NCBI RefSeq assembly: GCF_003149185.1
Contig: NZ_QGDO01000003.1
Location: 702,379 to 766,378 of the forward strand
Source: Sediminitomix flava
GTDB lineage: Bacteria; Bacteroidota; Bacteroidia; Cytophagales; Flammeovirgaceae
Direction: 5' to 3'
Length of the DNA stretch: 64,000 nt
How positions within the stretch are numbered: the first letter of the stretch is position 1; the number at the start of each line of letters is the position of its first letter. The translations under genes and the position numbers were made by a program. Shown in pieces: positions 1 through 64,000 of this stretch. The notes under the pieces were generated by a model, which saw only the letters and a list, made by a program, of their open reading frames with translations, made no database searches and had not been told where the DNA came from.

Positions 1-420
1 AATGACGATGGTATGGATATCTGTTTGTGTGTGATTGATGAAGAAGAGTCAAATACAAAAGTAACATTCACAGGAGCGAAGAGACCTTTATTCTATTATT
101 CGAGTAGAAAAGGAAAGATTGATTTGATTCAAGGAGATGTGAAGTCAATTGGAAGTATGCACCGTTCAAATAAGGAATTTACGATGCATGAATTATTGCT
201 TCACCCTGGTGATATGATTTACTTAACTTCAGATGGATTTACTGATCAGCATAATATCAATAAAGAAAAGATTGGTAGAAATCGTTTGGTAAGTCTTCTT
301 GAAGAATATGCAGAATTATCAGCTGATGATCAATTGAAAAATCTTCAGAAATTCTTAGACACTCATATGAAAGGAGTTGAACAAAGAGATGATATTACAA
401 TCCTAGGTGTGAGAGTATAA
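1..420 (+). CDS. SpoIIE/PP2C-type phosphatase domain, C-terminal part (gene begins before window)
   Basis: The reading frame is open from base 1 and runs to a TAA at 418-420, so the 5' end lies outside the window; the ATG at 13 is internal (the frame reads NDGMDICLC across it). The visible 139 residues match the end of the SpoIIE-type PP2C Ser/Thr phosphatase domain: the GMDI/LC strand, a TGAKRPLFYY segment, the 'GDMIYLTSDGFTDQ' metal-binding strand with its Asp residues, and the closing 'QRDDITILGVRV' motif. In Bacteroidota these domains usually end long proteins with TPR, GAF/PAS or 7TMR modules and act in anti-sigma or two-component-like signalling. What precedes it here is unseen, so the substrate is unknown. 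A strong terminator follows. Confidence 0.88.
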   Translation, partial: NDDGMDICLCVIDEEESNTKVTFTGAKRPLFYYSSRKGKIDLIQGDVKSIGSMHRSNKEFTMHELLLHPGDMIYLTSDGFTDQHNINKEKIGRNRLVSLLEEYAELSADDQLKNLQKFLDTHMKGVEQRDDITILGVRV

Positions 421-450
421 TCTCACTCTAAGTTTATATGAAATAAATGA

Positions 451-487
451 CCCCATTTCCTTATTAGGAAATGGGGTTTTTGTTTTT
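451..487 (+). terminator. Rho-independent terminator of the PP2C gene
   Basis: A perfect 10-bp stem (CCCCATTTCC at 451-460 with GGAAATGGGG at 467-476), a 6-nt loop, and a T-rich tail follow the stop codon by 30 nt. Confidence 0.93.
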
Positions 488-549
488 ACAGCAAAAATTC
501 AAAAGTAAACATTCATAAAAGTATATGTGAATATTCTGTTTAAATACCA

Positions 550-577
550 TTGTGATTGATGTATTCTTTTATCTTTG
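550..577 (+). promoter_or_regulatory. Bacteroidota-type promoter for the MATE gene
   Basis: TTG at 550-552, a 17-nt spacer and TATCTTTG at 570-577 match the TTG-N17-TAnnTTTG consensus of the Bacteroidota primary sigma factor. It overlaps the upstream TTG codon at 575, which argues that translation of the MATE gene starts at the ATG at 599 instead. Confidence 0.75.
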
Positions 578-598
578 CGCAAATTTGGTAGTGAAGAA

Positions 599-1954
599 AT
601 GAAGAAAGAGAGTGTAAATCAGCAGGCTGGATTATGGAAAATCTCTTGGCCATTATTTTTAGAGATATTGTTATTCATCATGATGGGAAATGCAGATACC
701 CTCATGTTGAGTCAATATGCAGATGATGCAGTGGCAGCAGTAGGGGTTTCCAATCAAGTTTTGAATTTATTAGTAATTATGTTTGGCTTTGTAACTACAG
801 GTACAGCCATTCTAGTAGCTAATGCTTTAGGTGCAAATAAAGAAGAAAAAGCAAGAGATATAATTACGGTTTCATTTTGGGCGAATGGATTTTTTGGACT
901 AATCATCAGTTTACTGATGGGCTTATTTGGAGTGCAGATCATGCAAATGATGAACCTCGAAGATAGCTTATTAGCACAAGCAGCACAGTATACAGAATGG
1001 GTAGGTGGTTTTCTAGTCGCTCAAGCAATGGTGATGACAGTTAGTGCTTCGTTACGCTCATATGGTTATACGAAAGATTCAATGCTAATTACCTTAGGAA
1101 TGAATATCATAAATGTGATAGGTAATTATATTTTGGTTTTTGGACCATGGGGTTTACCTTCTTATGGAGTAATGGGAGTAGCCTTTTCTACGACATTTAG
1201 TAGAATACTGGGTATGATAGTAGGTGTGGCTTATCTACAGTATAAGTTAAAAAAGCCTATCAAATCTCTGAAAAAAATAGACCAACCTAAAAGTTATTTA
1301 AGAGACTTATTAAGAATTGGATTACCCTCAGCGGGAGAACATTTAACATATAATGCGACTCAGATGGTAATTACCTATATCATCACTTTTATGGGAACAG
1401 CAGCGTTGACAACAAAGGTGTATGCAACAAATATTGTGATGTTTATTTTTGTTGCTGCAATAGCAATCGGACAAGGTACCCAAATCTTGGTTAGTTATAA
1501 AATGGGTAGTAAAAATTACAGAGATGCTTATACACAAGGGATTTCTAGTCTAAAAATAGCTATTGGAATTTCTTTAGTTGTCGCTCTTATAGTTTATTCA
1601 TTTGCAGATCCGATACTAGCCATTTTTACACAAGATACCCAAATCATAACTATAGCTAAACAGATCTTACTCTTATCTATCTTGATGGAACCTGGAAGGG
1701 CTTTTAACCTGGTTATGGGAAATGCCTTACGTGCTAAAGGAGATGTTAAATATCCGATGTATTTAGCCATAGGGTCAATGTGGGGAGTAGCAGTTGTATT
1801 TTCGTATGTTTTTGGAATACTATTCCATTGGGGGCTTATCGGGTGTTGGTTAGCTTTTACCATAGATGAGTGGCTTAGAGGAGTCTTGATGCTAATTAGA
1901 TGGAATAAAAGCTTTAGAAGTTTAAAAGGAATGCGCCCTCTTTCATTAACGTAA
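599..1954 (+). CDS. MATE family multidrug/Na+ antiporter
   Basis: A 451-residue, very hydrophobic protein with about twelve membrane segments and the MATE layout of two related six-helix halves. The N-terminal half has the family-typical 'GNADTLMLSQYADDAVAAVG' strip of helices 1-2, and the second half begins near 'IGLPSAGEHLTYNATQMVI'. These inner-membrane proteins export drugs or metabolites in exchange for Na+ or H+. The substrate cannot be read from sequence. The frame is open to a TTG at 575, but that codon lies within the promoter -7 box, so the ATG at 599 is chosen. The gene stands alone between two terminators and, in the uninserted chromosome, would lie directly downstream of mnmE and convergent with it. 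Confidence 0.9.
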   Translation: MKKESVNQQAGLWKISWPLFLEILLFIMMGNADTLMLSQYADDAVAAVGVSNQVLNLLVIMFGFVTTGTAILVANALGANKEEKARDIITVSFWANGFFGLIISLLMGLFGVQIMQMMNLEDSLLAQAAQYTEWVGGFLVAQAMVMTVSASLRSYGYTKDSMLITLGMNIINVIGNYILVFGPWGLPSYGVMGVAFSTTFSRILGMIVGVAYLQYKLKKPIKSLKKIDQPKSYLRDLLRIGLPSAGEHLTYNATQMVITYIITFMGTAALTTKVYATNIVMFIFVAAIAIGQGTQILVSYKMGSKNYRDAYTQGISSLKIAIGISLVVALIVYSFADPILAIFTQDTQIITIAKQILLLSILMEPGRAFNLVMGNALRAKGDVKYPMYLAIGSMWGVAVVFSYVFGILFHWGLIGCWLAFTIDEWLRGVLMLIRWNKSFRSLKGMRPLSLT

Positions 1955-1957
1955 AAT

Positions 1958-2015
1958 GAAATACTCTAGTCTTATGAGAATACAACTCTTGGACTAGAGT
2001 ATTTCAATTGTATTT
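1958..2015. terminator. Hairpin terminator after the MATE gene, probably bidirectional
   Basis: A perfect 14-bp stem (1958-1971 with 1992-2005) four bases after the MATE stop codon, with T-rich sequence to the right and A-rich sequence to the left. It sits just outside the left att-like repeat and would separate MATE from mnmE in an empty site. Confidence 0.8.
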
Positions 2016-2021
2016 TATATT

Positions 2022-2036
2022 TATTTACCGATACAG
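2022..2036. repeat. Left att-like repeat (attL, far end of element A)
   Basis: TATTTACCGATACAG differs at one base of 15 from the copy at 28923-28937 and at three from the mnmE 3'-end copy at 56899-56913 (TACTTGCCGATACAA). Flanking bases of the three copies are unrelated. Read as the minus strand it resembles the mnmE end TGTATCGG(C/T)AA. I infer it is the distal attachment-site remnant. Confidence 0.8.
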
Positions 2037-2508
2037 TAAATGGATTGTTTATGACTATCAGTGAGTTACGGTTTTTGTGTATCGACATTGTCGCAATTCA
2101 CTGGAAATCAAAAGCTAAACAAAGGCAAAATAATCTTTGGAATGCTAAAAAATGGTAAATGTTTGAGTGAATTTACCAAGTAGAGTGGTGAATTCACTTT
2201 TGGGTAAAAAAAAGTCCTTGTGGGCAAGGCTCACAAGGACTAAGTATCGTTAGCTGTCACTCATTTTGAATGACAAACTAAAATTCATTGGACATGAAAA
2301 TAGTGCTTTGCAGACAGCTAATCAAGTTAGGAAAGGTAATGGGATTGGTTATGAAATCCGTTTTGGAGAGGTTTTGCAACAACCACATAACGCAAATTGA
2401 TAATGATCGACAACGAGCAACGCTTTTGGGTGAGATGAAAATTTTTCTAAATATTTTTCAATCACCTACGCAATCAATCAAAACCTTTCACTAACAGACC
2501 TAACTTCC
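2037..2508. other. Left end of element A, no convincing gene
   Basis: About 470 bp without a supportable gene. It holds three inverted repeats: AGTGAATT/AATTCACT (2166-2173 with 2191-2198), the AGTCCTTGTG hairpin at 2213-2241, and TTAGCTGTC near 2250 facing GACAGCTAA near 2313. A 68-codon open frame (2288-2494) has no recognisable feature and is not called. Structured ends of this kind may contain recombinase arm sites, but I have no direct evidence. Confidence 0.5.
2205..2241 (-). terminator. Minus-strand terminator-like hairpin at the left end of element A
   Basis: A perfect 10-bp stem (2213-2222 with 2232-2241) has eight A residues on its left side, giving a U-tract in a leftward transcript. 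No minus-strand gene ends here, so it may block transcripts leaving the element toward the MATE gene. Confidence 0.6.
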
Positions 2509-3672
2509 ATGAATACACAAGCCAATCATTATACGGTACTACCTGCCATTATCCGATATTCTAGTATTTCCGACTTTTCAAAGATCCTCTATACTGAAAT
2601 CTTGGGTCGTTCAAAGCAGAAAGGTTATTGCTTTACTTCCAATTCTAGATTTACAGAACTCTTTGGATTGAAGGATAAACAGAACAGTAAGGTCAAGAGA
2701 GCTATTTCAACTTTGCTGAAATCAAAATTTATCAAGATTGAGGGTAATGGAAGACAACGAGTGATTTATCCTTTATATGATGAGCAATCCAACGGAATTG
2801 AGCGATCAGGAGCAACGGTTAAGCGAAAGACTGAAACTATTGAGCAACAGGTAAAAACAAGAACAGCAACTCTAAGCAACTTTGAACAACAGAAAACAAA
2901 CAAGTCCACTATTGCACCACTAAAACAAACTGCAACAGGTGCAAAAATGCACCATTTTGAAGTCAACTGGAGCAGATCTGAACCTATTGTTTTTACTTTG
3001 GACAAGAAACAGGTGCAACATAGCACTAGCAACAGGTGCAAAATTGCACCACATAATAACAAAGGGAATAGTATAGAAAAGAAAGTAAATACTTTTTCTT
3101 TTCTTTCTAGTTATTCTCAGGTGCAAAATCACACTGAAAATTCAGAACGTGTTCGAAAAGAGGAGAGGAGCAACAAACAGCAACAGAACCAAACCTTCAA
3201 GTCTTGGCAGAAAGTGACTGATTGTTTTTCTTATCAAAGTGAAGCTTTTAAACGAGTAGCAATAGCCTATGTCAAAAAGTTGGTGGAAGACCGTCCGATC
3301 ACTCCGAACTATCTCCAAAAAGCTAATAGTTATCTTGAGTCCTATGCCAAAAACGAGAACCAAGCTATTCAAATCTTAGAACAAGCCATTCGTAATTTCG
3401 AGAAACAGAAAGGTTGTATTCGTCCGTTGGGATGGAGCAACAAGAAATCAACAACTCCAAAGCAAGAATTGGAAGATCCTGAAAGTCTTATCCATACAAT
3501 CAACAGCTTTAATGACTTTTGGCAACTAGAAAAGTGGTTGAAACAACAAGCTTGCAACAATGGAAAACAGATGAAAAATCTGTACAAACAGTTAACTGTT
3601 AGTCAGAAGAAGGCAATTAAGAATTCTTGGTTTTATGATTTGCAGAGAGCTGTGAATGGGGTTAGAGGATGA
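2509..3672 (+). CDS. Winged-helix protein, probable replication initiator with internal repeats
   Basis: A 387-residue protein. Residues about 1-90 form a winged-helix/HTH region like plasmid and phage replication proteins: 'LPAIIRYSSISDFSKILYTE', then 'SNSRFTELFGLKDK...VKRAISTLLKSKFI' and the wing 'IKIEGNGRQRVIYPL'. Residues about 95-230 are a low-complexity linker rich in Gln, Thr, Ser and Asn. The C-terminal part (about 235-387) is helical ('AFKRVAIAYVKKLVEDRPITPNYLQKANSYL'). The DNA encoding the linker contains palindromic GGTGCA-N4-TGCACC repeats, which recalls lambda O, whose gene contains the origin it binds. I infer an initiator. It could instead be a simple transcription factor. It is the leftmost gene of element A, separated from the defence operon by 254 bp. 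Confidence 0.6.
   Translation: MNTQANHYTVLPAIIRYSSISDFSKILYTEILGRSKQKGYCFTSNSRFTELFGLKDKQNSKVKRAISTLLKSKFIKIEGNGRQRVIYPLYDEQSNGIERSGATVKRKTETIEQQVKTRTATLSNFEQQKTNKSTIAPLKQTATGAKMHHFEVNWSRSEPIVFTLDKKQVQHSTSNRCKIAPHNNKGNSIEKKVNTFSFLSSYSQVQNHTENSERVRKEERSNKQQQNQTFKSWQKVTDCFSYQSEAFKRVAIAYVKKLVEDRPITPNYLQKANSYLESYAKNENQAIQILEQAIRNFEKQKGCIRPLGWSNKKSTTPKQELEDPESLIHTINSFNDFWQLEKWLKQQACNNGKQMKNLYKQLTVSQKKAIKNSWFYDLQRAVNGVRG
2913..3124. repeat. GGTGCA/TGCACC palindromic repeats inside the winged-helix gene (candidate origin)
   Basis: Two 16-bp palindromes, GGTGCAAAAATGCACC (2938-2953) and GGTGCAAAATTGCACC (3035-3050), are flanked by half sites TGCACC at 2913 and GGTGCA at 3012 and 3119. All lie in the region encoding the low-complexity linker. 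Helix-phased GCAAC repeats (2866/2876, 3170/3180) surround them. The arrangement suggests binding sites for the encoded protein. Confidence 0.55.
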
Positions 3673-3926
3673 TATGTATGTTTTTTTGAGTGTGTATGTT
3701 GAAAACATACAAGGCTTTGCATTGTATAGAAAAAGGTGGATGGTTAGAATTGTCGATTTCTTTCTCATTTCCAAGTGGAATTTAGAGAATGCCCATCTTA
3801 TACTTTGTTAGTGATTTTTTAGTTTAATTAGAGACTTAATAATTCTTATTTTGATATTTTGTTAATGAAAAAATATCAATATTGCTAAATCAATTATTTT
3901 TTAAAATCTACTAAAATTGATTAGGC
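3673..3926 (+). promoter_or_regulatory. AT-rich leader of the DISARM-like operon with two inverted repeats
   Basis: This gap holds a perfect 10-bp inverted repeat, TTGATATTTT at 3851-3860 and AAAATATCAA at 3870-3879, and a second one, AATCAATT at 3888-3895 and AATTGATT at 3915-3922, just before the ATG at 3927. They are placed as operator sites would be. No clean TAnnTTTG box was found, so the promoter itself is not located. Confidence 0.45.
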
Positions 3927-6900
3927 ATGAACGTATTTAACATTCATCAGAATATAACTGAAAACTACCTTTCCTATTTGGAGAGTTTTATACATATAGA
4001 GGATAAGAAAATCAAAGGTGCGATAGAGGAACACTTTAGTAAAAAAGATTTTTTACCAGAGCCTTTAATACAATTTAATCCATCATTTGAAGTAGGGAAG
4101 TCACTTTCAGAAATTGAAGGAATACATCCAGATCTACAATCCATATTTGGTCAATATAAGTTATACAAACATCAAGTAGAAGCCTTAGAGAAGGGGCTTA
4201 ATGGAGATAGTTTCGTTGTAACTTCTGGAACTGGTTCAGGTAAGTCGTTAACTTTTTTGGGAACTATATTTAATGATATTCTCCAGCAAGAGGTTAAGAA
4301 GAAAGGGGTAAAAGCTATTCTAGTATACCCGATGAATGCTCTTATTAATTCACAAGAAGAGGAAATTGTTAAGTATGAAATTAATTATCTTAAAAATCAT
4401 ACTTCTGAAGAAAATATTGATGAGAGTGAAGAATTCGTTAAAAAGCCACTTAATGAACAATTAAAGCATTATAAAAAGCATTCAGAGGTAGCTTTTCCAA
4501 TTACTTATAAGCGATATACAGGTCAAGAAAGTGGTGAAAAGAAGGCGAGTATATTAAATGATCAGCCTGATATTCTCTTGACAAACTATATGATGCTAGA
4601 GCTGATTATGTCAAGAGCTAAGGAAAAGGGATTACGTAAAGCTATTCAGTCTAACCTTAAATACTTGGTTTATGATGAAATGCATACGTACAGAGGTCGT
4701 CAAGGGGCTGATGTAGCATTATTGAATAGACGTATCAAGAGCTTTAGAAATGATGAATTGATTTGTATTGGTACTTCTGCAACGATGGCTTCAGGTTCGA
4801 CTATTCAAGAGTCGAAGGAGAAAGTTGCAGAAGTTGCAGAGCTGTTATTTGCACAAAAATATACAACTGATAAGATTATTGGTGAGTATTTAGAAAAGTG
4901 TACAGAAGGTGTTGAAGTAGATAGCGGTATGCTTAAAGAAGAGCTTACTTCCTCAACATTAACCACACTCTTTGACAGCTTCGAATCTATTGAGGTCTTA
5001 GAAAAAGAAGCTGTAAAGTTTATTCATCACCCTTTAGCTAGGTGGATAGAGCATAATATGGCTCTTGATAATACTGATATTATTTTAAAACGGGGTAAGC
5101 CAGAAAGGTTAAGCGATATTGTAAATAAGTTGAGCGAAGAAGTAGATCATAGTATTGATAAAACCAATATATATGAATCTGTGATGTCACTTCTTAGATG
5201 GGCTGAAGCCTTGAATATGGCTTATGTTAATTTGGGACAAAGAAAGTCTCTATTGCCATTCAGGCTTCATCAATTTGTTTCTCAAACAGGTAATATGTAT
5301 TTGACTCTTGAAAAACGAGATAAAAGAGCTATCGTTTTTGAAGAAGGTCTGACCTATAAAAATAAGCCAATATATCAGACCGTTTTCAGTCGTTATTCGG
5401 GGCATGAGTTTATCTGTGTGAGAAAAGACTATGGCTCTTCAAAGTTATGTCAAAGAGATGTAAATGACCTTCCTGAAAAAATCAGAAAAGAAGACTTAAA
5501 AGGAAATAAAAGTTTAGATACTAAAAGAAAAAGTCTCACAGCAGAAGATTTTTGTAGTGGGTATATTCTTTTAGAGAAGGATGGTGAGGAAGATGCTATT
5601 TGGAATGAGGATAAACTCCAATCATTACCTTCAAATTGGTTTAAGAAAAAAGGATTGGATCAATATTATGAGTACCTGCTTCCTAAGCTTATATACTTTA
5701 ATGAAGAGGGAGAATTCTCAGATGATAATGCAGGACTCCCTATGAAAGGTTGGTTTATCCCAACATATTTCCTTTTTGACCCTACTTGTGATATCATTTA
5801 TGATGGGAAAACAACTGAAAGAACAAAATTATCGGGCATAGGTAATGAAGGTCGTTCTACGGCAACAACTGTTATTTCTTATAGTATACTTGATGCTCTG
5901 GATAATCAGGGAGTAAGTACCGAAAATCAGAAAGTGTTAAGCTTTACAGATAATCGACAGGATGCTTCATTACAAGCAGGGCACTATAATGATTTTTATA
6001 CTTTAGGTTGTTTGCGTTCATCAATTTATCATGCGATGAAAGAGACTTCAGAACCTCTTGACTCTGATTCAATTGCACCTGCTGTAATGAAACAGTTGAA
6101 TCTTAAAGAAACAGAGTATGCATACAAGCCTTCAGAAAGTGAGTTTTTTCCTGATCCTGCAAATCAAAATGCATTGAGGGATTTCCTATTTTTAAAAATA
6201 GCTTATGATCTTAAACTAGGGTGGCGATATACTGCTCCAAATTTAGAAGGAGCAGGACTTCTTAAGATTCAGTATAAACGACTTTCTGAATTTTGTAAAG
6301 TAGAAGAGTTCTGGAAAGGAATACATCTATTTGATCAACTTTCTAGTACTCAGAGAGAAACTATTGTCTACGAGATACTTGAGTTTTTTAGGACATCGTT
6401 TGCTTTGGATCATTCTATATTTGCCAATACAGGAGATCTTGTCTTTCGATTAAGAGATAGATTAAATCCTGAAAAATCATGGTCACTGGATCAGAACGAA
6501 AAAGCAATTGAAGAACCTGTTTATTTACTTCCTAAAACATTAGAAAAACGCCCTAGAGGTATCTTTACATCAAGTATCGGATATTCATCTTATTTGGGTA
6601 AATATTTGAAAAAGCTCTTTACTCAGTACGAAGTAGATTATGAGTTTAATAGAGCGAGCTACGAGGTATTCATTGCAAAACTTCTTAGTACACTTAAAAA
6701 AGGGCATTTCATAACAGATAAAGCTCTAGGAGCTAAGGATAAGAAAGATATTCTAGGATATAGACTTAGAATGGATTCTATGCTATGGACTATCAATGAA
6801 GAGGGAAAACCTACTATTGATAAAATTAGAATGAATCTTGGCGTAGATTCTCCTGTCAATTATCTAAATGCTAACAAGTTTTTTAAATCATTCTATCAAC

Positions 6901-9230
6901 AGAATTTCAATAAATACCCTAAAAGATATAAAGCTTCTGAGCATACAGGACAATTAAATAATGAGGATAGAATTACCCGTGAAGATGAGTTCAGAAGAGG
7001 TGATATATCAGCTCTTTACTGTTCTCCAACAATGGAGTTGGGTATCGATATAAAAGACTTGAATATTGTTCACATGAGGAATGTGCCTCCAAGTCCTGCT
7101 AACTATGCTCAGCGTAGTGGTCGTGCAGGACGTGGTGGACAAACTGCATTGGTATTTACTTATGCAACCTCACGGTCTCCGCATGATAGACATTATTTCA
7201 AAAATCAAATTGATATGGTCGCAGGAGTAGTAGCTCCTCCTAAAATTGACCTGTCAAATGAAGAACTTTTATTGAATCATTTCCATGCCATGATGCTAAT
7301 GGATTGTTCTTTTGCAGGAGATGAGGGTGATTACAATAGTATCAGTTATCTAGTAGATATAGACAAGACTCCTGAATTACCTTTAAAAGACAGTGTATTC
7401 AGAAAGATCGATGATTTTTCTTCTTTCAATGAAGGCTTGATTTCTAGTTTTCAGAACCTATTGGATGATTTAGGTATCAACTCGACTGAACACAAATGGT
7501 ATTATGACAATTGGGTTAATGATAAGGCGAACCAGTTTAAGAACAGCTTTAATCAATCGTTTGATCGTTGGAGAAAACTATTCATTTCGTCAGAAAATTT
7601 ATTAACAAAGGCTCGAAACACCTTAGATAATCACCATATAAAAGATAGTTCAGAAGACAAGAAGACGGCAAAAAGGGAGCATGCAATTGCACTAAGGCAA
7701 CGTTCGTTACTATTGGGAAATGCGACTACTAACGGGCAGTCAGAATTTAACTTATTCCGCTATTTAGCTTCAGAAAACTTTTTACCAGGATATAACTTTA
7801 CACGCCTACCTATCAGAGCTTATGTAGGAGGAGATCGACATACTGATAGTGGTGAGTATATCTCTCGTCCTCGTTTTGTAGCTCTCAATGAATTTGGACC
7901 TCAAAACACGATATATCATAAAGGGACAAAGTATAAAATTCAGAAAGTAGATTTAACTGATGCTGAGATTCAATTAGAGAAAATTAAGGTAAGTGATGAT
8001 ACGGGCTATGCATTCTTAAATGAGGAAGCGAAAGGACAGAATAATGATCCTATAACGAGTAAAGAGTTAAGCGGTTTTCGTTCTACAAGATTGTTGCAAC
8101 TAGATACAGTTAATACGACAAGTTTTGAACGAATTTCTTCACAGGAGGAAGAACGACAAAGAGCAGGTTATGATATACAAAACTTCTTCTCGTGGAACAA
8201 TGAAGCTAGTAATAAAACGCTCACTCTGGAAAGAGGTGGAGAGCCGTTGTTACAACTGACTTTTTCTTCAGCAGCAAATCTTATCCAAGTAAATCAGAAA
8301 TGGAGAAAGACTAGAGATGAAGAAGGTTTCCCGATTGGTGTTAAGGATGGAATTTGGAAGTCTAAAAAGCAAGTAGGCGAAGCAGAAGAAGGTAGTATAG
8401 TACCTGTAATGCCTTATACAAGAGATACGGCAGATATACTTTATATACAGCCTATGGAACAGCTCATTGAAGAAAATGATAAGCAACAATCTGCTATTCT
8501 TTCTTTAATGTATGCTTTGAAAAGAGGTATTGAAGAAACCTTCTCTATTGAAGAGAATGAGCTTGGTGTATGGGCAATGGGCGATCAGACAAGACCAAAT
8601 ATTCTTTTCTTTGAATCATCCGAAGGAAGCTTAGGAGTACTCACTCAATTAGTGCAGAAGCCTGAGTTTTTGACCAAAGTATTTGAAAATGCTTATGTCA
8701 AATGTTTCTACGATCTAAAAACAAAAGAGGAAATTGATGGACCAAGAGAGGATGTTTCTTACGATGATCTATTGTCATATTATAACCAAAGATATCACCA
8801 GCTTTTAAGTAGAAGTATTGTCAAAAATCCATTAGAGAGATTAATGGAATTGAAGGCTGTTACTCAGGAGGGAGGTCTTCAAAGGGATATTTATGATGAG
8901 CTTATAAACTCTTATGATAAGAATTCTCAAATGGAAGAACAGCTCATCAAATATCTATATACGAATGATTATAGATTGCCAGATAAAGCACAATTCAATA
9001 TGGAGGAGTTCTTGGTAAGTATTGATTTTGTAGCGAAGGTTAATAATACGCCTTACCTCATTTTTGTAGATGGAAGTGTACATGATAATGAAAGAGTACA
9101 GCAGGAGGATAAGGAAAAAAGAACACTACTGATGAATAGTGGATATAATGTAGTTGCATGGCATTATTCGCAACCTATTGAGGAATTTGTCCAAAATCAC
9201 TTACATGTATTCCCTAAAATAAAAAACTAA
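3927..9230 (+). CDS. DISARM-like DEAD/DEAH helicase with DUF1998-like region and nuclease-like C-terminus
   Basis: A 1767-residue SF2 helicase of the MrfA/YprA-DrmA type. Motif I is TSGTGSGKS near residue 98, motif II DEMH near 250, motif III GTSAT near 282. The second lobe has FTDNRQDAS near 673, MELGIDIKDL near 1037 and the QRSGRAGRGG motif VI near 1065. Residues about 1500-1630 resemble DUF1998 (ending LLSYYNQRYHQLLSR), but the usual zinc Cys residues of that motif are missing. The last 60 residues (FVDGSVHD, then EKRTLLMNSGYNVVAW) resemble VSR/DUF559-type PD-(D/E)XK nucleases. In class 1 DISARM the helicase DrmA and the DUF1998 protein DrmB are separate, so this looks like a fused equivalent. 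The next gene follows after 4 nt, giving an operon. Its exact defence role is inferred. Confidence 0.8.
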   Translation: MNVFNIHQNITENYLSYLESFIHIEDKKIKGAIEEHFSKKDFLPEPLIQFNPSFEVGKSLSEIEGIHPDLQSIFGQYKLYKHQVEALEKGLNGDSFVVTSGTGSGKSLTFLGTIFNDILQQEVKKKGVKAILVYPMNALINSQEEEIVKYEINYLKNHTSEENIDESEEFVKKPLNEQLKHYKKHSEVAFPITYKRYTGQESGEKKASILNDQPDILLTNYMMLELIMSRAKEKGLRKAIQSNLKYLVYDEMHTYRGRQGADVALLNRRIKSFRNDELICIGTSATMASGSTIQESKEKVAEVAELLFAQKYTTDKIIGEYLEKCTEGVEVDSGMLKEELTSSTLTTLFDSFESIEVLEKEAVKFIHHPLARWIEHNMALDNTDIILKRGKPERLSDIVNKLSEEVDHSIDKTNIYESVMSLLRWAEALNMAYVNLGQRKSLLPFRLHQFVSQTGNMYLTLEKRDKRAIVFEEGLTYKNKPIYQTVFSRYSGHEFICVRKDYGSSKLCQRDVNDLPEKIRKEDLKGNKSLDTKRKSLTAEDFCSGYILLEKDGEEDAIWNEDKLQSLPSNWFKKKGLDQYYEYLLPKLIYFNEEGEFSDDNAGLPMKGWFIPTYFLFDPTCDIIYDGKTTERTKLSGIGNEGRSTATTVISYSILDALDNQGVSTENQKVLSFTDNRQDASLQAGHYNDFYTLGCLRSSIYHAMKETSEPLDSDSIAPAVMKQLNLKETEYAYKPSESEFFPDPANQNALRDFLFLKIAYDLKLGWRYTAPNLEGAGLLKIQYKRLSEFCKVEEFWKGIHLFDQLSSTQRETIVYEILEFFRTSFALDHSIFANTGDLVFRLRDRLNPEKSWSLDQNEKAIEEPVYLLPKTLEKRPRGIFTSSIGYSSYLGKYLKKLFTQYEVDYEFNRASYEVFIAKLLSTLKKGHFITDKALGAKDKKDILGYRLRMDSMLWTINEEGKPTIDKIRMNLGVDSPVNYLNANKFFKSFYQQNFNKYPKRYKASEHTGQLNNEDRITREDEFRRGDISALYCSPTMELGIDIKDLNIVHMRNVPPSPANYAQRSGRAGRGGQTALVFTYATSRSPHDRHYFKNQIDMVAGVVAPPKIDLSNEELLLNHFHAMMLMDCSFAGDEGDYNSISYLVDIDKTPELPLKDSVFRKIDDFSSFNEGLISSFQNLLDDLGINSTEHKWYYDNWVNDKANQFKNSFNQSFDRWRKLFISSENLLTKARNTLDNHHIKDSSEDKKTAKREHAIALRQRSLLLGNATTNGQSEFNLFRYLASENFLPGYNFTRLPIRAYVGGDRHTDSGEYISRPRFVALNEFGPQNTIYHKGTKYKIQKVDLTDAEIQLEKIKVSDDTGYAFLNEEAKGQNNDPITSKELSGFRSTRLLQLDTVNTTSFERISSQEEERQRAGYDIQNFFSWNNEASNKTLTLERGGEPLLQLTFSSAANLIQVNQKWRKTRDEEGFPIGVKDGIWKSKKQVGEAEEGSIVPVMPYTRDTADILYIQPMEQLIEENDKQQSAILSLMYALKRGIEETFSIEENELGVWAMGDQTRPNILFFESSEGSLGVLTQLVQKPEFLTKVFENAYVKCFYDLKTKEEIDGPREDVSYDDLLSYYNQRYHQLLSRSIVKNPLERLMELKAVTQEGGLQRDIYDELINSYDKNSQMEEQLIKYLYTNDYRLPDKAQFNMEEFLVSIDFVAKVNNTPYLIFVDGSVHDNERVQQEDKEKRTLLMNSGYNVVAWHYSQPIEEFVQNHLHVFPKIKN

Positions 9231-9234
9231 CAAT

Positions 9235-12048
9235 ATGACATTCAAACCAGGCAACTTAGTTGACTTTAGAGGAAGAACATGGATTGTTCTTCCTCAAGAG
9301 GATGAGCAACTCCTTATGATCAAACCATTAGGAGGAACCGATGAGGAAATTACGGCTGTATATAAACCCTTAATGGCAATCGAAGGACAGATCAAAGAAG
9401 CAAAGTTTGCTGACCCTTCTGTGGAGGAAATAGATGACTTTGAAACTGCCAAACTACTATTCAATGCGACTCGACTTTCGTTTAGAAATGCAGGTGGTCC
9501 ATTCCGTTGTATGGGTAAACTTTCATTTCGTCCGAGATCATATCAAGTTGTGCCTTTGGTAATGGCTTTAAAGCAAGACATTACCAGACTTTTAGTCGCT
9601 GATGATGTAGGTATTGGTAAGACTGTTGAAGCTTTGATGATCTTAAAAGAGCGTATTGAGCGAGGAGATATAAAACGCTTTGCAGTAGTATGTCCACCGC
9701 ATCTTTGTGAGCAATGGAAACAGGAGATCAAAGATAAACTAGACATGGATGCTGAAATTATTCGTTCGAGTACAGCCTCTGCAATTGATCGTAAATTACC
9801 AGATGACCGATCAGCTTTTCACCATTTGCCATACCAAGTCATTTCGATAGATTATATAAAGTCAGACAAACGAAAAGGAATTTTCTTGGATGACTGTCCT
9901 GATTTTGTAATTGTAGATGAGGCACATACGTGTACAAAACCTTCGGGAGCCAAATCTCCAACACAACAGCAACGCTACCATTTGTTGCATCAACTCGCTA
10001 AGAAAGAAGATAGGCATTTATTACTACTGACAGCTACACCACACTCAGGTAAGAATGAGGAATTTTCAGCTTTGTTGGGACTGCTTAAGCCTGAGTTAGA
10101 GCATATAGACTTAGATACAGCAACTTCTAAACAAAGGGAGGAAATGTCTAAGTATTTCATTCAAAGAAAGAGAGAGAATATTTCTAGATGGCTTAAAGGC
10201 AAAGAAGAAACACCTTTCCCTGACCGAGAAAACACAGAACTTGATTATGAGCTTCATGATGAATACTACAAACTATATGTAGAAGCGAAACGATTGGCTC
10301 GTGATATTACGAGGAAATCAACCAATCAAAAGAAAGGACATTTTTGGGCAGCACTTGCTTTGCTTAGAGGGATTATGTCTAGTCCTGAAGCAGGAATAGA
10401 AATGCTTAAAAATCGAATTCACAAAAGACAAGAAGATATACAAGCTGAAGAATTTATTGAGGAAGATATTACCATTCAAGATAAGCTCACAGCCATTTCT
10501 GATAATACGGAGTCTTTGGATGACCTAAGTGTTTCTCAAGATGAAATATCTGAGATGGAGCATCTTTTACACCTTTTGGAAAAAGTAAAAGAAGGGGATT
10601 TCGACCACAAATCAAATAAGACGGTAAGGCTTATTAAAGAATGGTTGAAAGATGGCTATTCGCCTATTATTTTCTGCCGATATATTGCTACTGCAAATTA
10701 TTTACAAGAGGTATTAAGAGATGCCTTACCTAAAAAAGTAACGGTAGAAGCTGTTACCTCGGAGCTTGCAGATGAGCAGCGTAAAGAAAGAGTAGACCAA
10801 TTGGGTAAAGCTTCTCAGCGTGTGTTGATTGCAACGGACTGTCTGAGTGAAGGAATTAACTTGCAAGAAAATTTTGATGCGGTAGTGCATTATGATTTGC
10901 CTTGGAACCCTAACCGACTAGAGCAAAGAGATGGTCGTGTAGATCGTTTTGGGCAAACTTCTCCTACGGTTAAATCTTATCTATTGTGGGGATCGGATAA
11001 CCCAATGGATAAGATTGTATTGAATGTACTGATCAAGAAAATTAGAGATATCAGACGTACAACAGGGGTTTCTGTCTCATTGGGAGAAGAAAACCTTTCC
11101 ATTATGGAAGAAATCTTAAAGGAGGTATTGGAAGAAGATACGCCTGTTCAAAGACAATTGACCCTTAATCTTGGTGATACGACTAGTCAAATCAGCGATA
11201 GTTTCAGCAAGGAACTAGATACGATTAAGCGTAAGGCGGAAAACCTCCGTTCTATTTTTGCACATGAGCGTGTAAAACCCGATGAAATTGAAGAATTGCT
11301 TAAAGAAGTAGACGAAGCAATTGGAGATGTTAATTCAGTGGAAAGTTTTGTAGTAGGTGCTTTACGTTTCTTTGGCACAGATATAAAACCAGTGGATGGG
11401 CATTACCAAATAGCTCCAATGACACTACCACCTGCATTGAAGATATTCTTCCCAAGTGATCTTAAGCAATTGCCTGTTTCTTTTGTGTCTCCTACACCAA
11501 GAGGGTTGATCTACATCGGTAGAAATCATCGTTTTGTGGAACAGCTTTGCCAAATGATTTTGAATGCAGCTTTTGAAGAAAAAGCTGATCCAAGAGTGGC
11601 TCGTACGGCAGTGATTCAGACGGATGCCGTCAATACATTGACAACTTTGGTACAGTTCCGTGTCAGAAATGTGATCAGAGAAAAGCGTCGCAAATCAAAT
11701 GAATTGATTGCTGAAGAATTATTCCTTTGGGGCTATGAAGGTTTCGAGGAAATACAAAAAACGCTTTCTTATCAAGAGGTGAAAAGCCTAATGCTAGAAG
11801 CTAAATCGCTTGTGCAGATTCCTTTGCCTACACAGCAAACCTTGGTCGCAAGCCAATTAAGTCGTTTTGATAACCTAAAAGAGGAATTTGTCGAATTGGC
11901 TGAACAGCGAGCCTTAAACCTTGTAGACGCACACGGAAAATTTCAGTCGTTGGTAGGCGGTTCCAATTTTGAGGCGGTTTATCCTGTTCTTCCTCCTGAA
12001 GTGATGGGAATTTATGTCTTACAACCGAAACCAAAAGACCTTTTTTAA
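9235..12048 (+). CDS. SNF2-family helicase, DrmD-like
   Basis: A 937-residue SNF2/RapA-like ATPase. It starts with a small beta-rich domain (FKPGNLVDFRGRTWIVL), followed by motif I DDVGIGKT (near 125), DEAH (near 228), TATPHSG (near 266), and in lobe 2 ATDCLSEGINLQE (near 533) and QRDGRVDRFGQ (near 565). Length and motif layout match DrmD, the SNF2 helicase of class 1 DISARM, which acts with a methyltransferase and the DrmAB complex against unmodified DNA. It begins 4 nt after the upstream helicase, so the two are almost certainly co-translated. The 78-nt gap after it contains a CAACGC/GCGTTG hairpin before the methyltransferase start. No truncation is visible. Confidence 0.83.
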   Translation: MTFKPGNLVDFRGRTWIVLPQEDEQLLMIKPLGGTDEEITAVYKPLMAIEGQIKEAKFADPSVEEIDDFETAKLLFNATRLSFRNAGGPFRCMGKLSFRPRSYQVVPLVMALKQDITRLLVADDVGIGKTVEALMILKERIERGDIKRFAVVCPPHLCEQWKQEIKDKLDMDAEIIRSSTASAIDRKLPDDRSAFHHLPYQVISIDYIKSDKRKGIFLDDCPDFVIVDEAHTCTKPSGAKSPTQQQRYHLLHQLAKKEDRHLLLLTATPHSGKNEEFSALLGLLKPELEHIDLDTATSKQREEMSKYFIQRKRENISRWLKGKEETPFPDRENTELDYELHDEYYKLYVEAKRLARDITRKSTNQKKGHFWAALALLRGIMSSPEAGIEMLKNRIHKRQEDIQAEEFIEEDITIQDKLTAISDNTESLDDLSVSQDEISEMEHLLHLLEKVKEGDFDHKSNKTVRLIKEWLKDGYSPIIFCRYIATANYLQEVLRDALPKKVTVEAVTSELADEQRKERVDQLGKASQRVLIATDCLSEGINLQENFDAVVHYDLPWNPNRLEQRDGRVDRFGQTSPTVKSYLLWGSDNPMDKIVLNVLIKKIRDIRRTTGVSVSLGEENLSIMEEILKEVLEEDTPVQRQLTLNLGDTTSQISDSFSKELDTIKRKAENLRSIFAHERVKPDEIEELLKEVDEAIGDVNSVESFVVGALRFFGTDIKPVDGHYQIAPMTLPPALKIFFPSDLKQLPVSFVSPTPRGLIYIGRNHRFVEQLCQMILNAAFEEKADPRVARTAVIQTDAVNTLTTLVQFRVRNVIREKRRKSNELIAEELFLWGYEGFEEIQKTLSYQEVKSLMLEAKSLVQIPLPTQQTLVASQLSRFDNLKEEFVELAEQRALNLVDAHGKFQSLVGGSNFEAVYPVLPPEVMGIYVLQPKPKDLF

Positions 12049-12126
12049 GGGAGAAAACATAAGGAATCCCAATTTTCACCGTAGATCAACGCCCTTATGG
12101 GAGCGTTGAAGAAATAAGTTAGCAAT

Positions 12127-15100
12127 ATGAGCTTTACAGCAATCAATATACAAGGCAATATCATTTCGGGAGAAATCTTAGATCGTATTGCCAAAGAAGA
12201 AGATTATAAATTTCAGAAACCGAAAGACTTTGGTTTTATCGATTCGGAAGAACTAAGGGAAGAAATCGGTAATGCTTGGCACGATGCACGTCATCAGTAC
12301 CAAAGATTCAAGCGAAAAGAAGCAAAACTCTTAGAATCAAACTCGGCAATTTCAGAAACCAAACTTTGGGTGCTTTCTTTTCTCGGAAACTTGGGCTATG
12401 TCTCTGAGAATGCAACAGCCGAAACCATTCATGAAAAGAAATACGCCATTTCTCATCGAGATAAGGACTTGGGAGAGTTCCCGATTCATATTGTAGGATG
12501 GCGAACAAGCTTGGATAAAAAGCAAGAAAGAACAGCTGACAATCGTTCTCCTCATGCTTTGGTACAAGAGTATTTGAACTATACTGAACACTTGTATGGC
12601 TTGGTAACCAATGGCAAGCAATTGAGGTTACTAAGAGATGCGACTCGATTAGCAAAACTCTCTTTCTTGGAGTTCGACCTAGAGAAGATCATGGAAGAAG
12701 AACTCTATGCGGAGTTTGCCTTGCTTTACCGAGTACTGCATAAAACAAGAGCACCACAGCAAAAAGGAGAAGGAGAAGATTCATATTGGGAAAAATACCA
12801 TATTGATGCCCTGGAATCAGGTTCTAGAATACGAGAAAAACTCTCTGCGGCAGTAGAAACCTCCATTATTGAACTTGCCAATGGTTTTCTGAAGCATGAG
12901 CAGAATACAGCATTAAGAGCAGAGCTTGCCAACAAGAAAATTGACGAAGGAGCCTTTTACCTTTCGTTGCTCCGAATGGTTTATCGTATGCTCTTTTTGA
13001 TGGTGACCGAAGAACGCAATCTGATCTTCCCTAAACCAAATGGAGAAGGTGATCAGTATGCCCAAATGCGAGAGATTTACTATCGTTATTATTCCCTGTC
13101 TCGTATCAAAAAATTGGTAGAGCAGAAGCATTTTATAGCCAAGTACCATCATGACCTTTGGGAAAGCTTGAAAACCTGTTTCGCTATTTTTGAATCACAG
13201 ACATATGCCGAAAAGCTAGGCTTAAGAGCCTTGTCTTCGGGCTTGTTTAGCCCAAATGCTTTAGGCGTACTTGCAGAGGTAAAGCTCTCCAATGAAGTCT
13301 TTTTGAAAGTCCTATCCAATCTCTCTTATTTTGAGAATGAGAAAAAACAGCTCGTTAGGGTGAATTTCTCTGACTTGGATGTAGAAGAATTTGGTTCGGT
13401 CTACGAAGGTTTGCTAGAATACAAGCCAGCATTTGTAGAAGAAAGCGGACACCCTAAATTCCAATTTGTCAAAGGCGATGATCGTTCTTCTTCGGGTTCA
13501 CACTATACGCCAGAGGAGTTGGTAAAACCACTGATCAAACATTCATTGGCTTACCAAATTGAAGATCGATTAGAGAAACCTCAAGACTTTATAGCAGAAA
13601 GTAGCCGTACAAAATCAAAGGCGGAACAACAGGAAGAAGCCTTGTTAGGGCTAAAAGTTTGTGATGTAGCTTGTGGTAGTGGACATATTTTATTGTCTGC
13701 GGCTAGACGTATTGCTTTTGATTTAGCAGTGGTACGTACCCAAGAAGAACAGCCCAATCCTACGGCATTGCGTACAGCAGTAAGGGATGTGATTCGTCAT
13801 TGTATTTATGGGGTAGACTTAAACCCTTTGGCAGTAGAGTTGTGTAAAGTTGCCCTTTGGCTAGAGGCACATAACCCAAATGAACCGCTTAACTTCTTAG
13901 ATCACCATATCAAATGCGGAAATGCAATTGTTGGTTTGGCACATGCCGATGAACTGAAAAACGGCATTGCAGACGAAGCCTTTAAAAAGCTTGCAGGCGA
14001 TGATAAAGAGGTGATAAAAGAGTTTTCGACAAGAAATAAACAACAGCGCAAAAACAGGGGACAGCTCCAAACCTTTGATGTGAGCAAAACTTCTATTCCG
14101 CTAAAGGAAGTACTCGAAAAGCATAAGGAAATTGTAGCTATGCCCGAAAGTACACCAGAAGAAATACAAGCCAAAGAACAGGCGTATTATGCTTTTGCAG
14201 AAAGTGAGCATGCTAGAAAAATTCAAATCCTTGCCGATTTGCAAATTGCACAGTTCTTTATCCCGAAAACGGATGAACACAGAAGAGAACTAACCACAGA
14301 TAGCGACTATTACCAATTCTTACAAGGCAAAAAAGTCCTGCAAGGACAAGGTGTAGCCAAGGCAATGGCATTGGGTGAACAAAAGCACTTTTTCCATTGG
14401 TTCTTGGAGTTCCCTCAAGTAATGGCGAAGGGTGGTTTTGACTGTATTTTAGGGAATCCTCCTTTCTTGGGAGGGCAGATGTTGAGTGGTAATTTTGGGT
14501 TGCAGTTTGTTGAATTTATCAAACATTATTATGCACCAATTGATACTGTAAATTTAGTGACTTATTTTTTTAGGAGGAATTTTGATCTTATTTCTGAAAA
14601 TAAATTTATTTCACTCATTTCTACGGATGCTATTTCAGATGGGAAGAACCGTGCAGGGGGGTTAGAAGTGATATGTGGAAATAAAGGTGAAATAAATTTT
14701 GCACTTAAGAATATTGTATGGCCTGGTGATGATGCTAACCTTGAAGTTTCATTAATTTCCATTTATAAAGGGAAGTTTAATGGAGTGAAATATTTAGATA
14801 AAGAAAATGTTAATCAGATAAATCCAGACTTGAGTTCGTCAAATAATTATATTAAACCATTTCAGCTTAAGCAAAATAAAAATAAGAGTTTTCAAGGTCC
14901 AATATTATTAGGAGATGGATTCGTTTTGAGTAAAAAAGAAGCTGACTCATTAATTAGTGTTAATGATAATAATAGAGATGTTATTCAGCCTTATCAAAAT
15001 GGAAGTGAATTAAATAGTAATATATATCAAGAAACAACAAGGTATGCAATAAACTTTTTTGATTGGGCACAAGAACAGGCCGAAAATTATACTGAATGCT

Positions 15101-16326
15101 TTGAAATCGTAAAAAATAAAGTATTACCATTCAGAAAAACAACATTAGGAAAAAAAGAAGTCTTAAACTCTAGAGATAAGAGAGTTTTAGAGCAATACTG
15201 GAAGTATGAGGCTCCTAGGCCATCATTATATAGCAAACTTAAAAATGTAAAGAGGTATTTTAGAATTTCTACAGGAGGAACAAAATATGTTGTCTTTGCA
15301 CCTTCTAGTGAAGAAATTGTTTTCTCACATACCATCGCAATTATTGCTTTAGAGAGTTTTTACTTTTTTGGTTTTTTAAGCTCTTCAATTTATGACCATT
15401 GGGCGTGGTCGAATTGTAGAAAAAAGGGTGGGGCAACACTGAGATATGCACCAACGACGGCTTTTGAAACATTTCCGTTTATAGACAAAGATAATTTTGA
15501 GAATCATAATTTTATAGAAAATATTTCAGAAGTTTATAGTAATAGCAGAAATGAATTGATGCATCTTATACAATTAGGTCTCACCAAAACCTACAACCAA
15601 TTCCATAATCCACGCTTAACTTCAGAGGTAGAATTACTGAAAAAGGCAGATTTTGAAAAGCAGTACGGTAAAGAAACATGGAATCTCTATAATCATTTGG
15701 AAGTCAATAAAGCGGGAAAAGTCAGCTATCAAGAAGCTGTTCCAATGATAGAAGAATTACGCCTTCTACACAAAGAAATGGATCAAGCCGTATTGGAAGC
15801 TTATGGTTGGGGAGATATACAACTCAGACATGATTTTTATGAGGTAGAGTATCTTCCAGAAAACGATAGAATACGCTATACCATACACCCCGAAGCTAGA
15901 AAAGAAGTCCTCAAACGTCTGCTACTGCTCAATCATGAGCGATATGAAGAGGAAGTAGCACAAGGGCTTCATACAAAAGGGAAAAAGAAGACCGCTACAA
16001 AACCAAAACCAAAAGCAACAGCCAAAGCCACCAAAAAAGCAAGTACGCCACCACAGGCAACAGGCGATCTTTTTGGCGGTACAGCCACCCAAACCAATAT
16101 CCAAAAAGAGGTGACTATTGGCAGTCGTGTAGTAATCCGTAATCTCCAAACTAAAAATGAGATGAAGGTCACGCTCTCCGCAGAACAAAACCCAACACCT
16201 TATGACCTGTTCGGACACCAAAACTTAAAGATTACTTCTCAAATGGCACTCGCAATGCTCAATCGAAAAGCAGGCAGTAAGTTCCGTGTAGGAGATGCCG
16301 AATGGGAGATTTTGAGGGTGGAGTAA
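12127..16326 (+). CDS. Eco57I/DrmMI-like N6-adenine DNA methyltransferase with GreA/B-C-like tail
   Basis: A 1399-residue type IIG/PglX-type methyltransferase. SAM-binding motif I is DVACGSGHIL near residue 511, the catalytic motif IV is NPPF near 777, and 'SGSHYTPEELVKPL' precedes the core as usual in Eco57I methylases. The N-terminal 450 residues are helical; I see no certain nuclease motif. Residues about 785-1155, after NPPF, should be target recognition, and their DNA is visibly more AT-rich than either side. A Lys/Ala/Pro-rich linker near 1280-1320 leads to a C-terminal domain ('VTIGSRVVIRNL' to 'GDAEWEILRVE') that resembles the GreA/GreB C-terminal fold. In the operon it would mark self DNA, as DrmMI does in DISARM. 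Target site unknown. Confidence 0.82.
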   Translation: MSFTAINIQGNIISGEILDRIAKEEDYKFQKPKDFGFIDSEELREEIGNAWHDARHQYQRFKRKEAKLLESNSAISETKLWVLSFLGNLGYVSENATAETIHEKKYAISHRDKDLGEFPIHIVGWRTSLDKKQERTADNRSPHALVQEYLNYTEHLYGLVTNGKQLRLLRDATRLAKLSFLEFDLEKIMEEELYAEFALLYRVLHKTRAPQQKGEGEDSYWEKYHIDALESGSRIREKLSAAVETSIIELANGFLKHEQNTALRAELANKKIDEGAFYLSLLRMVYRMLFLMVTEERNLIFPKPNGEGDQYAQMREIYYRYYSLSRIKKLVEQKHFIAKYHHDLWESLKTCFAIFESQTYAEKLGLRALSSGLFSPNALGVLAEVKLSNEVFLKVLSNLSYFENEKKQLVRVNFSDLDVEEFGSVYEGLLEYKPAFVEESGHPKFQFVKGDDRSSSGSHYTPEELVKPLIKHSLAYQIEDRLEKPQDFIAESSRTKSKAEQQEEALLGLKVCDVACGSGHILLSAARRIAFDLAVVRTQEEQPNPTALRTAVRDVIRHCIYGVDLNPLAVELCKVALWLEAHNPNEPLNFLDHHIKCGNAIVGLAHADELKNGIADEAFKKLAGDDKEVIKEFSTRNKQQRKNRGQLQTFDVSKTSIPLKEVLEKHKEIVAMPESTPEEIQAKEQAYYAFAESEHARKIQILADLQIAQFFIPKTDEHRRELTTDSDYYQFLQGKKVLQGQGVAKAMALGEQKHFFHWFLEFPQVMAKGGFDCILGNPPFLGGQMLSGNFGLQFVEFIKHYYAPIDTVNLVTYFFRRNFDLISENKFISLISTDAISDGKNRAGGLEVICGNKGEINFALKNIVWPGDDANLEVSLISIYKGKFNGVKYLDKENVNQINPDLSSSNNYIKPFQLKQNKNKSFQGPILLGDGFVLSKKEADSLISVNDNNRDVIQPYQNGSELNSNIYQETTRYAINFFDWAQEQAENYTECFEIVKNKVLPFRKTTLGKKEVLNSRDKRVLEQYWKYEAPRPSLYSKLKNVKRYFRISTGGTKYVVFAPSSEEIVFSHTIAIIALESFYFFGFLSSSIYDHWAWSNCRKKGGATLRYAPTTAFETFPFIDKDNFENHNFIENISEVYSNSRNELMHLIQLGLTKTYNQFHNPRLTSEVELLKKADFEKQYGKETWNLYNHLEVNKAGKVSYQEAVPMIEELRLLHKEMDQAVLEAYGWGDIQLRHDFYEVEYLPENDRIRYTIHPEARKEVLKRLLLLNHERYEEEVAQGLHTKGKKKTATKPKPKATAKATKKASTPPQATGDLFGGTATQTNIQKEVTIGSRVVIRNLQTKNEMKVTLSAEQNPTPYDLFGHQNLKITSQMALAMLNRKAGSKFRVGDAEWEILRVE

Positions 16327-16349
16327 ACTTCTGAAAATCTGAATGTAAT

Positions 16350-16380
16350 ACAAGCCATCTCTCTAACTGAGGTGGCTTGT
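16350..16380 (+). terminator. Hairpin between the methyltransferase and the HSP90-type gene
   Basis: A 12-bp stem with one G-U pair (16350-16361 with 16369-16380). There is no U-tract after it, so it may be an RNA-stability element or a weak terminator that leaves the next gene partly coupled. Confidence 0.4.
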
Positions 16381-16425
16381 TCAAAAAATTAAAACCTGTA
16401 TTTTTTAACTAAACCATTTTTTATA

Positions 16426-19400
16426 ATGACACCCGTAGATATCAATGAGGTAAAAGAAGTCTTTGACAAGAAAAAAGATTTATATAAAGATAATTACCAT
16501 GAAATGCTCGGAGATTACAACCGAGAAAATGAAACCATAGGAGGCTACAATGGAAGACAAATCTTAGAGCTTATCCAAAACTGCGATGATGAAGAGGCTA
16601 AAAGGGTTCATATTAAGTTGGATAAGGTTAATCAAACTATTTCGATCCGTAATGACGGAACAGCATTTTCATTGAAAGGTTACCGTTCACTAAGTATTTC
16701 TAATCTATCTTCTAAATTATCTAAGAAGAGATATATTGGTAATAAGGGCTTAGGTTTTAGGTCAATCATTAATTGGAGTGAGTACATCAAGATCATTAGT
16801 AATGATTTTGAAGTCATGTTTTCCGACAAAGCTAGAAAAGCAACTTTTGAAAGTTTGTTTGATGTAGTGCTACAAAAAGAAATCAGAGAGGAACATGGGG
16901 TAAAGGATGATGTATATCCTATTCCTTTCCTATCTTCTCCAACACTAACAGCTTCTCCACAAGGTCCATCTTTTTCAACAACAATAGAGGTTAAGTATAA
17001 AGTAGAATATTACAACGATATAGTAAGCCAAATCAAGGCATTACAACCTAATATTTTACTCTTTTTAAGACATATTGAGTCCATAGAATTTGAAACAGAA
17101 GAAGGGCTTCAAGACCTACAAAGTAATAAGACAGAACACCCTGATTATAGCGAGCAAGTTTTCTCCCCTAAAGAGCTAATTGTTGTCAATGGTGAAGAAT
17201 GGGAAGTTTTTTCCGATGAACAGGAGATCGAGTTAGAAGAGAATGATAAAGTAGAAAAGTCTTTCTATGAATTGAAAGTAGCAGTTAAAAAAGGGTTGTC
17301 TGATAGGGATTCATATTTACATACGTTCTTTCCTACACAAGTAAAATTAGGTTTTCCTTACCTTGTTCACGCTACACTTGATCTAGATCAGAACCGAAAT
17401 TATCTGAACAAAACAGAAAAGAATAAAATTGTTCTTAGTCATCTCGTGAAATTGCAGACACAGGTCGCAAAATATTTTTCAGCAAAAGAAGTGGATTGGA
17501 CTCCTTATGAATTGTTGGCAGTAGAAGGTGATGAAAATGACAAACTAAAAATATTAGGTTTCTATGATTCACTAAAGAAGGCTCTGAGAACAGAAGCAGT
17601 TTATCCTTGTGTAGATGGAAATTATAGAAAATGCGATGAGGTAAGAAAAATAAGTGAGGATTTTTCGGATTTAGTCATAGAAAATGGTGGCGCAAAATGT
17701 TTTCCTCTTTTATTGAAATCGGGATATGGTTCGTTGCCTAAGAACACAGAATATATTCCTAATTTGGAGTACCCAAACCTAATACAAAACGTTAATCAAT
17801 TTAGTGAAACAATCTCTGATATAGCTACTAGAGTTGAGTTCATTGGTATTCTTCACAGTGAATTCCCTTATAAGAAATTTAATTTTTTGGTGGATGATAA
17901 TAATGTGCTTATTGATTCATCAGTAGAGGTTTTTACGCCTGCTTCACAAGGCATAAAAATTCCCAGTTATTGTAATATTAGCTTCATTAATACGCGGCTA
18001 TATTATAGTCTGTTAAGCAAGTTGAAACTCAATAATACACAAGATAAATCTAGGGAGTTTCAGCGTAGCATAAAGAATCATAGTAATATATCTTCTTATG
18101 AACCAACACCACTCAATAATAAGATTATTTCATCAACCAATACTTATTTAAATGAAATAGATAGTAAAGATGGAAAAATAGAAGTGATTAGAGAGATGTT
18201 ATCGTCTATATATCACAATTATAAACTGAGGAGAAATCAAGAAGTAGAGCTAGAGAGAGTTAATATACCATTGCTTGATAGTGATTTAGCAATCTTTAAA
18301 GCATCAGAGCTTTATTTTTCAGATGAGTTTCTTGTTGGGCAAATAGCTGATGATGTATTTAGCAATACTCAGCATAAAGATCGTAGAAGATTAGCCTCTT
18401 TAAAAGACTTAGGGCTTGAAAATGAAAACTTAGAAGAGCTAGAGAAGTTTTTTAAATGGTTGGGGGTAAATGAGTATGTTATTTATCAACATATAGCGAA
18501 TTATGGTACTTACGTATCTGCATACAAGTCTTTCATAAAGAAAGATAGAAGTATTAGAGATGTAGATAATTGGATATTTTTCAGAATGGAAAATATTTTA
18601 GATAAAATGGAATATCCGCAGTTTATTCTTTGGTTTTTTAAAGAAGAACTGCTTAGAAATGTGTATAATAATACTTCTGGGTATGTTTGTACTAATCGTG
18701 AATATAATAGAAGTATTTATCACCATTCATCAATTTCGTATTTAAAATTTATAGCTAATAAACTGATATTAAAGTTTGATCATTATTTGTTAGATGACAC
18801 TCTCAAATGGTTAGGGAAATTAAATGGTTTAGATGTAGAGTATGAACACGAGTTATTTAAAAAGTACAATATAAGCAAGAGTCAAATAGATTATATACTA
18901 TCGAATTTGGGTGCAAAAGATGAATTTGAAGATTTACCTATTGGTTATGTAACGGAATGTATAGAAAAAGTAAGTAAGAAATTTCCTCAAGGGAAAAATG
19001 CCCAAACCATATATAAAAAAGCAGTTGGTCATTTTGAGAAAAATAACTTACCACTAACAAAAGATGTATTATTATTCGCTGATAATGGTGAAAATAAGCC
19101 TACTTTAAAAGCCCAAAGTGAGATTTACTTTAGTGACAAAGTCAAGATTCCGAATAAGCTAAAATCAAAGTATCCTTTTTTCCATTATCCTTTACGTGCA
19201 GGAGGAGCTAAAGCTATTCAATTTTTCAAAATAAAGGATGCGTCAACTTTATCGTTTGACATTACTGAGCATACAGTAAGTAAAGAATTGACAGATGATT
19301 TCACTACTCTATTAAATAAGCTGAAACCATATTTGTTGGTTTATAGAATCGATCATATCACAAAATCATCTCAACAAAAAGAGGAGGCTTCTGCTTTAAA

Positions 19401-20880
19401 CAAGGTCAATATTCATCTCTGCTCAAAACTGAGTTATAAAATTAAAGATGAAGCATATACCCTTAGTGAATACGAATTTATACCTCAAGAAGACAATAAC
19501 TATTTTATCAGAATTAATGGGGATGAAACCTTAAAAGAACTTAGAAAGAACCAAGCTTTTTTAGATGCTTTTGCTGATATAATCTGCCATGCTTTTGATT
19601 TTAAAAAGAGCAGAAATGATTTTAGGAATTGCCTAAAGGATGATCTAGATAGTATCAAACATACCGTCAATTACCAATATGGTGAAGAAAGTGTTCAAGA
19701 AGCTTTAAAATTCTTGAATCGAAAGGATTATGATGTGGATTTTTGGATTGCTTTAACTCAAATTGCGGATCTCCCAATTGATGGTATAGAGAGTATAGAA
19801 AAGTTTATTCATGATAAAGAAAATGAGTTAGGTATATCATTGAAACATCTTTCCTTAGATGAGCAAAATTGTATCAAGTACAGCGAAGCGTTAAACTTAT
19901 TATTTAATTCTTTAGGGCTGTCATTTGACAAAATTAATCAGGAACGTATAAAAGTGGATTTCATTGATGAGCATAAAAAGGAGTTAAAATCATTTTTTGA
20001 GAAGCAAGAGTCTTTTGTTAGGGATAATATTTGGAAGTTTTTAGAAGAGAGAGCAGAAGAACAAAAGGACTTTCTAGATTTACACCACAAGTACAGTAAG
20101 TTTGAAAGTTTCATTGATCAAAAATCGGGTGAAGTTAGGTTTGTATCGGCAATAGACGTTAAGGAGGTTTTAGACCTTTATTTAAAAGAGCAATTCCCTG
20201 ATATAGTATTTGAAGAACAGGATATAGATTTAGAGCAAATTAGAAAAAATAATGAATCTGGATTTACAGCTAGTGAATGCTATCGTTTGAACCAAAGTAA
20301 GGAACTAAGGAGTTTAATATATTTTTCAATTCAGTTAGAAGGCATTAAAGAGGTACTTAGAGAGCTAGAAAAAGAAAATAAAACAGTAGAATCAACTGTT
20401 GAAGAAGCCTCAGAAGAGAATGTGGAAATAGTCGAAAACATTGATTACAGCATAAGAGAAAAGAAAGAGATAACCAAAAGAACTTCTTCGGGACCTTACG
20501 TTCCTTCAAACTCCCCAAATAGTGATCGTATTAAAAAGCAAATTGGAGACAACTCAGAAGATAAGGTTTATAAGAAGCTTGTTGAAATGTATGGAAAGGA
20601 AAATGTTTTTCATATATCCAAGATGAATGAGGGAGCTCATTATGATATAAGATATACACTCCCTGACTCTGATATCAACATTTATGTAGAAGTGAAGACC
20701 TTAACAGGAGGAGAGTTCTATCTTACCGAGCATGAAAAGCTCTTTGGAGAAAAGCACAGAGATAACTATGAACTGTGGTTAGTAGAAGGAACGAAATTAT
20801 ATCCTATAAAAGATTTTTTTAAGAAGAATCACACACTAACCCCTGTGAACTATAAAGTTTCTATTAATATTAAACATTGA
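16426..20880 (+). CDS. Giant sacsin/HSP90-like ATPase with C-terminal DUF3883 nuclease-like domain
   Basis: A 1484-residue protein. The N-terminus has a GHKL (HSP90-like) ATPase: N-box 'LELIQNCDDEEAKRVHIKLD' near 48, 'IRNDGTAFS' near 75 and 'GNKGLGFRSI' near 104, as in sacsin-type repeat proteins. The middle, about 1000 residues, is helical and not recognised. The C-terminus (about 1375-1470) matches DUF3883 (NOV): 'EGAHYDIRY' near 1404 and 'IYVEVKT' near 1422 give a D...E-x-K PD-(D/E)XK-like core. Such ATPase-DUF3883 proteins occur in defence islands, often next to helicases and methylases. The effector role is inferred. It begins 99 nt after the methyltransferase on the same strand and ends at a strong terminator, closing the operon. 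Confidence 0.78.
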   Translation: MTPVDINEVKEVFDKKKDLYKDNYHEMLGDYNRENETIGGYNGRQILELIQNCDDEEAKRVHIKLDKVNQTISIRNDGTAFSLKGYRSLSISNLSSKLSKKRYIGNKGLGFRSIINWSEYIKIISNDFEVMFSDKARKATFESLFDVVLQKEIREEHGVKDDVYPIPFLSSPTLTASPQGPSFSTTIEVKYKVEYYNDIVSQIKALQPNILLFLRHIESIEFETEEGLQDLQSNKTEHPDYSEQVFSPKELIVVNGEEWEVFSDEQEIELEENDKVEKSFYELKVAVKKGLSDRDSYLHTFFPTQVKLGFPYLVHATLDLDQNRNYLNKTEKNKIVLSHLVKLQTQVAKYFSAKEVDWTPYELLAVEGDENDKLKILGFYDSLKKALRTEAVYPCVDGNYRKCDEVRKISEDFSDLVIENGGAKCFPLLLKSGYGSLPKNTEYIPNLEYPNLIQNVNQFSETISDIATRVEFIGILHSEFPYKKFNFLVDDNNVLIDSSVEVFTPASQGIKIPSYCNISFINTRLYYSLLSKLKLNNTQDKSREFQRSIKNHSNISSYEPTPLNNKIISSTNTYLNEIDSKDGKIEVIREMLSSIYHNYKLRRNQEVELERVNIPLLDSDLAIFKASELYFSDEFLVGQIADDVFSNTQHKDRRRLASLKDLGLENENLEELEKFFKWLGVNEYVIYQHIANYGTYVSAYKSFIKKDRSIRDVDNWIFFRMENILDKMEYPQFILWFFKEELLRNVYNNTSGYVCTNREYNRSIYHHSSISYLKFIANKLILKFDHYLLDDTLKWLGKLNGLDVEYEHELFKKYNISKSQIDYILSNLGAKDEFEDLPIGYVTECIEKVSKKFPQGKNAQTIYKKAVGHFEKNNLPLTKDVLLFADNGENKPTLKAQSEIYFSDKVKIPNKLKSKYPFFHYPLRAGGAKAIQFFKIKDASTLSFDITEHTVSKELTDDFTTLLNKLKPYLLVYRIDHITKSSQQKEEASALNKVNIHLCSKLSYKIKDEAYTLSEYEFIPQEDNNYFIRINGDETLKELRKNQAFLDAFADIICHAFDFKKSRNDFRNCLKDDLDSIKHTVNYQYGEESVQEALKFLNRKDYDVDFWIALTQIADLPIDGIESIEKFIHDKENELGISLKHLSLDEQNCIKYSEALNLLFNSLGLSFDKINQERIKVDFIDEHKKELKSFFEKQESFVRDNIWKFLEERAEEQKDFLDLHHKYSKFESFIDQKSGEVRFVSAIDVKEVLDLYLKEQFPDIVFEEQDIDLEQIRKNNESGFTASECYRLNQSKELRSLIYFSIQLEGIKEVLRELEKENKTVESTVEEASEENVEIVENIDYSIREKKEITKRTSSGPYVPSNSPNSDRIKKQIGDNSEDKVYKKLVEMYGKENVFHISKMNEGAHYDIRYTLPDSDINIYVEVKTLTGGEFYLTEHEKLFGEKHRDNYELWLVEGTKLYPIKDFFKKNHTLTPVNYKVSINIKH

Positions 20881-20917
20881 TCTTAGGGAAGATTTAAAAA
20901 AGCTTTTGTCAAATTAG

Positions 20918-20965
20918 AACAGCTCAGACAAAGTCCCAAGAGGGAATGTCTGAGCTGTTTTTATA
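20918..20965 (+). terminator. Terminator closing the DISARM-like operon
   Basis: A perfect 13-bp stem, AACAGCTCAGACA (20918-20930) with TGTCTGAGCTGTT (20947-20959), ends in a T tract that overlaps the stop codon of the convergent HIRAN gene. The left arm is identical over 15 nt to the terminator arm after mcrC in element B. Confidence 0.92.
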
Positions 20966-21311
20966 GGTCTTTAAAATGCATCAAATGTACAACTATACTA
21001 ATTTGATTTTCGGGGTGTTCTTCGGGAGGAAAACGATTGATACGAACCTCGAAAACTTTGGAGTAGCCTTGATCGCAGAACTTGGATAGTTCATCATTTT
21101 CATTTCTAGGAACAAAGCCTAGTTTGTAATCTTCAAAATAGATCGCAATGGCTTTTGCATTATAAGGATTGTCCTTTTCTCTTTTCAAGTAAGAACTGTT
21201 CCAATTGAACATATTAATGTATTCGATGATATGGGGAATTATATGACATATCTGACACTCGAATATAAAAATAGCCTTTAATGTATCAAATGAGTCGATT
21301 TTCAATGTCAT
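20961..21311 (-). CDS. HIRAN domain protein
   Basis: A 116-residue protein made almost only of a HIRAN domain: 'LKREKDNPYNAKAIAIYF' and 'YKLGFVPRNENDELSKFCDQG' match the family signature (R-x-x-DNPYD-x-NAI, then G-x-(I/V)P). HIRAN domains bind 3'-OH single-stranded DNA ends, for example in HLTF, and stand-alone versions occur near helicases, nucleases and mobile elements. It converges on the DISARM-like operon and lies beyond the replication module of element A. Its start overlaps one of the TATGACA repeats (21306-21312), which could link its expression to whatever binds there. Its role, in replication or defence, is not decidable here. Confidence 0.78.
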   Translation of the reverse strand: MTLKIDSFDTLKAIFIFECQICHIIPHIIEYINMFNWNSSYLKREKDNPYNAKAIAIYFEDYKLGFVPRNENDELSKFCDQGYSKVFEVRINRFPPEEHPENQISIVVHLMHFKDL

Positions 21312-21461
21312 AAGACTTTTAAATAAGTGACATTAATCTGTACAATGAATAAAGGATATGACAGATAAAGTCAGTAGTAACCCACAAGCCAAGTCCTTAT
21401 ATGACATGAAAAAACCACGTTTAAACAATGTTAAACATGGTTTCTTAGTTTTTGTGTCATA
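21242..21461. repeat. TATGACA repeats between HIRAN and primase-helicase (candidate iterons, element A)
   Basis: Five copies of TATGACA occur within 220 bp: direct at 21242, 21357 and 21400, inverted at 21306 and 21455. They lie just downstream of the primase-helicase gene, the same position as the CTGGTCA cluster in element B. An origin function is inferred. Confidence 0.45.
21405..21445 (-). terminator. Terminator of primase-helicase A
   Basis: On the minus strand a 13-bp stem with one mismatch (21443-21431 with 21424-21412), 6-nt loop, then a run of T, 45 nt after the stop codon. Confidence 0.78.
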
Positions 21462-21487
21462 TTTGCCACTTGTTTTAGTATATATGG

Positions 21488-23365
21488 CTATTCAAATTTT
21501 GGAGGAGTACCACGCTTGAAAGAGAAGCCTCTCATTTTTTCATGTCGTTGATTTTTTCTGAATTCTGCATCAGGAATATGATTTGCATAGGCTTCGCACC
21601 ATTTTTGAAAAGTACGAATGGCTAAGTTGCTGTAATCAGGAAATTCTTCTACGAAACTTTCTAGAGTATTATTCGAACCATAAAACTTCAATCGATCTTC
21701 TTGGTCTTGAACCCAAAGTAAAAATTCTCGATTGGTTTCCTCTTTAAGTTTTCGGAGTTGTAGGTGTGGATTTTGAGCTTTTATTAAACCATTACGAAGG
21801 TATACCTGAAGACATAAAGCCATTGTAACAAAGAAATATTGCCATTCAGAATTAGCCCAATTTTTACCAAAAAACCATTGTCCAAATTCGTGTTCTGGAT
21901 GGTAATCTTCTGAAAAGTAATTCGTCACCTCAAATTCGTAAACTCTATCCCGGTCTGAACTTCCATCAAGTCTTAGTGTTTTGTTGCTCGTTATTAGAGT
22001 TTTTGCAAGAACATTATAGGGTTGTTTCCCTTTAGGGTTTACCTCATACCCTTCGGTGATACCTGTATAGATTGATTCTAGTTCAAAATCATTTTTCAAA
22101 TCATTAAAGGTAACTACCTGGTCATTACGCTTAATTTTCTGAAAACGGTGGTTGTTAGAGCTTTGAAAATCTTTACCACTAATGTCTGACGTAGGACGGA
22201 TTTCAGCGATACCTTTGGAAACAAGTGTTTTACCAGTTCGCCCATTAGCTCCATCTGATAAGCTACTGTCAGTGAGTGCTATTGCTTTCATTTTGGTTTC
22301 AAAGAACCCATGAAGAGAATAACCGATAGCAGACATTAGTGCTTGAATTCGATTTCCTCTAGGGTTTAATATTTGTTTTAATTCTCGATTACTATTGACA
22401 TAACCTTCTGAGATAAGTACAATAAATTTGGCAAAAGCTGAACGATCAAAGATCGAATCAATATTTTCTAGGTATCTAGAATCAAACTCATGTGGTATTA
22501 TTTGCTCTTCCCAGATATAACCATTCATACTTGAATAATCTTTAAAGCTAATTCCACTATCTTTAATCTCAAGAAAACCGTTTTTAAAGAAGATAAATGA
22601 GGTGTTTTTATCATCTTTCATCAATTTGAATTCTCGATCAGGGTTTAATTGAGCAAAGAAGTTTTCACTACTAAATTTAGGTTTGGAGCAAAAAGCATTA
22701 AACATTTCTTGCTCAGTTAGTCCATTGATTTCTTTATAATTTTTAAAAACCTTTTCAATAATGATAGCAATGATGTCATCTACTTCAATAGCTGCAATTA
22801 TATTTCGAAGTACTCTAACAAATTGACGTTCATTTTTAGTCGTACTAATTCTGAAAAAGCCCATCGCTTTAAGAAAACATATAAATAGAAAAGCATCAAT
22901 TGAAATTTTTTGATTACCATTTTTATCAATAGTTATAATAAAGAAATTAATCACTAGCCGTTGTTGTTGCTCTAGCTGTTGCTTCTTTGGTACGCCTCCT
23001 TCATAAGCCAAGTGGAATAAGGTGTTTACCCTGATTCCATTTCCAGTTGAGTTGAGACATTTGTTGTATTGATCTTCACACTCTGAAAACTCGTAACTAC
23101 TATTAAAATTACTTATGCGGTGAAAATAATCTCTTCCATTTTCACCTAAAGCGTCAACCAATGCAAAACCGATATTAAGCCAATTGTCATAACCATCTGT
23201 GATGTCAAGTTGATTTCGCTCTATGTATGAAACGATATATTCAATACTTTCTTCAGTAGATATATTGACTTTTATTTCATTAGCTACATCTTTGATGACT
23301 GTTGCAATGTGTTGCGGTTTGTTGCTTTGAGTTGCAGTAGGAATATTATTTTTTACAAAACTCAT
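21488..23365 (-). CDS. Primase-helicase (PriCT-2-like plus SF3/DUF5906-type ATPase), element A
   Basis: A 625-residue replication protein. The N-terminal part (about 35-125) resembles the primase C-terminal PriCT-2 domain ('DNWLNIGFALVDALGENGRDYFHRIS'). The C-terminal half is a superfamily-3-like helicase of the phage/plasmid primase group, with Walker A GANGRTGKT near 370 and a Walker-B-like strand 'NDQVVTFNDL' near 415, then the sensor region 'KTLITSNKTLRLDGSSDRDR'. It overlaps the upstream BT4734-type gene by 4 nt (ATGA), so the pair should act together as priming and unwinding enzymes. Its close relative in element B (50993-52906) shares the C-terminal half strongly. The N-terminal coding DNA carries four GCAAC motifs at exact 10-bp spacing (23301-23335). 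Confidence 0.8.
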   Translation of the reverse strand: MSFVKNNIPTATQSNKPQHIATVIKDVANEIKVNISTEESIEYIVSYIERNQLDITDGYDNWLNIGFALVDALGENGRDYFHRISNFNSSYEFSECEDQYNKCLNSTGNGIRVNTLFHLAYEGGVPKKQQLEQQQRLVINFFIITIDKNGNQKISIDAFLFICFLKAMGFFRISTTKNERQFVRVLRNIIAAIEVDDIIAIIIEKVFKNYKEINGLTEQEMFNAFCSKPKFSSENFFAQLNPDREFKLMKDDKNTSFIFFKNGFLEIKDSGISFKDYSSMNGYIWEEQIIPHEFDSRYLENIDSIFDRSAFAKFIVLISEGYVNSNRELKQILNPRGNRIQALMSAIGYSLHGFFETKMKAIALTDSSLSDGANGRTGKTLVSKGIAEIRPTSDISGKDFQSSNNHRFQKIKRNDQVVTFNDLKNDFELESIYTGITEGYEVNPKGKQPYNVLAKTLITSNKTLRLDGSSDRDRVYEFEVTNYFSEDYHPEHEFGQWFFGKNWANSEWQYFFVTMALCLQVYLRNGLIKAQNPHLQLRKLKEETNREFLLWVQDQEDRLKFYGSNNTLESFVEEFPDYSNLAIRTFQKWCEAYANHIPDAEFRKNQRHEKMRGFSFKRGTPPKFE

Positions 23366-23970
23366 AGTTGAAAAAGGTTAGTATTTATAAAACAATTTGG
23401 GTCATGTGGGATAAAACAAGCTCTGCTAATGTCTTTACAAGCTTTATCGACCTCTAGGTTATACTGTTGTTGCATATAGTTGCGAATTGCAACAAAGTGG
23501 GAGAGGTGGTGTTCGTCTGAAACATCAATGTGAATAATCCATTTCAGACCATCTCCACCTGGACTTGTAAAGAGTAGTAGCGTTTGTAATTCAGTTTCTT
23601 TTAAAAGAAATTTTCGACTTTGCTCAATGTTATCAAGGTGGTCAAAATCAATACAAATCATATTAGAATGGCTGATAACTCCACGTTCACTTCTTTTTGA
23701 ACAGACACAGGAGAATGTTACATAATCCATTTGTTGTTTGAGTGAAGGAGCTTTCGTTCGTCTATAATTGTTGGTTATTTTTTTGTGATAATCTCCAATA
23801 ATGACTTTGTAGACCATCGGGATAGTGATGTTGCGGTATGGAATAGTATTTTTGATTCCATTTTTGAAGTATGAAAATAATCCTTGGTTGATATCGTAAA
23901 TATCCCAATTTAAAGGATAGCCGTTAGCTCCAATTATATTGCCAAAGCTGTCTTTATGAATTTTACTCAT
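23362..23970 (-). CDS. BT4734/VirE N-terminal-type primase-associated protein, element A
   Basis: A 202-residue protein matching the BT4734-like (VirE N-terminal) family: 'MDYVTFSCVCSKRSERG', 'MICIDFDHLDN', 'SPGGDGLKWIIHID' and 'CKDISRACFIPHDPNCFIN'. This family is related to archaeo-eukaryotic primase-like palm folds and in Bacteroidota islands is often joined or adjacent to a primase-helicase. The Asp pair in CIDFDH could be catalytic. The gene overlaps the helicase gene by 4 nt. The element B relative (52903-53508) is clearly homologous along its whole length. A terminator-like hairpin separates it from the recombinase gene upstream. Confidence 0.8.
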   Translation of the reverse strand: MSKIHKDSFGNIIGANGYPLNWDIYDINQGLFSYFKNGIKNTIPYRNITIPMVYKVIIGDYHKKITNNYRRTKAPSLKQQMDYVTFSCVCSKRSERGVISHSNMICIDFDHLDNIEQSRKFLLKETELQTLLLFTSPGGDGLKWIIHIDVSDEHHLSHFVAIRNYMQQQYNLEVDKACKDISRACFIPHDPNCFINTNLFQL

Positions 23971-23989
23971 TTCTCTGAATTTTAGTTGA

Positions 23990-24046
23990 AAAAAGGCAAT
24001 ACGAAACCACCCTCATTTCTGAGGTATTTTCAAAATTGGATTGCCT
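23990..24046 (-). terminator. Terminator between recombinase A1 and the replication genes
   Basis: On the minus strand AGGCAAT/ATTGCCT (24046-24040 with 24000-23994) encloses a CCTCAG...TGAGG inner hairpin and is followed by six T. It separates the integration and replication modules, so the latter should have its own promoter or rely on read-through. Confidence 0.65.
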
Positions 24047-24059
24047 GTGAAATAAAAAA

Positions 24060-25109
24060 TTAGAGTTGTGGAATACTATTGATTAGTGCTTCCTTTTGTG
24101 CTTTTTGAAGGTGTAAGTACACTTCTGTTGTTTTGATATTACTATGCCCCATAGACTCTTTTATTGCGTAGATATTTCCTGAAAATTCGAGTCCAAGGCT
24201 TGCAAAGGTATGTCTTGAATTGTGGTATGTGATTTTCTTATTGATACCTACTTCGTCCATCCAAACTTTAAGTTTTTTACTGACATTAGAATAAGAGCAA
24301 GGAAAGATCCTTTGTGTATCACTACCTCTTTTTCCCATCATTTCTAAAGCTGTTGGATGTAATTTGATTTTCATTAGCTTGTCGGGTGTTTTCTGCGGAT
24401 AAAATGAAAGTACGTTATCGCTCGAAACATTTGACCAAGTAACAGAAAATGTATCTCCAACTCTGAGGCCTGTAAAGCATGAAAACAAGAAAGCTTTTTT
24501 CAGTTTTGAAGAGTTGAAATCTGTTGCTTTGAGTTGCTGTAACTCCTGAAAAGTTAGAGCAACTTTATTAGAAGTAACCTGCTTGATTTTCTCTACTTTC
24601 TCCATCGGATTATTGAAAATCAATTCATCTTTAATTGCTTCCTTAAGAATACATCCAATTTTGTTGAAGTAGCTATATGCTGTGTTCTGAGATCTATGAT
24701 TGAGTAGAAAATCTCTATATTTTTTAAGAAAAAGTGAATTTACTTCACCAAATAATAAATGATCAGAACCATTAAAGACGACTAAAGATTTTAAAGCACT
24801 CAAATAAACCTGTTGGTTTGAATTCCCTTTTCTTTCTACGATTTTAATAGCATAATCAAAGAAATTAACCTTATTCCTACTTGAGTCGAGATAACCGTAG
24901 CCATACATAAGAAGCTTTTTTTCCTCATTACTTCTAATTTGTTCAGCGAGCAGTCTAATATCTTTATTGTGTTGTCGCTCTTTGGCAGATTTAGGATTCT
25001 TGTAAAGCTTTAGTTTCATGGAAAAAGAAGTCTTCCTTCCATGAATACAAGTCGCTATATAGAGATAGGTAAACCTTTTTTTACCTTTTCTTTCCCAAGT
25101 TCTTACCAT
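24060..25109 (-). CDS. Tyrosine recombinase A1 (integrase)
   Basis: A 349-residue tyrosine recombinase of the Bacteroidota Arm-DNA-bind plus SAM-like type. Catalytic residues are visible: Arg in 'FTGLRVGDTF', His-x-x-Arg in 'ITYHNSRHTFAS', the second His in 'MGHSNIKTTE' and Tyr in 'VYLHL'. It would integrate and excise the element through an att site. It overlaps the upstream HTH gene by 7 nt, the usual excisionase-integrase pairing. Element A contains two full recombinases, and which one recognises the mnmE att site cannot be read from the sequence. GTTGC motifs at 24523 and 24533 are spaced by 10 bp inside the gene. Confidence 0.9.
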   Translation of the reverse strand: MVRTWERKGKKRFTYLYIATCIHGRKTSFSMKLKLYKNPKSAKERQHNKDIRLLAEQIRSNEEKKLLMYGYGYLDSSRNKVNFFDYAIKIVERKGNSNQQVYLSALKSLVVFNGSDHLLFGEVNSLFLKKYRDFLLNHRSQNTAYSYFNKIGCILKEAIKDELIFNNPMEKVEKIKQVTSNKVALTFQELQQLKATDFNSSKLKKAFLFSCFTGLRVGDTFSVTWSNVSSDNVLSFYPQKTPDKLMKIKLHPTALEMMGKRGSDTQRIFPCSYSNVSKKLKVWMDEVGINKKITYHNSRHTFASLGLEFSGNIYAIKESMGHSNIKTTEVYLHLQKAQKEALINSIPQL

Positions 25110-25405
25110 TTTCCTCCAATTTTTAAACTATCTCTTAGATGACTTGTTGTGGAAGCTTTTTGGATTGCCTCATCTTGTGTAGTGATTGGATTGCGAAGGA
25201 GCCATTCATCGATTAGGTCTCGATCGAAAAAGATCATTTTCCCATTTGGTTTGGAGTATGGGATTTTGTTTTGTGAGGTCAGTTTGTACAAATAGGATTC
25301 TGAAATCCCAGTGTACTTAGAACATTCGGAGATATTGAAGGCTCTTTTTTGAAAAAGTAGCGATTCGTGAATTTGACTTAAAAGCGTAATTATTTGTTGC
25401 ATCAT
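25103..25405 (-). CDS. Excisionase-like HTH protein
   Basis: A 100-residue protein with a MerR/excisionase-type helix-turn-helix (HTH_17): 'FNISECSKYTGISESYLYKLTSQNKIPYSKPNGKMIFFDRDLIDEWL'. The N-terminal 20 residues are a short amphipathic helix. It overlaps recombinase A1 by 7 nt and is probably its recombination directionality factor or regulator, by context. Unlike element B, here the HTH precedes the recombinase. Confidence 0.82.
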   Translation of the reverse strand: MMQQIITLLSQIHESLLFQKRAFNISECSKYTGISESYLYKLTSQNKIPYSKPNGKMIFFDRDLIDEWLLRNPITTQDEAIQKASTTSHLRDSLKIGGKW

Positions 25406-25476
25406 TTAAAAAGTTTATGCTTGAAAAAGTGATTAACTATGATGCAATTATAAGTCAAGGAAAGGTCAAAATTATA

Positions 25477-25506
25477 GGATATCCCTAGTGAAATAGGGGA
25501 TATCCC
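25477..25506 (-). terminator. Possible terminator of the 415-aa gene
   Basis: A GGATATCCC-type inverted repeat with one bulge (25506-25494 with 25487-25477) lies 5 nt after the stop codon. The tail is only partly T-rich (TATAATTTTG). Confidence 0.5.
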
Positions 25507-25511
25507 TTCAT

Positions 25512-26759
25512 TTATTTTATGGCAACTGAATATAGATCAGCAGGTAATTTACTGATATAATTACTTGTAGAGACATTCTTTGCTAGGTTCTCTTTATTAA
25601 CTAAAGATTCGCCATTACATGTGAAATTCTGCTTTATACGTTGATTTATGTTATCCTTTTTGCTAGAGCTTATGATTTTAAAGTCACGATGCAATTGAAG
25701 AAGAAAGAAGATGGCTTTTAATTCATTGACATTTCCTTTCCAATTGATAAGTGGGGTATTTTCTTCTCTGAATTTATCTTTCCATTCACTCAGTGAGCAT
25801 TCTAGTTTATCTTTTACTGCCTCAAATATTTGGTGGAGAATTTTATCAACTTCTGGTGTATAGAGATCCGTTAGTTTGAATGGCTGATTCTCATATCTTG
25901 AAATGTTTTTTCCCATAGGGTCTTGAATTTGGATATTGGGATGGATTTTAGCTATGAAATGTAACCATTCTTCAGCATCGTGGTTTGAGATGCTGTTTTC
26001 AAATTGTGTTATATGTTCGTCTTGTTTATTATTTTTTAACTCTTCTTTGAAAAGTTCTTGAGCACCTTTGTACTTACAAAGTTGAATGAAAATTTCAATA
26101 TAGTTGGATTTGTTGAATACGTAATTTGAGATAAGTATCTTGTAAAATAGTTGTATTCTCTCATGAGCTTTGTAGCTTAGTTCTATAAGCCCATTGTCAA
26201 TGACAGGCAAAAACTCATGATGCTTATTTTCCAAAAAAGCTACGTGCTCCATAATAAACCTAAGCTTTTGGAGTATAATCAGTTTCTCAAATACATTAGC
26301 GAGTTTTTCTGTGTCAATATAATTGAGTAGAACACGCTTGCACATTGCGACAACAGGTTTTTCCATTTTTTCGTAGCGATCAAGGTCAAAATTATATTTG
26401 GCAAGCACTAGACTAAATCCATCAATCACCTTTGTTATACTTCCTCGATCTATTGCGTTGTAAAGCTCTTGGCAATGATCGAGATAGTAATGGAATGCTT
26501 TTATATAGAGGAAGAGCTCTTTTTTAGATGTTTTTGAGAGCCTTATCATTTGAGCGACTTGTGATCTCAATCCTAAAGCCCTCAATATGATAGGTAGGGG
26601 TTTCCTATTAATGATAGCACTGAAGTTTTTTCCTCTCTTATCGTAGGTATTTATTGTTTTGCCCCATGTCTCAATGGTTTTTTCCTTGTTTAAGTATGGA
26701 TATCTTTGTTGTAGGATCGTAGTCAGGGTTTGAGTAGGAGTAGTTTTGCTTTGTCCCAT
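25512..26759 (-). CDS. Uncharacterised helical island protein
   Basis: A protein of about 415 residues from the ATG at 26759 (MGQSKTTPTQ). The frame is open to an ATG at 26822, but those 21 extra residues look like leader sequence. It is predicted mostly helical, with no membrane segment or enzymatic motif that I recognise. The C-terminal part 'INWKGNVNELKAIFFLLQLH' faintly recalls RteC-type regulators of Bacteroidota conjugative transposons, but I would not assign it. It sits between the two recombinase genes of element A, in the slot that a different, 291-residue unknown protein occupies in element B. An accessory role in integration control is only an inference. Confidence 0.6.
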   Translation of the reverse strand: MGQSKTTPTQTLTTILQQRYPYLNKEKTIETWGKTINTYDKRGKNFSAIINRKPLPIILRALGLRSQVAQMIRLSKTSKKELFLYIKAFHYYLDHCQELYNAIDRGSITKVIDGFSLVLAKYNFDLDRYEKMEKPVVAMCKRVLLNYIDTEKLANVFEKLIILQKLRFIMEHVAFLENKHHEFLPVIDNGLIELSYKAHERIQLFYKILISNYVFNKSNYIEIFIQLCKYKGAQELFKEELKNNKQDEHITQFENSISNHDAEEWLHFIAKIHPNIQIQDPMGKNISRYENQPFKLTDLYTPEVDKILHQIFEAVKDKLECSLSEWKDKFREENTPLINWKGNVNELKAIFFLLQLHRDFKIISSSKKDNINQRIKQNFTCNGESLVNKENLAKNVSTSNYISKLPADLYSVAIK

Positions 26760-26886
26760 ATTAGCTTTAGTTAATTGTTGTACAAAATTACACTTTTTAA
26801 ATTGTATCTTGAATTTTTTCAAGTGATATACTATGTGTTTTTAACAACTAAGAAGTAATTGTTTGAGCTTTTCTTTTAGTTATGTT

Positions 26887-27948
26887 TCACCCAAACAACT
26901 CAGGAATACAATCCATTAATTGATCTTTTCGAGAATCAATAATCTTGGCATAAATAGAAGTCGTCTTGATATCACTATGTCCTAGAACCTCCTTTAAAAC
27001 ATAAATATCGGCTCCGTAGGTAATCGCCATTGTCGCAAAAGTATGTCTTGCACAGTGGAAAGTAATATGCTTGAAAATACCTGCTCTCATTACCCATTCC
27101 TGTAAAATTAGGTTGATATTATTGCCGTAGCTTAGTCGAAAAATATAAGAGTTGTCTTCTCGGATTTCTTCAATGATCTGCTTTGCTGTCTTGTTTAACT
27201 TGAGGTACATAAACTTTGACTTGGTTTTCTGCGGTCTAAACTTGATTGTATCATCTTTAATATCATTCCAGGTAAGTTTAGTTACGTCTGACCATCTTAG
27301 ACCTGTGTAGCAAGAAAATAGAAAGGCTTGTTTAAGTTTTGGTTTCTTGCATTCGGTCTGAGCTAGTATTTGTAGTTCTTCGTGTGTGAGGTATTCCCTT
27401 TGACTGTCAGCTTGTGGAATAGCAGATACATGATTGTTCGGATTGAAGTGGATGATATGTTCCTTTTCAGCTTGATTGAGTACGGCTCTAAAGCGATTAT
27501 AATAAGCACAAGCGGAGTTTTGAGCAAGCTTCTTGAGTAAATAACGTTTATAGCTTTCAGCAAAGGGAATATCAATTTGACTAAAATTAAGTGTTTTTCG
27601 GTTGTTATTGAATTTGTGAAGGTGTTGTAAAGCTGTTCTCCAAGTTTCTTGATTGCTTCCTATCTTGGTCTTAACGATTTCTTCAGCGTAATTGAAAAAA
27701 TTAGATTTGGAATTGAAAAGCATAACTCTATCATATCCGAAGCGATTAAGTTCGACCAATTTTTCATTTTTCAATTTCTTAGCTTGCTTCCTCATCTCTC
27801 GATTATACGCTTTTTCTTCATTGTCTTTTGGGTTGTTATAGAGAGTAATTTTTAAGCTTTGTAGACTTCGCTTTCCTCCATCGTAGATATCGAGTGCAAG
27901 ATGGATTCCTTTTTTCCCTTTTCGTTCTCTAATTGATACAGATGCCAT
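26887..27948 (-). CDS. Tyrosine recombinase A2 (integrase)
   Basis: A 353-residue tyrosine recombinase, related to A1 but clearly diverged. Catalytic motifs: Arg in 'YTGLRWSDVTKL', His-x-x-Arg in 'ITFHCARHTFATMA', His in 'LGHSDIKTTS', Tyr in 'IYAKI'. The N-terminal Arm-DNA-binding and SAM-like core domains are present ('SVRERKGKKGIHLALDIYDGG' region, then 'NQETWRTALQHLHKF'). It follows the Zn-finger/HTH gene by only 8 nt, forming one operon 28681-26887. Because it is nearest the att-like junction at 28923, it is the better candidate for the mnmE-site enzyme, by position only. Confidence 0.9.
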   Translation of the reverse strand: MASVSIRERKGKKGIHLALDIYDGGKRSLQSLKITLYNNPKDNEEKAYNREMRKQAKKLKNEKLVELNRFGYDRVMLFNSKSNFFNYAEEIVKTKIGSNQETWRTALQHLHKFNNNRKTLNFSQIDIPFAESYKRYLLKKLAQNSACAYYNRFRAVLNQAEKEHIIHFNPNNHVSAIPQADSQREYLTHEELQILAQTECKKPKLKQAFLFSCYTGLRWSDVTKLTWNDIKDDTIKFRPQKTKSKFMYLKLNKTAKQIIEEIREDNSYIFRLSYGNNINLILQEWVMRAGIFKHITFHCARHTFATMAITYGADIYVLKEVLGHSDIKTTSIYAKIIDSRKDQLMDCIPELFG

Positions 27949-27956
27949 AATTGTGT

Positions 27957-28322
27957 CTAGTTGAATAGTTTGTTCAGTTCTGATTTTTTGATAATAACCC
28001 TTTGCTGTCCGATTTTCACAGCTTTAAGTTTGTTACTCTTAATAAGACGGTAAATGGTTTTTCGATTAATATGAAAAAGCTCACAAGCCTCTTTTATGCT
28101 CAGAAATTCTTTAGTTTCAATATGGAGTAAATTAACAAAGCGTTTTTCCTCTTTCTTGTATTCCTCTTCTTCCATACTCAAATGAATAGATTCATCTCGT
28201 TTCTGTTGTTTGTATGCCCTTTGAGCGCATTCAAGTGAACAGTATTTGGTAGAAACTTTCTGAGCAATAAAGTATCCTTTACAGTAAAGGCACACTTTGT
28301 CTATGCTTTTGAAAGAAGTCAT
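27957..28322 (-). CDS. Zinc-finger plus excisionase-type HTH protein (second copy, element A)
   Basis: A 121-residue protein with an N-terminal C-x2-C...C-x3-C zinc ribbon ('CLYCKGYF...KYCSLECAQRAY'), a charged linker, and a C-terminal HTH_17 domain ('EFLSIKEACELFHINRKTIYRLIKSNKLKAVKIGQQRVI'). It overlaps the preceding paralogue by 4 nt and is followed by recombinase A2 after 8 nt. It probably binds att or operator DNA as an excisionase/regulator; the zinc ribbon is an unusual addition to that family. Confidence 0.78.
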   Translation of the reverse strand: MTSFKSIDKVCLYCKGYFIAQKVSTKYCSLECAQRAYKQQKRDESIHLSMEEEEYKKEEKRFVNLLHIETKEFLSIKEACELFHINRKTIYRLIKSNKLKAVKIGQQRVIIKKSELNKLFN

Positions 28323-28681
28323 GAATTGAAGATTTTATCCAAGTCAGAGCGTTTGATGATGATCTTCCGACCAAGACGAGTGACTTTGAGTTTATCAGCG
28401 TTGATCAGTCGATTCAGTGTCCAGCGACTAGCTCCAATTAGAATGGAAGCTTCTTTAATGCTCAAAAACTCTTTGATCTGTATTTCTTGTAGAAGAATTG
28501 GGTCTTCTTCTTTTTGGTTTGAAGATGGGGTAGGAGGTGGAGGTATTTCTCCAAATTTCTTACGAAGCTTGTAGGCTCTTTTAGCACAAGCATCTGAGCA
28601 ATTTTTAGTTGCTGTTGTTTTGGCGATAAAGGAATTACCGCATACTTGGCAAGTCTTCTCAATTCGCATATTTGAACTCAT
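28319..28681 (-). CDS. Zinc-finger plus excisionase-type HTH protein (first copy, element A)
   Basis: A 120-residue paralogue of the next gene: zinc ribbon 'CQVCGNSF...KNCSDACAKRAY', then HTH 'EFLSIKEASILIGASRWTLNRLINADKLKVTRLGRKIIIKRSDL'. The N-terminus (MSSNMRIEKTCQVCGNSFIAKTT) is nearly the same as that of the element B copy at 56641. It heads the minus-strand operon closest to the junction att site. The close N-terminal match to element B supports a common ancestor for the two integration modules. Confidence 0.78.
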   Translation of the reverse strand: MSSNMRIEKTCQVCGNSFIAKTTATKNCSDACAKRAYKLRKKFGEIPPPPTPSSNQKEEDPILLQEIQIKEFLSIKEASILIGASRWTLNRLINADKLKVTRLGRKIIIKRSDLDKIFNS

Positions 28682-28922
28682 GGCAATAAAGTTTAATCCT
28701 TTTAAATGCAGTTAAAGTTATTTCACCGAGCAACGTGGGACATTATTTCCCCCTCATGTTACGATTTGTTGCACGACTTGCATTTTAGGATTATTGTCGC
28801 CATTTTGCAACCAAATAAGGTTGGAGAACAGCTAACGAAAGGCAAGCAAAAGAAACAATCCAAGCATAATCTTTTGTTTTTATTGATTATACTTGGATTT
28901 TATTTGCCGTTTATACCCTACC
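28682..28922. other. Right end of element A, non-coding
   Basis: About 240 bp before the junction att copy. It includes a 15-bp inverted repeat with one mismatch (28857-28871 with 28885-28899, AATCCAAGCATAATC type), scattered GCAAC/GTTGC motifs, and a partial att-like string (TATTTGCCGTTTATA) near 28901. A 78-codon plus-strand frame (28706-28942) crosses the att copy and is judged spurious. The operon promoter for 28681 must lie here but I find no clear -7 box. Confidence 0.5.
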
Positions 28923-28937
28923 TATTTGCCGATACAG
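28923..28937. repeat. Junction att-like repeat between elements A and B
   Basis: TATTTGCCGATACAG matches 14 of 15 bases of the left copy (2022-2036) and 13 of 15 of the mnmE 3'-end copy (56899-56913). Its minus strand reads CTGTATCGGCAAATA, close to the CIGK-stop codons of mnmE. Confidence 0.82.
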
Positions 28938-28958
28938 AATGATAAAATCCCCTTTTTT

Positions 28959-28980
28959 AGCCCTTTGAGGGCTTTTTTTG
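28959..28980 (+). terminator. Terminator at the left end of element B
   Basis: AGCCC (28959-28963) and GGGCT (28969-28973) form a short stem with a 5-nt loop, followed by seven T residues. It lies 22 bp inside element B and would stop transcription entering from element A. Confidence 0.7.
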
Positions 28981-29149
28981 TGTGTCGGGGGACGGTTTTG
29001 GGGACAGGGGATTCATTGATAATAGATTTAATGTAATTTCTTTTGTTTAAGTTTTGAATACTTTAACTGTAACTTCTTGCAAATGGTTTAGTCTGTATCT
29101 ATATTCTGATTTTTATAAAACCATGTTTATTGTTAAGTAGGGTGGAAGA

Positions 29150-32100
29150 ATGTATATTGAGGATTTTTTAAGAGAAAATGAATTAACTGTAAGCCAGTTA
29201 AAAGAGGAGTTGGAACGCAGGGAAGTAAGTAGTGCATTTGAATTACATCAAGAAATGCCTAAAGAATGGTTAGCGTGGTTTTCTAAAACTGAAAAGAAAT
29301 CAGAAAGACTGTTTGCCTGTGTAAAGTATGTAGCGGATGATAAGTCGCATGGTTTTATAAAAACTTTTGAAGAGGTAAAACAACTAAATCTACAATCCCT
29401 CAGAAAAAGAGATGAGCATGATCACAAGCTTATGAAAAAAGACGTGAGTGATTTAGTCTCTGGTGATATTGTTTTATGTGAAAAGAATAGTGAATCTGGA
29501 CAAATAAAAATCATAGATGAGGTATTTACAGGTATTCTGATTACACAAAATCATCAGCCTTTTTTCATTTGTATAGAAGCTCATTTACCTGTAACGGTCT
29601 TTCCCTTAACTAAAAATACAAATATCGAAGAAGCCGTTCTGACAAATGTTGGTTTGACTTTCGATAGAAATCATTTCCATTGTGAAGAACTACCTGATGA
29701 CATAAGTCTAGCGGATAGAGGTTTGATCATAGAACGCTATATCGAATATTTAGAGATCTTATCACCTGAAAGTGTAGCATTTTTGAAAAATGAACTAGGA
29801 GATAAATTCGAACAGAATATAAACGTTAGCTATTTTCAACAAAAAGAATGGGATCAGCTAAAGGTGAGGAGTGAAACCTTAGCGAAGATAGCTTTTTTTC
29901 AAAAATGGGAAGATATTTCAGAAAAAAGCAATAAATCTTTATTTAATTCCTTAGACCTTGACACACAACTACTACTTTTTAATTCTACTCAAACGCCCAA
30001 AAGTCTGTGGAGCGACCAGTTTTTACACCAGCTAATAAATGAAAAAATTGAAGCTAATAAACTTCGTCTTCTACCCAAAGAAAGGAAAGAAGCTTTAGTA
30101 AAACAGTTTTTGGTCGAGTATGAGAGTGAAATTATAGAAGATGAAACAACTTATATTTGGGCAAAAAGTATAATTAATGTCCTCAATGATTTGACATTAA
30201 CAATTGACTTTTTGAATGAAAGGCTAAGTCCTAAGTTTCAATTTGAGGGATGGTTAAACAATACAACTTATGGAGAATACCAAGAGCATATAGCTTTAAA
30301 GGCTCTGACAAGTCTTAGTGCAGTGCAGCAGTCAAAGGTTGTTCAAAAGTTAGGTGATAAGTTTACATTTGAATTAATAGCGGATATAAAACCTACGGAA
30401 GATCGCATTATCCAATTAAAAGTAATTGACCTTATTCAAAGGGAAATTGCTAAAAGACTCAATTTTGTTGTTTTCGATTTGGAAACAGATAAGGAACGGG
30501 TATATGAATTTGGAAGTGTGGACAATCGAGGGGAAATTATTAATTACCCGCATGATGAAAAGACATATTCCAATTGGCTTAAAGAAGAATCCCTAAAGTT
30601 TTCAAATGAGCTATCGAAACTCTTAAATAAGGCATCTATTAAATCGTCTAAAACACCTGAAAAGGCGTTTGTTGATGTAGATAAACTTTTTGAAGATAGG
30701 CTTGTGGTTGGACATAATATCATTGATTTTGACCTGCAAATCTTATCCGATTTAAAATTTCAAGAAAAACCTGTTTTGAAAGTTTGGGACACACTTGTTC
30801 TTGAATTGCTTTTGAGTCCTGAGCTTCGTTCTTATGCACTTCAAACGACGCATAGTGCACTAGAGGATGCAAAGCATAGCAAAGTGTTATTCCTAAATCA
30901 GTTATTGAGACTATTTTACTTGGATGATGAAGCCTTTTTTAATATTACCGAAATGTTTGAGGTCAGTCTAAAAACTGAACTTCAAAACTTGCGTGAATAC
31001 TTCAAGAAAGTAAATTGGATTTCCTCGGAAGTATTGAATGAAACGAAAATAAGTCTCTTCAAGCAAGTGAATCGTTTGCCTATTTTAGAAGAAATTAATC
31101 GTACTTGTTTAGACAGTGATTACCCAAAGCAAGTGTTTGTGATGGCTAATGAGTTGCGTTATGCTGTACTCGACACCGTTCTTGAATTTCAGGCTGAAAA
31201 GCAGGATGATGCTTCTTTCTCAAAAATCAATAAAACAGCTTTACTAAACTTGGAAAACAAGACATTGGCAAAAGCGCTTAAAATTCATATTGAGTATCAT
31301 GAGAAACGTAATGGAAAAGCGGTTTTTTTAGGACAAATTTCTCCTTTTTTGAGGAAAAAGATAGATATAGAGATTATCAGTGGAACAGCTCAAGACAGCC
31401 TTTGGAATAGAGAAAGTAAGCCATTTGATTTTAGGAAAAAACGTTTTCAGTTTGCATTGTCTTTAAGGCAGTTTTTTGAATATCAAGAGCAAATTTTAAA
31501 AGATGATCAAATCCAAATAGTGATTGTTGATCAAGATTTGATGACGATCCAAAACAAAGATGTGTTAAAACTCTTGAGACTAAAAGACGTCCTTCAGTTG
31601 GCTAGTGACCACTCGTTTTGGATTAAAAATTCTGGAGGTATCAGTAGTATAGGTTTGAATCAGAAAGAGGTCATTGAATTAGGGCTTGAAGATGAAAGTA
31701 TTTTAGCTTATGATAATTTTTGGATTGAAAAATATGAATACGGAAAATACAGAATCTGTGGAAATAAAAGATGGGATAAAGCTCTTGAACAGATACCTAA
31801 AGAACGTATTTCTGAACTTAAAATAGCAGAAGGTGTATTGCCAAAGAGCCAATGTACTCTGGTGAAAACATTCCAAAAAAGTACTAAAGCATTGGTAAGA
31901 GTTAATCCCGAAAGTATCTATCGTTCCCGTTATTGGTGTTTTCAAAAAGAAGTTCTAAAAAGCAGTATAGAAGCTAGAGAGGCAGTCATCTTGATTGTAC
32001 AACGTAAGGAAGAAATTCAAGAGCTAGAAAATTATTTCAGAAAAGGTTTAGGCTTTTATGTGCCTTCGTCTCAAGCTAGTTTGAGCAGGCGATTAGAATT

Positions 32101-33217
32101 GCTTCAAGAAAGTACACAACTGAATAAGCTAGTTGTGATTACACCAAAGCAACTTACAAATGTACTTCTGATGAACAGAGAAGGTTGCTTCAAGTTCATC
32201 TTAGATGCTTTTTCTTTGTATGAGTCATTTTTCATTACTAAAGACTCACAGATGTATCAAGATTTCCAAAAACAGGCAAATACTGATGGAGAAGATAAAG
32301 CTGAAATTGATAGTCACAAACCTTTGGAAAGAGATACTTTTTTTCTGCTGAAAATTCAGAAGCGTTATATAGATGTCCTCCGAAGATTGATACTGTTCAA
32401 TAATCCCGAACATGAATTGATGATCTTAGATCCTAGAGTAGAGGACTTCCAAAACCTCGAAAAAATTTGGAATACGAATATCCGAATGATTAAGCTCGAA
32501 ATGGATTTGGAAGCTTTAGAAGAAGAAGCCAAAATTGCTGACCGTTTCTTTTCTGCACCAATAAGTGATGGACGAAATTTACCAATGCCTCTTGCGGACA
32601 TTAAGAAAATGTTAGCCGAGGTCTTTTTGGGTAAAGATCTGTTTTGGTATGACTATCAAGAGCCGTATTTAGATCGGATTATCCCTTCTGAAAAAGATCT
32701 ATTGGTCAGTTTACCCACTGGCGGAGGAAAGTCTTTGTTATTTCAAGCACCTTCTTTGTTTAAATCGGTCTTCACCAATCGAATGTCGATTGTCATTACA
32801 CCACTAAAAGCTTTGATGGAAGATCAGGTAAATACCTTGTGGGAGAAAGGGTTTATCAGTAATGTAGATTACATTAACTCAGATCGGAGAAGTGACTTAT
32901 CCCTTATTTATCGCTCTATTGCAAGTGGAGAAGTGTCTTTGCTCTATATCACACCAGAGCGTTTTAGAAGTGGGGCTTTTCTAAATGCTTTAGAACAACG
33001 ACTTCAAATTGATGGCGGTTTGGAATACGCTATTTTTGATGAAGCTCACTGTGTTTCTCAGTGGGGACATGAGTTTCGTCCAGATTATTTGAATAGTGCT
33101 AAAGCAGTAATGAAACTCAAAAAAGCCAATGCCGAAAACATTAATACACCTGTATTATTATTTTCAGCAACTGTATCAAACAAGATTTTTGAAGACTTCC
33201 AACAGATTTTCAAGTAA
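29150..33217 (+). CDS. DEDDh exonuclease fused to the first RecA lobe of a RecQ helicase
   Basis: A 1355-residue protein. Near residues 55-130 is a small beta-rich segment possibly OB/cold-shock-like. A DnaQ-type 3'-5' exonuclease follows: Exo I FDLET near 443, Exo II GHNIIDFD near 521, Exo III HSALEDAKHSK near 567 (DEDDh). The C-terminus is only lobe 1 of a RecQ-type SF2 helicase: motif I LPTGGGKSLLFQ near 1188, motif II DEAHCVSQWGHEFRPDY near 1297, motif III SATV near 1339. It ends 17 residues later. Lobe 2 starts the next gene, joined by a TAATG stop-start. So this half cannot be a working helicase alone; the two products must assemble. First cargo gene of element B. Function as defence is inferred from its neighbours. 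Confidence 0.82.
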   Translation: MYIEDFLRENELTVSQLKEELERREVSSAFELHQEMPKEWLAWFSKTEKKSERLFACVKYVADDKSHGFIKTFEEVKQLNLQSLRKRDEHDHKLMKKDVSDLVSGDIVLCEKNSESGQIKIIDEVFTGILITQNHQPFFICIEAHLPVTVFPLTKNTNIEEAVLTNVGLTFDRNHFHCEELPDDISLADRGLIIERYIEYLEILSPESVAFLKNELGDKFEQNINVSYFQQKEWDQLKVRSETLAKIAFFQKWEDISEKSNKSLFNSLDLDTQLLLFNSTQTPKSLWSDQFLHQLINEKIEANKLRLLPKERKEALVKQFLVEYESEIIEDETTYIWAKSIINVLNDLTLTIDFLNERLSPKFQFEGWLNNTTYGEYQEHIALKALTSLSAVQQSKVVQKLGDKFTFELIADIKPTEDRIIQLKVIDLIQREIAKRLNFVVFDLETDKERVYEFGSVDNRGEIINYPHDEKTYSNWLKEESLKFSNELSKLLNKASIKSSKTPEKAFVDVDKLFEDRLVVGHNIIDFDLQILSDLKFQEKPVLKVWDTLVLELLLSPELRSYALQTTHSALEDAKHSKVLFLNQLLRLFYLDDEAFFNITEMFEVSLKTELQNLREYFKKVNWISSEVLNETKISLFKQVNRLPILEEINRTCLDSDYPKQVFVMANELRYAVLDTVLEFQAEKQDDASFSKINKTALLNLENKTLAKALKIHIEYHEKRNGKAVFLGQISPFLRKKIDIEIISGTAQDSLWNRESKPFDFRKKRFQFALSLRQFFEYQEQILKDDQIQIVIVDQDLMTIQNKDVLKLLRLKDVLQLASDHSFWIKNSGGISSIGLNQKEVIELGLEDESILAYDNFWIEKYEYGKYRICGNKRWDKALEQIPKERISELKIAEGVLPKSQCTLVKTFQKSTKALVRVNPESIYRSRYWCFQKEVLKSSIEAREAVILIVQRKEEIQELENYFRKGLGFYVPSSQASLSRRLELLQESTQLNKLVVITPKQLTNVLLMNREGCFKFILDAFSLYESFFITKDSQMYQDFQKQANTDGEDKAEIDSHKPLERDTFFLLKIQKRYIDVLRRLILFNNPEHELMILDPRVEDFQNLEKIWNTNIRMIKLEMDLEALEEEAKIADRFFSAPISDGRNLPMPLADIKKMLAEVFLGKDLFWYDYQEPYLDRIIPSEKDLLVSLPTGGGKSLLFQAPSLFKSVFTNRMSIVITPLKALMEDQVNTLWEKGFISNVDYINSDRRSDLSLIYRSIASGEVSLLYITPERFRSGAFLNALEQRLQIDGGLEYAIFDEAHCVSQWGHEFRPDYLNSAKAVMKLKKANAENINTPVLLFSATVSNKIFEDFQQIFK

Positions 33218-36200
33218 TGGAGAGATTACCAGACCATAAAGTATATAACCCGATACGAGATCATATCGCTATAAATTTTGTCAGAAAAGGAAATGAAGAT
33301 GAAATCAAGGCTTTTATTTCCAATAATTTAAACGAACAGAATTTCAATCCTGAATGTAGCCGAGTACTTATTTTTGTACAAACAAGAAACCAAGCAGAGG
33401 AAGCCACTGAACAGCTTAAAGAGGAACTTAAAATAGCAAAAAGACCGTATGCTGAACAAATTTCTTTTTATCATGCGGGTTTAGACAGTATAGAACGAGA
33501 AGAACGTTATGAAGCTTATAAAAATGGTGAGATTGTCATCCTATTAGCGACCAAGGCTTTCGGTATGGGTATGGATATTCCAAACATTCATTACATCTAC
33601 CACTTAAGTCCAAGTTCTACATTTGAAGATTTTTTACAGGAAGTGGGAAGGGCAGGGAGAAACAAATCCTATCTAAATCAAGCTGGTTTTTCTGACAATC
33701 ATCCTATTCAAGCTTATTGTTTGCATACAACTGATTCTTTCAAAAAAATTAAAGACAAAGAGCATAAGTATCAGATTACGTGGGAGAAAATCAAGGCAAC
33801 AAGAAAGGCGATATTTGATTATGTACAGCGGTTTAGAGAACTAAAAGTTGAAAAAGAAAAAGCTTTTCCATTACCTCTAGACATCCAAGATAAAGATGGT
33901 GAAGAGGTGTCAAGAGTCGCTTTGCATTGGCTTGAAAAATTATGTAGAATCCGATTGGGGTTATACACTCCAACTTATTTGCCTTTGCAACTCAGCACTA
34001 CCAATGTGCATATTCCTTCTACCGAGAAAGAAGAAATCGCTAAGAAACTAAATGTCCTCTATAATTTCTTAGGTGAAAAGAAGCATACAACGGAATGTTT
34101 TCAGAACAAACTGATGATTCAACAGTATGAGTTATCCAAGGTCATGAATGTGAAATCAAATGAGGTATTTTCTTATTTGTACAAAGCACAGAAATATGGT
34201 ATCTGTACGCTCTTACGAGATGCGATTTTAGAACCTACCAAAAGACGAAAGAAAGAAGTAGAAAGTGAAATATTTTTCAACAAACAAAGTGATCTTGACT
34301 TCTTATCAAGCCGTTCACCTTCATTTCTATGTCTCGAAAAAGTCTTTGAATTTGCTTATCAGTTACTTAATGCCTCTAAACCAGAAGACCGAATTGTTTT
34401 AGACAATAATTATTTGGAAACAGAAATACAGAATATTTTATCTTCCATTTCTGACTCGGATTTTTATTGGCTAGACAATAAAGAGTTGGGTGCAGAAAAG
34501 TATACTAAAGAAGTAAATAAAGAGAAGAAAGACATTCAAAGTCGATTCAAGTTTGCTTTTAAAATGGTGCACAACTGTCCAAATTACAGCTTTAAGTCTG
34601 TTATGAATACGGATGAAGAAGAGAAGGCAGGAGCCCAGCAGTTGATCTATAATGCAAATAAGGACAATAAACTAGGACTAAGCTATCTAAATGAGTTTAG
34701 AAAAGACCTTGTTAAGCTGATTCATTATGTTTCTAATGAATACTATTCTAAAGAAAGTTTCAGGTTCAATATTGTTGGATTATCTAATCATTTAGGTTTT
34801 GATCAGCAGGGGGAAGAGTATTTTGGTCAGCTTGTGTTTTTCGCAAAAGCATTTGGTTATCTAAAAGGTGGAGGGAGTCTCGTTCCGATGGGGATTGAGT
34901 TATTTATAGATGAGCTTTCGGAAATCAATGAAAATGAAAAAGATGCTTTGGATGCCAAGTGTTTTGAAGAGTTTCAAGAAAGCAATCAAATGAAAGAACT
35001 TAGGCTTCTTGCATTGGAGTGTCTTTCTCTAATTGATGACAGAAGATATGATGCCTTTATTAAAGCCTATTTTGAATGCGCTAATGTCTCAGAATTGATT
35101 CACCTGTTAGAAGAATATCTCGGGGAAGATCATGAGAATCTAAAGGCGTTCAGACAAGAAGCTTTACAAAAAGCAGAAGAAAAACTTAGTGATCAGCAAG
35201 TACTTGTGTATCAAGCTCCACTTTCAGATAACCTGCAAGTGATTGCGGGTCCAGGCTCGGGTAAAACACATACCTTAACATTAAGAGTTGCTCGTTTGAT
35301 TCAAAAAGATAAGATTGATCCCAAAAACATTCTTATTCTAGCATATAACCGTGCTGTAGTAGCCGAATTGAAAGAACGATTAGGGAAGCTTTTTAAAGAG
35401 TTAGGTTATGGAAAACTGATACACAGACTAAAAGTATTTACCTTTCATGGTTTCTGTAAATTTGCACTAAAAGAGCAGTTAAAGACGGATCATTTGGAAG
35501 AATGGGTACCTACTTTTTTGAAATTAGCACAAGATAAACCCGGTCTAGTGGCACAAGCCTTGGGCGGTATTAATTATGTTTTTGTAGATGAATTTCAAGA
35601 TATTACCACAGAACGTTTGGAATTATTGAAGGTTGTAGCAAATGCCAAATCCGTACGTATCTGTGTCATTGGAGATCCAAACCAAAGCATCTATGGATAC
35701 CAACGTTTTAACGAAGGAGGACAGATGGACTCTTTGCCTTACTATAAGGATTTTGCTAAAGTTTATGTTCCCAAAGAATATTACCTAAGCAACAATTATA
35801 GGTCTTACCCAAGAATTGTAGAGCAGTCTGAGAAGTTCTTAGCCTGTAATGATTCTAGATATAAGATGCCTGAGATGAAAGCTGTTTTAAAAGCCGATTC
35901 ATCAGAATCTTACACAGAGAAAATTGATTGCTCTAATGGTAAGGACTATATAAAATGGGACGAACGTACACTCTCACTAATGCAAGAACAAGTTGGGGGG
36001 AAAGACAAATATCAATCTATAGCCTTGATGTTCAGGAGTAATGAGGAGGTTTTTAGAGCGTATAATGAGCTTGTAAAAGCATTGCAGAAAAGTGATTTAC
36101 CTCTCCCAAAAATTAGTATTCAAGGCAATAATAGTAGCCCCAAAAGTAGTAGGGCTTTTTATGAGTTTTTCAAGATTATCAAACAACAACAAGAAAAACG

Positions 36201-37122
36201 CTTAGACCCGAATTATGTCGTAAAGCTAGAAGCTTATAAAGAACTTCTTATCGAAAAATATAAGCATTGGGATGAAGACTCATTTCATTTATTTCATGCC
36301 TTGGTATTAGAGTTTGATCATCAAAAAGAGGAAAATGCCAGCTATCAAGACCTTTATGATTTTATAGCTGAACTCGCAGATAAAGAAGATGGACAACTCA
36401 CCAAAATTTTTAATAAGCACATCAAAAAAACTTCTGGGCAAGCAGAGAGTCAAGAGATTATTCTCACTACAATACATAAGGTAAAAGGGGTTGAATATGA
36501 TGCAGTGATTATACCTCCTTCTTTTGCGCCTTTGCCCTATGGCATACAAGAAGAGTTGACCGAAGAAGTTACCAAGGATTTTATAGAAGAAGAAAGACGA
36601 CTTTATTATGTTGCTTTCACAAGAGCAAAGAGAATGTTGATTACTTATTCATGGAAAAGAGAAAAAGCATTAAAAGAGGGAGTAGAATTTAAAGGAGTTA
36701 ACAATGAAAGTCTTGGTATTCCAATTGATGGAAGCCTTGACAACTTACATATATCATGGAATGCTAAAAGTGGTAATTATGGAGGTCTGAAAAGCAAAGA
36801 TTACATCAAAAATAATGTAAAACTTAAAAGTGAAGCTTCTATTGAGTTGAGGTATGGTAATTATGGTCTTGAAGCTTATGTCAAAGTAGAGGGTAAAAGA
36901 GTTGGGAAATTAAGTACGGCTAAGGTCAAAGAACTAGAAAGAAAAGTTTCAAAAAAGACAAAGGAGATCACAAATATGATGGTTACAAGTATTGCGGTTT
37001 ATACCCGTGAAGAGTCTCTTAGGTATGATGAAAAACATGAAACAAATCATACTGATAAATGGGAGAATGGAGTTAATGAAGTATATTTGGTAAATGTCTC
37101 TGGATTTGGAAAAGAAAAATAG
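33217..37122 (+). CDS. Second RecA lobe of RecQ helicase fused to a UvrD/Rep-type helicase
   Basis: A 1301-residue protein starting at the ATG that overlaps the previous stop (TAATG). Residues about 1-160 are RecQ lobe 2: 'VLIFVQTRNQAEEATEQL', 'LLATKAFGMGMDIPNIHYIYH' near 108 and motif VI 'QEVGRAGRN' near 141. A helical/winged region follows. From about 665 a complete SF1 UvrD/Rep helicase is present: GPGSGKTHTL near 678, VDEFQDIT near 790, GDPNQSIYGYQ near 818, 'TTIHKVKGVEYDAVI' near 1085, 'RRLYYVAFTRAK' near 1125. Together with the previous gene this gives an exonuclease, a RecQ motor and a UvrD motor in one complex. The pair resembles DNA-end-processing machines; I do not recognise it as a named system. 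Confidence 0.82.
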   Translation: MERLPDHKVYNPIRDHIAINFVRKGNEDEIKAFISNNLNEQNFNPECSRVLIFVQTRNQAEEATEQLKEELKIAKRPYAEQISFYHAGLDSIEREERYEAYKNGEIVILLATKAFGMGMDIPNIHYIYHLSPSSTFEDFLQEVGRAGRNKSYLNQAGFSDNHPIQAYCLHTTDSFKKIKDKEHKYQITWEKIKATRKAIFDYVQRFRELKVEKEKAFPLPLDIQDKDGEEVSRVALHWLEKLCRIRLGLYTPTYLPLQLSTTNVHIPSTEKEEIAKKLNVLYNFLGEKKHTTECFQNKLMIQQYELSKVMNVKSNEVFSYLYKAQKYGICTLLRDAILEPTKRRKKEVESEIFFNKQSDLDFLSSRSPSFLCLEKVFEFAYQLLNASKPEDRIVLDNNYLETEIQNILSSISDSDFYWLDNKELGAEKYTKEVNKEKKDIQSRFKFAFKMVHNCPNYSFKSVMNTDEEEKAGAQQLIYNANKDNKLGLSYLNEFRKDLVKLIHYVSNEYYSKESFRFNIVGLSNHLGFDQQGEEYFGQLVFFAKAFGYLKGGGSLVPMGIELFIDELSEINENEKDALDAKCFEEFQESNQMKELRLLALECLSLIDDRRYDAFIKAYFECANVSELIHLLEEYLGEDHENLKAFRQEALQKAEEKLSDQQVLVYQAPLSDNLQVIAGPGSGKTHTLTLRVARLIQKDKIDPKNILILAYNRAVVAELKERLGKLFKELGYGKLIHRLKVFTFHGFCKFALKEQLKTDHLEEWVPTFLKLAQDKPGLVAQALGGINYVFVDEFQDITTERLELLKVVANAKSVRICVIGDPNQSIYGYQRFNEGGQMDSLPYYKDFAKVYVPKEYYLSNNYRSYPRIVEQSEKFLACNDSRYKMPEMKAVLKADSSESYTEKIDCSNGKDYIKWDERTLSLMQEQVGGKDKYQSIALMFRSNEEVFRAYNELVKALQKSDLPLPKISIQGNNSSPKSSRAFYEFFKIIKQQQEKRLDPNYVVKLEAYKELLIEKYKHWDEDSFHLFHALVLEFDHQKEENASYQDLYDFIAELADKEDGQLTKIFNKHIKKTSGQAESQEIILTTIHKVKGVEYDAVIIPPSFAPLPYGIQEELTEEVTKDFIEEERRLYYVAFTRAKRMLITYSWKREKALKEGVEFKGVNNESLGIPIDGSLDNLHISWNAKSGNYGGLKSKDYIKNNVKLKSEASIELRYGNYGLEAYVKVEGKRVGKLSTAKVKELERKVSKKTKEITNMMVTSIAVYTREESLRYDEKHETNHTDKWENGVNEVYLVNVSGFGKEK

Positions 37123-37265
37123 ATGGCGTGAAAGCTTTATCTAAACATATTTTAACATCAATCCTTTCCTATTTTTTGTCCAATCATCGTTCTTAGAAGG
37201 AAAGAGAAATTAGGCTACAACCACCATCATAACTGTAGCCATAAAGCTTGTAAAAGATAATACAG

Positions 37266-37292
37266 AAAGCCTCTCTTTTGGGAGGCTTTTTT
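37266..37292 (+). terminator. Terminator between the RecQ/UvrD pair and hsdM
   Basis: AAAGCCTC (37266-37273) pairs with GAGGCTTT (37282-37289), then a run of T. It ends only 25 nt before the hsdM start, so hsdM expression needs read-through or a promoter overlapping the hairpin. Confidence 0.8.
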
Positions 37293-37316
37293 CATATAGA
37301 TATTTTAAACTAACTC

Positions 37317-38870
37317 ATGGCAAAGAAAGCAGCAGCGAAAGCGAAGAAGAGTATGGAAGAGAGTCTGTGGGACTCAGCCAACAAGCTCAGAGGAACGGTA
37401 GAATCATCGGAATATAAGCACGTAGTACTTGGGCTGATCTTTTTGAAATTTACCTCAGACAAGTTTACAGCGCGTAGAGAGGAGCTGATCGGAGAAGGGA
37501 AAGAGAAATACTTAGAGATGAAGGAATTCTATAATATGAAGAATGTCTTTTTCTTGCCCGAAGAATCTCGTTGGGAGTATCTGATTGCCAATGCCAAACA
37601 AGACGATATTGCTCTAAAGATTGATACAGCTTTGCATACCGTAGAGAAAAACAATCCGTCTTTGAAAGGGGCTTTGCCAGACAACTATTTTTCTAGGCTA
37701 AACCTTGATGCTTCCAAGCTGTCGGCATTGCTCGATACGATCAACAATATTGATACGCTAGGCGATAAGGAAAATGATGTAGTAGGACGCATCTACGAGT
37801 ATTTCTTGGGCAAATTTGCCTCTGCCGAAGGAAAAGGCGGTGGGGAATTCTATACCCCAAAATGTGTGGTAAACCTCATCGCTGAAATGCTAGAACCTTA
37901 CAAAGGGAAAATCTATGACCCTGCATGTGGTTCGGGAGGGATGTTTGTACAGTCGATCAAGTTTGTGGAAAGCCACCAAGGAAACAAGAGAGACATTTCG
38001 ATCTACGGACAAGAATATACGGCTACTACCTACAAACTAGCCAAAATGAACCTTGCCGTACGTGGTATCTCGGCTAACCTTGGCGATGTACCAGCCAATA
38101 CCTTCTTCAAAGATCAGCACCCCGATTTGAAAGCGGATTATATTATGGCAAATCCGCCATTCAACCAATCGCAATGGAGAGAGACCAACGAACTAGAAGA
38201 CGATGCACGTTGGGCTGGTTATACTTCTCCTCCTACGGGAAATGCGAACTACGCTTGGATTTTGCACATGCTTTCCAAACTTTCTGAAACAGGTACAGCA
38301 GGTTTTGTACTTGCCAACGGTAGTATGAGTTCGAATACTTCGGGAGAGGGCGAAATCCGTAAGCAACTGATCGAAAATGATATGGTAGATTGTATGATTG
38401 CCTTGCCAGGGCAGTTGTTCTATACTACCCAAATTCCTGTTTGTTTGTGGTTTGTGACCAAAAACAAAAAGGCAGATAACGAACACGGTTACCGTAATCG
38501 TGAGGGCGAAACCCTTTTCATTGATACTCGACAAATGGGGAGTATGGTAAGCCGTACCCAAAAAGAATTGTCCGCAGAAGATATTGCAGAAATTTGCCGT
38601 ACCTACCATGCGTGGCGTGGAGAAGAAAAGGACGGAAATTATGAAGATGTAGCAGGTTTCTGTAAGTCGGCTAGCCTAGAAGATATTCAGAAGAATGATT
38701 ATGTACTGACCCCAGGGCGTTATGTGGGAGTTGCCGAAGAGGAAGATGACGGAATTCCTTTTGAAGAGAAAATGAGCAGCCTAAGCCAAAAGCTTTTTAG
38801 CCAAATGAAAGAGGCCGAAGTTTTAGACTTGGCTATTCGTGAAAACTTAAAACTTTTGGGCTATGAATAA
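37317..38870 (+). CDS. hsdM: Type I restriction-modification methyltransferase subunit HsdM
   Basis: A 517-residue N6-adenine methyltransferase of the usual HsdM length. The N-terminal HsdM_N helical domain ('SLWDSANKLRGTVESSEYKHVVLGLIFLKF') is followed by motif I DPACGSGGMF near 201 and catalytic motif IV NPPF near 279. With HsdS it methylates the host recognition site; with HsdR it forms the restriction complex. Its stop overlaps the hsdS start by 8 nt. The DNA is noticeably richer in G+C than the ATPase pair downstream, suggesting the locus was assembled from different sources. Confidence 0.95.
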   Translation: MAKKAAAKAKKSMEESLWDSANKLRGTVESSEYKHVVLGLIFLKFTSDKFTARREELIGEGKEKYLEMKEFYNMKNVFFLPEESRWEYLIANAKQDDIALKIDTALHTVEKNNPSLKGALPDNYFSRLNLDASKLSALLDTINNIDTLGDKENDVVGRIYEYFLGKFASAEGKGGGEFYTPKCVVNLIAEMLEPYKGKIYDPACGSGGMFVQSIKFVESHQGNKRDISIYGQEYTATTYKLAKMNLAVRGISANLGDVPANTFFKDQHPDLKADYIMANPPFNQSQWRETNELEDDARWAGYTSPPTGNANYAWILHMLSKLSETGTAGFVLANGSMSSNTSGEGEIRKQLIENDMVDCMIALPGQLFYTTQIPVCLWFVTKNKKADNEHGYRNREGETLFIDTRQMGSMVSRTQKELSAEDIAEICRTYHAWRGEEKDGNYEDVAGFCKSASLEDIQKNDYVLTPGRYVGVAEEEDDGIPFEEKMSSLSQKLFSQMKEAEVLDLAIRENLKLLGYE

Positions 38871-40191
38871 GGGGTGGAGAGAAGTTAAATTAATAGATGT
38901 TACCTCTAAGATTGGAAGTGGTTCAACTCCTAGAGGTGGAAAAGAAGCTTATAAAACAGAAGGTATTTCTCTTATCAGAAGTCAAAACGTTTTAGACTTT
39001 GAGTTTTCAACCGACGGCTTAGCTTTTATTGATGAAGATCAAGCTGAAAAGTTGAAAAATGTAATTATTGAAGAAGGTGATATTCTTATTAATATTACAG
39101 GTGATTCAGTGGCAAGAGTCTGTTCTGCACCAAAAGAATATTTACCTGCTAGAGTGAATCAGCATGTGGCTATACTTCGACCAAACAAAGAAGAATTAGA
39201 TTCATCTTTTCTGAAATACTTTTTGTTGTCACCTTACCAAAAGGCACATTTACTTACTCTTGCATCTTCGGGAGCGACAAGAAATGCTTTAACAAAAAGC
39301 ATGTTAGAAAATTTAGAGGTTAAGCTCCCCCCACTTCATGAACAAAAAGCCATAGCTCATATTCTAGGTACATTAGACGATAAAATCGAGCTAAACCGCC
39401 AAATGAATAAGAGTTTGGAAGAAATGGCACAAGCCCTCTTTCAGTCTTGGTTTGTGGACTTCGATCCTGTGATAGACAATGCTCTCAAACAAAGAAACGA
39501 AATTCCCAAAGCTTTAGCCTATAAAGCCGAAAAGCGAAAGGCTGTACTCGCCAATTCAGAATATCCAAGTTTGCCCGAAGAGATTCAAGCCCTTTTCCCT
39601 TCTTCTTTTGTCTATAATGAGACACTTGCAAAATGGATTCCTGAGGGATGGGAGGTGAAGAAGTTAGAAGAAAATGTAGAGGTAAAGTATGGTAAAGACC
39701 ACAAAAAATTATCTGAAGGTCAGTTTCCAGTATATGGTTCAGGCGGAATAATGCGATATGTAGATCAAACGCTTTGTGAAGCTGAATCTGTTTTAATCCC
39801 TCGAAAAGGAACACTTAACAATATCATGTATGTGAGAGAACCTTTTTGGTCAGTTGATACGATGTTCTTTACCAAGTTCAAAATTGAGAACTATGTAAAA
39901 TTTCTCTTTTACACTTTACGAAGGTTAAATTTTACTGAAATGAATGTTGGGTCTGCCGTTCCAAGTATGACAACTAAGGTTCTAAACAGTATGAATTTAT
40001 TGACTCCTTCAAATGAAATACTAATTCAATTTGAAAAAGAGTTAGAGCAATTCTACTTAAAGATAGAATCAAATTCTAAAGAAACAGAAAATCTAACTCA
40101 ACTCCGAGACATTTTATTACCTCAATTAATATCGGGGAAATTGAGTGTGCCAGAGGTGATGTTGGAGATTAACAATATATCAGAAATTTAA
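38863..40191 (+). CDS. hsdS: Type I restriction-modification specificity subunit HsdS
   Basis: A 442-residue HsdS with two target recognition domains (about 1-155 and 255-400) separated by the central conserved helical region 'LPPLHEQKAIAHILGTLDDKIELNRQMNKSLEEM' split over about 155-205, and a matching C-terminal helix ('ENLTQLRDILLPQLISGKLS'). It sets the bipartite DNA target for HsdM/HsdR. The two recognition-domain stretches are more AT-rich than the conserved parts, as expected where they are swapped. I saw no long inverted repeats or second hsdS copy that would indicate phase switching. It starts inside the end of hsdM. Confidence 0.93.
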   Translation: MNKGWREVKLIDVTSKIGSGSTPRGGKEAYKTEGISLIRSQNVLDFEFSTDGLAFIDEDQAEKLKNVIIEEGDILINITGDSVARVCSAPKEYLPARVNQHVAILRPNKEELDSSFLKYFLLSPYQKAHLLTLASSGATRNALTKSMLENLEVKLPPLHEQKAIAHILGTLDDKIELNRQMNKSLEEMAQALFQSWFVDFDPVIDNALKQRNEIPKALAYKAEKRKAVLANSEYPSLPEEIQALFPSSFVYNETLAKWIPEGWEVKKLEENVEVKYGKDHKKLSEGQFPVYGSGGIMRYVDQTLCEAESVLIPRKGTLNNIMYVREPFWSVDTMFFTKFKIENYVKFLFYTLRRLNFTEMNVGSAVPSMTTKVLNSMNLLTPSNEILIQFEKELEQFYLKIESNSKETENLTQLRDILLPQLISGKLSVPEVMLEINNISEI

Positions 40192-40270
40192 GCTTAGAAA
40201 AGGAGCTTGTGGACTACTTCATTATATTTACAACTTGTATAAAAGTTTACTAGTATTAGTATAAATAATC

Positions 40271-41671
40271 ATGAAAGTTAGGATTAATAATTTTGGACCT
40301 GTCAGAGGGAAGCAGAATTATGTAATAGACCTTAGTAAACAGTTAACTATCGTTACTGGAGGGAATGGTTTAGGGAAAACCTATTTAGGGTATATGGTAT
40401 ATGGTTTATTGAAGAGGTTCTCAGAAATAACTCTCAATGATAACCGTTACATCCTTGATAAATGGATAGAAAAAGATAAAAGTTATTACTATTTAACATT
40501 GTCTCCTTCACGTTTTCAAAAGGTATTGAATATGATATTCAATGTTTTTTATGAAGACTTACCAGCTTTATTAGGTGTTGACCGTAAGACAGCTGATATG
40601 ATTTTTAATCAGTTGGGAATTCAAATCATTGAGATCGATAGTTTACATAAAGAATATATGGATTCTAAAATAGAGCTAAAGAATGGAGGAGATGATACAC
40701 TTGTAGCTAAGGAAGAAGGGGAAGAAAGGATTAAGCTCCCTTTGGATGACGAAAATGAATCAACAGGAAAAACTGCGATTGCTGGGGTTATGAGTTTTTT
40801 TGTGAAGAAGAGTATTCTAAAACTCATATCAATAAGAAGAGTATATTACATTCCTGTTGAAAGAAATTCCTTATATACTTTTAGTAAAGAATTATCATTA
40901 AAGAGGTCTGAGATTATTGACCAAATGCATAATTTTTTAATCAATTCAAAAAAGGAAGAAGATACACTTTCTAAATTACTTAAACGGAATTCTAATCGTT
41001 ACCCTGAAGCAATTGAGGATGCTCTACGTCAGGCACAAGACCTTACTCAGTTGACAAAAAGTGAATCTGAACCTTGTTTTTTAAAGTTAGCAAATGAAAT
41101 AGAAACAGATATTTTACAAGGGACGATCAATATTAGCTCAGACGGAGAAGTAGAATTTGTTCCTCAAAAGTCTAGAAGGAAGAAAGTTCCTGTTCATTTA
41201 AGTGCATCTTTTATTAAAACGATATCTAGTGTATTACTTTTTCTAAAGCATACAGGAGAGAAAGGGGATATGGTGATGATAGATGAGCCAGAAATGAACT
41301 TACATCCCGATATGCAGATATTATTTGCTCGCATTTTGGTAAAAATGTCAAACTCGGGGATTAAGGTATGGTTAAGTACACATAGTGATTATGTTATATC
41401 TGAGATTAATAATATGTTCTTAGCTGGAGTACTTATTGAAAAAGGGCAAGAAGAAAAGGTTCTTGAGTGGGGCTACAATAAAGGAGTATCAATAAATAAG
41501 GATAATGCTCAAGCACTTTATTTAGATGGAGAAGAGGCTAAAACTCAGGTTAAGATAAAGAATCTGAATATTAGTGATCAAGGGATTGATATAGCATCAA
41601 TAAATACAACCTTAGAAAGGTTGAATGAAAGAAGTAATGAGTTGGAGGAGCTGTATGAAAATTTGGATTAA
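40271..41671 (+). CDS. AAA/ABC-type ATPase of the OLD-like group, embedded in the hsd locus
   Basis: A 466-residue ATPase. Walker A is GGNGLGKTYLGY near residue 36, directly after an N-terminal 'INNFGPVRG' strand typical of AAA_15/21 ATPases. The Walker B 'MVMIDEPEMNLHPDMQILFARIL' near 335 and the 'WLSTHSD' switch near 374 match SMC/OLD/RecF-like enzymes. Between them is a helical insertion. No TOPRIM domain is seen, so it is not a full OLD nuclease. It is 3 nt from the 188-residue gene and between hsdS and hsdR, a position where accessory anti-phage modules such as R-linked genes occur. AT-rich compared with hsdM/hsdR. Probably the sensor ATPase of a two-gene toxin or defence unit (inference). 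Confidence 0.75.
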   Translation: MKVRINNFGPVRGKQNYVIDLSKQLTIVTGGNGLGKTYLGYMVYGLLKRFSEITLNDNRYILDKWIEKDKSYYYLTLSPSRFQKVLNMIFNVFYEDLPALLGVDRKTADMIFNQLGIQIIEIDSLHKEYMDSKIELKNGGDDTLVAKEEGEERIKLPLDDENESTGKTAIAGVMSFFVKKSILKLISIRRVYYIPVERNSLYTFSKELSLKRSEIIDQMHNFLINSKKEEDTLSKLLKRNSNRYPEAIEDALRQAQDLTQLTKSESEPCFLKLANEIETDILQGTINISSDGEVEFVPQKSRRKKVPVHLSASFIKTISSVLLFLKHTGEKGDMVMIDEPEMNLHPDMQILFARILVKMSNSGIKVWLSTHSDYVISEINNMFLAGVLIEKGQEEKVLEWGYNKGVSINKDNAQALYLDGEEAKTQVKIKNLNISDQGIDIASINTTLERLNERSNELEELYENLD

Positions 41672-41674
41672 TAT

Positions 41675-42241
41675 ATGTCTCAGGATATTTTTAAAAAAAT
41701 TGGAGAAGGAATTAATGAGTCTAGTAAGTGTTTGACAGGGTTGCTTGAGGAAGAGTCTGAGCAAATGAAAGTGCCACTTTCTCAATATGAAAAATTAGAT
41801 AAAACCTTAGTTATTTCTCCGTTAGATAATGAAAAAGATAGAGTTTGGGCTTTTTTCACAAGTAGTGTAAGCTTAGAGATTGCTGATTATATAATCTATT
41901 CTTTACAGGGAGACGATATTTTTTGCTTTGTTTTAGACTTAAAGAAATCAAAAACAAATGACAATAAATCTAAAGGACGTAAACAAATTGTATCTACAAT
42001 TCCCTTAGCTAAAATGCTCTATGAAAAAACAACAGGTGTTAACCCAGAGGAACTTAAGTGTGTAGGTATAAGAGTATTTGGTCCTCCTAGGGGAAAGAAA
42101 GTACCAAACAAATTAGAGCCGAGTAAAGACGATGATGGTAAATTGGTTATTGTTAATTATAATCAGAATAAGTCTGGAGCGAAATTAACATCCCTAACTC
42201 ATTTGGTGAAGGAAATAAAAAAAGAAGGTTTTTTTAACTAG
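41675..42241 (+). CDS. Uncharacterised 188-aa partner of the embedded ATPase
   Basis: A 188-residue protein that I do not recognise. It starts 3 nt after the ATPase stop, so the two are translationally linked. The centre has a hydrophobic strand followed by acidic and basic residues ('DDIFCFVLDLKKSKT', about 85-100), which could be a D-x-K strand of a PD-(D/E)XK-like fold. This is a weak reading. The rest is mixed alpha/beta with a basic tail ('PPRGKKVPNK', 'TSLTHLVKEIKKEG'). No signal peptide or membrane helix. By position it would be the effector or cofactor of the ATPase. It is followed 18 nt later by hsdR. Confidence 0.55.
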   Translation: MSQDIFKKIGEGINESSKCLTGLLEEESEQMKVPLSQYEKLDKTLVISPLDNEKDRVWAFFTSSVSLEIADYIIYSLQGDDIFCFVLDLKKSKTNDNKSKGRKQIVSTIPLAKMLYEKTTGVNPEELKCVGIRVFGPPRGKKVPNKLEPSKDDDGKLVIVNYNQNKSGAKLTSLTHLVKEIKKEGFFN

Positions 42242-42259
42242 TAAACATAAAGGAATCTG

Positions 42260-45200
42260 ATGAAATACACCGAAGCCAAATTAGAAGAAGCTGTAATTGA
42301 CCTATTGCAGAAGCAAGGCTTTACTTATCAGAAAGGAGAAACGATTACTAGAGCAAAAGATGAAGCATTGCTCAAAGATGATCTTTTTGCCTTTCTGAAA
42401 AAGCGTTATGCCGAAGCACAGTTTTCTGATGCCGAGATTAGCCAAATCATCCGTCAGTTGGAGGTATTGCCTTCTTCAGACTTATATGATAGCAATAAGA
42501 AATTCATGAAATGGGTATCGGATGGATTTATTTTCAAAAGAGAAAAACATGATCAGAAAGACCTTCTGATTCAGCTCTTAGACTATAAGCAGATTGAGAA
42601 CAATAGCTTCAAAATTGTCAATCAGCTCGAAATTCAAGGGGCAGAACTCCGAATTCCCGATGGAATTATTTATATCAACGGCTTGCCTTTGGTGGTCTTT
42701 GAGTTCAAATCAGCGATCAGAGAAGAAGCGACCATTCACGATGCTTACGAACAACTGAGCGTTCGCTACCGTCGTGATATTCCCGAACTGCTGAAATACA
42801 ATGCCTTTTGTGTCATTAGCGATGGTGTAAACAACAAGGCAGGTTCCCTTTTCGCACCTTACGAATTTTTCTACGCTTGGCGAAGAACCGAAGGCTTGGC
42901 AAAAGAAGTAGATGGTATTTCATCGCTCTTTACCATGCTCGAAGGAATGTTTGACAAAGGGCGATTGCTCGATATCATTCATCATTTTATCTATATCCCT
43001 GATACAGGAAACAAAGAGGTAAAAGTACTCTGCCGTTATCCGCAGTATTACGCTACTCGCAAGCTTTACGAAAACGTACTCTTGCATCAAAAGCCCGAAG
43101 GAGACGGAAAAGGAGGAACGTACTTTGGAGCTACGGGTTGTGGAAAGAGTTTCACGATGCTTTTCCTTGCTCGTATGCTGATGAAAAGCGAAGCCTTAAA
43201 AAGTCCGACCATCATCATTATTACAGACCGTACCGATTTGGACGATCAGCTTTCGGGGCAATTCACCAATGCCAAAGGCTATATCGGAGATCAAGTGGTA
43301 CAAAGTGTAGAGAGCCGTTCTGACCTCAGAAGCAAACTGCAAGGACGTAATTCGGGAGGGGTATTTTTAACCACTATCCATAAGTTCAACGAAGACACCG
43401 AACTACTCACAGAGCGTACCAATGTCATCTGTATTTCAGACGAAGCACACCGTAGCCAAGTCAATTTAGATCAGAAAATTACGGTCACAGAGCAAGGTGT
43501 AAAGAAAAGCTATGGTTTCGCAAAGCACTTGCATGAGTCATTGCCAAATGCCACCTATGTAGGCTTTACAGGCACGCCAATTGATGCCACTTTAGACGTA
43601 TTCGGAAATATCGTAGATTCCTACACCATGACCGAGTCTGTAAAAGATGAAATTACGGTCAGATTGGTTTATGAAGGGCGTTCTGCAAAAATTGTCTTGA
43701 ACAATCAGCAACTCCAACAGATTGAGGAATACTACGACAATTGCCTGAGAGAAGGTTCTAGCGAATACCATGTAGATAAGAGTAAGCAAGAAATGGCAAA
43801 TATGAATGTCATTCTAGGTGATCCCGATCGTTTAGCGACACTTGCCAAAGACTTTGTAGCACATTATGAAAATCGTATCGCAGAAGGCAATACCGTAAAA
43901 GGAAAAGCCATGTTTGTATGCAGTAGCCGATACATTGCCTATGATTTCTACCAACAACTGATAGCCTTACGTCCTGAATGGGCTGAAGTCCGTACACATG
44001 CCGAAGGTGAAGAAGGAGAAAATGGACTAACCGAAAAAGAACAAAAGGAAATCCTACCTATGGAGCGTGTCAAAATGATTATGACCAGAGGAAAGGATGA
44101 CGAAGAGGATCTTTACAAAATGCTCGGAGATAAGAGCTATCGCAAGACTTTGGATGCACAGTTCAAAAATCCGAAATCTAATTTCAAGATTGCGATAGTC
44201 GTAGATATGTGGCTCACAGGTTTTGACGTACCATTCCTAGACACGATCTATATTGATAAACCACTCCAAAAGCATAACCTTATCCAAACCATATCTAGGG
44301 TAAACCGAAAGTTTGAAGGCAAGGAAAAAGGCTTGGTAGTTGATTATATTGGTATCAAAAAAGAAATGAACCTAGCCCTTGCGATGTACAACAAGGAGGA
44401 GGAACAAAACTTTGAAGATATCAAGCAGTCTGTTGTAGTGGTCAAAGATCATTTAGACTTGCTCAAAAGATTCTTCCATAGCTTCGATACAAGCAAATAC
44501 TATCACGGAACTTCCGTTGAGCAATTGCAATGCTTAAATCTAGCTTCAGAGTTTGTACTGCATACCGAAGAAAGCAAAAAACGCTTTATGGATATGGTTA
44601 AACGTCTGAAATCAGCATACGATATCTGTTCGGGCAGTGAAGATTTGAGTGAAGAAGAAAAAGACCAAATCCATTTCTATCTAGCCATTCGTTCAATCAT
44701 CTTCAAACTGACCAAAGGCGAAGCACCAGACACCGCACAAATGAATGCTCGTGTCCGAGAAATGGTCAAAGATGCTCTCCAATCAGACGGCATTGAAGAA
44801 ATCCTTAAGATCGAAGGAAACAAAGAAGGAGAGGAAGATATTTTCGATGAAGAATACCTTCGTATGCTTGGCAATATCAAGATGCCAAACACCAAAATCC
44901 AATTGCTCCAAAAGCTTCTACAACAAGCAATTGGAAAGCTCAAAAAGGTCAATAAAATGCAAGGTGTGGACTTCTCTAAAAAGATGGAAGCCCTAGTAGA
45001 ACGTTACAACCTCAGAGAAGGAAATAACTTTACAGGAGCAGAAGCCGATTACTTCTATTCTGACCTTACAGACCGTTTGTTAGACTTATTGAGTGAGATC
45101 AAAGCGGAATTCTCAGCAGGAGAAACACTTGGCATTGACTTCGAGGAAAAAGCCTTCTATGATATCCTAAAGGCAATGGCTCAAAAGTACGATTTCGATT

Positions 45201-45424
45201 ATCCAGATGATGATCTATTGGTACTTGCCACAGCCGTCAAAAAGATTGTTGATGACCAATGTGCCTTCCCCGATTGGAATAAGCGAGAAGATATCAGAGC
45301 CATGCTCAAAGTAGAGCTTATCATTTTGCTCGATTCTCACGACTACCCACCAGTAGACAGGGATGAGGTGTACAAAGAGATTTTTGAGCAAGCGGAGAAT
45401 TTTAAGAAGTATCAAGGAAGCTAA
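42260..45424 (+). CDS. hsdR: Type I restriction enzyme subunit HsdR
   Basis: A 1054-residue HsdR. The N-terminal nuclease domain has the PD-(D/E)XK core 'RIPDGIIYINGLPLVVFEFKSA' split around residues 131-152 (Asp, then Glu-x-Lys). The SF2 translocase follows: Walker A GATGCGKSFTM near 292, DEAH in 'SDEAHRSQ' near 394, 'GFTGTPID' near 437 and 'QTISRVNRKFEGKEKGLVVDYIG' near 673. The C-terminal helical domain contacts HsdM/HsdS. All catalytic motifs are intact, so the type I system should be functional. Its hsdM and hsdS partners lie upstream, separated by the inserted ATPase and 188-aa genes. Confidence 0.95.
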   Translation: MKYTEAKLEEAVIDLLQKQGFTYQKGETITRAKDEALLKDDLFAFLKKRYAEAQFSDAEISQIIRQLEVLPSSDLYDSNKKFMKWVSDGFIFKREKHDQKDLLIQLLDYKQIENNSFKIVNQLEIQGAELRIPDGIIYINGLPLVVFEFKSAIREEATIHDAYEQLSVRYRRDIPELLKYNAFCVISDGVNNKAGSLFAPYEFFYAWRRTEGLAKEVDGISSLFTMLEGMFDKGRLLDIIHHFIYIPDTGNKEVKVLCRYPQYYATRKLYENVLLHQKPEGDGKGGTYFGATGCGKSFTMLFLARMLMKSEALKSPTIIIITDRTDLDDQLSGQFTNAKGYIGDQVVQSVESRSDLRSKLQGRNSGGVFLTTIHKFNEDTELLTERTNVICISDEAHRSQVNLDQKITVTEQGVKKSYGFAKHLHESLPNATYVGFTGTPIDATLDVFGNIVDSYTMTESVKDEITVRLVYEGRSAKIVLNNQQLQQIEEYYDNCLREGSSEYHVDKSKQEMANMNVILGDPDRLATLAKDFVAHYENRIAEGNTVKGKAMFVCSSRYIAYDFYQQLIALRPEWAEVRTHAEGEEGENGLTEKEQKEILPMERVKMIMTRGKDDEEDLYKMLGDKSYRKTLDAQFKNPKSNFKIAIVVDMWLTGFDVPFLDTIYIDKPLQKHNLIQTISRVNRKFEGKEKGLVVDYIGIKKEMNLALAMYNKEEEQNFEDIKQSVVVVKDHLDLLKRFFHSFDTSKYYHGTSVEQLQCLNLASEFVLHTEESKKRFMDMVKRLKSAYDICSGSEDLSEEEKDQIHFYLAIRSIIFKLTKGEAPDTAQMNARVREMVKDALQSDGIEEILKIEGNKEGEEDIFDEEYLRMLGNIKMPNTKIQLLQKLLQQAIGKLKKVNKMQGVDFSKKMEALVERYNLREGNNFTGAEADYFYSDLTDRLLDLLSEIKAEFSAGETLGIDFEEKAFYDILKAMAQKYDFDYPDDDLLVLATAVKKIVDDQCAFPDWNKREDIRAMLKVELIILLDSHDYPPVDRDEVYKEIFEQAENFKKYQGS

Positions 45425-45456
45425 TTTTTTAACAGGATAGATTTTTTAAGGTATTT

Positions 45457-47367
45457 ATGAATAACCAAGATCAAGTATTACAAGATTTTTTAAATGAATG
45501 GCCTTTAGAAAGAGTACATTCAATGACTTTAGAGGAGTATACTAATCTTAATAAAGATGATGCTTTTACTTATTGTCTAGAGTCTAAGACAAAACTATTG
45601 GGGGGTATTCAAGGTGGTACAGCGCATAAGTTTGGGATATATAAAAAAAGGGATCTTACAAATATTGACTCAAGAAATGGCTATCAAGATGATGGTGAAT
45701 ATGCTTGGTTAGAGAAATATGGTAAAGATCGTGAAAGCGTATTTAAGAAAGTTAAAAAGCTAATAATAAAAACAATAGAGGCTTCTTCTGAAGGCAATTT
45801 TCATAAAATAGACACTATAGATTTAGGTAAAGTATATAAATGGAAAATTGCGTTTCTTTATTCTGATAAGCAGATTAGTAATATTTTTAAAAGGTATGTA
45901 CTTGAGTCAATTGCTGAAAAGCTGGGGATTTCTTCTAAATCTAAAACATCTGAAATACAGCAGGCTATAGTAAAAAATAAACCAAGTGATGAAGAGTTTT
46001 TTGCTTATACAAATAGACTTTGGCAAGAACACAGTATTGCGCAAAAAGAAGAAGCAGAAGATGAAGAAGAATATGAAACCTATGAAGTAAAACCATCTTT
46101 GAATCAGATTCTTTATGGACCTCCTGGTACAGGGAAGACTTATAATACCATAAACAAAGCCCTTGAAATAATAGACGGAGTAGTACCCTCTGATAGAAAC
46201 GTCGCAAAAACTAGATATGATGAATTAGTGAATAGTGGTCAAATTGTTTTCACTACTTTTCATCAAAGTATGAGTTATGAGGATTTTGTAGAAGGTATAA
46301 AGCCAAAAGTTATAAATGATAATATCTCTTATGGTACTGAGAGTGGTGTTTTTAAAAAAATATGTAGAGAGGCTGAAAAATTTATAAATACATCAGAGCA
46401 GGTTTTTCAAAAGGCTACGTTTGATCAGTTGATCGAGATATTAAGAGAAGAACTCGATGAAAGTGATCCGAACGAGGTGGAGATTCCTATGAAAAAAGCT
46501 TCATTTAGAATTACATCTATAAACGAAAGTAATATTAAATTTACTAAGGCAAGTGGTGGAACAAGCCATGATCTTGTTATTTCAACTTTACGAGATATAT
46601 ATTTTGGTAAGAGAGAATTTAAAAGTGGCTTAGGAACTTATTATCATCCATTAATTGATTACTTGAAATCAAAAACTACTGAGAATGATATAGACGCTAC
46701 AGAAAAATCATTTGTCCTTATTATAGATGAGATTAATAGAGGAAATGTATCTTCTATTTTCGGAGAGCTTATAACGCTCATAGAGGAAAGTAAACGAATT
46801 GGTAATGAAGAAGAAATTCAAGTGATACTTCCTTATAGCAAAAAGTCTTTTGGAGTGCCAAACAATCTTCATATCATCGGTACAATGAATACGGCAGACC
46901 GTTCAGTAGAAGCTTTAGATACGGCTTTAAGAAGACGTTTTGTCTTTGAAGAAATGATGCCAAATCATGAATTACTTACTGATAAGGAAAAAGAAACAGG
47001 TTTCAACTTAAAGACAATCCTAAATACCATCAATAAGCGTATCAAAGTTTTATTAGATAGAGATCATCAGATTGGACATAGCTATTTCCTAAAAGTTGAA
47101 GATGAAGAAGATTTAAAACTATCATTTGCCAAAGAAATCATTCCGTTGCTTCAGGAGTATTTTTATGGCGATTATGTGAAAATTGCTTTGGTATTGGGTA
47201 AAGGTTTCTTTGAAGAGGTAGAAGAAGTACCTAGTGGTTTGTTTGCTGAAATCGAAGACTTTGATACAGAAATGTACTCAAGTCAAAAGCAATATGAACT
47301 AAAGAACCCATTAGAAATGGAAAGCGATGAGTTGGAAGAAGCTTTGAATCTCTTATTGAATAGATAG
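45457..47367 (+). CDS. mcrB: McrB-type GTP/ATPase of a type IV restriction system
   Basis: A 636-residue AAA_5 motor. Residues about 1-205 form an N-terminal specificity region, unlike E. coli McrB, that likely binds modified DNA. The AAA+ module has Walker A GPPGTGKTYNT near 222, Walker B 'VLIIDEINRGNVSSIFGEL' near 423 and the McrB-typical 'GTMNTADRSVEALDTALRRRF' near 475. McrB hexamers hydrolyse GTP and load the McrC nuclease, cleaving DNA with modified cytosines. The stop codon abuts the mcrC start (TAGATG), so the two are co-translated. The long N-terminus suggests a different modified-base target from the E. coli enzyme. Confidence 0.9.
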   Translation: MNNQDQVLQDFLNEWPLERVHSMTLEEYTNLNKDDAFTYCLESKTKLLGGIQGGTAHKFGIYKKRDLTNIDSRNGYQDDGEYAWLEKYGKDRESVFKKVKKLIIKTIEASSEGNFHKIDTIDLGKVYKWKIAFLYSDKQISNIFKRYVLESIAEKLGISSKSKTSEIQQAIVKNKPSDEEFFAYTNRLWQEHSIAQKEEAEDEEEYETYEVKPSLNQILYGPPGTGKTYNTINKALEIIDGVVPSDRNVAKTRYDELVNSGQIVFTTFHQSMSYEDFVEGIKPKVINDNISYGTESGVFKKICREAEKFINTSEQVFQKATFDQLIEILREELDESDPNEVEIPMKKASFRITSINESNIKFTKASGGTSHDLVISTLRDIYFGKREFKSGLGTYYHPLIDYLKSKTTENDIDATEKSFVLIIDEINRGNVSSIFGELITLIEESKRIGNEEEIQVILPYSKKSFGVPNNLHIIGTMNTADRSVEALDTALRRRFVFEEMMPNHELLTDKEKETGFNLKTILNTINKRIKVLLDRDHQIGHSYFLKVEDEEDLKLSFAKEIIPLLQEYFYGDYVKIALVLGKGFFEEVEEVPSGLFAEIEDFDTEMYSSQKQYELKNPLEMESDELEEALNLLLNR

Positions 47368-48600
47368 ATGAAAAAGCAAACAACTTTCACAGTCTTTGAG
47401 CATCAGTCTTTGCGAATAGGAGAGAAGGTAGGAAATGTGAAGTTTGACGAAAAGCACCATGAAGCTTTAGTAAGGTTTCATGGCGATGATTCACCCTACT
47501 TTACATTGATTCATCGAGGTGTAAAATTCTGTGAGTATGTCGGGGTAATCAGAGTTGATAATATACTGATTGAAGTATTGCCTAAAGCAGATCGAAACAC
47601 AGAAGATTCTGCAAAAGAAGAATGGCGTAAGGCGTTAGTTGGTATGTTGAAAGTGGTAGGCGCTTTCAATATTTCAGCGCCCAGCAGTTCTACGCTTTCA
47701 TTGAAAAGTAATTATATTCTTGATCTCTATTTTGAACTCTTTCTGAAAGAAATTGAGTACTTGTTACATTTTGGGCTAGTCAAACAGTACAGAAGAGAAG
47801 AAAGCAATCAGAAGGCTTTAAAAGGTAAGCTACAACTCTCTGAGCATATCCGTAAAAATGTAGTTCATAAAGAGTGTTTCTATGTAAGTCATACGGTTTA
47901 CGATCACGATCATAAGATTCACCAAATCTTGTTGAAAGCCTTGAAATTGGTCGCTGACATAAATCAAAATCCTACACTTAATGTAAAGTCGGTTCTTTTT
48001 AAGTTTCCTGAATTGGCAGACTTGAAAGTGACAGAAAAGACCTTCAACAAACTTCATCTGAGTAGGAAATTTAAGAACTATGAAAATGCGTTGAATATAG
48101 CGTATTTGCTTTTGCTGAATTATCACCCTGACCTCACAAAAGGGAAGAATGACGTTCTGGCTTTAATGTTCAATATGAATGACTTGTGGGAGCGTTTTGT
48201 ATTAGTTAGCCTTAAGCGTAATCTGAAAGACTTCAAGGTAAAAGGACAGATCAGTAAACTATTTTGGAAAGGTGAGCAAAGAGGGCAGTCATATATACGT
48301 CCAGATATTGTTTTAAGTAGAGATGAGAGCACAATCGTATTAGATACTAAGTGGAAGTATATAAAAAGCAATATACCAAGCCCTGAAGACCTGAGGCAGC
48401 TTTATGCTTATCACAAGTATTATGATGCTGAAAAGGTCGCTTTGGTATATCCTGGAGTTGAGAAATTGAATAAAGGCATTTATCAAGATGGAAAGGAAGG
48501 AGAATGTGCTGTTATTCAAATTAAACCGAGCAGTAACATTTCTGAGTTTATGGATAGCATAGAGAATCATATTACTAATTGGATACAAAATAATTCATAG
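47368..48600 (+). CDS. mcrC: McrC-type endonuclease subunit
   Basis: A 410-residue McrBC 5-methylcytosine restriction component. The N-terminal beta-rich domain ('FTVFEHQSLRIGEKV' to 'HRGVKFCEYVGVIRV') contacts McrB. The C-terminal nuclease has 'SYIRPDIVLSRDESTIVLDTKWKYI' split around residues 307-330, with Asp and Asp-x-Lys of the PD-(D/E)XK fold. The catalytic residues are intact. It starts directly after the mcrB stop codon and is followed by a hairpin whose arm matches the terminator of the DISARM-like operon in element A. Confidence 0.9.
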   Translation: MKKQTTFTVFEHQSLRIGEKVGNVKFDEKHHEALVRFHGDDSPYFTLIHRGVKFCEYVGVIRVDNILIEVLPKADRNTEDSAKEEWRKALVGMLKVVGAFNISAPSSSTLSLKSNYILDLYFELFLKEIEYLLHFGLVKQYRREESNQKALKGKLQLSEHIRKNVVHKECFYVSHTVYDHDHKIHQILLKALKLVADINQNPTLNVKSVLFKFPELADLKVTEKTFNKLHLSRKFKNYENALNIAYLLLLNYHPDLTKGKNDVLALMFNMNDLWERFVLVSLKRNLKDFKVKGQISKLFWKGEQRGQSYIRPDIVLSRDESTIVLDTKWKYIKSNIPSPEDLRQLYAYHKYYDAEKVALVYPGVEKLNKGIYQDGKEGECAVIQIKPSSNISEFMDSIENHITNWIQNNS

Positions 48601-48618
48601 AGGTATAAACTAATTTTT

Positions 48619-48731
48619 GCAACAGGAGCAACAATTGCAACAGCTCAGACAAATACATGAAAACATGGTGTTTGAGCTGTCTTTTCCACTGTCAGACAGT
48701 GTCTGTACTCATTTTAGCAACAGAAGCAACA
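48619..48731 (+). repeat. Phased GCAACA repeats downstream of mcrC
   Basis: GCAACA occurs at 48619, 48628 and 48637, an exact 9-bp period, and again at 48717 and 48726, also 9 bp apart. The repeats flank the mcrC terminator and precede the first lipoprotein gene. Similar clusters occur at 49522/49533/49544 (11-bp period) and at several places in both mobile modules. Confidence 0.6.
48640..48686 (+). terminator. Probable terminator after mcrC
   Basis: ACAGCTCA (48640-48647) pairs with TGAGCTGT (48673-48680) and is followed by CTTTT. The loop is long, so it is weaker than the related hairpin at 20918, with which its left arm shares 15 identical bases. Confidence 0.6.
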
Positions 48732-48773
48732 GTATTTTCACCCATACTAACAACAAAATCAACAAAACATAAT

Positions 48774-49478
48774 ATGGTATTTTTTAAACAAATAGTCTTC
48801 TTACTTCTATTATTGACTTGTTGCACTACTCAGCAACAGGAGGAAAGAAAGTTTCCAATTATTGTTGAAACAGGATTTGAAAAGGAAGCGAAGTTGTCAC
48901 TCACCCGTTACGCAACAGGGTATCATGATATTTTTTATTTAGGTCAGTCAGTGGATACCATATTGATTTCTCCTAGTTCAAAATATCATTTTCCTCGACC
49001 TGAAAGAGGAGATAGTACATATATGCAGAAGTTAAATAGTCATCGAGAATATGTTGAAAAAGCTTATGAGAAGAATATCATAAAATATGATGAGAAAATC
49101 CCTGTATTGCCTAGTGTGAAAGATACAATAGGGACTTACCAGCTTTCGATAGACACTACTCAAAATATATTAGGAGAGAGCTATCCTATTTTTATAAAAA
49201 ATAGCTCAGAAGGAATATGTATTATCACTGATATGTCGGGGTATCTACCTATTACGATTGAAGCAAGAAATATGGAGGGAAAGTGGAAGTCAATCACAAG
49301 ACCTCTTTTAGGCTGTGGAACAGGGGAAGATTTACTTGTATTATATCCTGATGACCTAATTGTAACTCAATTTCCAATATTTGAAGGCGATTTCCATACA
49401 GTATTGAGAGTAAGGGTATCTGATGTAATTTCCAATGTAATAGAGGGTAGTATCAATCAAAGTCAGTTTAGGCGTTGA
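48774..49478 (+). CDS. Small predicted lipoprotein, function unknown (1)
   Basis: A protein of about 234 residues from the ATG at 48774. The frame is open to 48657, but those 39 residues cross the mcrC terminator and repeat region and lack coding character. From the chosen start there is a lipoprotein signal peptide, 'FLLLLLTCCTTQQQ', with the lipobox cysteine near residue 15-16. The mature part is a beta-rich periplasmic domain that I do not recognise. It is followed by a second small lipoprotein gene on the same strand. Both could be cargo of element B acting at the cell envelope, for example in exclusion; this is context only. Confidence 0.65.
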   Translation: MVFFKQIVFLLLLLTCCTTQQQEERKFPIIVETGFEKEAKLSLTRYATGYHDIFYLGQSVDTILISPSSKYHFPRPERGDSTYMQKLNSHREYVEKAYEKNIIKYDEKIPVLPSVKDTIGTYQLSIDTTQNILGESYPIFIKNSSEGICIITDMSGYLPITIEARNMEGKWKSITRPLLGCGTGEDLLVLYPDDLIVTQFPIFEGDFHTVLRVRVSDVISNVIEGSINQSQFRR

Positions 49479-49601
49479 TATTATCTGTTAGGAAAGGTTG
49501 TGATACAGATAACTAACTCTAGCAACAGAGAAGCAACAAGCTTGCAACTAACAATACTTTTGTCAGTCAAAGTAGCAGATCATTATTTTAACTTTTAGAC
49601 C

Positions 49602-50447
49602 ATGAGAATTTTCATTTTAGCTTTTTTATTTCTGACAGCATGTTCAGATAAAGATATATTTAGTTCTGTAGAGAATGAAAATAATGAGCTGAGAAATCAA
49701 ATAGATTCCTTAAAGCAAATTAATAGAGGTTTAGCGAATAGTAATACGGTTTTAAATGAACAAATTGACGTATTGAATCATCATTTAGATTCCATTAAAT
49801 CATCAGTGCCTTTTATTTTTGAGCAGGGGCTTCTATTGGAAAAGGAAAAAGATAGTGAGGCTGAAAAATTCTATAATCAGATATTGAATGAGAAGTCAGT
49901 AAATGAGTATTGGAAGGTATCTTCAGAAGATCGAATATTGGATATCAAGTTGAGGAATGCAGAAGGTTCGGATAAATGGCTTCTTTTAAATCAAAAGATG
50001 AAAAAGAATAGTATTGAAATTCAGAATTTAAATGCGTCAATTCTTCAGTTTGCTGATACACTTTACCTTATACATAGAGATGAAATGTGCGGAGAATGGG
50101 GTGGAAATACGGAACGTATTATGATCTATAAGGTAGGTTTAGACAAGGTGACGGCTTCTTATTCGAAGTACTCTGTAAATTGTGACAGCTTAATTGCTAA
50201 TCCAAAAAATTATTACCCACCAAATTATAGTAATGAAGTGGTTAAAGAGTTAAACCGCATTGAAGTATTACAACTTAAAAAAGTAATTCATGAATTGCTA
50301 ATAGCTAGGCTAAATAACGATTGGATCATTTCTAATTCAGGAGTACATAATACGGTGATGACAAGTGATAGTACATTCATTATTGAAGATTACCCTTCAA
50401 TTGATTGGAGTAAGTTTCATGGATTGAAACAAATGATATTAAAGTAA
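49602..50447 (+). CDS. Small predicted lipoprotein with coiled coil, function unknown (2)
   Basis: A 281-residue protein with a short signal peptide and lipobox ('MRIFILAFLFLTACSDK', Cys14). Residues about 22-65 form a coiled coil with Asn/Leu heptads ('NELRNQIDSLKQINRGL'), followed by a globular domain without a motif I recognise. It lies 123 nt after the first lipoprotein, with three GCAAC motifs at 11-bp spacing in the gap. It is the last cargo gene before the non-coding iteron region. Phage- or conjugation-exclusion lipoproteins are one possibility, without direct evidence. Confidence 0.65.
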   Translation: MRIFILAFLFLTACSDKDIFSSVENENNELRNQIDSLKQINRGLANSNTVLNEQIDVLNHHLDSIKSSVPFIFEQGLLLEKEKDSEAEKFYNQILNEKSVNEYWKVSSEDRILDIKLRNAEGSDKWLLLNQKMKKNSIEIQNLNASILQFADTLYLIHRDEMCGEWGGNTERIMIYKVGLDKVTASYSKYSVNCDSLIANPKNYYPPNYSNEVVKELNRIEVLQLKKVIHELLIARLNNDWIISNSGVHNTVMTSDSTFIIEDYPSIDWSKFHGLKQMILK

Positions 50448-50552
50448 TAATACTCGGAAGGTGTGTTGTTTAAAATGTACAATTTTACCTTTCACTTTCT
50501 TCGTATTTCTAATTCCCCGAAAGCATACACCCCTCCAAAACTAGGATTTTAT

Positions 50553-50774
50553 CTGGTCAATCTGGTCATTTCTTCAAAACAGTCTTTAATTAAGTTTGAG
50601 AGCTATTTTTTATGACCAGATAACTTTTCTGAATCTGGTCGCTATCTGGTCAATGTGGTTTTTATCTGGTCATTTGACCACTTCTGACCAGATTGAAAAA
50701 ATGGAAGTGGTCAAGAAAAACACTGTTTAAATGTGCTTCAGTAGAGGTTTTTGGCATTTAACCAGATTGACCAG
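50553..50774. repeat. CTGGTCA/TGACCAG iteron cluster
   Basis: About ten copies or near-copies in 222 bp: direct CTGGTCA at 50553, 50562, 50646 and 50666, with a 6-base match at 50635; GTGGTCA at 50707; inverted TGACCAG at 50613, 50685 and 50768, with TGACCA at 50675. Several are preceded by AT (ATCTGGTCA). Both orientations are interleaved, unlike a CRISPR array. Confidence 0.75.
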
Positions 50775-50930
50775 AGAATTTTCCATTTTTTAGGGGGAGG
50801 GTGTGGTTTCGCAAAATTCTATAAGAGAGGTGATAGATTGTACCCTCTTGAAATCTTTGTTTTGTTATAAAATAAGGCTTCAATTCTAATAGGATTGAAT
50901 GTTTGAGCAACAGTTAGCAACAATACACTG

Positions 50931-50971
50931 AGAAAAAAGAAACCTTCTTGAATGATGATCCAAGAAGGTTT
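50931..50971 (-). terminator. Terminator of primase-helicase B
   Basis: A perfect 11-bp stem (50971-50961 with 50950-50940 on the minus strand) followed by CTTTTTTC, 22 nt after the stop codon. Confidence 0.88.
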
Positions 50972-50992
50972 AAGAAATTTACAGGAAAACGC

Positions 50993-52906
50993 TTATATAC
51001 TAGCAGGAGGTGTACCCTTTTTAAAGTAGAATCCTCGCTTTCCATCGACCTTATTTTCGGGTCTTTCGAAATAGGCATCGTGAATACAGTCAGCGTAGTT
51101 GGCAAACCATTTTTGAAATGTTCTGCCTCTGAGTTTATCCATATCAGGAAATTCAAGCTGAAATTGCTCCAATGTTTCAGTTGTTGGATAGAACGTTTTA
51201 CTGTCGTTGCAATCCTTTACCCAAGAAAGAAATTCTTTAGAAGTAGTTTCTTTCAGTTTCCGCAATTGTAGATTAGGGTTGTAGGGAGTTTCTAAGCCTG
51301 TTGCAAGATATGTTTTAATACAAAGTGTCATTGTTGCAAAAAAGTATTGCCATTCGGCTTGTTTCCAATCAGAAGAGAAAAACCATTTTCCAAACTCATC
51401 TAAAGGACTGTGTCTCTCCGAAAAATAGTTGGTGAGTTCGAATTCATGAACACGATCTCTATCTGATCCGCCTTCTAGTTTCAATGTTGAGTTGCTGGTG
51501 ATCATTGTTTTAGCAATAACCTTGTATGGATTTTTCCCTTTTGGATTGACCTCATATCCTTCTGTAATACCTGTATAAATGGATTCTAGATTGAATTTCT
51601 TAGTGATATCATTAAAAATAATAACTTGATCGTTGGGTTTGATTGCCTGAAATCGATGATTGTTACTCATTTGAAAATCCTTACCACTGATATCTGCACT
51701 GGGACGTAATTGAGCAATAGATTTTGTAAGAAGTGTTTTACCGCTACGACCATCTGCAGAATCTGACAAAGAGCTATCTGTAAGAACAATAGCTTTCATT
51801 TTCGTATTGTGATAGTAGTGTAGGCAATATCCTATAATAGCCATTAGCGACTGAATGCGTTTTCCATCAATTTGAGGTTCTTGAAGGAATTCTTCCTTTT
51901 CATTGATATAACCTTCACTGATTAAAAGTAGGAATTTTGCAAAGTCTGATTCCATTGGTAGGATTGTTCTATCTTCGATGAGTTCTGGATTGAATTTGTG
52001 AGCAATGATTTGCTCTTTCCATATATAGCCCTTTAGTTGAGAATAGGGTTTTAATTCCCATCCGTGTTTTGTTATCTCAAGAAACCCATTTGTAAAATAT
52101 AGAAAGCAACTCGTAGCCGTATCTTTTACAAAAGAAAACTCATTTTCATAGGTTAATCTAGCGTAGAAACTCTCACAAATGTATTGTCTATTTCGTGTAA
52201 GTGTATCAAACATTTCAGGGTAGGAGAGTCCATGAGGTTCTATTCCTGTCTTACAAAGTCTGAAAATAAAATCGGTAACCTGGTCGACTTCAGTAAATTC
52301 TACAATATTCTCAATATCTCGTATAAATTTTCTCTCTCCTTTAGACGTACTGAAACGATAGAATTTATTTTCGATTAGACATTCTATAAGGTTGTGTGGC
52401 GAAATACGTGTTTTGCTGTTACCGTCTTTATCTTCGCTGACAGTGAAAAAGTTGATCGTAGGGAATCGTTGATTTGATTTATCACTTCGTTTAGTAGTCG
52501 TTTCCTTTTGTGGTTGTTTCGCTCGCCATTCGTTTATTTCTTGTTCAATGCCTTCAGCAGAGATAGGTTCTTGAATACCATATCTCAATCCGTCCATAGC
52601 ATCCTTTATCCTGCCTTTAAGGTCTTTGATTGTCGGATTTGAATTAATCGCATTGATAAGAAAGACTTCTCCTTCATTATTTGCTAAAAGCTCTCCACCG
52701 ACTAAACCTCCGATAAGTTTTCCAGCCTTTAAACAGTTTTCATGTTTCTGCCCCTCTCCAGCTTCAATGATCATTTTCTGAGCACGTTCCATTGTGGATT
52801 TTACTCTGTTTTGTATCAGCTCATCAGAAATGGTTGAGGTATAATTTGAAATATGTTGTGGCTCCCGTTCTGGAGCGTTTTCTATATAGTCTTGAATTGA
52901 AATCAT
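50993..52906 (-). CDS. Primase-helicase (SF3/DUF5906-type), element B
   Basis: A 637-residue homologue of the element A protein. The C-terminal half matches it closely: Walker A 'SADGRSGKT' near 385, 'NDQVIIFNDI' near 425, 'KTMITSNSTLKLEGGSDRDR'. The N-terminal 130 residues differ: instead of PriCT-2 there is a helical domain ('CLKAGKLIGGLVGGELLANNEGEVFL') of the type found in phage/plasmid primases next to the catalytic core. So the initiation-specific N-terminus has been exchanged while the motor is shared, in line with the different iterons beside each gene. It overlaps the upstream BT4734-type gene by 4 nt and ends at a strong terminator. Confidence 0.8.
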   Translation of the reverse strand: MISIQDYIENAPEREPQHISNYTSTISDELIQNRVKSTMERAQKMIIEAGEGQKHENCLKAGKLIGGLVGGELLANNEGEVFLINAINSNPTIKDLKGRIKDAMDGLRYGIQEPISAEGIEQEINEWRAKQPQKETTTKRSDKSNQRFPTINFFTVSEDKDGNSKTRISPHNLIECLIENKFYRFSTSKGERKFIRDIENIVEFTEVDQVTDFIFRLCKTGIEPHGLSYPEMFDTLTRNRQYICESFYARLTYENEFSFVKDTATSCFLYFTNGFLEITKHGWELKPYSQLKGYIWKEQIIAHKFNPELIEDRTILPMESDFAKFLLLISEGYINEKEEFLQEPQIDGKRIQSLMAIIGYCLHYYHNTKMKAIVLTDSSLSDSADGRSGKTLLTKSIAQLRPSADISGKDFQMSNNHRFQAIKPNDQVIIFNDITKKFNLESIYTGITEGYEVNPKGKNPYKVIAKTMITSNSTLKLEGGSDRDRVHEFELTNYFSERHSPLDEFGKWFFSSDWKQAEWQYFFATMTLCIKTYLATGLETPYNPNLQLRKLKETTSKEFLSWVKDCNDSKTFYPTTETLEQFQLEFPDMDKLRGRTFQKWFANYADCIHDAYFERPENKVDGKRGFYFKKGTPPASI

Positions 52907-53508
52907 AGTTGAAAAAATTTAGGATGAATAAAGCATTCAGGATCGTGAGGAATAAAACAAGCTCTCGAAAGGTCTTTACAGGCTTTATCTACTGTTAAGT
53001 TATATTTCTGTTGCAAGTAGTTGCTAATTGCAACAAAGTAGACAAGTTGGTGATGCTTATTTAAATCTACTTCTACAACCCATTTTAAGCCGTCTCCACT
53101 CGGACTCTTGAAAAGAAGTACTGTCTGGAAGTCATTATTGTTGATCAGTGTTGCTTTTGTTGCATCAAGTTGTTGCACATGGTCAAAGTCAAAGCAGATA
53201 TAGCCAGACTGACTTATAATTCCTTTTTCTGATCGTTTTGAGAATACACCTGAGAAGGTGACGTAATCCATTCTTCTCTTAATATTAGAATCCTTCTTTA
53301 ACCTGTATGTATCCGTAACTTTCTGATGGTATTTTCCAGAAATAACTTCGTAGAGTTGAATAATTGTGATGGAACGGTAAGGATAAGTGATTGTAATACC
53401 TCCTTTGAAATAGGAAAATAGACCTTCCTGTATTGGGTTGAAATCCCAGTTTATAGGATAACCATTTTCACCAATAATGACTCCTTTATCGGTTTTATAT
53501 AGTTTCAT
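52903..53508 (-). CDS. BT4734/VirE N-terminal-type primase-associated protein, element B
   Basis: A 201-residue homologue of 23362-23970, aligned end to end: 'MDYVTFSGVFSKRSEKG', 'YICFDFDHVQQ', 'SPSGDGLKWVVEVD', 'CKDLSRACFIPHDPECFIH'. The Asp pair in CFDFDH is kept. It should act with the helicase it overlaps. Its upstream region carries two GCAACA motifs at 9-bp spacing (GTTGC at 53546 and 53555 on the plus strand). More GTTGC motifs lie inside the gene (53010/53020, 53150/53159). Confidence 0.8.
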   Translation of the reverse strand: MKLYKTDKGVIIGENGYPINWDFNPIQEGLFSYFKGGITITYPYRSITIIQLYEVISGKYHQKVTDTYRLKKDSNIKRRMDYVTFSGVFSKRSEKGIISQSGYICFDFDHVQQLDATKATLINNNDFQTVLLFKSPSGDGLKWVVEVDLNKHHQLVYFVAISNYLQQKYNLTVDKACKDLSRACFIPHDPECFIHPKFFQL

Positions 53509-53567
53509 TTTAATTTTATCTGTGTTGCTAACAGTTGCGCTTTTTGTTGCTGCTGTTGCAGACTGTG

Positions 53568-53618
53568 GAAAAATTAGGCAATAAAAGCCCTGAGCCCCTT
53601 TTTGAGGGCTTTATTACC
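53568..53618 (-). terminator. Terminator between integration and replication modules, element B
   Basis: On the minus strand GGTAATAAAGCCCT pairs with AGGGCTTTTATTGCC (53618-53605 with 53591-53577, one bulge and G-U pairs), followed by TAATTTTT. Same position as the hairpin at 23990-24046 in element A. Confidence 0.72.
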
Positions 53619-53761
53619 TATTTCTAAAAGTTGGGATTGTTGCAACACTAGGAGAGAGGAATGGAAAAGCATTTGTGATCTTAAAGGCTTTTTCCTACAT
53701 TAGTTCTCGCCAAAGAAAATAATGTATCCCCTCTGTGATCTAGTATTGCAATGGGGCTTTT

Positions 53762-54151
53762 TTATGCCTTGTGACTTTTCTGTCTTGCTTTCATGGAACG
53801 TAGAAAAGCCTCTGCTTTGGTTTCTGTCTTGATTTTTTCATTTGAATCTGCCAATCGTTTCTTTTCCATTGCTTCTACTAATTCCGCTTCTTTATAAAGC
53901 TTTTTTCGATTAAGCTTATAAGGTTTGATAAACCCTTGAGCTTGTAGAGCGTGAAGACTTCCTGTTGAAATATTGAGAAACTTGCTAGCCTGTTTGCTAT
54001 CAAGAAATCCATTTTCGTTGTTGGAAGACTTTGTTGTATTTAACATTTCACTATTAACTTCTATAATAGCTTCTTTTACCATTGCCTTGATTTCAGCTTT
54101 AAAGGCTTCTGTATTGAATGAGAATAGTTGATTTTGAGCATTATTATTCAT
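53762..54151 (-). CDS. Excisionase-like HTH protein, element B
   Basis: A 129-residue protein. The N-terminal 50 residues are helical and acidic. The HTH_17 domain follows ('FLDSKQASKFLNISTGSLHALQAQGFIKPYKLNRKKLYKEAELVEAM'), then a basic tail. It overlaps the upstream recombinase gene by 8 nt, the reverse order to element A, where the HTH comes first. Probably the recombination directionality factor or regulator of recombinase B. A hairpin separates it from the replication genes. Confidence 0.8.
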   Translation of the reverse strand: MNNNAQNQLFSFNTEAFKAEIKAMVKEAIIEVNSEMLNTTKSSNNENGFLDSKQASKFLNISTGSLHALQAQGFIKPYKLNRKKLYKEAELVEAMEKKRLADSNEKIKTETKAEAFLRSMKARQKSHKA

Positions 54152-55277
54152 CGTTGTTTTGGTTTAAAATATTAGGAATATTGTTGACTGTACTGATTGC
54201 TTTTCGATTGTCTACTTTGGCGTATCGAAGGGTGTTATTAAGACTCTTATGTCCCATCATTTCCTTGGTCAAATAGATGTCACCTGTTTGCTGATAAATC
54301 AATGAACCATAGGTGTGACGGAAATTGTGAAAGGTAATGTCTTTATGAATTCCTGCTTTCATGACCCATTCCTTGATTCTAAGGTTCGTCCAAGCCGAAT
54401 ACTTGAAACCTTCGAAAATCAGTTGTTTAGGATTAGATGAACGTTCTCCCAAGAGTTCTAAAGTCTCTTGATTGATCGGCTGTATTTCTATATTCTTACG
54501 CTTTACCTGTCTGAATTTCAAATAAGGTTGTTGCCCTTCTTCTATGATAACATTTTCCCATTTGAGCATTAAAACATTTTGTTTTCTTAATCCTGTCAAT
54601 GCACTGAATAGACAAGCTCTTTTGACTACATCAGAATGACAATGTGTATTTGCCAATTTCTTTAGTTCATCAATAGTCAAGTAATCTTTATGTACTTCAG
54701 CTTCTGGAATAGGTCTCACCCTAGCAGAGATATCTATAGGAATAATACCTTCCATAAAAGCCTCTTTAATGGTTAATCTCACTCTACTGAAATACGCTTT
54801 AGCCGTATTGCGAGAGAGCTTTTTGTCTTTACTCTTGGTTTGCATTGCCTCATGTAAAAGGTATTGCTTGATATTGTCCAAAACCTTATAATCAATGTGT
54901 TCCAATTGTAGGTCTTGTAACCACTCAATTCTAAGTAGACATGTTAAAGCACTTTTCCATGTACTGCTAGACTTGTCTTGATCCCTTTTAAGGATTTGCT
55001 GAGCAAAGTACTCAAGGAAAGTAAGGAATTTCTTGTCCTCATTTTCTAAAAGAGCACTATGCTTGAGTTCTTTGATCCTTTCCAAACGAATAATTTCAGC
55101 TTTGTTGATCATTCGTTGGTTATACTCCTTTTCAATTTTATCCGTAGCAGGAGTGAAGATGTGAGTCTTAAGGTATTCCTTGAATCGATTTCCAGCAAAA
55201 GTGATATCAAGAAATAGACTTGCTTTTTTCCCTTTTTCGATAGGTTTTTGTCTTAGTGTTACTTTGTACTTTACCAT
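54144..55277 (-). CDS. Tyrosine recombinase B (integrase)
   Basis: A 377-residue tyrosine recombinase with Arm-DNA-binding N-terminus ('LRQKPIEKGKKASLFLDITF'), SAM-like core domain and catalytic domain: Arg in 'LTGLRKQNVLML', His-x-x-Arg in 'ITFHNFRHTYGS', His in 'MMGHKSLNNT' and Tyr in 'RYAKV'. It is the only recombinase of element B and sits closest to the mnmE att site, so it is the likely enzyme for that site. A GGGGTAA palindrome group lies upstream. It overlaps the following HTH gene by 8 nt. Confidence 0.9.
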   Translation of the reverse strand: MVKYKVTLRQKPIEKGKKASLFLDITFAGNRFKEYLKTHIFTPATDKIEKEYNQRMINKAEIIRLERIKELKHSALLENEDKKFLTFLEYFAQQILKRDQDKSSSTWKSALTCLLRIEWLQDLQLEHIDYKVLDNIKQYLLHEAMQTKSKDKKLSRNTAKAYFSRVRLTIKEAFMEGIIPIDISARVRPIPEAEVHKDYLTIDELKKLANTHCHSDVVKRACLFSALTGLRKQNVLMLKWENVIIEEGQQPYLKFRQVKRKNIEIQPINQETLELLGERSSNPKQLIFEGFKYSAWTNLRIKEWVMKAGIHKDITFHNFRHTYGSLIYQQTGDIYLTKEMMGHKSLNNTLRYAKVDNRKAISTVNNIPNILNQNNDE

Positions 55278-55333
55278 AAAGCGTTTTTTTGTTTTTAACT
55301 TTGGTATGGTTCAAAGGAACGGAGAAAAAGGAG

Positions 55334-55362
55334 TTACCCCTACCATTACCCCTAGGGGTAAT
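55334..55362. promoter_or_regulatory. TTACCCC/GGGGTAA operator-like palindrome upstream of recombinase B
   Basis: An 18-bp perfect palindrome, ATTACCCCTAGGGGTAAT (55345-55362), is accompanied by another TTACCCCTA half site at 55334. It lies between the 291-aa gene and the recombinase start, 57-85 nt upstream of the latter, where a repressor or HTH protein could act. Confidence 0.5.
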
Positions 55363-55378
55363 TTTTCAAAAAAGATTC

Positions 55379-56254
55379 TTAAAGCTCATTTATTTTGTCC
55401 CTCAGAAGGTGTTGAAACTCCTTCGGAAGCTTGATTTTCTCGGCATAAGGGAGAATAAAACTATTTATGTACTCTGTATATTTGATTTTAGTCAGATCGA
55501 AAGTATCAATGCATTTTTCAAGGTCTTTGTAGATATCTTTGCTATATCCAAGCTTTGGATTAGGCTTCTTATTTAATGAAATAGAAATAAATCTAGCCTC
55601 AACAGATCGATTGTCTGTGATTTCAGTTGCTTTATAGAATTCATAACAAAAGTGGAAGAACATGACTTTTGCCTTTTGTGGCATACGTTCAAAGTCTGTT
55701 TCAGCTTGAGCAATAGCTTCTGTTGCACAGCTAAGTTGAATTTCTTCTATATTTTCATCTTGTGAGAACAGGTTATACTGCCCATCCATAACTTTGTCTA
55801 ATGCTTCAAACTTTGCAATAAGTGAAATCCATTTATTAGAGTCGGTTTCCTCAATCCACTGAGTATTGAAAGCATAGTTGGCAGGAAGTGTATCAAACTT
55901 AGCCAGTTGTTTTTGGTGCTTCTCTTGAAGCTTAGGAATACTCTGCATACAGAGATAGCTGTATTTAAACTCAGGATTAGCTTCACGTAGGTAAACAGAA
56001 TATTTCTCGAAGACTTCCTCTAACAGCATATTTTTATGAGAAGTTGATGAGGTAACATTTTCTCTCATGCTTTGAAGCATTGGGTATACTTTATCTGATA
56101 GAAAAGAGCTAGCAATTTTCTCTTCACTGAGAAAAGGATTGCTTTCATAGTACTCTTCAAATCTGTTAAAGATAGCATCTAGTTCTTGTGCTTTAGCTTT
56201 TTCAAACTGTTCTTTCAGTTCGGTCTCTTTGCTAGTCATGGATTTTCGATTCAT
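55379..56254 (-). CDS. Uncharacterised helical island protein, element B
   Basis: A 291-residue, mostly helical acidic protein without recognised motifs, signal peptide or membrane segments. The N-terminal third is coiled-coil-like ('KEQFEKAKAQELDAIFNRFEEYY'). It lies 12 nt after the Zn-finger/HTH gene and before recombinase B, the same slot as the 415-aa unknown of element A, although I see no convincing sequence similarity between them. A role in integration or its control is inferred from position only. Confidence 0.6.
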   Translation of the reverse strand: MNRKSMTSKETELKEQFEKAKAQELDAIFNRFEEYYESNPFLSEEKIASSFLSDKVYPMLQSMRENVTSSTSHKNMLLEEVFEKYSVYLREANPEFKYSYLCMQSIPKLQEKHQKQLAKFDTLPANYAFNTQWIEETDSNKWISLIAKFEALDKVMDGQYNLFSQDENIEEIQLSCATEAIAQAETDFERMPQKAKVMFFHFCYEFYKATEITDNRSVEARFISISLNKKPNPKLGYSKDIYKDLEKCIDTFDLTKIKYTEYINSFILPYAEKIKLPKEFQHLLRDKINEL

Positions 56255-56266
56255 ATTAGATATCAG

Positions 56267-56641
56267 TTAATCGTTAAAAATGGCTTCTAATTCACTTCGT
56301 TTAAAAATAGAGCGAGCGTTAAGTTTATGCTTTTTGACAATTCCTTTTTTGATAAGATTGTACAAGGTTCCTTTACTGATTCTTAAAAATCTACAAGCTT
56401 CTTTCACATTCATGAATTCTTCTTTTATAACTCCAGAAGTCATCTGAGCTTTTCGGATTTCTTCATTAGCAAACTCTTTTGGTTTTGTTTCTATTTCATT
56501 TTGTAGCTGTGCTTCTTTCTTCCTGAGTTTATAGTGTTTTTGGTTACAGCGATGACTGCAATATTTTGTAAAAGTAGTTTTTGCTATAAACTCATTATGG
56601 CAGTAGATACATCGCTTCTTTATCTCCATATTAGAACTCAT
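56267..56641 (-). CDS. Zinc-finger plus excisionase-type HTH protein, element B
   Basis: A protein of about 124 residues from the ATG at 56641; an in-frame ATG at 56686 would add 15 residues, but the shorter start gives MSSNMEIKKRCIYCHNEFIA, matching the start of the element A copy at 28681. It has a C-x2-C...C-x3-C zinc ribbon ('CIYCHNEF...KYCSHRCNQKHY') and HTH_17 ('EFMNVKEACRFLRISKGTLYNLIKKGIVKKHKLNARSIFKRSEL'). First gene of the element B minus-strand operon, next to the att site. Confidence 0.78.
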   Translation of the reverse strand: MSSNMEIKKRCIYCHNEFIAKTTFTKYCSHRCNQKHYKLRKKEAQLQNEIETKPKEFANEEIRKAQMTSGVIKEEFMNVKEACRFLRISKGTLYNLIKKGIVKKHKLNARSIFKRSELEAIFND

Positions 56642-56832
56642 AGGCGTATAAGCTTGTCCAATGTTGTTCAAAAGATTCACGACCACCTAGGGACAATAGT
56701 GTTTTATGCTGACTAATATTGTCCATAAGTGTTCAATAAATTATTGTCCCTTGATAGATAATATTCTTCAGAGGGACAGAAAACGATCAAAATATAGTTT
56801 GAAATTTTTGTAAATGAAAATGTGTGGTAATA
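56642..56832. other. Right end of element B with GGACAATA repeats
   Basis: Non-coding end between the Zn-finger/HTH gene and the mnmE terminator. GGACAATA at 56691 faces TATTGTCC at 56717, with a further TATTGTCC at 56742 and a TTGTCC half site near 56654. These 8-bp repeats, 90 to 220 bp from the att core, could be recombinase arm sites or operators for the Zn-finger/HTH protein. Confidence 0.5.
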
Positions 56833-56869
56833 AAAAATCCCTTTATACAGCTCGTATAAAGGGATTTTT
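56833..56869 (-). terminator. Terminator downstream of mnmE, located inside element B
   Basis: A perfect 16-bp stem (56833-56848 with 56854-56869), 5-nt loop, with A tracts on the left and T tracts on the right, so it can work in both directions. It lies 28 nt past the mnmE stop but inside the att boundary, so the element supplies mnmE with a terminator. Confidence 0.92.
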
Positions 56870-56897
56870 AAAGTTTGAATACTTATGATTTGATGGC

Positions 56898-58286
56898 TTA
56901 CTTGCCGATACAAAATTTTGAAAAGATATTCTCAAGCAGATCATCAGTAGTTACTTCTCCAGTAATTTCACCCAAATGATGAAGGGCTGTACGGATATCT
57001 AAAGCCAATAAATCACCAGAAATACCTAAGTCTAATCCGTTAAGAACTTCCTCTAAGGCTTTATCTGTTTCACTCAAACTTTCAAAGTGACGAGCATTTG
57101 TAACCACAGTGTTACCTGTTCGGAAATCATCTGCTTTTACTAAATGTAAGGCTCTTTCTCTTAAGGCATCAATATCTTTTTGTTCTGCAGAAATCGTAAT
57201 TAATTCTTCTTTGAATTCATCGAATTCGGTAGGGAGTTTACCTCCTTCAATAAGGTCTATTTTGTTGGCAATCAGAATATATGGTGTGCCTAATTCTTCT
57301 AAATGAAGTACTTCCTCTTTTACTTCCTCGTAATTTGCTGTCTTGGAGTCAAATAGGTAGAAAATGAGAGAAGCTTCTTTCATTTTTTGATAAGAACGCT
57401 CAACTCCAATTGCTTCAACTTTATCTTCTGTTTGGCGAAGCCCTGCAGTATCAATAAATCTAAAACTGATTCCGCCAATGATGATTTCATCTTCAATAAA
57501 GTCACGAGTAGTACCTGCAATATCAGATACAATTGCTTTTTCCTCGTTTAGAAGAGCATTCAACAAGGTCGATTTACCTGCATTTGGTTTACCTGCAATT
57601 ACTGTTGGTACACCGTTTTTGATGACATTTCCGAGAGCAAAAGACTCTGTAAGTCTTCTAATTAGTCTTTGAAGTGCATAAATCAAGTTTTTCAGATCAG
57701 TACGATCCGCAAACTCAACATCTTCTTCACTAAAATCGAGTTCAAGCTCAATCATAGATGCAAAGTGAATTAACTTTTCTCGGAGTTCTTTGATTTCATG
57801 AGAAAAACCTCCACGCATCTGGTTCATAGCTGCAGAGTGTGACGCTTGAGAATCTGAAGCGATCAAATCGGCTACGGCTTCCGCTTGAGCAAGGTCAAAT
57901 TTACCGTTTAAGAATGCACGTTTTGTGAATTCTCCAGCTTTCGCATAACGGATACCTTCTTCGCTAAAAACTTTAATAATGCGTTGAACAATATAATCGG
58001 AACCGTGACAAGAAATTTCAACGGTATTTTCACCAGTGTATGAATGAGGTCCTTTAAATAAGGTAACCAATACTTCATCCACTATGGCTCCATCTTTATC
58101 CCTGATTGTTCCAAAGTGGGCTGTATGTCCTTTTTGGGCTTCAAGGTCTTTACCCTTGAATACTTTATTTGTAACACGGATAGCATCTTCTCCCGAAACT
58201 CTTATCACATGTATCGCTCCTTTACCGGGAGGAGTTGACAGTGCAATCACTGTATCCTGATTATTTGCTAATGCTGCCGGATTCAT
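56898..58286 (-). CDS. mnmE: tRNA modification GTPase MnmE
   Basis: A 462-residue MnmE, full length. It has the N-terminal formyl-THF-binding domain ('TVIALSTPPGKGAIHVIRVSG'), the helical domain, and an inserted G domain with G1 GKPNAGKST, 'DIAGTTRD', DTAG and NKID. It ends in the conserved FCIGK, whose Cys is needed for the reaction. With MnmG it installs the cmnm5 group on U34 of certain tRNAs. The last codons are also the att-like core (56899-56913); the stop codon and CIGK are kept after integration, so the gene is not disrupted. It is transcribed from a TATCTTTG promoter. Confidence 0.97.
   Translation of the reverse strand: MNPAALANNQDTVIALSTPPGKGAIHVIRVSGEDAIRVTNKVFKGKDLEAQKGHTAHFGTIRDKDGAIVDEVLVTLFKGPHSYTGENTVEISCHGSDYIVQRIIKVFSEEGIRYAKAGEFTKRAFLNGKFDLAQAEAVADLIASDSQASHSAAMNQMRGGFSHEIKELREKLIHFASMIELELDFSEEDVEFADRTDLKNLIYALQRLIRRLTESFALGNVIKNGVPTVIAGKPNAGKSTLLNALLNEEKAIVSDIAGTTRDFIEDEIIIGGISFRFIDTAGLRQTEDKVEAIGVERSYQKMKEASLIFYLFDSKTANYEEVKEEVLHLEELGTPYILIANKIDLIEGGKLPTEFDEFKEELITISAEQKDIDALRERALHLVKADDFRTGNTVVTNARHFESLSETDKALEEVLNGLDLGISGDLLALDIRTALHHLGEITGEVTTDDLLENIFSKFCIGK
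56899..56913. repeat. att-like core in the mnmE 3' end (attR, element B)
   Basis: TACTTGCCGATACAA includes most of the stop codon and the CIGK codons of mnmE read on the minus strand. Near copies lie at 28923-28937 and 2022-2036. As I recall it, the SGI1 attB in Salmonella trmE is TTCTGTATCGGTAAGTAA, which is the same gene position and nearly the same bases. Confidence 0.8.
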
Positions 58287-58326
58287 TTTTATACTTATCC
58301 TTCTTTTTCTATTCTAAATTTTGTTA

Positions 58327-58353
58327 CAAAGATACAGAAAATAAAATATGCAA
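58327..58353 (-). promoter_or_regulatory. Bacteroidota-type promoter of mnmE
   Basis: On the minus strand TTG (58353-58351), a 16-nt spacer and TATCTTTG (58334-58327) precede the mnmE start by about 40 nt. Confidence 0.65.
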
Positions 58354-58548
58354 GCTCTTTGAGTGGCACGAATCATTTGAAAAGGTATTTTTATTGTTTT
58401 CTTTCGACCACAAAAAAGCTTAAAAGGAAACATTTTATTGAATATTTTAAGAAATTTGAATGTAATCAATAATGGTGAAATACTGTTTTTGATTGCGAAT
58501 ATCCACGTATAGATATTTTTTTTACCCAGTTATTAAACATAAAACACA

Positions 58549-60000
58549 ATGAATCAAGAAGTAATCAACTTGGCTCCAAGTAATGTTTGGGAGTGTTTCG
58601 AACAGTTGAATGCAGTACCAAGACCTTCTAAAAAAGAGGAGAGAGTCATTGAGTTCACAAAGAAGTTTGGTGAAGACCTCGGATTGGAAACAATTGTTGA
58701 CAAAATCGGGAACGTAATCATCAGAAAACCAGCAACTGCAGGAATGGAAGATCGTACTCCAGTGGTTTTACAAGCCCATTTGGATATGGTACACCAAAAA
58801 AATGCTGCCACAAATTTTGATTTCAATTCGCAAGGTATCGAATCGTATATTGATGGTGGTTGGGTGAAAGCAAATGGAACAACTTTAGGAGCGGATAACG
58901 GAATGGGAGTTGCTGCGATGATGGCTGTTCTTAAAGCTAAAGATATTGAGCATGGACCAGTGGAGTGCCTTTTCACGATTGATGAGGAAACGGGTATGAC
59001 TGGAGCAAAGAACCTTGAGCCAAATATGCTACAAGCTAAAATCCTTTTGAACTTAGATACTGAAGATGAAGGAGAGCTTTGTATTGGTTGTGCAGGTGGT
59101 ATTGATAATACAATTAACTTAAATTATACAGAAGAAGCAGTTTCTGGAGGAAAAGTCGCTTATAAAGTAACTGTAAAAGGTTTAAAAGGAGGACACTCTG
59201 GTTGTGATATTCACTTAGGAAGAGGAAATGCTAACAAAATTATGAATGAAATTTTGTTGGATGCGGCTTCTTTGGAAGTAAGTGTTTCAGAAATTGACGG
59301 GGGAAGTCTTAGAAATGCAATCCCAAGAGAGTCGTTTTCAGTTGTAGTTTTAGATGAAGAAAGAGCTACAGAGTTTGAGGCTTTAGTAGCTGAAAAAGCG
59401 ACAGAGATCAATGTTGCATTCGCAGAAGCAGAAGGAGCAATCGTAATTCAAGCTGAAAAAACAGTGCTTCCTTCAAATGTGATGAATGCTGAAGAGCAAT
59501 CATCTTTCTTAGATGCAGTTGAAGCTTGTCCGAATGGTGTTCTAGGAATGAGTCCTGATTTTGAAGGCTTAGTTGAGACATCTACTTCAATGGCTCGAAT
59601 TATTCTGAAAGAAGGAAAAGCTACAGTTCAAATGTTGACCAGAAGCTCTGTGGATGAAGCTAAAGACACGGCTTCAGAGCAAATTGAAGGTGCTTTTGCT
59701 AACACTTCAGCAACTTTTGAAAGAGCAGGTGAATATGCCGGATGGGCTCCTAACCCGAATTCAGCAGTTCTGGAAACAATGCAAGGACTTTATACTGAGT
59801 TATTCGGAAAAGCGCCAGTAGTAAATGCTGTACATGCAGGATTGGAGTGTGGTATCATCGGACAACATTACCCAGAAATGGATATGATTTCTTTTGGACC
59901 TACAATCAAGAACCCTCATTCACCAGATGAAATGTGTGAGATTGAGTCTGTTCAAAAATTCTGGGATTACTTGGTGGCAACACTTAAGAATATCAAATAA
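58549..60000 (+). CDS. pepD: Aminoacyl-histidine dipeptidase PepD (M20 family)
   Basis: A 483-residue cytosolic M20/PepD metallopeptidase of the normal length, which cleaves Xaa-His and other dipeptides. Zinc ligands are visible in order: His in 'VVLQAHLDMVH' near 80, Asp in 'LGADNGMGVAAMMA' near 118, Glu-Glu in 'TIDEETGMTGA' near 149, Asp in 'LNLDTEDEGEL' near 172, and His in 'KNPHSPDE' near 460. The middle part is the dimerisation domain ('KGLKGGHSGCDIHLGRGN'). It is a monocistronic chromosomal gene next to mnmE, outside the mobile elements, followed by a terminator. Confidence 0.94.
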   Translation: MNQEVINLAPSNVWECFEQLNAVPRPSKKEERVIEFTKKFGEDLGLETIVDKIGNVIIRKPATAGMEDRTPVVLQAHLDMVHQKNAATNFDFNSQGIESYIDGGWVKANGTTLGADNGMGVAAMMAVLKAKDIEHGPVECLFTIDEETGMTGAKNLEPNMLQAKILLNLDTEDEGELCIGCAGGIDNTINLNYTEEAVSGGKVAYKVTVKGLKGGHSGCDIHLGRGNANKIMNEILLDAASLEVSVSEIDGGSLRNAIPRESFSVVVLDEERATEFEALVAEKATEINVAFAEAEGAIVIQAEKTVLPSNVMNAEEQSSFLDAVEACPNGVLGMSPDFEGLVETSTSMARIILKEGKATVQMLTRSSVDEAKDTASEQIEGAFANTSATFERAGEYAGWAPNPNSAVLETMQGLYTELFGKAPVVNAVHAGLECGIIGQHYPEMDMISFGPTIKNPHSPDEMCEIESVQKFWDYLVATLKNIK

Positions 60001-60024
60001 TCTGACATACAGGAATATTTAGAA

Positions 60025-60066
60025 AGTGTCAGTTCTTTATTAAAAAAAGAACTGTCACTTTTTTTT
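60025..60066 (+). terminator. Terminator of pepD
   Basis: A 14-bp stem with one mismatch (60025-60038 with 60046-60059), A-rich loop and eight T residues, 25 nt after the stop. Confidence 0.92.
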
Positions 60067-60107
60067 AGAAATAAGTTAACAGCAAGCTTAATAATTACTA
60101 AACCAAC

Positions 60108-62252
60108 ATGAGAAAATTAATCTCTACACTTAGCTTACTTTTGTTAGTAGGTGTCGCTTTTGCACAAGACAAAACACTTACATTAGATGAAGCTGTAATA
60201 AAAAATGGAGCATTCCTTTATCCAGAATACCAAAGAGGAATTAATTTCAGAAATGGCAATACAGCATATACAAAAATTGAAGGCGATGACCTTGTTGAAT
60301 ATGCGGTAAAAGGAGAGCATTCTAAAACGTTGATTTATCTAAGTGATTTAGGTGCTTCTCATGCTACTCTGAAAGGTATGCAATATATCCCCGCTTATAA
60401 TTGGGTTGATGATAATAAAATTGCCTTTTTATCGAAAGGAAATGCATATGTATATGATGTGACTACAAAAAAGTCTGAGCAAGTTACAGCTATGCCAGAA
60501 GAAGCTCTAAATACAGAGTGGGCTCCTTCTTATGATTATGTAGCCTACACAGTAGGAAATAATCTTTTTGTAGCTGGTAATGGTGCAAATTCGCAAGTAA
60601 CCAATGATACTGAGAAGGGCATTGTAAATGGTCAAGTAGTTCACAGAAATGAATTTGGAGTACACAAAGGTATTTTTTGGTCACCGTCTGGAGAGTCTTT
60701 AGCTTTTTATCGTAAGGATGAAACAATGGTAACAGAGTACCCTTTGGTGAATACAGGAGTTTTCCCAGCCAAAGAAGAGCCTGTTTATTATCCTTTTGCA
60801 GGGATGCCAAGTCATGAAGTTACTTTGGGGGTTTACAATATCAAAAATGATGAAACTGTTTTCATAAAAACAGGAGAACCTAAAGATCAATACCTAACAA
60901 ATATTGCATGGGACCCTTCAGAAGAGTATATCTACATCGTAGTACTGAATAGAGCGCAGAACCATGCTAAATTAAACAAGTACAATGCTAAAACAGGTGA
61001 TTTCATCAAAACCATTTTAGAGGAAAAAGATGATGTTTACCTTCAGGTACATCATCCTATGACTTTCATTGATGGAAAAGATGAATTTTTATGGAGAAGT
61101 GAAAGAAATGGATTTGAGCATATCTACCGTTACACAACAGATGGGAAGCTTTTGAATCAAGTAACTGATGGTGCTTGGGATGTGATTGAGTTTGTAGGTT
61201 TTGATGAAAGAAACCGTAAGGCATATGTTGTAGGTACTGCAAATAATGGACTTGAAAGACAAGTTTATGTTGCTGATATTCGTAAGGGAATTACTCAAAA
61301 AGTGACTAAATCTACAGGTACTTATGAGGTAGTTGATTTTGACCCTAAATCTCAACAATTCATTGTTCGTTTCTCAAGCTTAGATGTACCAAACAGATAC
61401 GAAATCTTAGATGTTAAAGGTACTGATATCAAAACAATTCATGATGCGAAAAATCCATTTGAAGGATACACAGTATCTCCAATTGAGTTGAGTGCTTTGC
61501 AGTCTGAAAATGGAAGAGTACTGAATACTCGAATGATTAAACCGGCTGATTTTGATCCTTCTAAAAAATATCCTGTATTAGTTTATGTTTATGGTGGACC
61601 GGGAGTACAGCTCATCCAAAATAAATGGGGGGCAGGTGCTTCTACTTGGATGCAATATATGGCACAACAAGGTTATATCATCTTCACACTAGATAACAGA
61701 GGTACAGCAAACCGTGGAAAAGCATTTAAACATGATACTCATTTGACATTGGGTACAGAGGAAGTAAAAGATCAATTGGTAGGAGTAGAATATCTTAAAT
61801 CTCTTCCTTATGTTGATGCTGACCGAATGGCTGTTCACGGATGGAGTTTTGGTGGTTTTATGACGACAAGTCTGATGCTGAAACAACCAGATGTTTTCAA
61901 AGTAGGTGTAGCAGGTGGACCAGTGATTGATTGGAAAATGTATGAAATCATGTATACTGAAAGATACATGAGTACTCCTCAAGAAAACCCAGAAGGTTAT
62001 GCAACAGCTAATCTTTTAGACAAAGCTCAAAATCTAAAAGGAGACCTTCTTATGATTCATGGAGCAGATGATGATGTAGTTGTTTGGCAACATAGTCTTG
62101 AGTTCGTTAGGTCATGTGTTACTGCTGGAGTTCAAATGGATTACTTTGTTTACCCTGGTCATAAGCATAATGTAAGAGGCGTTGATCGTATTCATTTGAT
62201 GCGTAAAATACTAGATTATGTGATGGAAAAAATGCCAGAGGAAACAAAATAA
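60108..62252 (+). CDS. Dipeptidyl peptidase IV-type S9 serine peptidase, exported
   Basis: A 714-residue S9B peptidase with a cleavable signal peptide ('RKLISTLSLLLLVGVAFAQ'), so periplasmic or surface-facing. Residues about 90-450 form the DPP-IV beta-propeller. The C-terminal alpha/beta hydrolase has the nucleophile in GWSFGGFM (Ser580), the acid in 'HGADDDVV' (Asp654 or 655) and the base in 'YPGHKHNV' (His685 or 687). These enzymes remove Xaa-Pro or Xaa-Ala dipeptides and are common in protein-degrading Bacteroidota. The gene is a single transcription unit bordered by terminators on both sides. Confidence 0.94.
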   Translation: MRKLISTLSLLLLVGVAFAQDKTLTLDEAVIKNGAFLYPEYQRGINFRNGNTAYTKIEGDDLVEYAVKGEHSKTLIYLSDLGASHATLKGMQYIPAYNWVDDNKIAFLSKGNAYVYDVTTKKSEQVTAMPEEALNTEWAPSYDYVAYTVGNNLFVAGNGANSQVTNDTEKGIVNGQVVHRNEFGVHKGIFWSPSGESLAFYRKDETMVTEYPLVNTGVFPAKEEPVYYPFAGMPSHEVTLGVYNIKNDETVFIKTGEPKDQYLTNIAWDPSEEYIYIVVLNRAQNHAKLNKYNAKTGDFIKTILEEKDDVYLQVHHPMTFIDGKDEFLWRSERNGFEHIYRYTTDGKLLNQVTDGAWDVIEFVGFDERNRKAYVVGTANNGLERQVYVADIRKGITQKVTKSTGTYEVVDFDPKSQQFIVRFSSLDVPNRYEILDVKGTDIKTIHDAKNPFEGYTVSPIELSALQSENGRVLNTRMIKPADFDPSKKYPVLVYVYGGPGVQLIQNKWGAGASTWMQYMAQQGYIIFTLDNRGTANRGKAFKHDTHLTLGTEEVKDQLVGVEYLKSLPYVDADRMAVHGWSFGGFMTTSLMLKQPDVFKVGVAGGPVIDWKMYEIMYTERYMSTPQENPEGYATANLLDKAQNLKGDLLMIHGADDDVVVWQHSLEFVRSCVTAGVQMDYFVYPGHKHNVRGVDRIHLMRKILDYVMEKMPEETK

Positions 62253-62273
62253 AGTTTTCAACTTAGGCAAGTT

Positions 62274-62304
62274 AGGCATGTACATATTGTACATGCCTTT
62301 TTTG
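62274..62304 (+). terminator. Terminator of the DPP-IV-type peptidase gene
   Basis: A perfect 11-bp stem, AGGCATGTACA (62274-62284) with TGTACATGCCT (62288-62298), 3-nt loop and a T run. Confidence 0.93.
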
Positions 62305-62418
62305 TATTTAAAATTTAAGTGAAATTTGTATTTTTAGGCAATTAAAGTGTGTGATAGCAATGGTACTCTGAATGTAAGTCACACAAAAAACAACAAACTA
62401 ACAATACAATTATTTATA

Positions 62419-63621
62419 ATGGGCTTTATTCGGATCATACAACTAACAATAATTTTTTTCTTACTCACTCAAAATGCTTTTTCAATTTCAATTTTTCAAT
62501 CCGATGATATTTCAGAGGATACTTTGGCATTTAGAGTGCTGATTGAAGAAGGAGAATTTTACCTTTCTAAAGATTTAGATTCAACATATTATTTGACCTC
62601 TCAAGCTTTGCAATTAGTTGAGGGTTTAGATTTACCTCATCTTGAGATTGAAGCCAATAGACTGATGGGGAATTATTTCATGCACAAAGGAGAGGAAGAA
62701 GATGCTTTAGGATATTTCTTGAAGTCAAAATCAGTGGCTGAAGAAAATGAGTTGCCCATCGAAATAGCCTTCGCAAATAATAATATCGGAATCGTTTATT
62801 TAATAAAGAAAGAGCTGGAAACTGCTTCAACCTACTTTTCTGAAGCTGAAAAAGTACTAAAATCTCATTCAGAAGAATCGAAAGTGGTTCTACCTAAAGT
62901 TCAAAAAACTTTAATTGGTCTTTATAATAACCAAGGAATCATTTATAAGAAAATGAATAAACCCGATCAAATGATCGAATCTTTGTGGCATGGATTAAAG
63001 CTTGCTGAAAAAACAAGTTATAATGAATTGATAGCCGCTTTTTGTAATAATATAGCCGCATATTATCTCAATTATTCAACGCAAAAAGATGAAGAGAGAG
63101 GTTTTCATTATTTGGAAAGGGCAAATAAAATTAATACAAGCATTAAGAATGAGAAAAGTATTTTGGTTAGTCGAGAAATATTGGCACAATACTATTTGAA
63201 TACCCAAGTTTGGGATTCTGCTTTTGTCTATATCAACCAAACTAAGGAGTTGGCAAATGAAATAGGAGCCAATGCGACACTGTTGAGGTCATTAAATTAT
63301 TTGAATGATTATTATGCATCTATTTCGGACTATAAAAAAGCCTATGAAACCTATAATCAATATAAAATACTTCATGACAGTCTTCAGCAAATTCAAAATA
63401 AAGTAGAAATTGAAAGAATTAATGAGGAAAATAAAATAAGAGTAGCCCAAGAAAAGCGTCTTTTGGAGCAATCTCGGAATGAGTATCGCTATGCTTTCTT
63501 TGGTGTATTAACATTATGTCTGTTGCTTCTTAGTGCAATGATACTCTTAGCTCAGAAAAAGAAAATACGAAAAGATAAAGTCCTAAAAAGAGACCTTCGA
63601 GCACGAAATGAAACACTGTAA
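62419..63621 (+). CDS. TPR sensor part of an interrupted TPR-membrane-HTH regulator
   Basis: About 400 residues from the ATG at 62419, which gives a clean signal peptide ('GFIRIIQLTIIFFLLTQNAFS'); the GTG at 62347 would add 24 unlikely residues. TPR repeats fill about 45-330 (for example 'EDALGYFLKSKSVAEENELP' and 'AFANNNIGIVYLIKKELETASTYF'). A membrane helix 'YAFFGVLTLCLLLLSAMILLA' and the start of a coiled coil follow. It stops at a TAA at 63619-63621, but the same frame stays open to the window end and encodes the expected coiled coil and HTH. So the gene is cut by a single in-frame nonsense codon, or the base is a sequencing error. Such proteins are periplasmic-TPR, cytoplasmic-HTH regulators in Bacteroidota. 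Confidence 0.75.
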   Translation: MGFIRIIQLTIIFFLLTQNAFSISIFQSDDISEDTLAFRVLIEEGEFYLSKDLDSTYYLTSQALQLVEGLDLPHLEIEANRLMGNYFMHKGEEEDALGYFLKSKSVAEENELPIEIAFANNNIGIVYLIKKELETASTYFSEAEKVLKSHSEESKVVLPKVQKTLIGLYNNQGIIYKKMNKPDQMIESLWHGLKLAEKTSYNELIAAFCNNIAAYYLNYSTQKDEERGFHYLERANKINTSIKNEKSILVSREILAQYYLNTQVWDSAFVYINQTKELANEIGANATLLRSLNYLNDYYASISDYKKAYETYNQYKILHDSLQQIQNKVEIERINEENKIRVAQEKRLLEQSRNEYRYAFFGVLTLCLLLLSAMILLAQKKKIRKDKVLKRDLRARNETL

Positions 63622-64000
63622 TTTGATCTTGATCAGAAGCAAAAAGAGTTGACGATGAAAGTGATGAAAACACTCAAAAAGAAGGAAAGTATTGATGATA
63701 TTTGCAATCAATTAGATGAGCTGAAAAAAGACCTAAAACCTACAAAATCTAAACAATTAACTCAGCTTGTAAAAGCTTTAAAAACATCAACTCAGAAAGA
63801 TCAATGGGAAGAATTTGAACTCCGATTTAAAGAAGTGCATACAGACTTTTATGATCAGCTAATTTCTCTTTACCCTGATCTTACAGCAAATGAAAGAAGG
63901 CTGTGTGCTTTTCTTAAATTAAACATGACAACAAAAGAAATTGCGTCTTTAACCCAACAATCAGTAAGAGCGATTGAGATGGCAAGGTTTAGATTACGTA
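63622..64000 (+). pseudogene. HTH part of the interrupted regulator, continuing past the window
   Basis: Directly after the TAA at 63619, in the same frame, the sequence codes for coiled coil ('QKQKELTMKVMKTLKKKESI') and a LuxR-like HTH ('PDLTANERRLCAFLKLNMTT', 'KEIASLTQQSVRAIEMARFRLR'), the usual ending of this regulator family. It runs off the window edge. A restart at the ATG at 63655 could make a free HTH protein. No frameshift is needed to join it to the upstream part. Confidence 0.7.

Follow-up and report, generated by a model that had tools for sequence, protein, structure and literature searches.

The window, the 64,000-nucleotide stretch of Sediminitomix flava DNA that was analyzed, contains two adjoining genes that divide a RecQ helicase core between them. 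The features of the pair are as follows.

29150..33217, forward strand: gene 1, encoding 1355 aa made up of an N-terminal region, a DEDDh exonuclease, a helicase-like (DinG/XPD-like) module and RecQ lobe 1
29150..30469, forward strand: N-terminal region of gene 1, aa 1-440, ending at 30469
30467..30874, forward strand: DEDDh exonuclease domain, aa 440-575, matched by the PADLOC DEDDh model (E 7.4e-7)
30872..32644, forward strand: predicted two-lobe helicase-like module, aa 575-1165, most DinG/XPD-like, without GK[ST]
32609..33208, forward strand: RecQ lobe 1, aa 1154-1353, with Walker A, DEAHC, aromatic-rich loop and SAT
33215..33219, forward strand: TAATG stop-start; break in the inter-lobe linker, the two genes overlapping by one base
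33217..37122, forward strand: gene 2, 1301 aa; RecQ lobe 2, a linker region of ~500 aa and a UvrD/Rep helicase
33358..33762, forward strand: RecQ lobe 2, aa 48-182, with the motifs ATKAFGMG and QEVGRAGR
35209..36660, forward strand: UvrD helicase, aa 665-1148, in which all six motif patterns checked were found

The sequence-only reading held that gene 1 stops just after RecQ motif III and that gene 2 opens with lobe 2 across the TAATG, and this is borne out by both the RecQ model positions and the motifs. Two TIGR RecQ models cover aa 1154-1349 and 1180-1353 of gene 1, break off at model positions 179 and 183, and resume in gene 2 at positions 226 and 227, on aa 49-182 and 48-163. The C-terminus of gene 1 lies 14 residues past the SAT motif. 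Gene 1 contains Walker A, DEAHC, SAT and the aromatic-rich loop of RecQ (SQWGHEFRPDY), and gene 2 contains motifs V and VI together with the UvrD motifs. Both lobes of an SF2 core with the RecQ aromatic-rich loop are present across the pair, and the best matches of both lobes, in NCBIfam as in the PDB sequence set, are RecQ models or chains. Zn-binding, RQC and HRDC domains are absent from the Pfam matches up to E 1, a search that divergent copies could escape. Among the matches listed, no model in Pfam, NCBIfam or PADLOC 2023 spans these proteins.

The remaining domains were also read correctly from the sequence: PADLOC, Pfam, NCBIfam and motif matches agree that the first half carries a DEDDh exonuclease and the second a full UvrD/Rep helicase. 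The five DEDDh catalytic residues (D443, E445, D528, H568 and D573) are invariant in a 6-row alignment. The exonuclease motifs occur in all 10 intact pairs described below, with two spelling variants (GHK for GHN in L016 and MDLE in L044). Searched alone against PDB sequences, the exonuclease stretch returns only five unrelated matches (E 0.41-0.95). UvrD models match gene 2 in pieces over approximately aa 665-1148, where the SF1A motif set of UvrD/Rep helicases is present. A weak cold-shock-domain match is found in 6 of 10 homologous N-termini scanned and is absent from the window protein; that of the Rhodobacter counterpart (E 1.2e-5) is under the Pfam cut-off.

The middle of gene 1, otherwise featureless, is newly predicted here to be a two-lobe helicase-like module closest to DinG/XPD. 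Its AF2 model is of middling confidence, with a mean pLDDT of 72.8 and a span of 56.8-72.8 over five models. Foldseek ranks DinG, XPD and DinG first to third, the best PDB match being DinG 6fwr at E 3.5e-7; the Foldseek TM-scores are just 0.3-0.4. The VIA comparison with 6fwr scores Z 12.2 (364 residues, rmsd 7.0), about 1 Z ahead of the next rows (Z 11.0 and 10.x), which are DinG and other SF2 helicases; S. aureus DinG 8zef scores Z 10.6. Up to E 10, the profile of the module matches no PDB sequence, and in NCBIfam its members give just two matches, both at chance level. Because no sequence-level match was found, the DinG-like assignment is one of fold alone. The Walker A lysine (GK[ST]) is absent from the module in the window protein and in 8 of 10 pairs, and the GK[ST] strings of L045 and L016 lack the P-loop glycines. 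The DinG/XPD-like module is probably catalytically dead.

To our knowledge, it is unusual for the lobes of a two-RecA-lobe helicase to be conserved on two separate proteins. The refuting condition set with the sequence-only reading, nearly all homologues being continuous and hence an error in the window, did not hold when genomes were searched for split and single-ORF forms. Eleven of the 14 long-form loci found, in two phyla, are broken at the identical inter-lobe point, and single-chain forms account for two. The 14 loci are no census; the scan of named genomes, made with two short peptide patterns, gave 115 stretches and 4 relatives. The split loci comprise the window, eight loci from Hymenobacter or the same family and two from the cyanobacterial phylum. 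In the window and the 10 other loci the RecQ lobes occupy separate reading frames, unlike the usual single RecQ polypeptide. Frames are intact in 10 of the 11 (9 of 10 when the window is set aside). The one-chain forms, of 2,930 and 2,491 aa, are in Saprospira grandis and genome G428. In the Rhodobacter locus the break is elsewhere, the exonuclease being a separate upstream gene and RecQ-UvrD uninterrupted. The identical break in distant bacteria suggests that two proteins probably make up the working machine, and the two one-chain forms among the 14 fit halves that form one machine.

RecQ and UvrD motif patterns are found in all 10 intact pairs, lobe 1 with Walker A and DEAH and lobe 2 with V and VI. 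Two patterns are missing as spelled from the one-chain G428 protein, and two others from Rhodobacter. Purifying selection acts on both halves in the two pairs of relatives close enough to be measured. For L042/L043, dN/dS is 0.032/1.107 in lobe 1 and 0.034/1.125 in lobe 2; for L016/L046, it is 0.070/0.621 and 0.125/0.723. The gene 1 and gene 2 trees are near-congruent, differing by one row (L014). The alignments, tree and dN/dS were made without L011, whose frames are broken, and the structure alignments without L010. A RecQ core fold is predicted for the natural Saprospira fusion: its modeled core aligns with RECQL5 at Z 27.8 over 385 residues (rmsd 2.6), and RecQL4 aligns on 550 residues of the model (rmsd 4.7). 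WRN helicase structures are among the matches of both RecQ lobe 1 and the Saprospira model.

A compact sister family has exonuclease, RecQ and UvrD in the identical order, but on one chain, with RecQ starting ~270-340 aa in. These proteins, mostly ~1600-1760 aa, are annotated "RecQ family ATP-dependent DNA helicase". In the three tested, an N-terminal DEDDh domain was found by profile, and RecQ and UvrD by Pfam, in every case. In our judgment, the stretch ahead of RecQ leaves too little room for the N-terminal region and DinG-like module of gene 1. At least 14 of 395 Bacteroidota genomes have a single-frame match across nearly the whole profile, a count in which two candidates were scored per genome and a split compact copy would not register. 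Any match to the profile occurs in 351 of the 395, and these are mostly RecQ-sized among the matches listed. Of five further genomes with a match, the one retrieved (G474) has the compact form. The family forms a separate side of the tree with support of 100/100; its nine rows include two shorter proteins (L051, 1346 aa, and L053, 1380 aa), and the tree carries warnings for the long L051 branch and uneven composition. Because the compact family is in one piece, the split is a trait of one branch of RecQ-UvrD fusions and is not required for such an enzyme. The tree fits a split that arose twice, or once with later fusions.

The defense-rich setting reported for the window is confirmed, with type I restriction, a PD-T4-4-like ATPase and McrBC downstream of the pair. 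Defense-type genes also adjoin the pair at L045, L013, L014, L043 and L010, and weakly at L044. N6-methylase genes lie within 10 kb of the pair in 3 of 11 genomes and are absent from that range in 8; 0.15 would be expected under uniform placement, yet defense genes cluster. A PADLOC scan of 10 chosen neighbors left five without a match, including the sole ones in that scan from L042, L043, L046 and L047; none was from L015. Besides the pair, no gene recurs throughout the loci, and none is common to more than 4 of 14. A compact relative in Allochromatium adjoins hsdS/M/R. The pair is present in 7 of 200 genomes of the Hymenobacter-side family, one with broken frames, and in 1 of 18 of the window's own family, the window itself. 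Searched with gene 1 at E 1e-30, the 395 Bacteroidota genomes yield the window's own genome only. Two scans of viral contigs found no relative. Among phage records, 42 match gene 2 and 25 match gene 1, with no match that extends over 80% of the query; the highest coverage is 32% for gene 2 and 15% for gene 1, among the best 8 of 42 and the best 8 of 25.

Our studies lead us to favor, with somewhat better than even confidence, a helicase-exonuclease of two subunits, with the RecQ ATPase site formed between them and a function in defense. The halves very probably assemble physically. A role in defense is moderately supported, its basis being the neighboring genes only. Subunit A would contribute the N-terminal part (cold-shock-like in relatives), the DEDDh exonuclease, the presumably dead DinG/XPD-like module and RecQ lobe 1, which carries the Walker motifs that bind ATP. 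From subunit B would come RecQ lobe 2, supplying the second half of the ATP site, the linker region and a complete UvrD motor. A working RecQ motor would exist only in the A-B complex, in which two motors would thus be coupled to one exonuclease, an arrangement resembling that of WRN plus a UvrD motor. The machine may load on DNA with ends, nicks or gaps, for example invader DNA cut by a neighboring restriction enzyme, and would then unwind the DNA and digest the freed 3' end. These activities and a 3'-5' polarity, which is usual for these families, are presumed for the pair. A bolder version, which we put forward tentatively and consider doubtful as it stands, is a new defense machine in which the split motor, each half being attached to a different enzyme, is a safety lock. 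The ATPase site, and so DNA destruction, would arise only when the subunits meet, possibly on restriction-cut DNA, and the break would have been kept or regained at an identical position in Bacteroidota and Cyanobacteriota.

The same two-subunit machine may instead serve DNA repair, replication support or upkeep of a mobile element or plasmid, an alternative with a real but minority chance of being correct. RecQ and UvrD are repair or replication-stress factors, and DEDD-exonuclease/DinG proteins belong with them. B. subtilis DinG is described as such a factor in an excerpt of PMC12525004. Two split loci are on Hymenobacter plasmids, one compact relative adjoins ParA/ParB and a replication initiation gene, and the window pair has primase and integrase genes upstream. 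However, the sparse presence of the pair (7/200 and 1/18) suits accessory cargo, and defense-type genes adjoin several loci.

It is very unlikely that the halves no longer assemble and that each RecQ lobe is used otherwise, for example in binding a partner or DNA. RecA-like lobes can act as binding modules, and the helicase-like module of gene 1 itself lacks Walker A; yet Walker A and DEAH in lobe 1 and motifs V and VI in lobe 2 are kept in every intact pair, and the two close pairs measured show constraint on both lobes. A ribosomal frameshift that yields one long chain, leaving the split in the DNA only, is at least as improbable. The genes do overlap in 8 of 10 intact loci, by 1, 4 or 17 nt across the eight intact Bacteroidota pairs (for L043, measured with the in-frame ATG closest to the stop), and one-chain forms exist. 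However, the frame of gene 2 is +2 in eight loci and +1 in two, and in the two cyanobacterial-phylum pairs the stop precedes gene 2 by gaps of 8 and 14 nt; therefore, no single shift fits all loci. Sequencing error or a decaying pseudogene, which the broken frames in both genes of Hymenobacter cellulosilyticus (L011) might suggest, merits almost no credence given the identical break in nine other intact-frame loci of two phyla and the low dN/dS. Error, pseudogene and programmed frameshift were accordingly set aside on the recurrent break, low dN/dS and inconsistent frames.

Should the two-subunit reading hold, the ATP site would lie where the subunits meet, an arrangement known from ring ATPases, and assembly could serve to control activity. 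Exonuclease, DinG-like module, RecQ and UvrD form a modular set that is undivided in some loci, divided into two chains at the lobe linker in others, and divided at a different point in Rhodobacter. The pair offers a way to study a RecQ motor in trans, and is a candidate defense system or restriction partner. Among the matches listed in open-license PubMed Central text, PMC5512222 included, titles and the starts of abstracts describe no such proteins.

The pair shares individual parts with several known systems. Like the window pair, WRN joins an exonuclease to a RecQ helicase. The WRN exonuclease is of the DEDDh type, and the single WRN chain includes RQC and HRDC domains but is not known to have UvrD or a DinG-like module, whereas the window pair is split and has UvrD and the predicted DinG-like module. 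S. aureus DinG carries a DEDD exonuclease. An excerpt of PMC12525004 describes such an exonuclease joined to the DinG helicase in B. subtilis. The window protein differs in that its DinG-like module lacks Walker A and is followed by RecQ lobe 1. The best PADLOC match of gene 2 is the GajB model of Gabija (E 2e-44), but GajA was not found among the 10 downstream proteins scanned; the only GajA-matching neighbor among the matches listed, an AAA gene at 40271, reaches 1.2e-8 versus 1.5e-71 for PD-T4-4_A. We know of no RecQ lobe in GajB. Neither protein shows a RecB-family nuclease domain among its Pfam matches up to E 1. RecBCD and AddAB are complexes of several subunits in which a nuclease is coupled to two motors, whereas the window pair has one motor divided between its genes.

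The RecQ core encoded in the window is divided between two genes that overlap at TAATG and are followed downstream by HsdM, HsdS, a PD-T4-4_A-like ATPase, HsdR, an McrB-like AAA gene, and McrC:

29150-33217, gene 1: DEDDh exonuclease and RecQ lobe 1
33217-37122, gene 2: RecQ lobe 2 and full UvrD helicase
37317-45424, HsdM, HsdS, and HsdR (type I restriction) with the PD-T4-4_A-like AAA gene
40271-41671, the PD-T4-4_A-like AAA gene
45457-48600, McrB-like AAA gene, then McrC

Two TIGR RecQ models break off in gene 1 at model positions 179 and 183, and the same models pick up again in gene 2 at positions 226 and 227. Gene 1 also contains a DEDDh exonuclease (aa 440-575), and gene 2 a complete UvrD helicase (about aa 665-1148). 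The sequence-only reading, which had described a RecQ helicase split between its lobes across TAATG with an exonuclease on the first half and a full UvrD on the second, is therefore correct.

Conservation of the split and pairing, which that reading had left to a homologue search, is borne out by the loci recovered. The same pair was found by tblastn against 72,556 plasmid records in Hymenobacter swuensis pHsw1 and H. cellulosilyticus, and a two-row profile applied to named species genomes gave four further loci (H. gummosus, H. artigasi, Saprospira grandis, and Planktothricoides). Screening 200 Hymenobacter-side family genomes brought in four more split loci; 292 genomes from the cyanobacterial phylum contributed two, one of them split and the other fused. 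The 149 genomes of the Saprospira order contained no long-form locus (this architecture, split or fused) except that of Saprospira grandis, and the 18 genomes sampled from the window's own family contained none besides the window. The break falls at the same point in 11 of the 14 long-form loci, with frames intact in 10 of these. Two other loci encode a single polypeptide, of 2,930 and 2,491 aa. Rhodobacter CZR27 encodes the exonuclease as a separate gene and RecQ-UvrD as an uninterrupted protein of 1,774 aa. The H. cellulosilyticus plasmid pair (L011, 7461-15487) has several broken frames, reflecting decay or assembly error.

In all 10 intact pairs, alignment of the ends places the gene 1 terminus shortly past the SAT motif and the gene 2 start within the linker. 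In the eight intact Bacteroidota pairs the overlap is 1, 4, or 17 nt, and the other two have gaps of 8 and 14 nt instead; the frame step from gene 1 to gene 2 is +2 in eight intact pairs and +1 in two. For one pair (L043), the gene 2 start was taken as the in-frame ATG closest to the gene 1 stop. Because the overlaps and gaps vary and the frame steps differ, a frameshift common to all loci is unlikely. Translational coupling is likely.

The RecQ Walker A, DEAHC, aromatic-loop, and SAT motifs of gene 1, the exonuclease motifs (including two spelling variants), and RecQ motifs V and VI plus six UvrD patterns of gene 2 are present in 10/10 intact pairs. The RecQ motif V and UvrD motif V patterns are absent as spelled from the one-chain G428 protein, as are the aromatic-loop and NYRS patterns from Rhodobacter. 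Between close loci, substitution rates for lobes 1 and 2, respectively, are dN 0.032 and 0.034 with dS 1.107 and 1.125 (L042/L043), and dN 0.070 and 0.125 with dS 0.621 and 0.723 (L016/L046). Whole-gene dN/dS is 0.06-0.23 in the three comparisons with estimable dS; dS is saturated in the fourth, and the window pair has no relative near enough for the estimate.

For the Saprospira protein, a natural fusion, the predicted core (mean pLDDT 83.1) aligns with RECQL5 (Z 27.8, 385 residues, rmsd 2.6) and RecQL4 (Z 26.3, 550 residues, rmsd 4.7), and the split site maps to the inter-lobe linker between residues 188 (SAT strand) and 218. The 591 residues between the exonuclease and RecQ lobe 1 have no Pfam match and lack GK[ST] in the window protein. 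Their model (mean pLDDT 72.8, pTM 0.69) gives best Foldseek matches to DinG (6fwr, E 3.5e-7) and XPD (3crv, E 3.9e-7) at TM-scores of 0.3-0.4; a second aligner gives Z 12.2 for DinG (364 residues, rmsd 7.0) and Z 10-11 for other SF2 helicases. We assign this region, with moderate confidence, as a predicted dead helicase module closest to DinG/XPD. A weak cold-shock-domain match occurs at the N-terminus of 6/10 homologues scanned (best E 2.2e-4); the window protein has none in the same scan.

The data are best explained by a two-subunit helicase-exonuclease, in which the RecQ ATP site would form between subunits, alongside the UvrD motor and the exonuclease. We judge it very probable that the two products assemble into one machine. 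The RecQ and UvrD families have 3'-5' polarity. B. subtilis DinG, with its DEDD exonuclease, is reported to degrade ssDNA 3'-5' (PMC12525004).

A 22-row tree places 13 long-form rows and 9 rows of the one-piece compact sister family on opposite sides (100/100). Within the long form, the eight Bacteroidota pairs form one group (100/99) adjoined by the Saprospira fusion (100/100), and the L016/L046 and G428-Rhodobacter pairs are deep separate branches. By this branching, the same site was split on two occasions, or on one occasion followed by fusion and renewed splitting; both histories fit the tree. Gene 1 and gene 2 trees differ in the placement of one row (L014).

Neighbouring genes bear on function. 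At L045, a split locus in genome G757 (5020-19963), HsdM/HsdS lie upstream and HsdR downstream on the same strand, placing the pair within a type I gene run. N6-methylase genes lie near the pair in L013 and L014, an AAA_5 relative of the window's McrB-like gene in L043, a PDC-S68 candidate and DrmD-like helicase in H. swuensis, and a weak mad2 match in L044. An N6-methylase occurs within 10 kb in 3/11 genomes versus 0.15 expected (P 0.0003, assuming evenly placed genes, which disregards the clustering of defence genes). On the other side, the scan of 10 chosen neighbours that gave the H. swuensis and L044 matches left five with no match. The commonest neighbour family occurs at 4/14 loci. A defence role is thus plausible, and, given assembly, we consider it the likelier one.

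Several further features were observed. In the window, a 188-aa ORF before HsdR has no Pfam or PADLOC match. In two Hymenobacter-side loci, L011 (6607-7287 and 15580-16254) and L042 (4196-4651 and 12928-13638), the pair has related small proteins to either side; the one scanned has no Pfam match. Window 3927-20880 holds four consecutive very long ORFs (1767, 937, 1399, and 1484 aa). A 235-nt repeat (23359-23593 and 52900-53134, 71% identity) sits at the junctions within two ORF pairs: one of 625/202 aa (PriCT_2 primase, BT4734-like) and one of comparable size, 637/201 aa. The defence cargo may therefore be bracketed by a pair of related mobile modules.

Titles and abstract starts in open PubMed Central text yielded no description of such proteins or of the compact family, and the PADLOC and NCBIfam models matching the pair, among the matches listed, cover single domains only. 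Calothrix, Allochromatium, and Aliarcobacter proteins (1599-1756 aa) carry DEDDh, RecQ, and UvrD in a single chain; Bacteroides and Cereibacter proteins align with these in a five-row alignment, with invariant acidic positions common to all. In 14 of 395 Bacteroidota genomes, a single open frame of 1601-1731 aa matches nearly the whole compact profile. An IS1634 transposase gene is inserted in a compact RecQ-UvrD relative on a Nostoc ATCC 53789 plasmid (L049, 3786-10531). An existing fusion family therefore has, in the split pair, a longer and rearranged relative.
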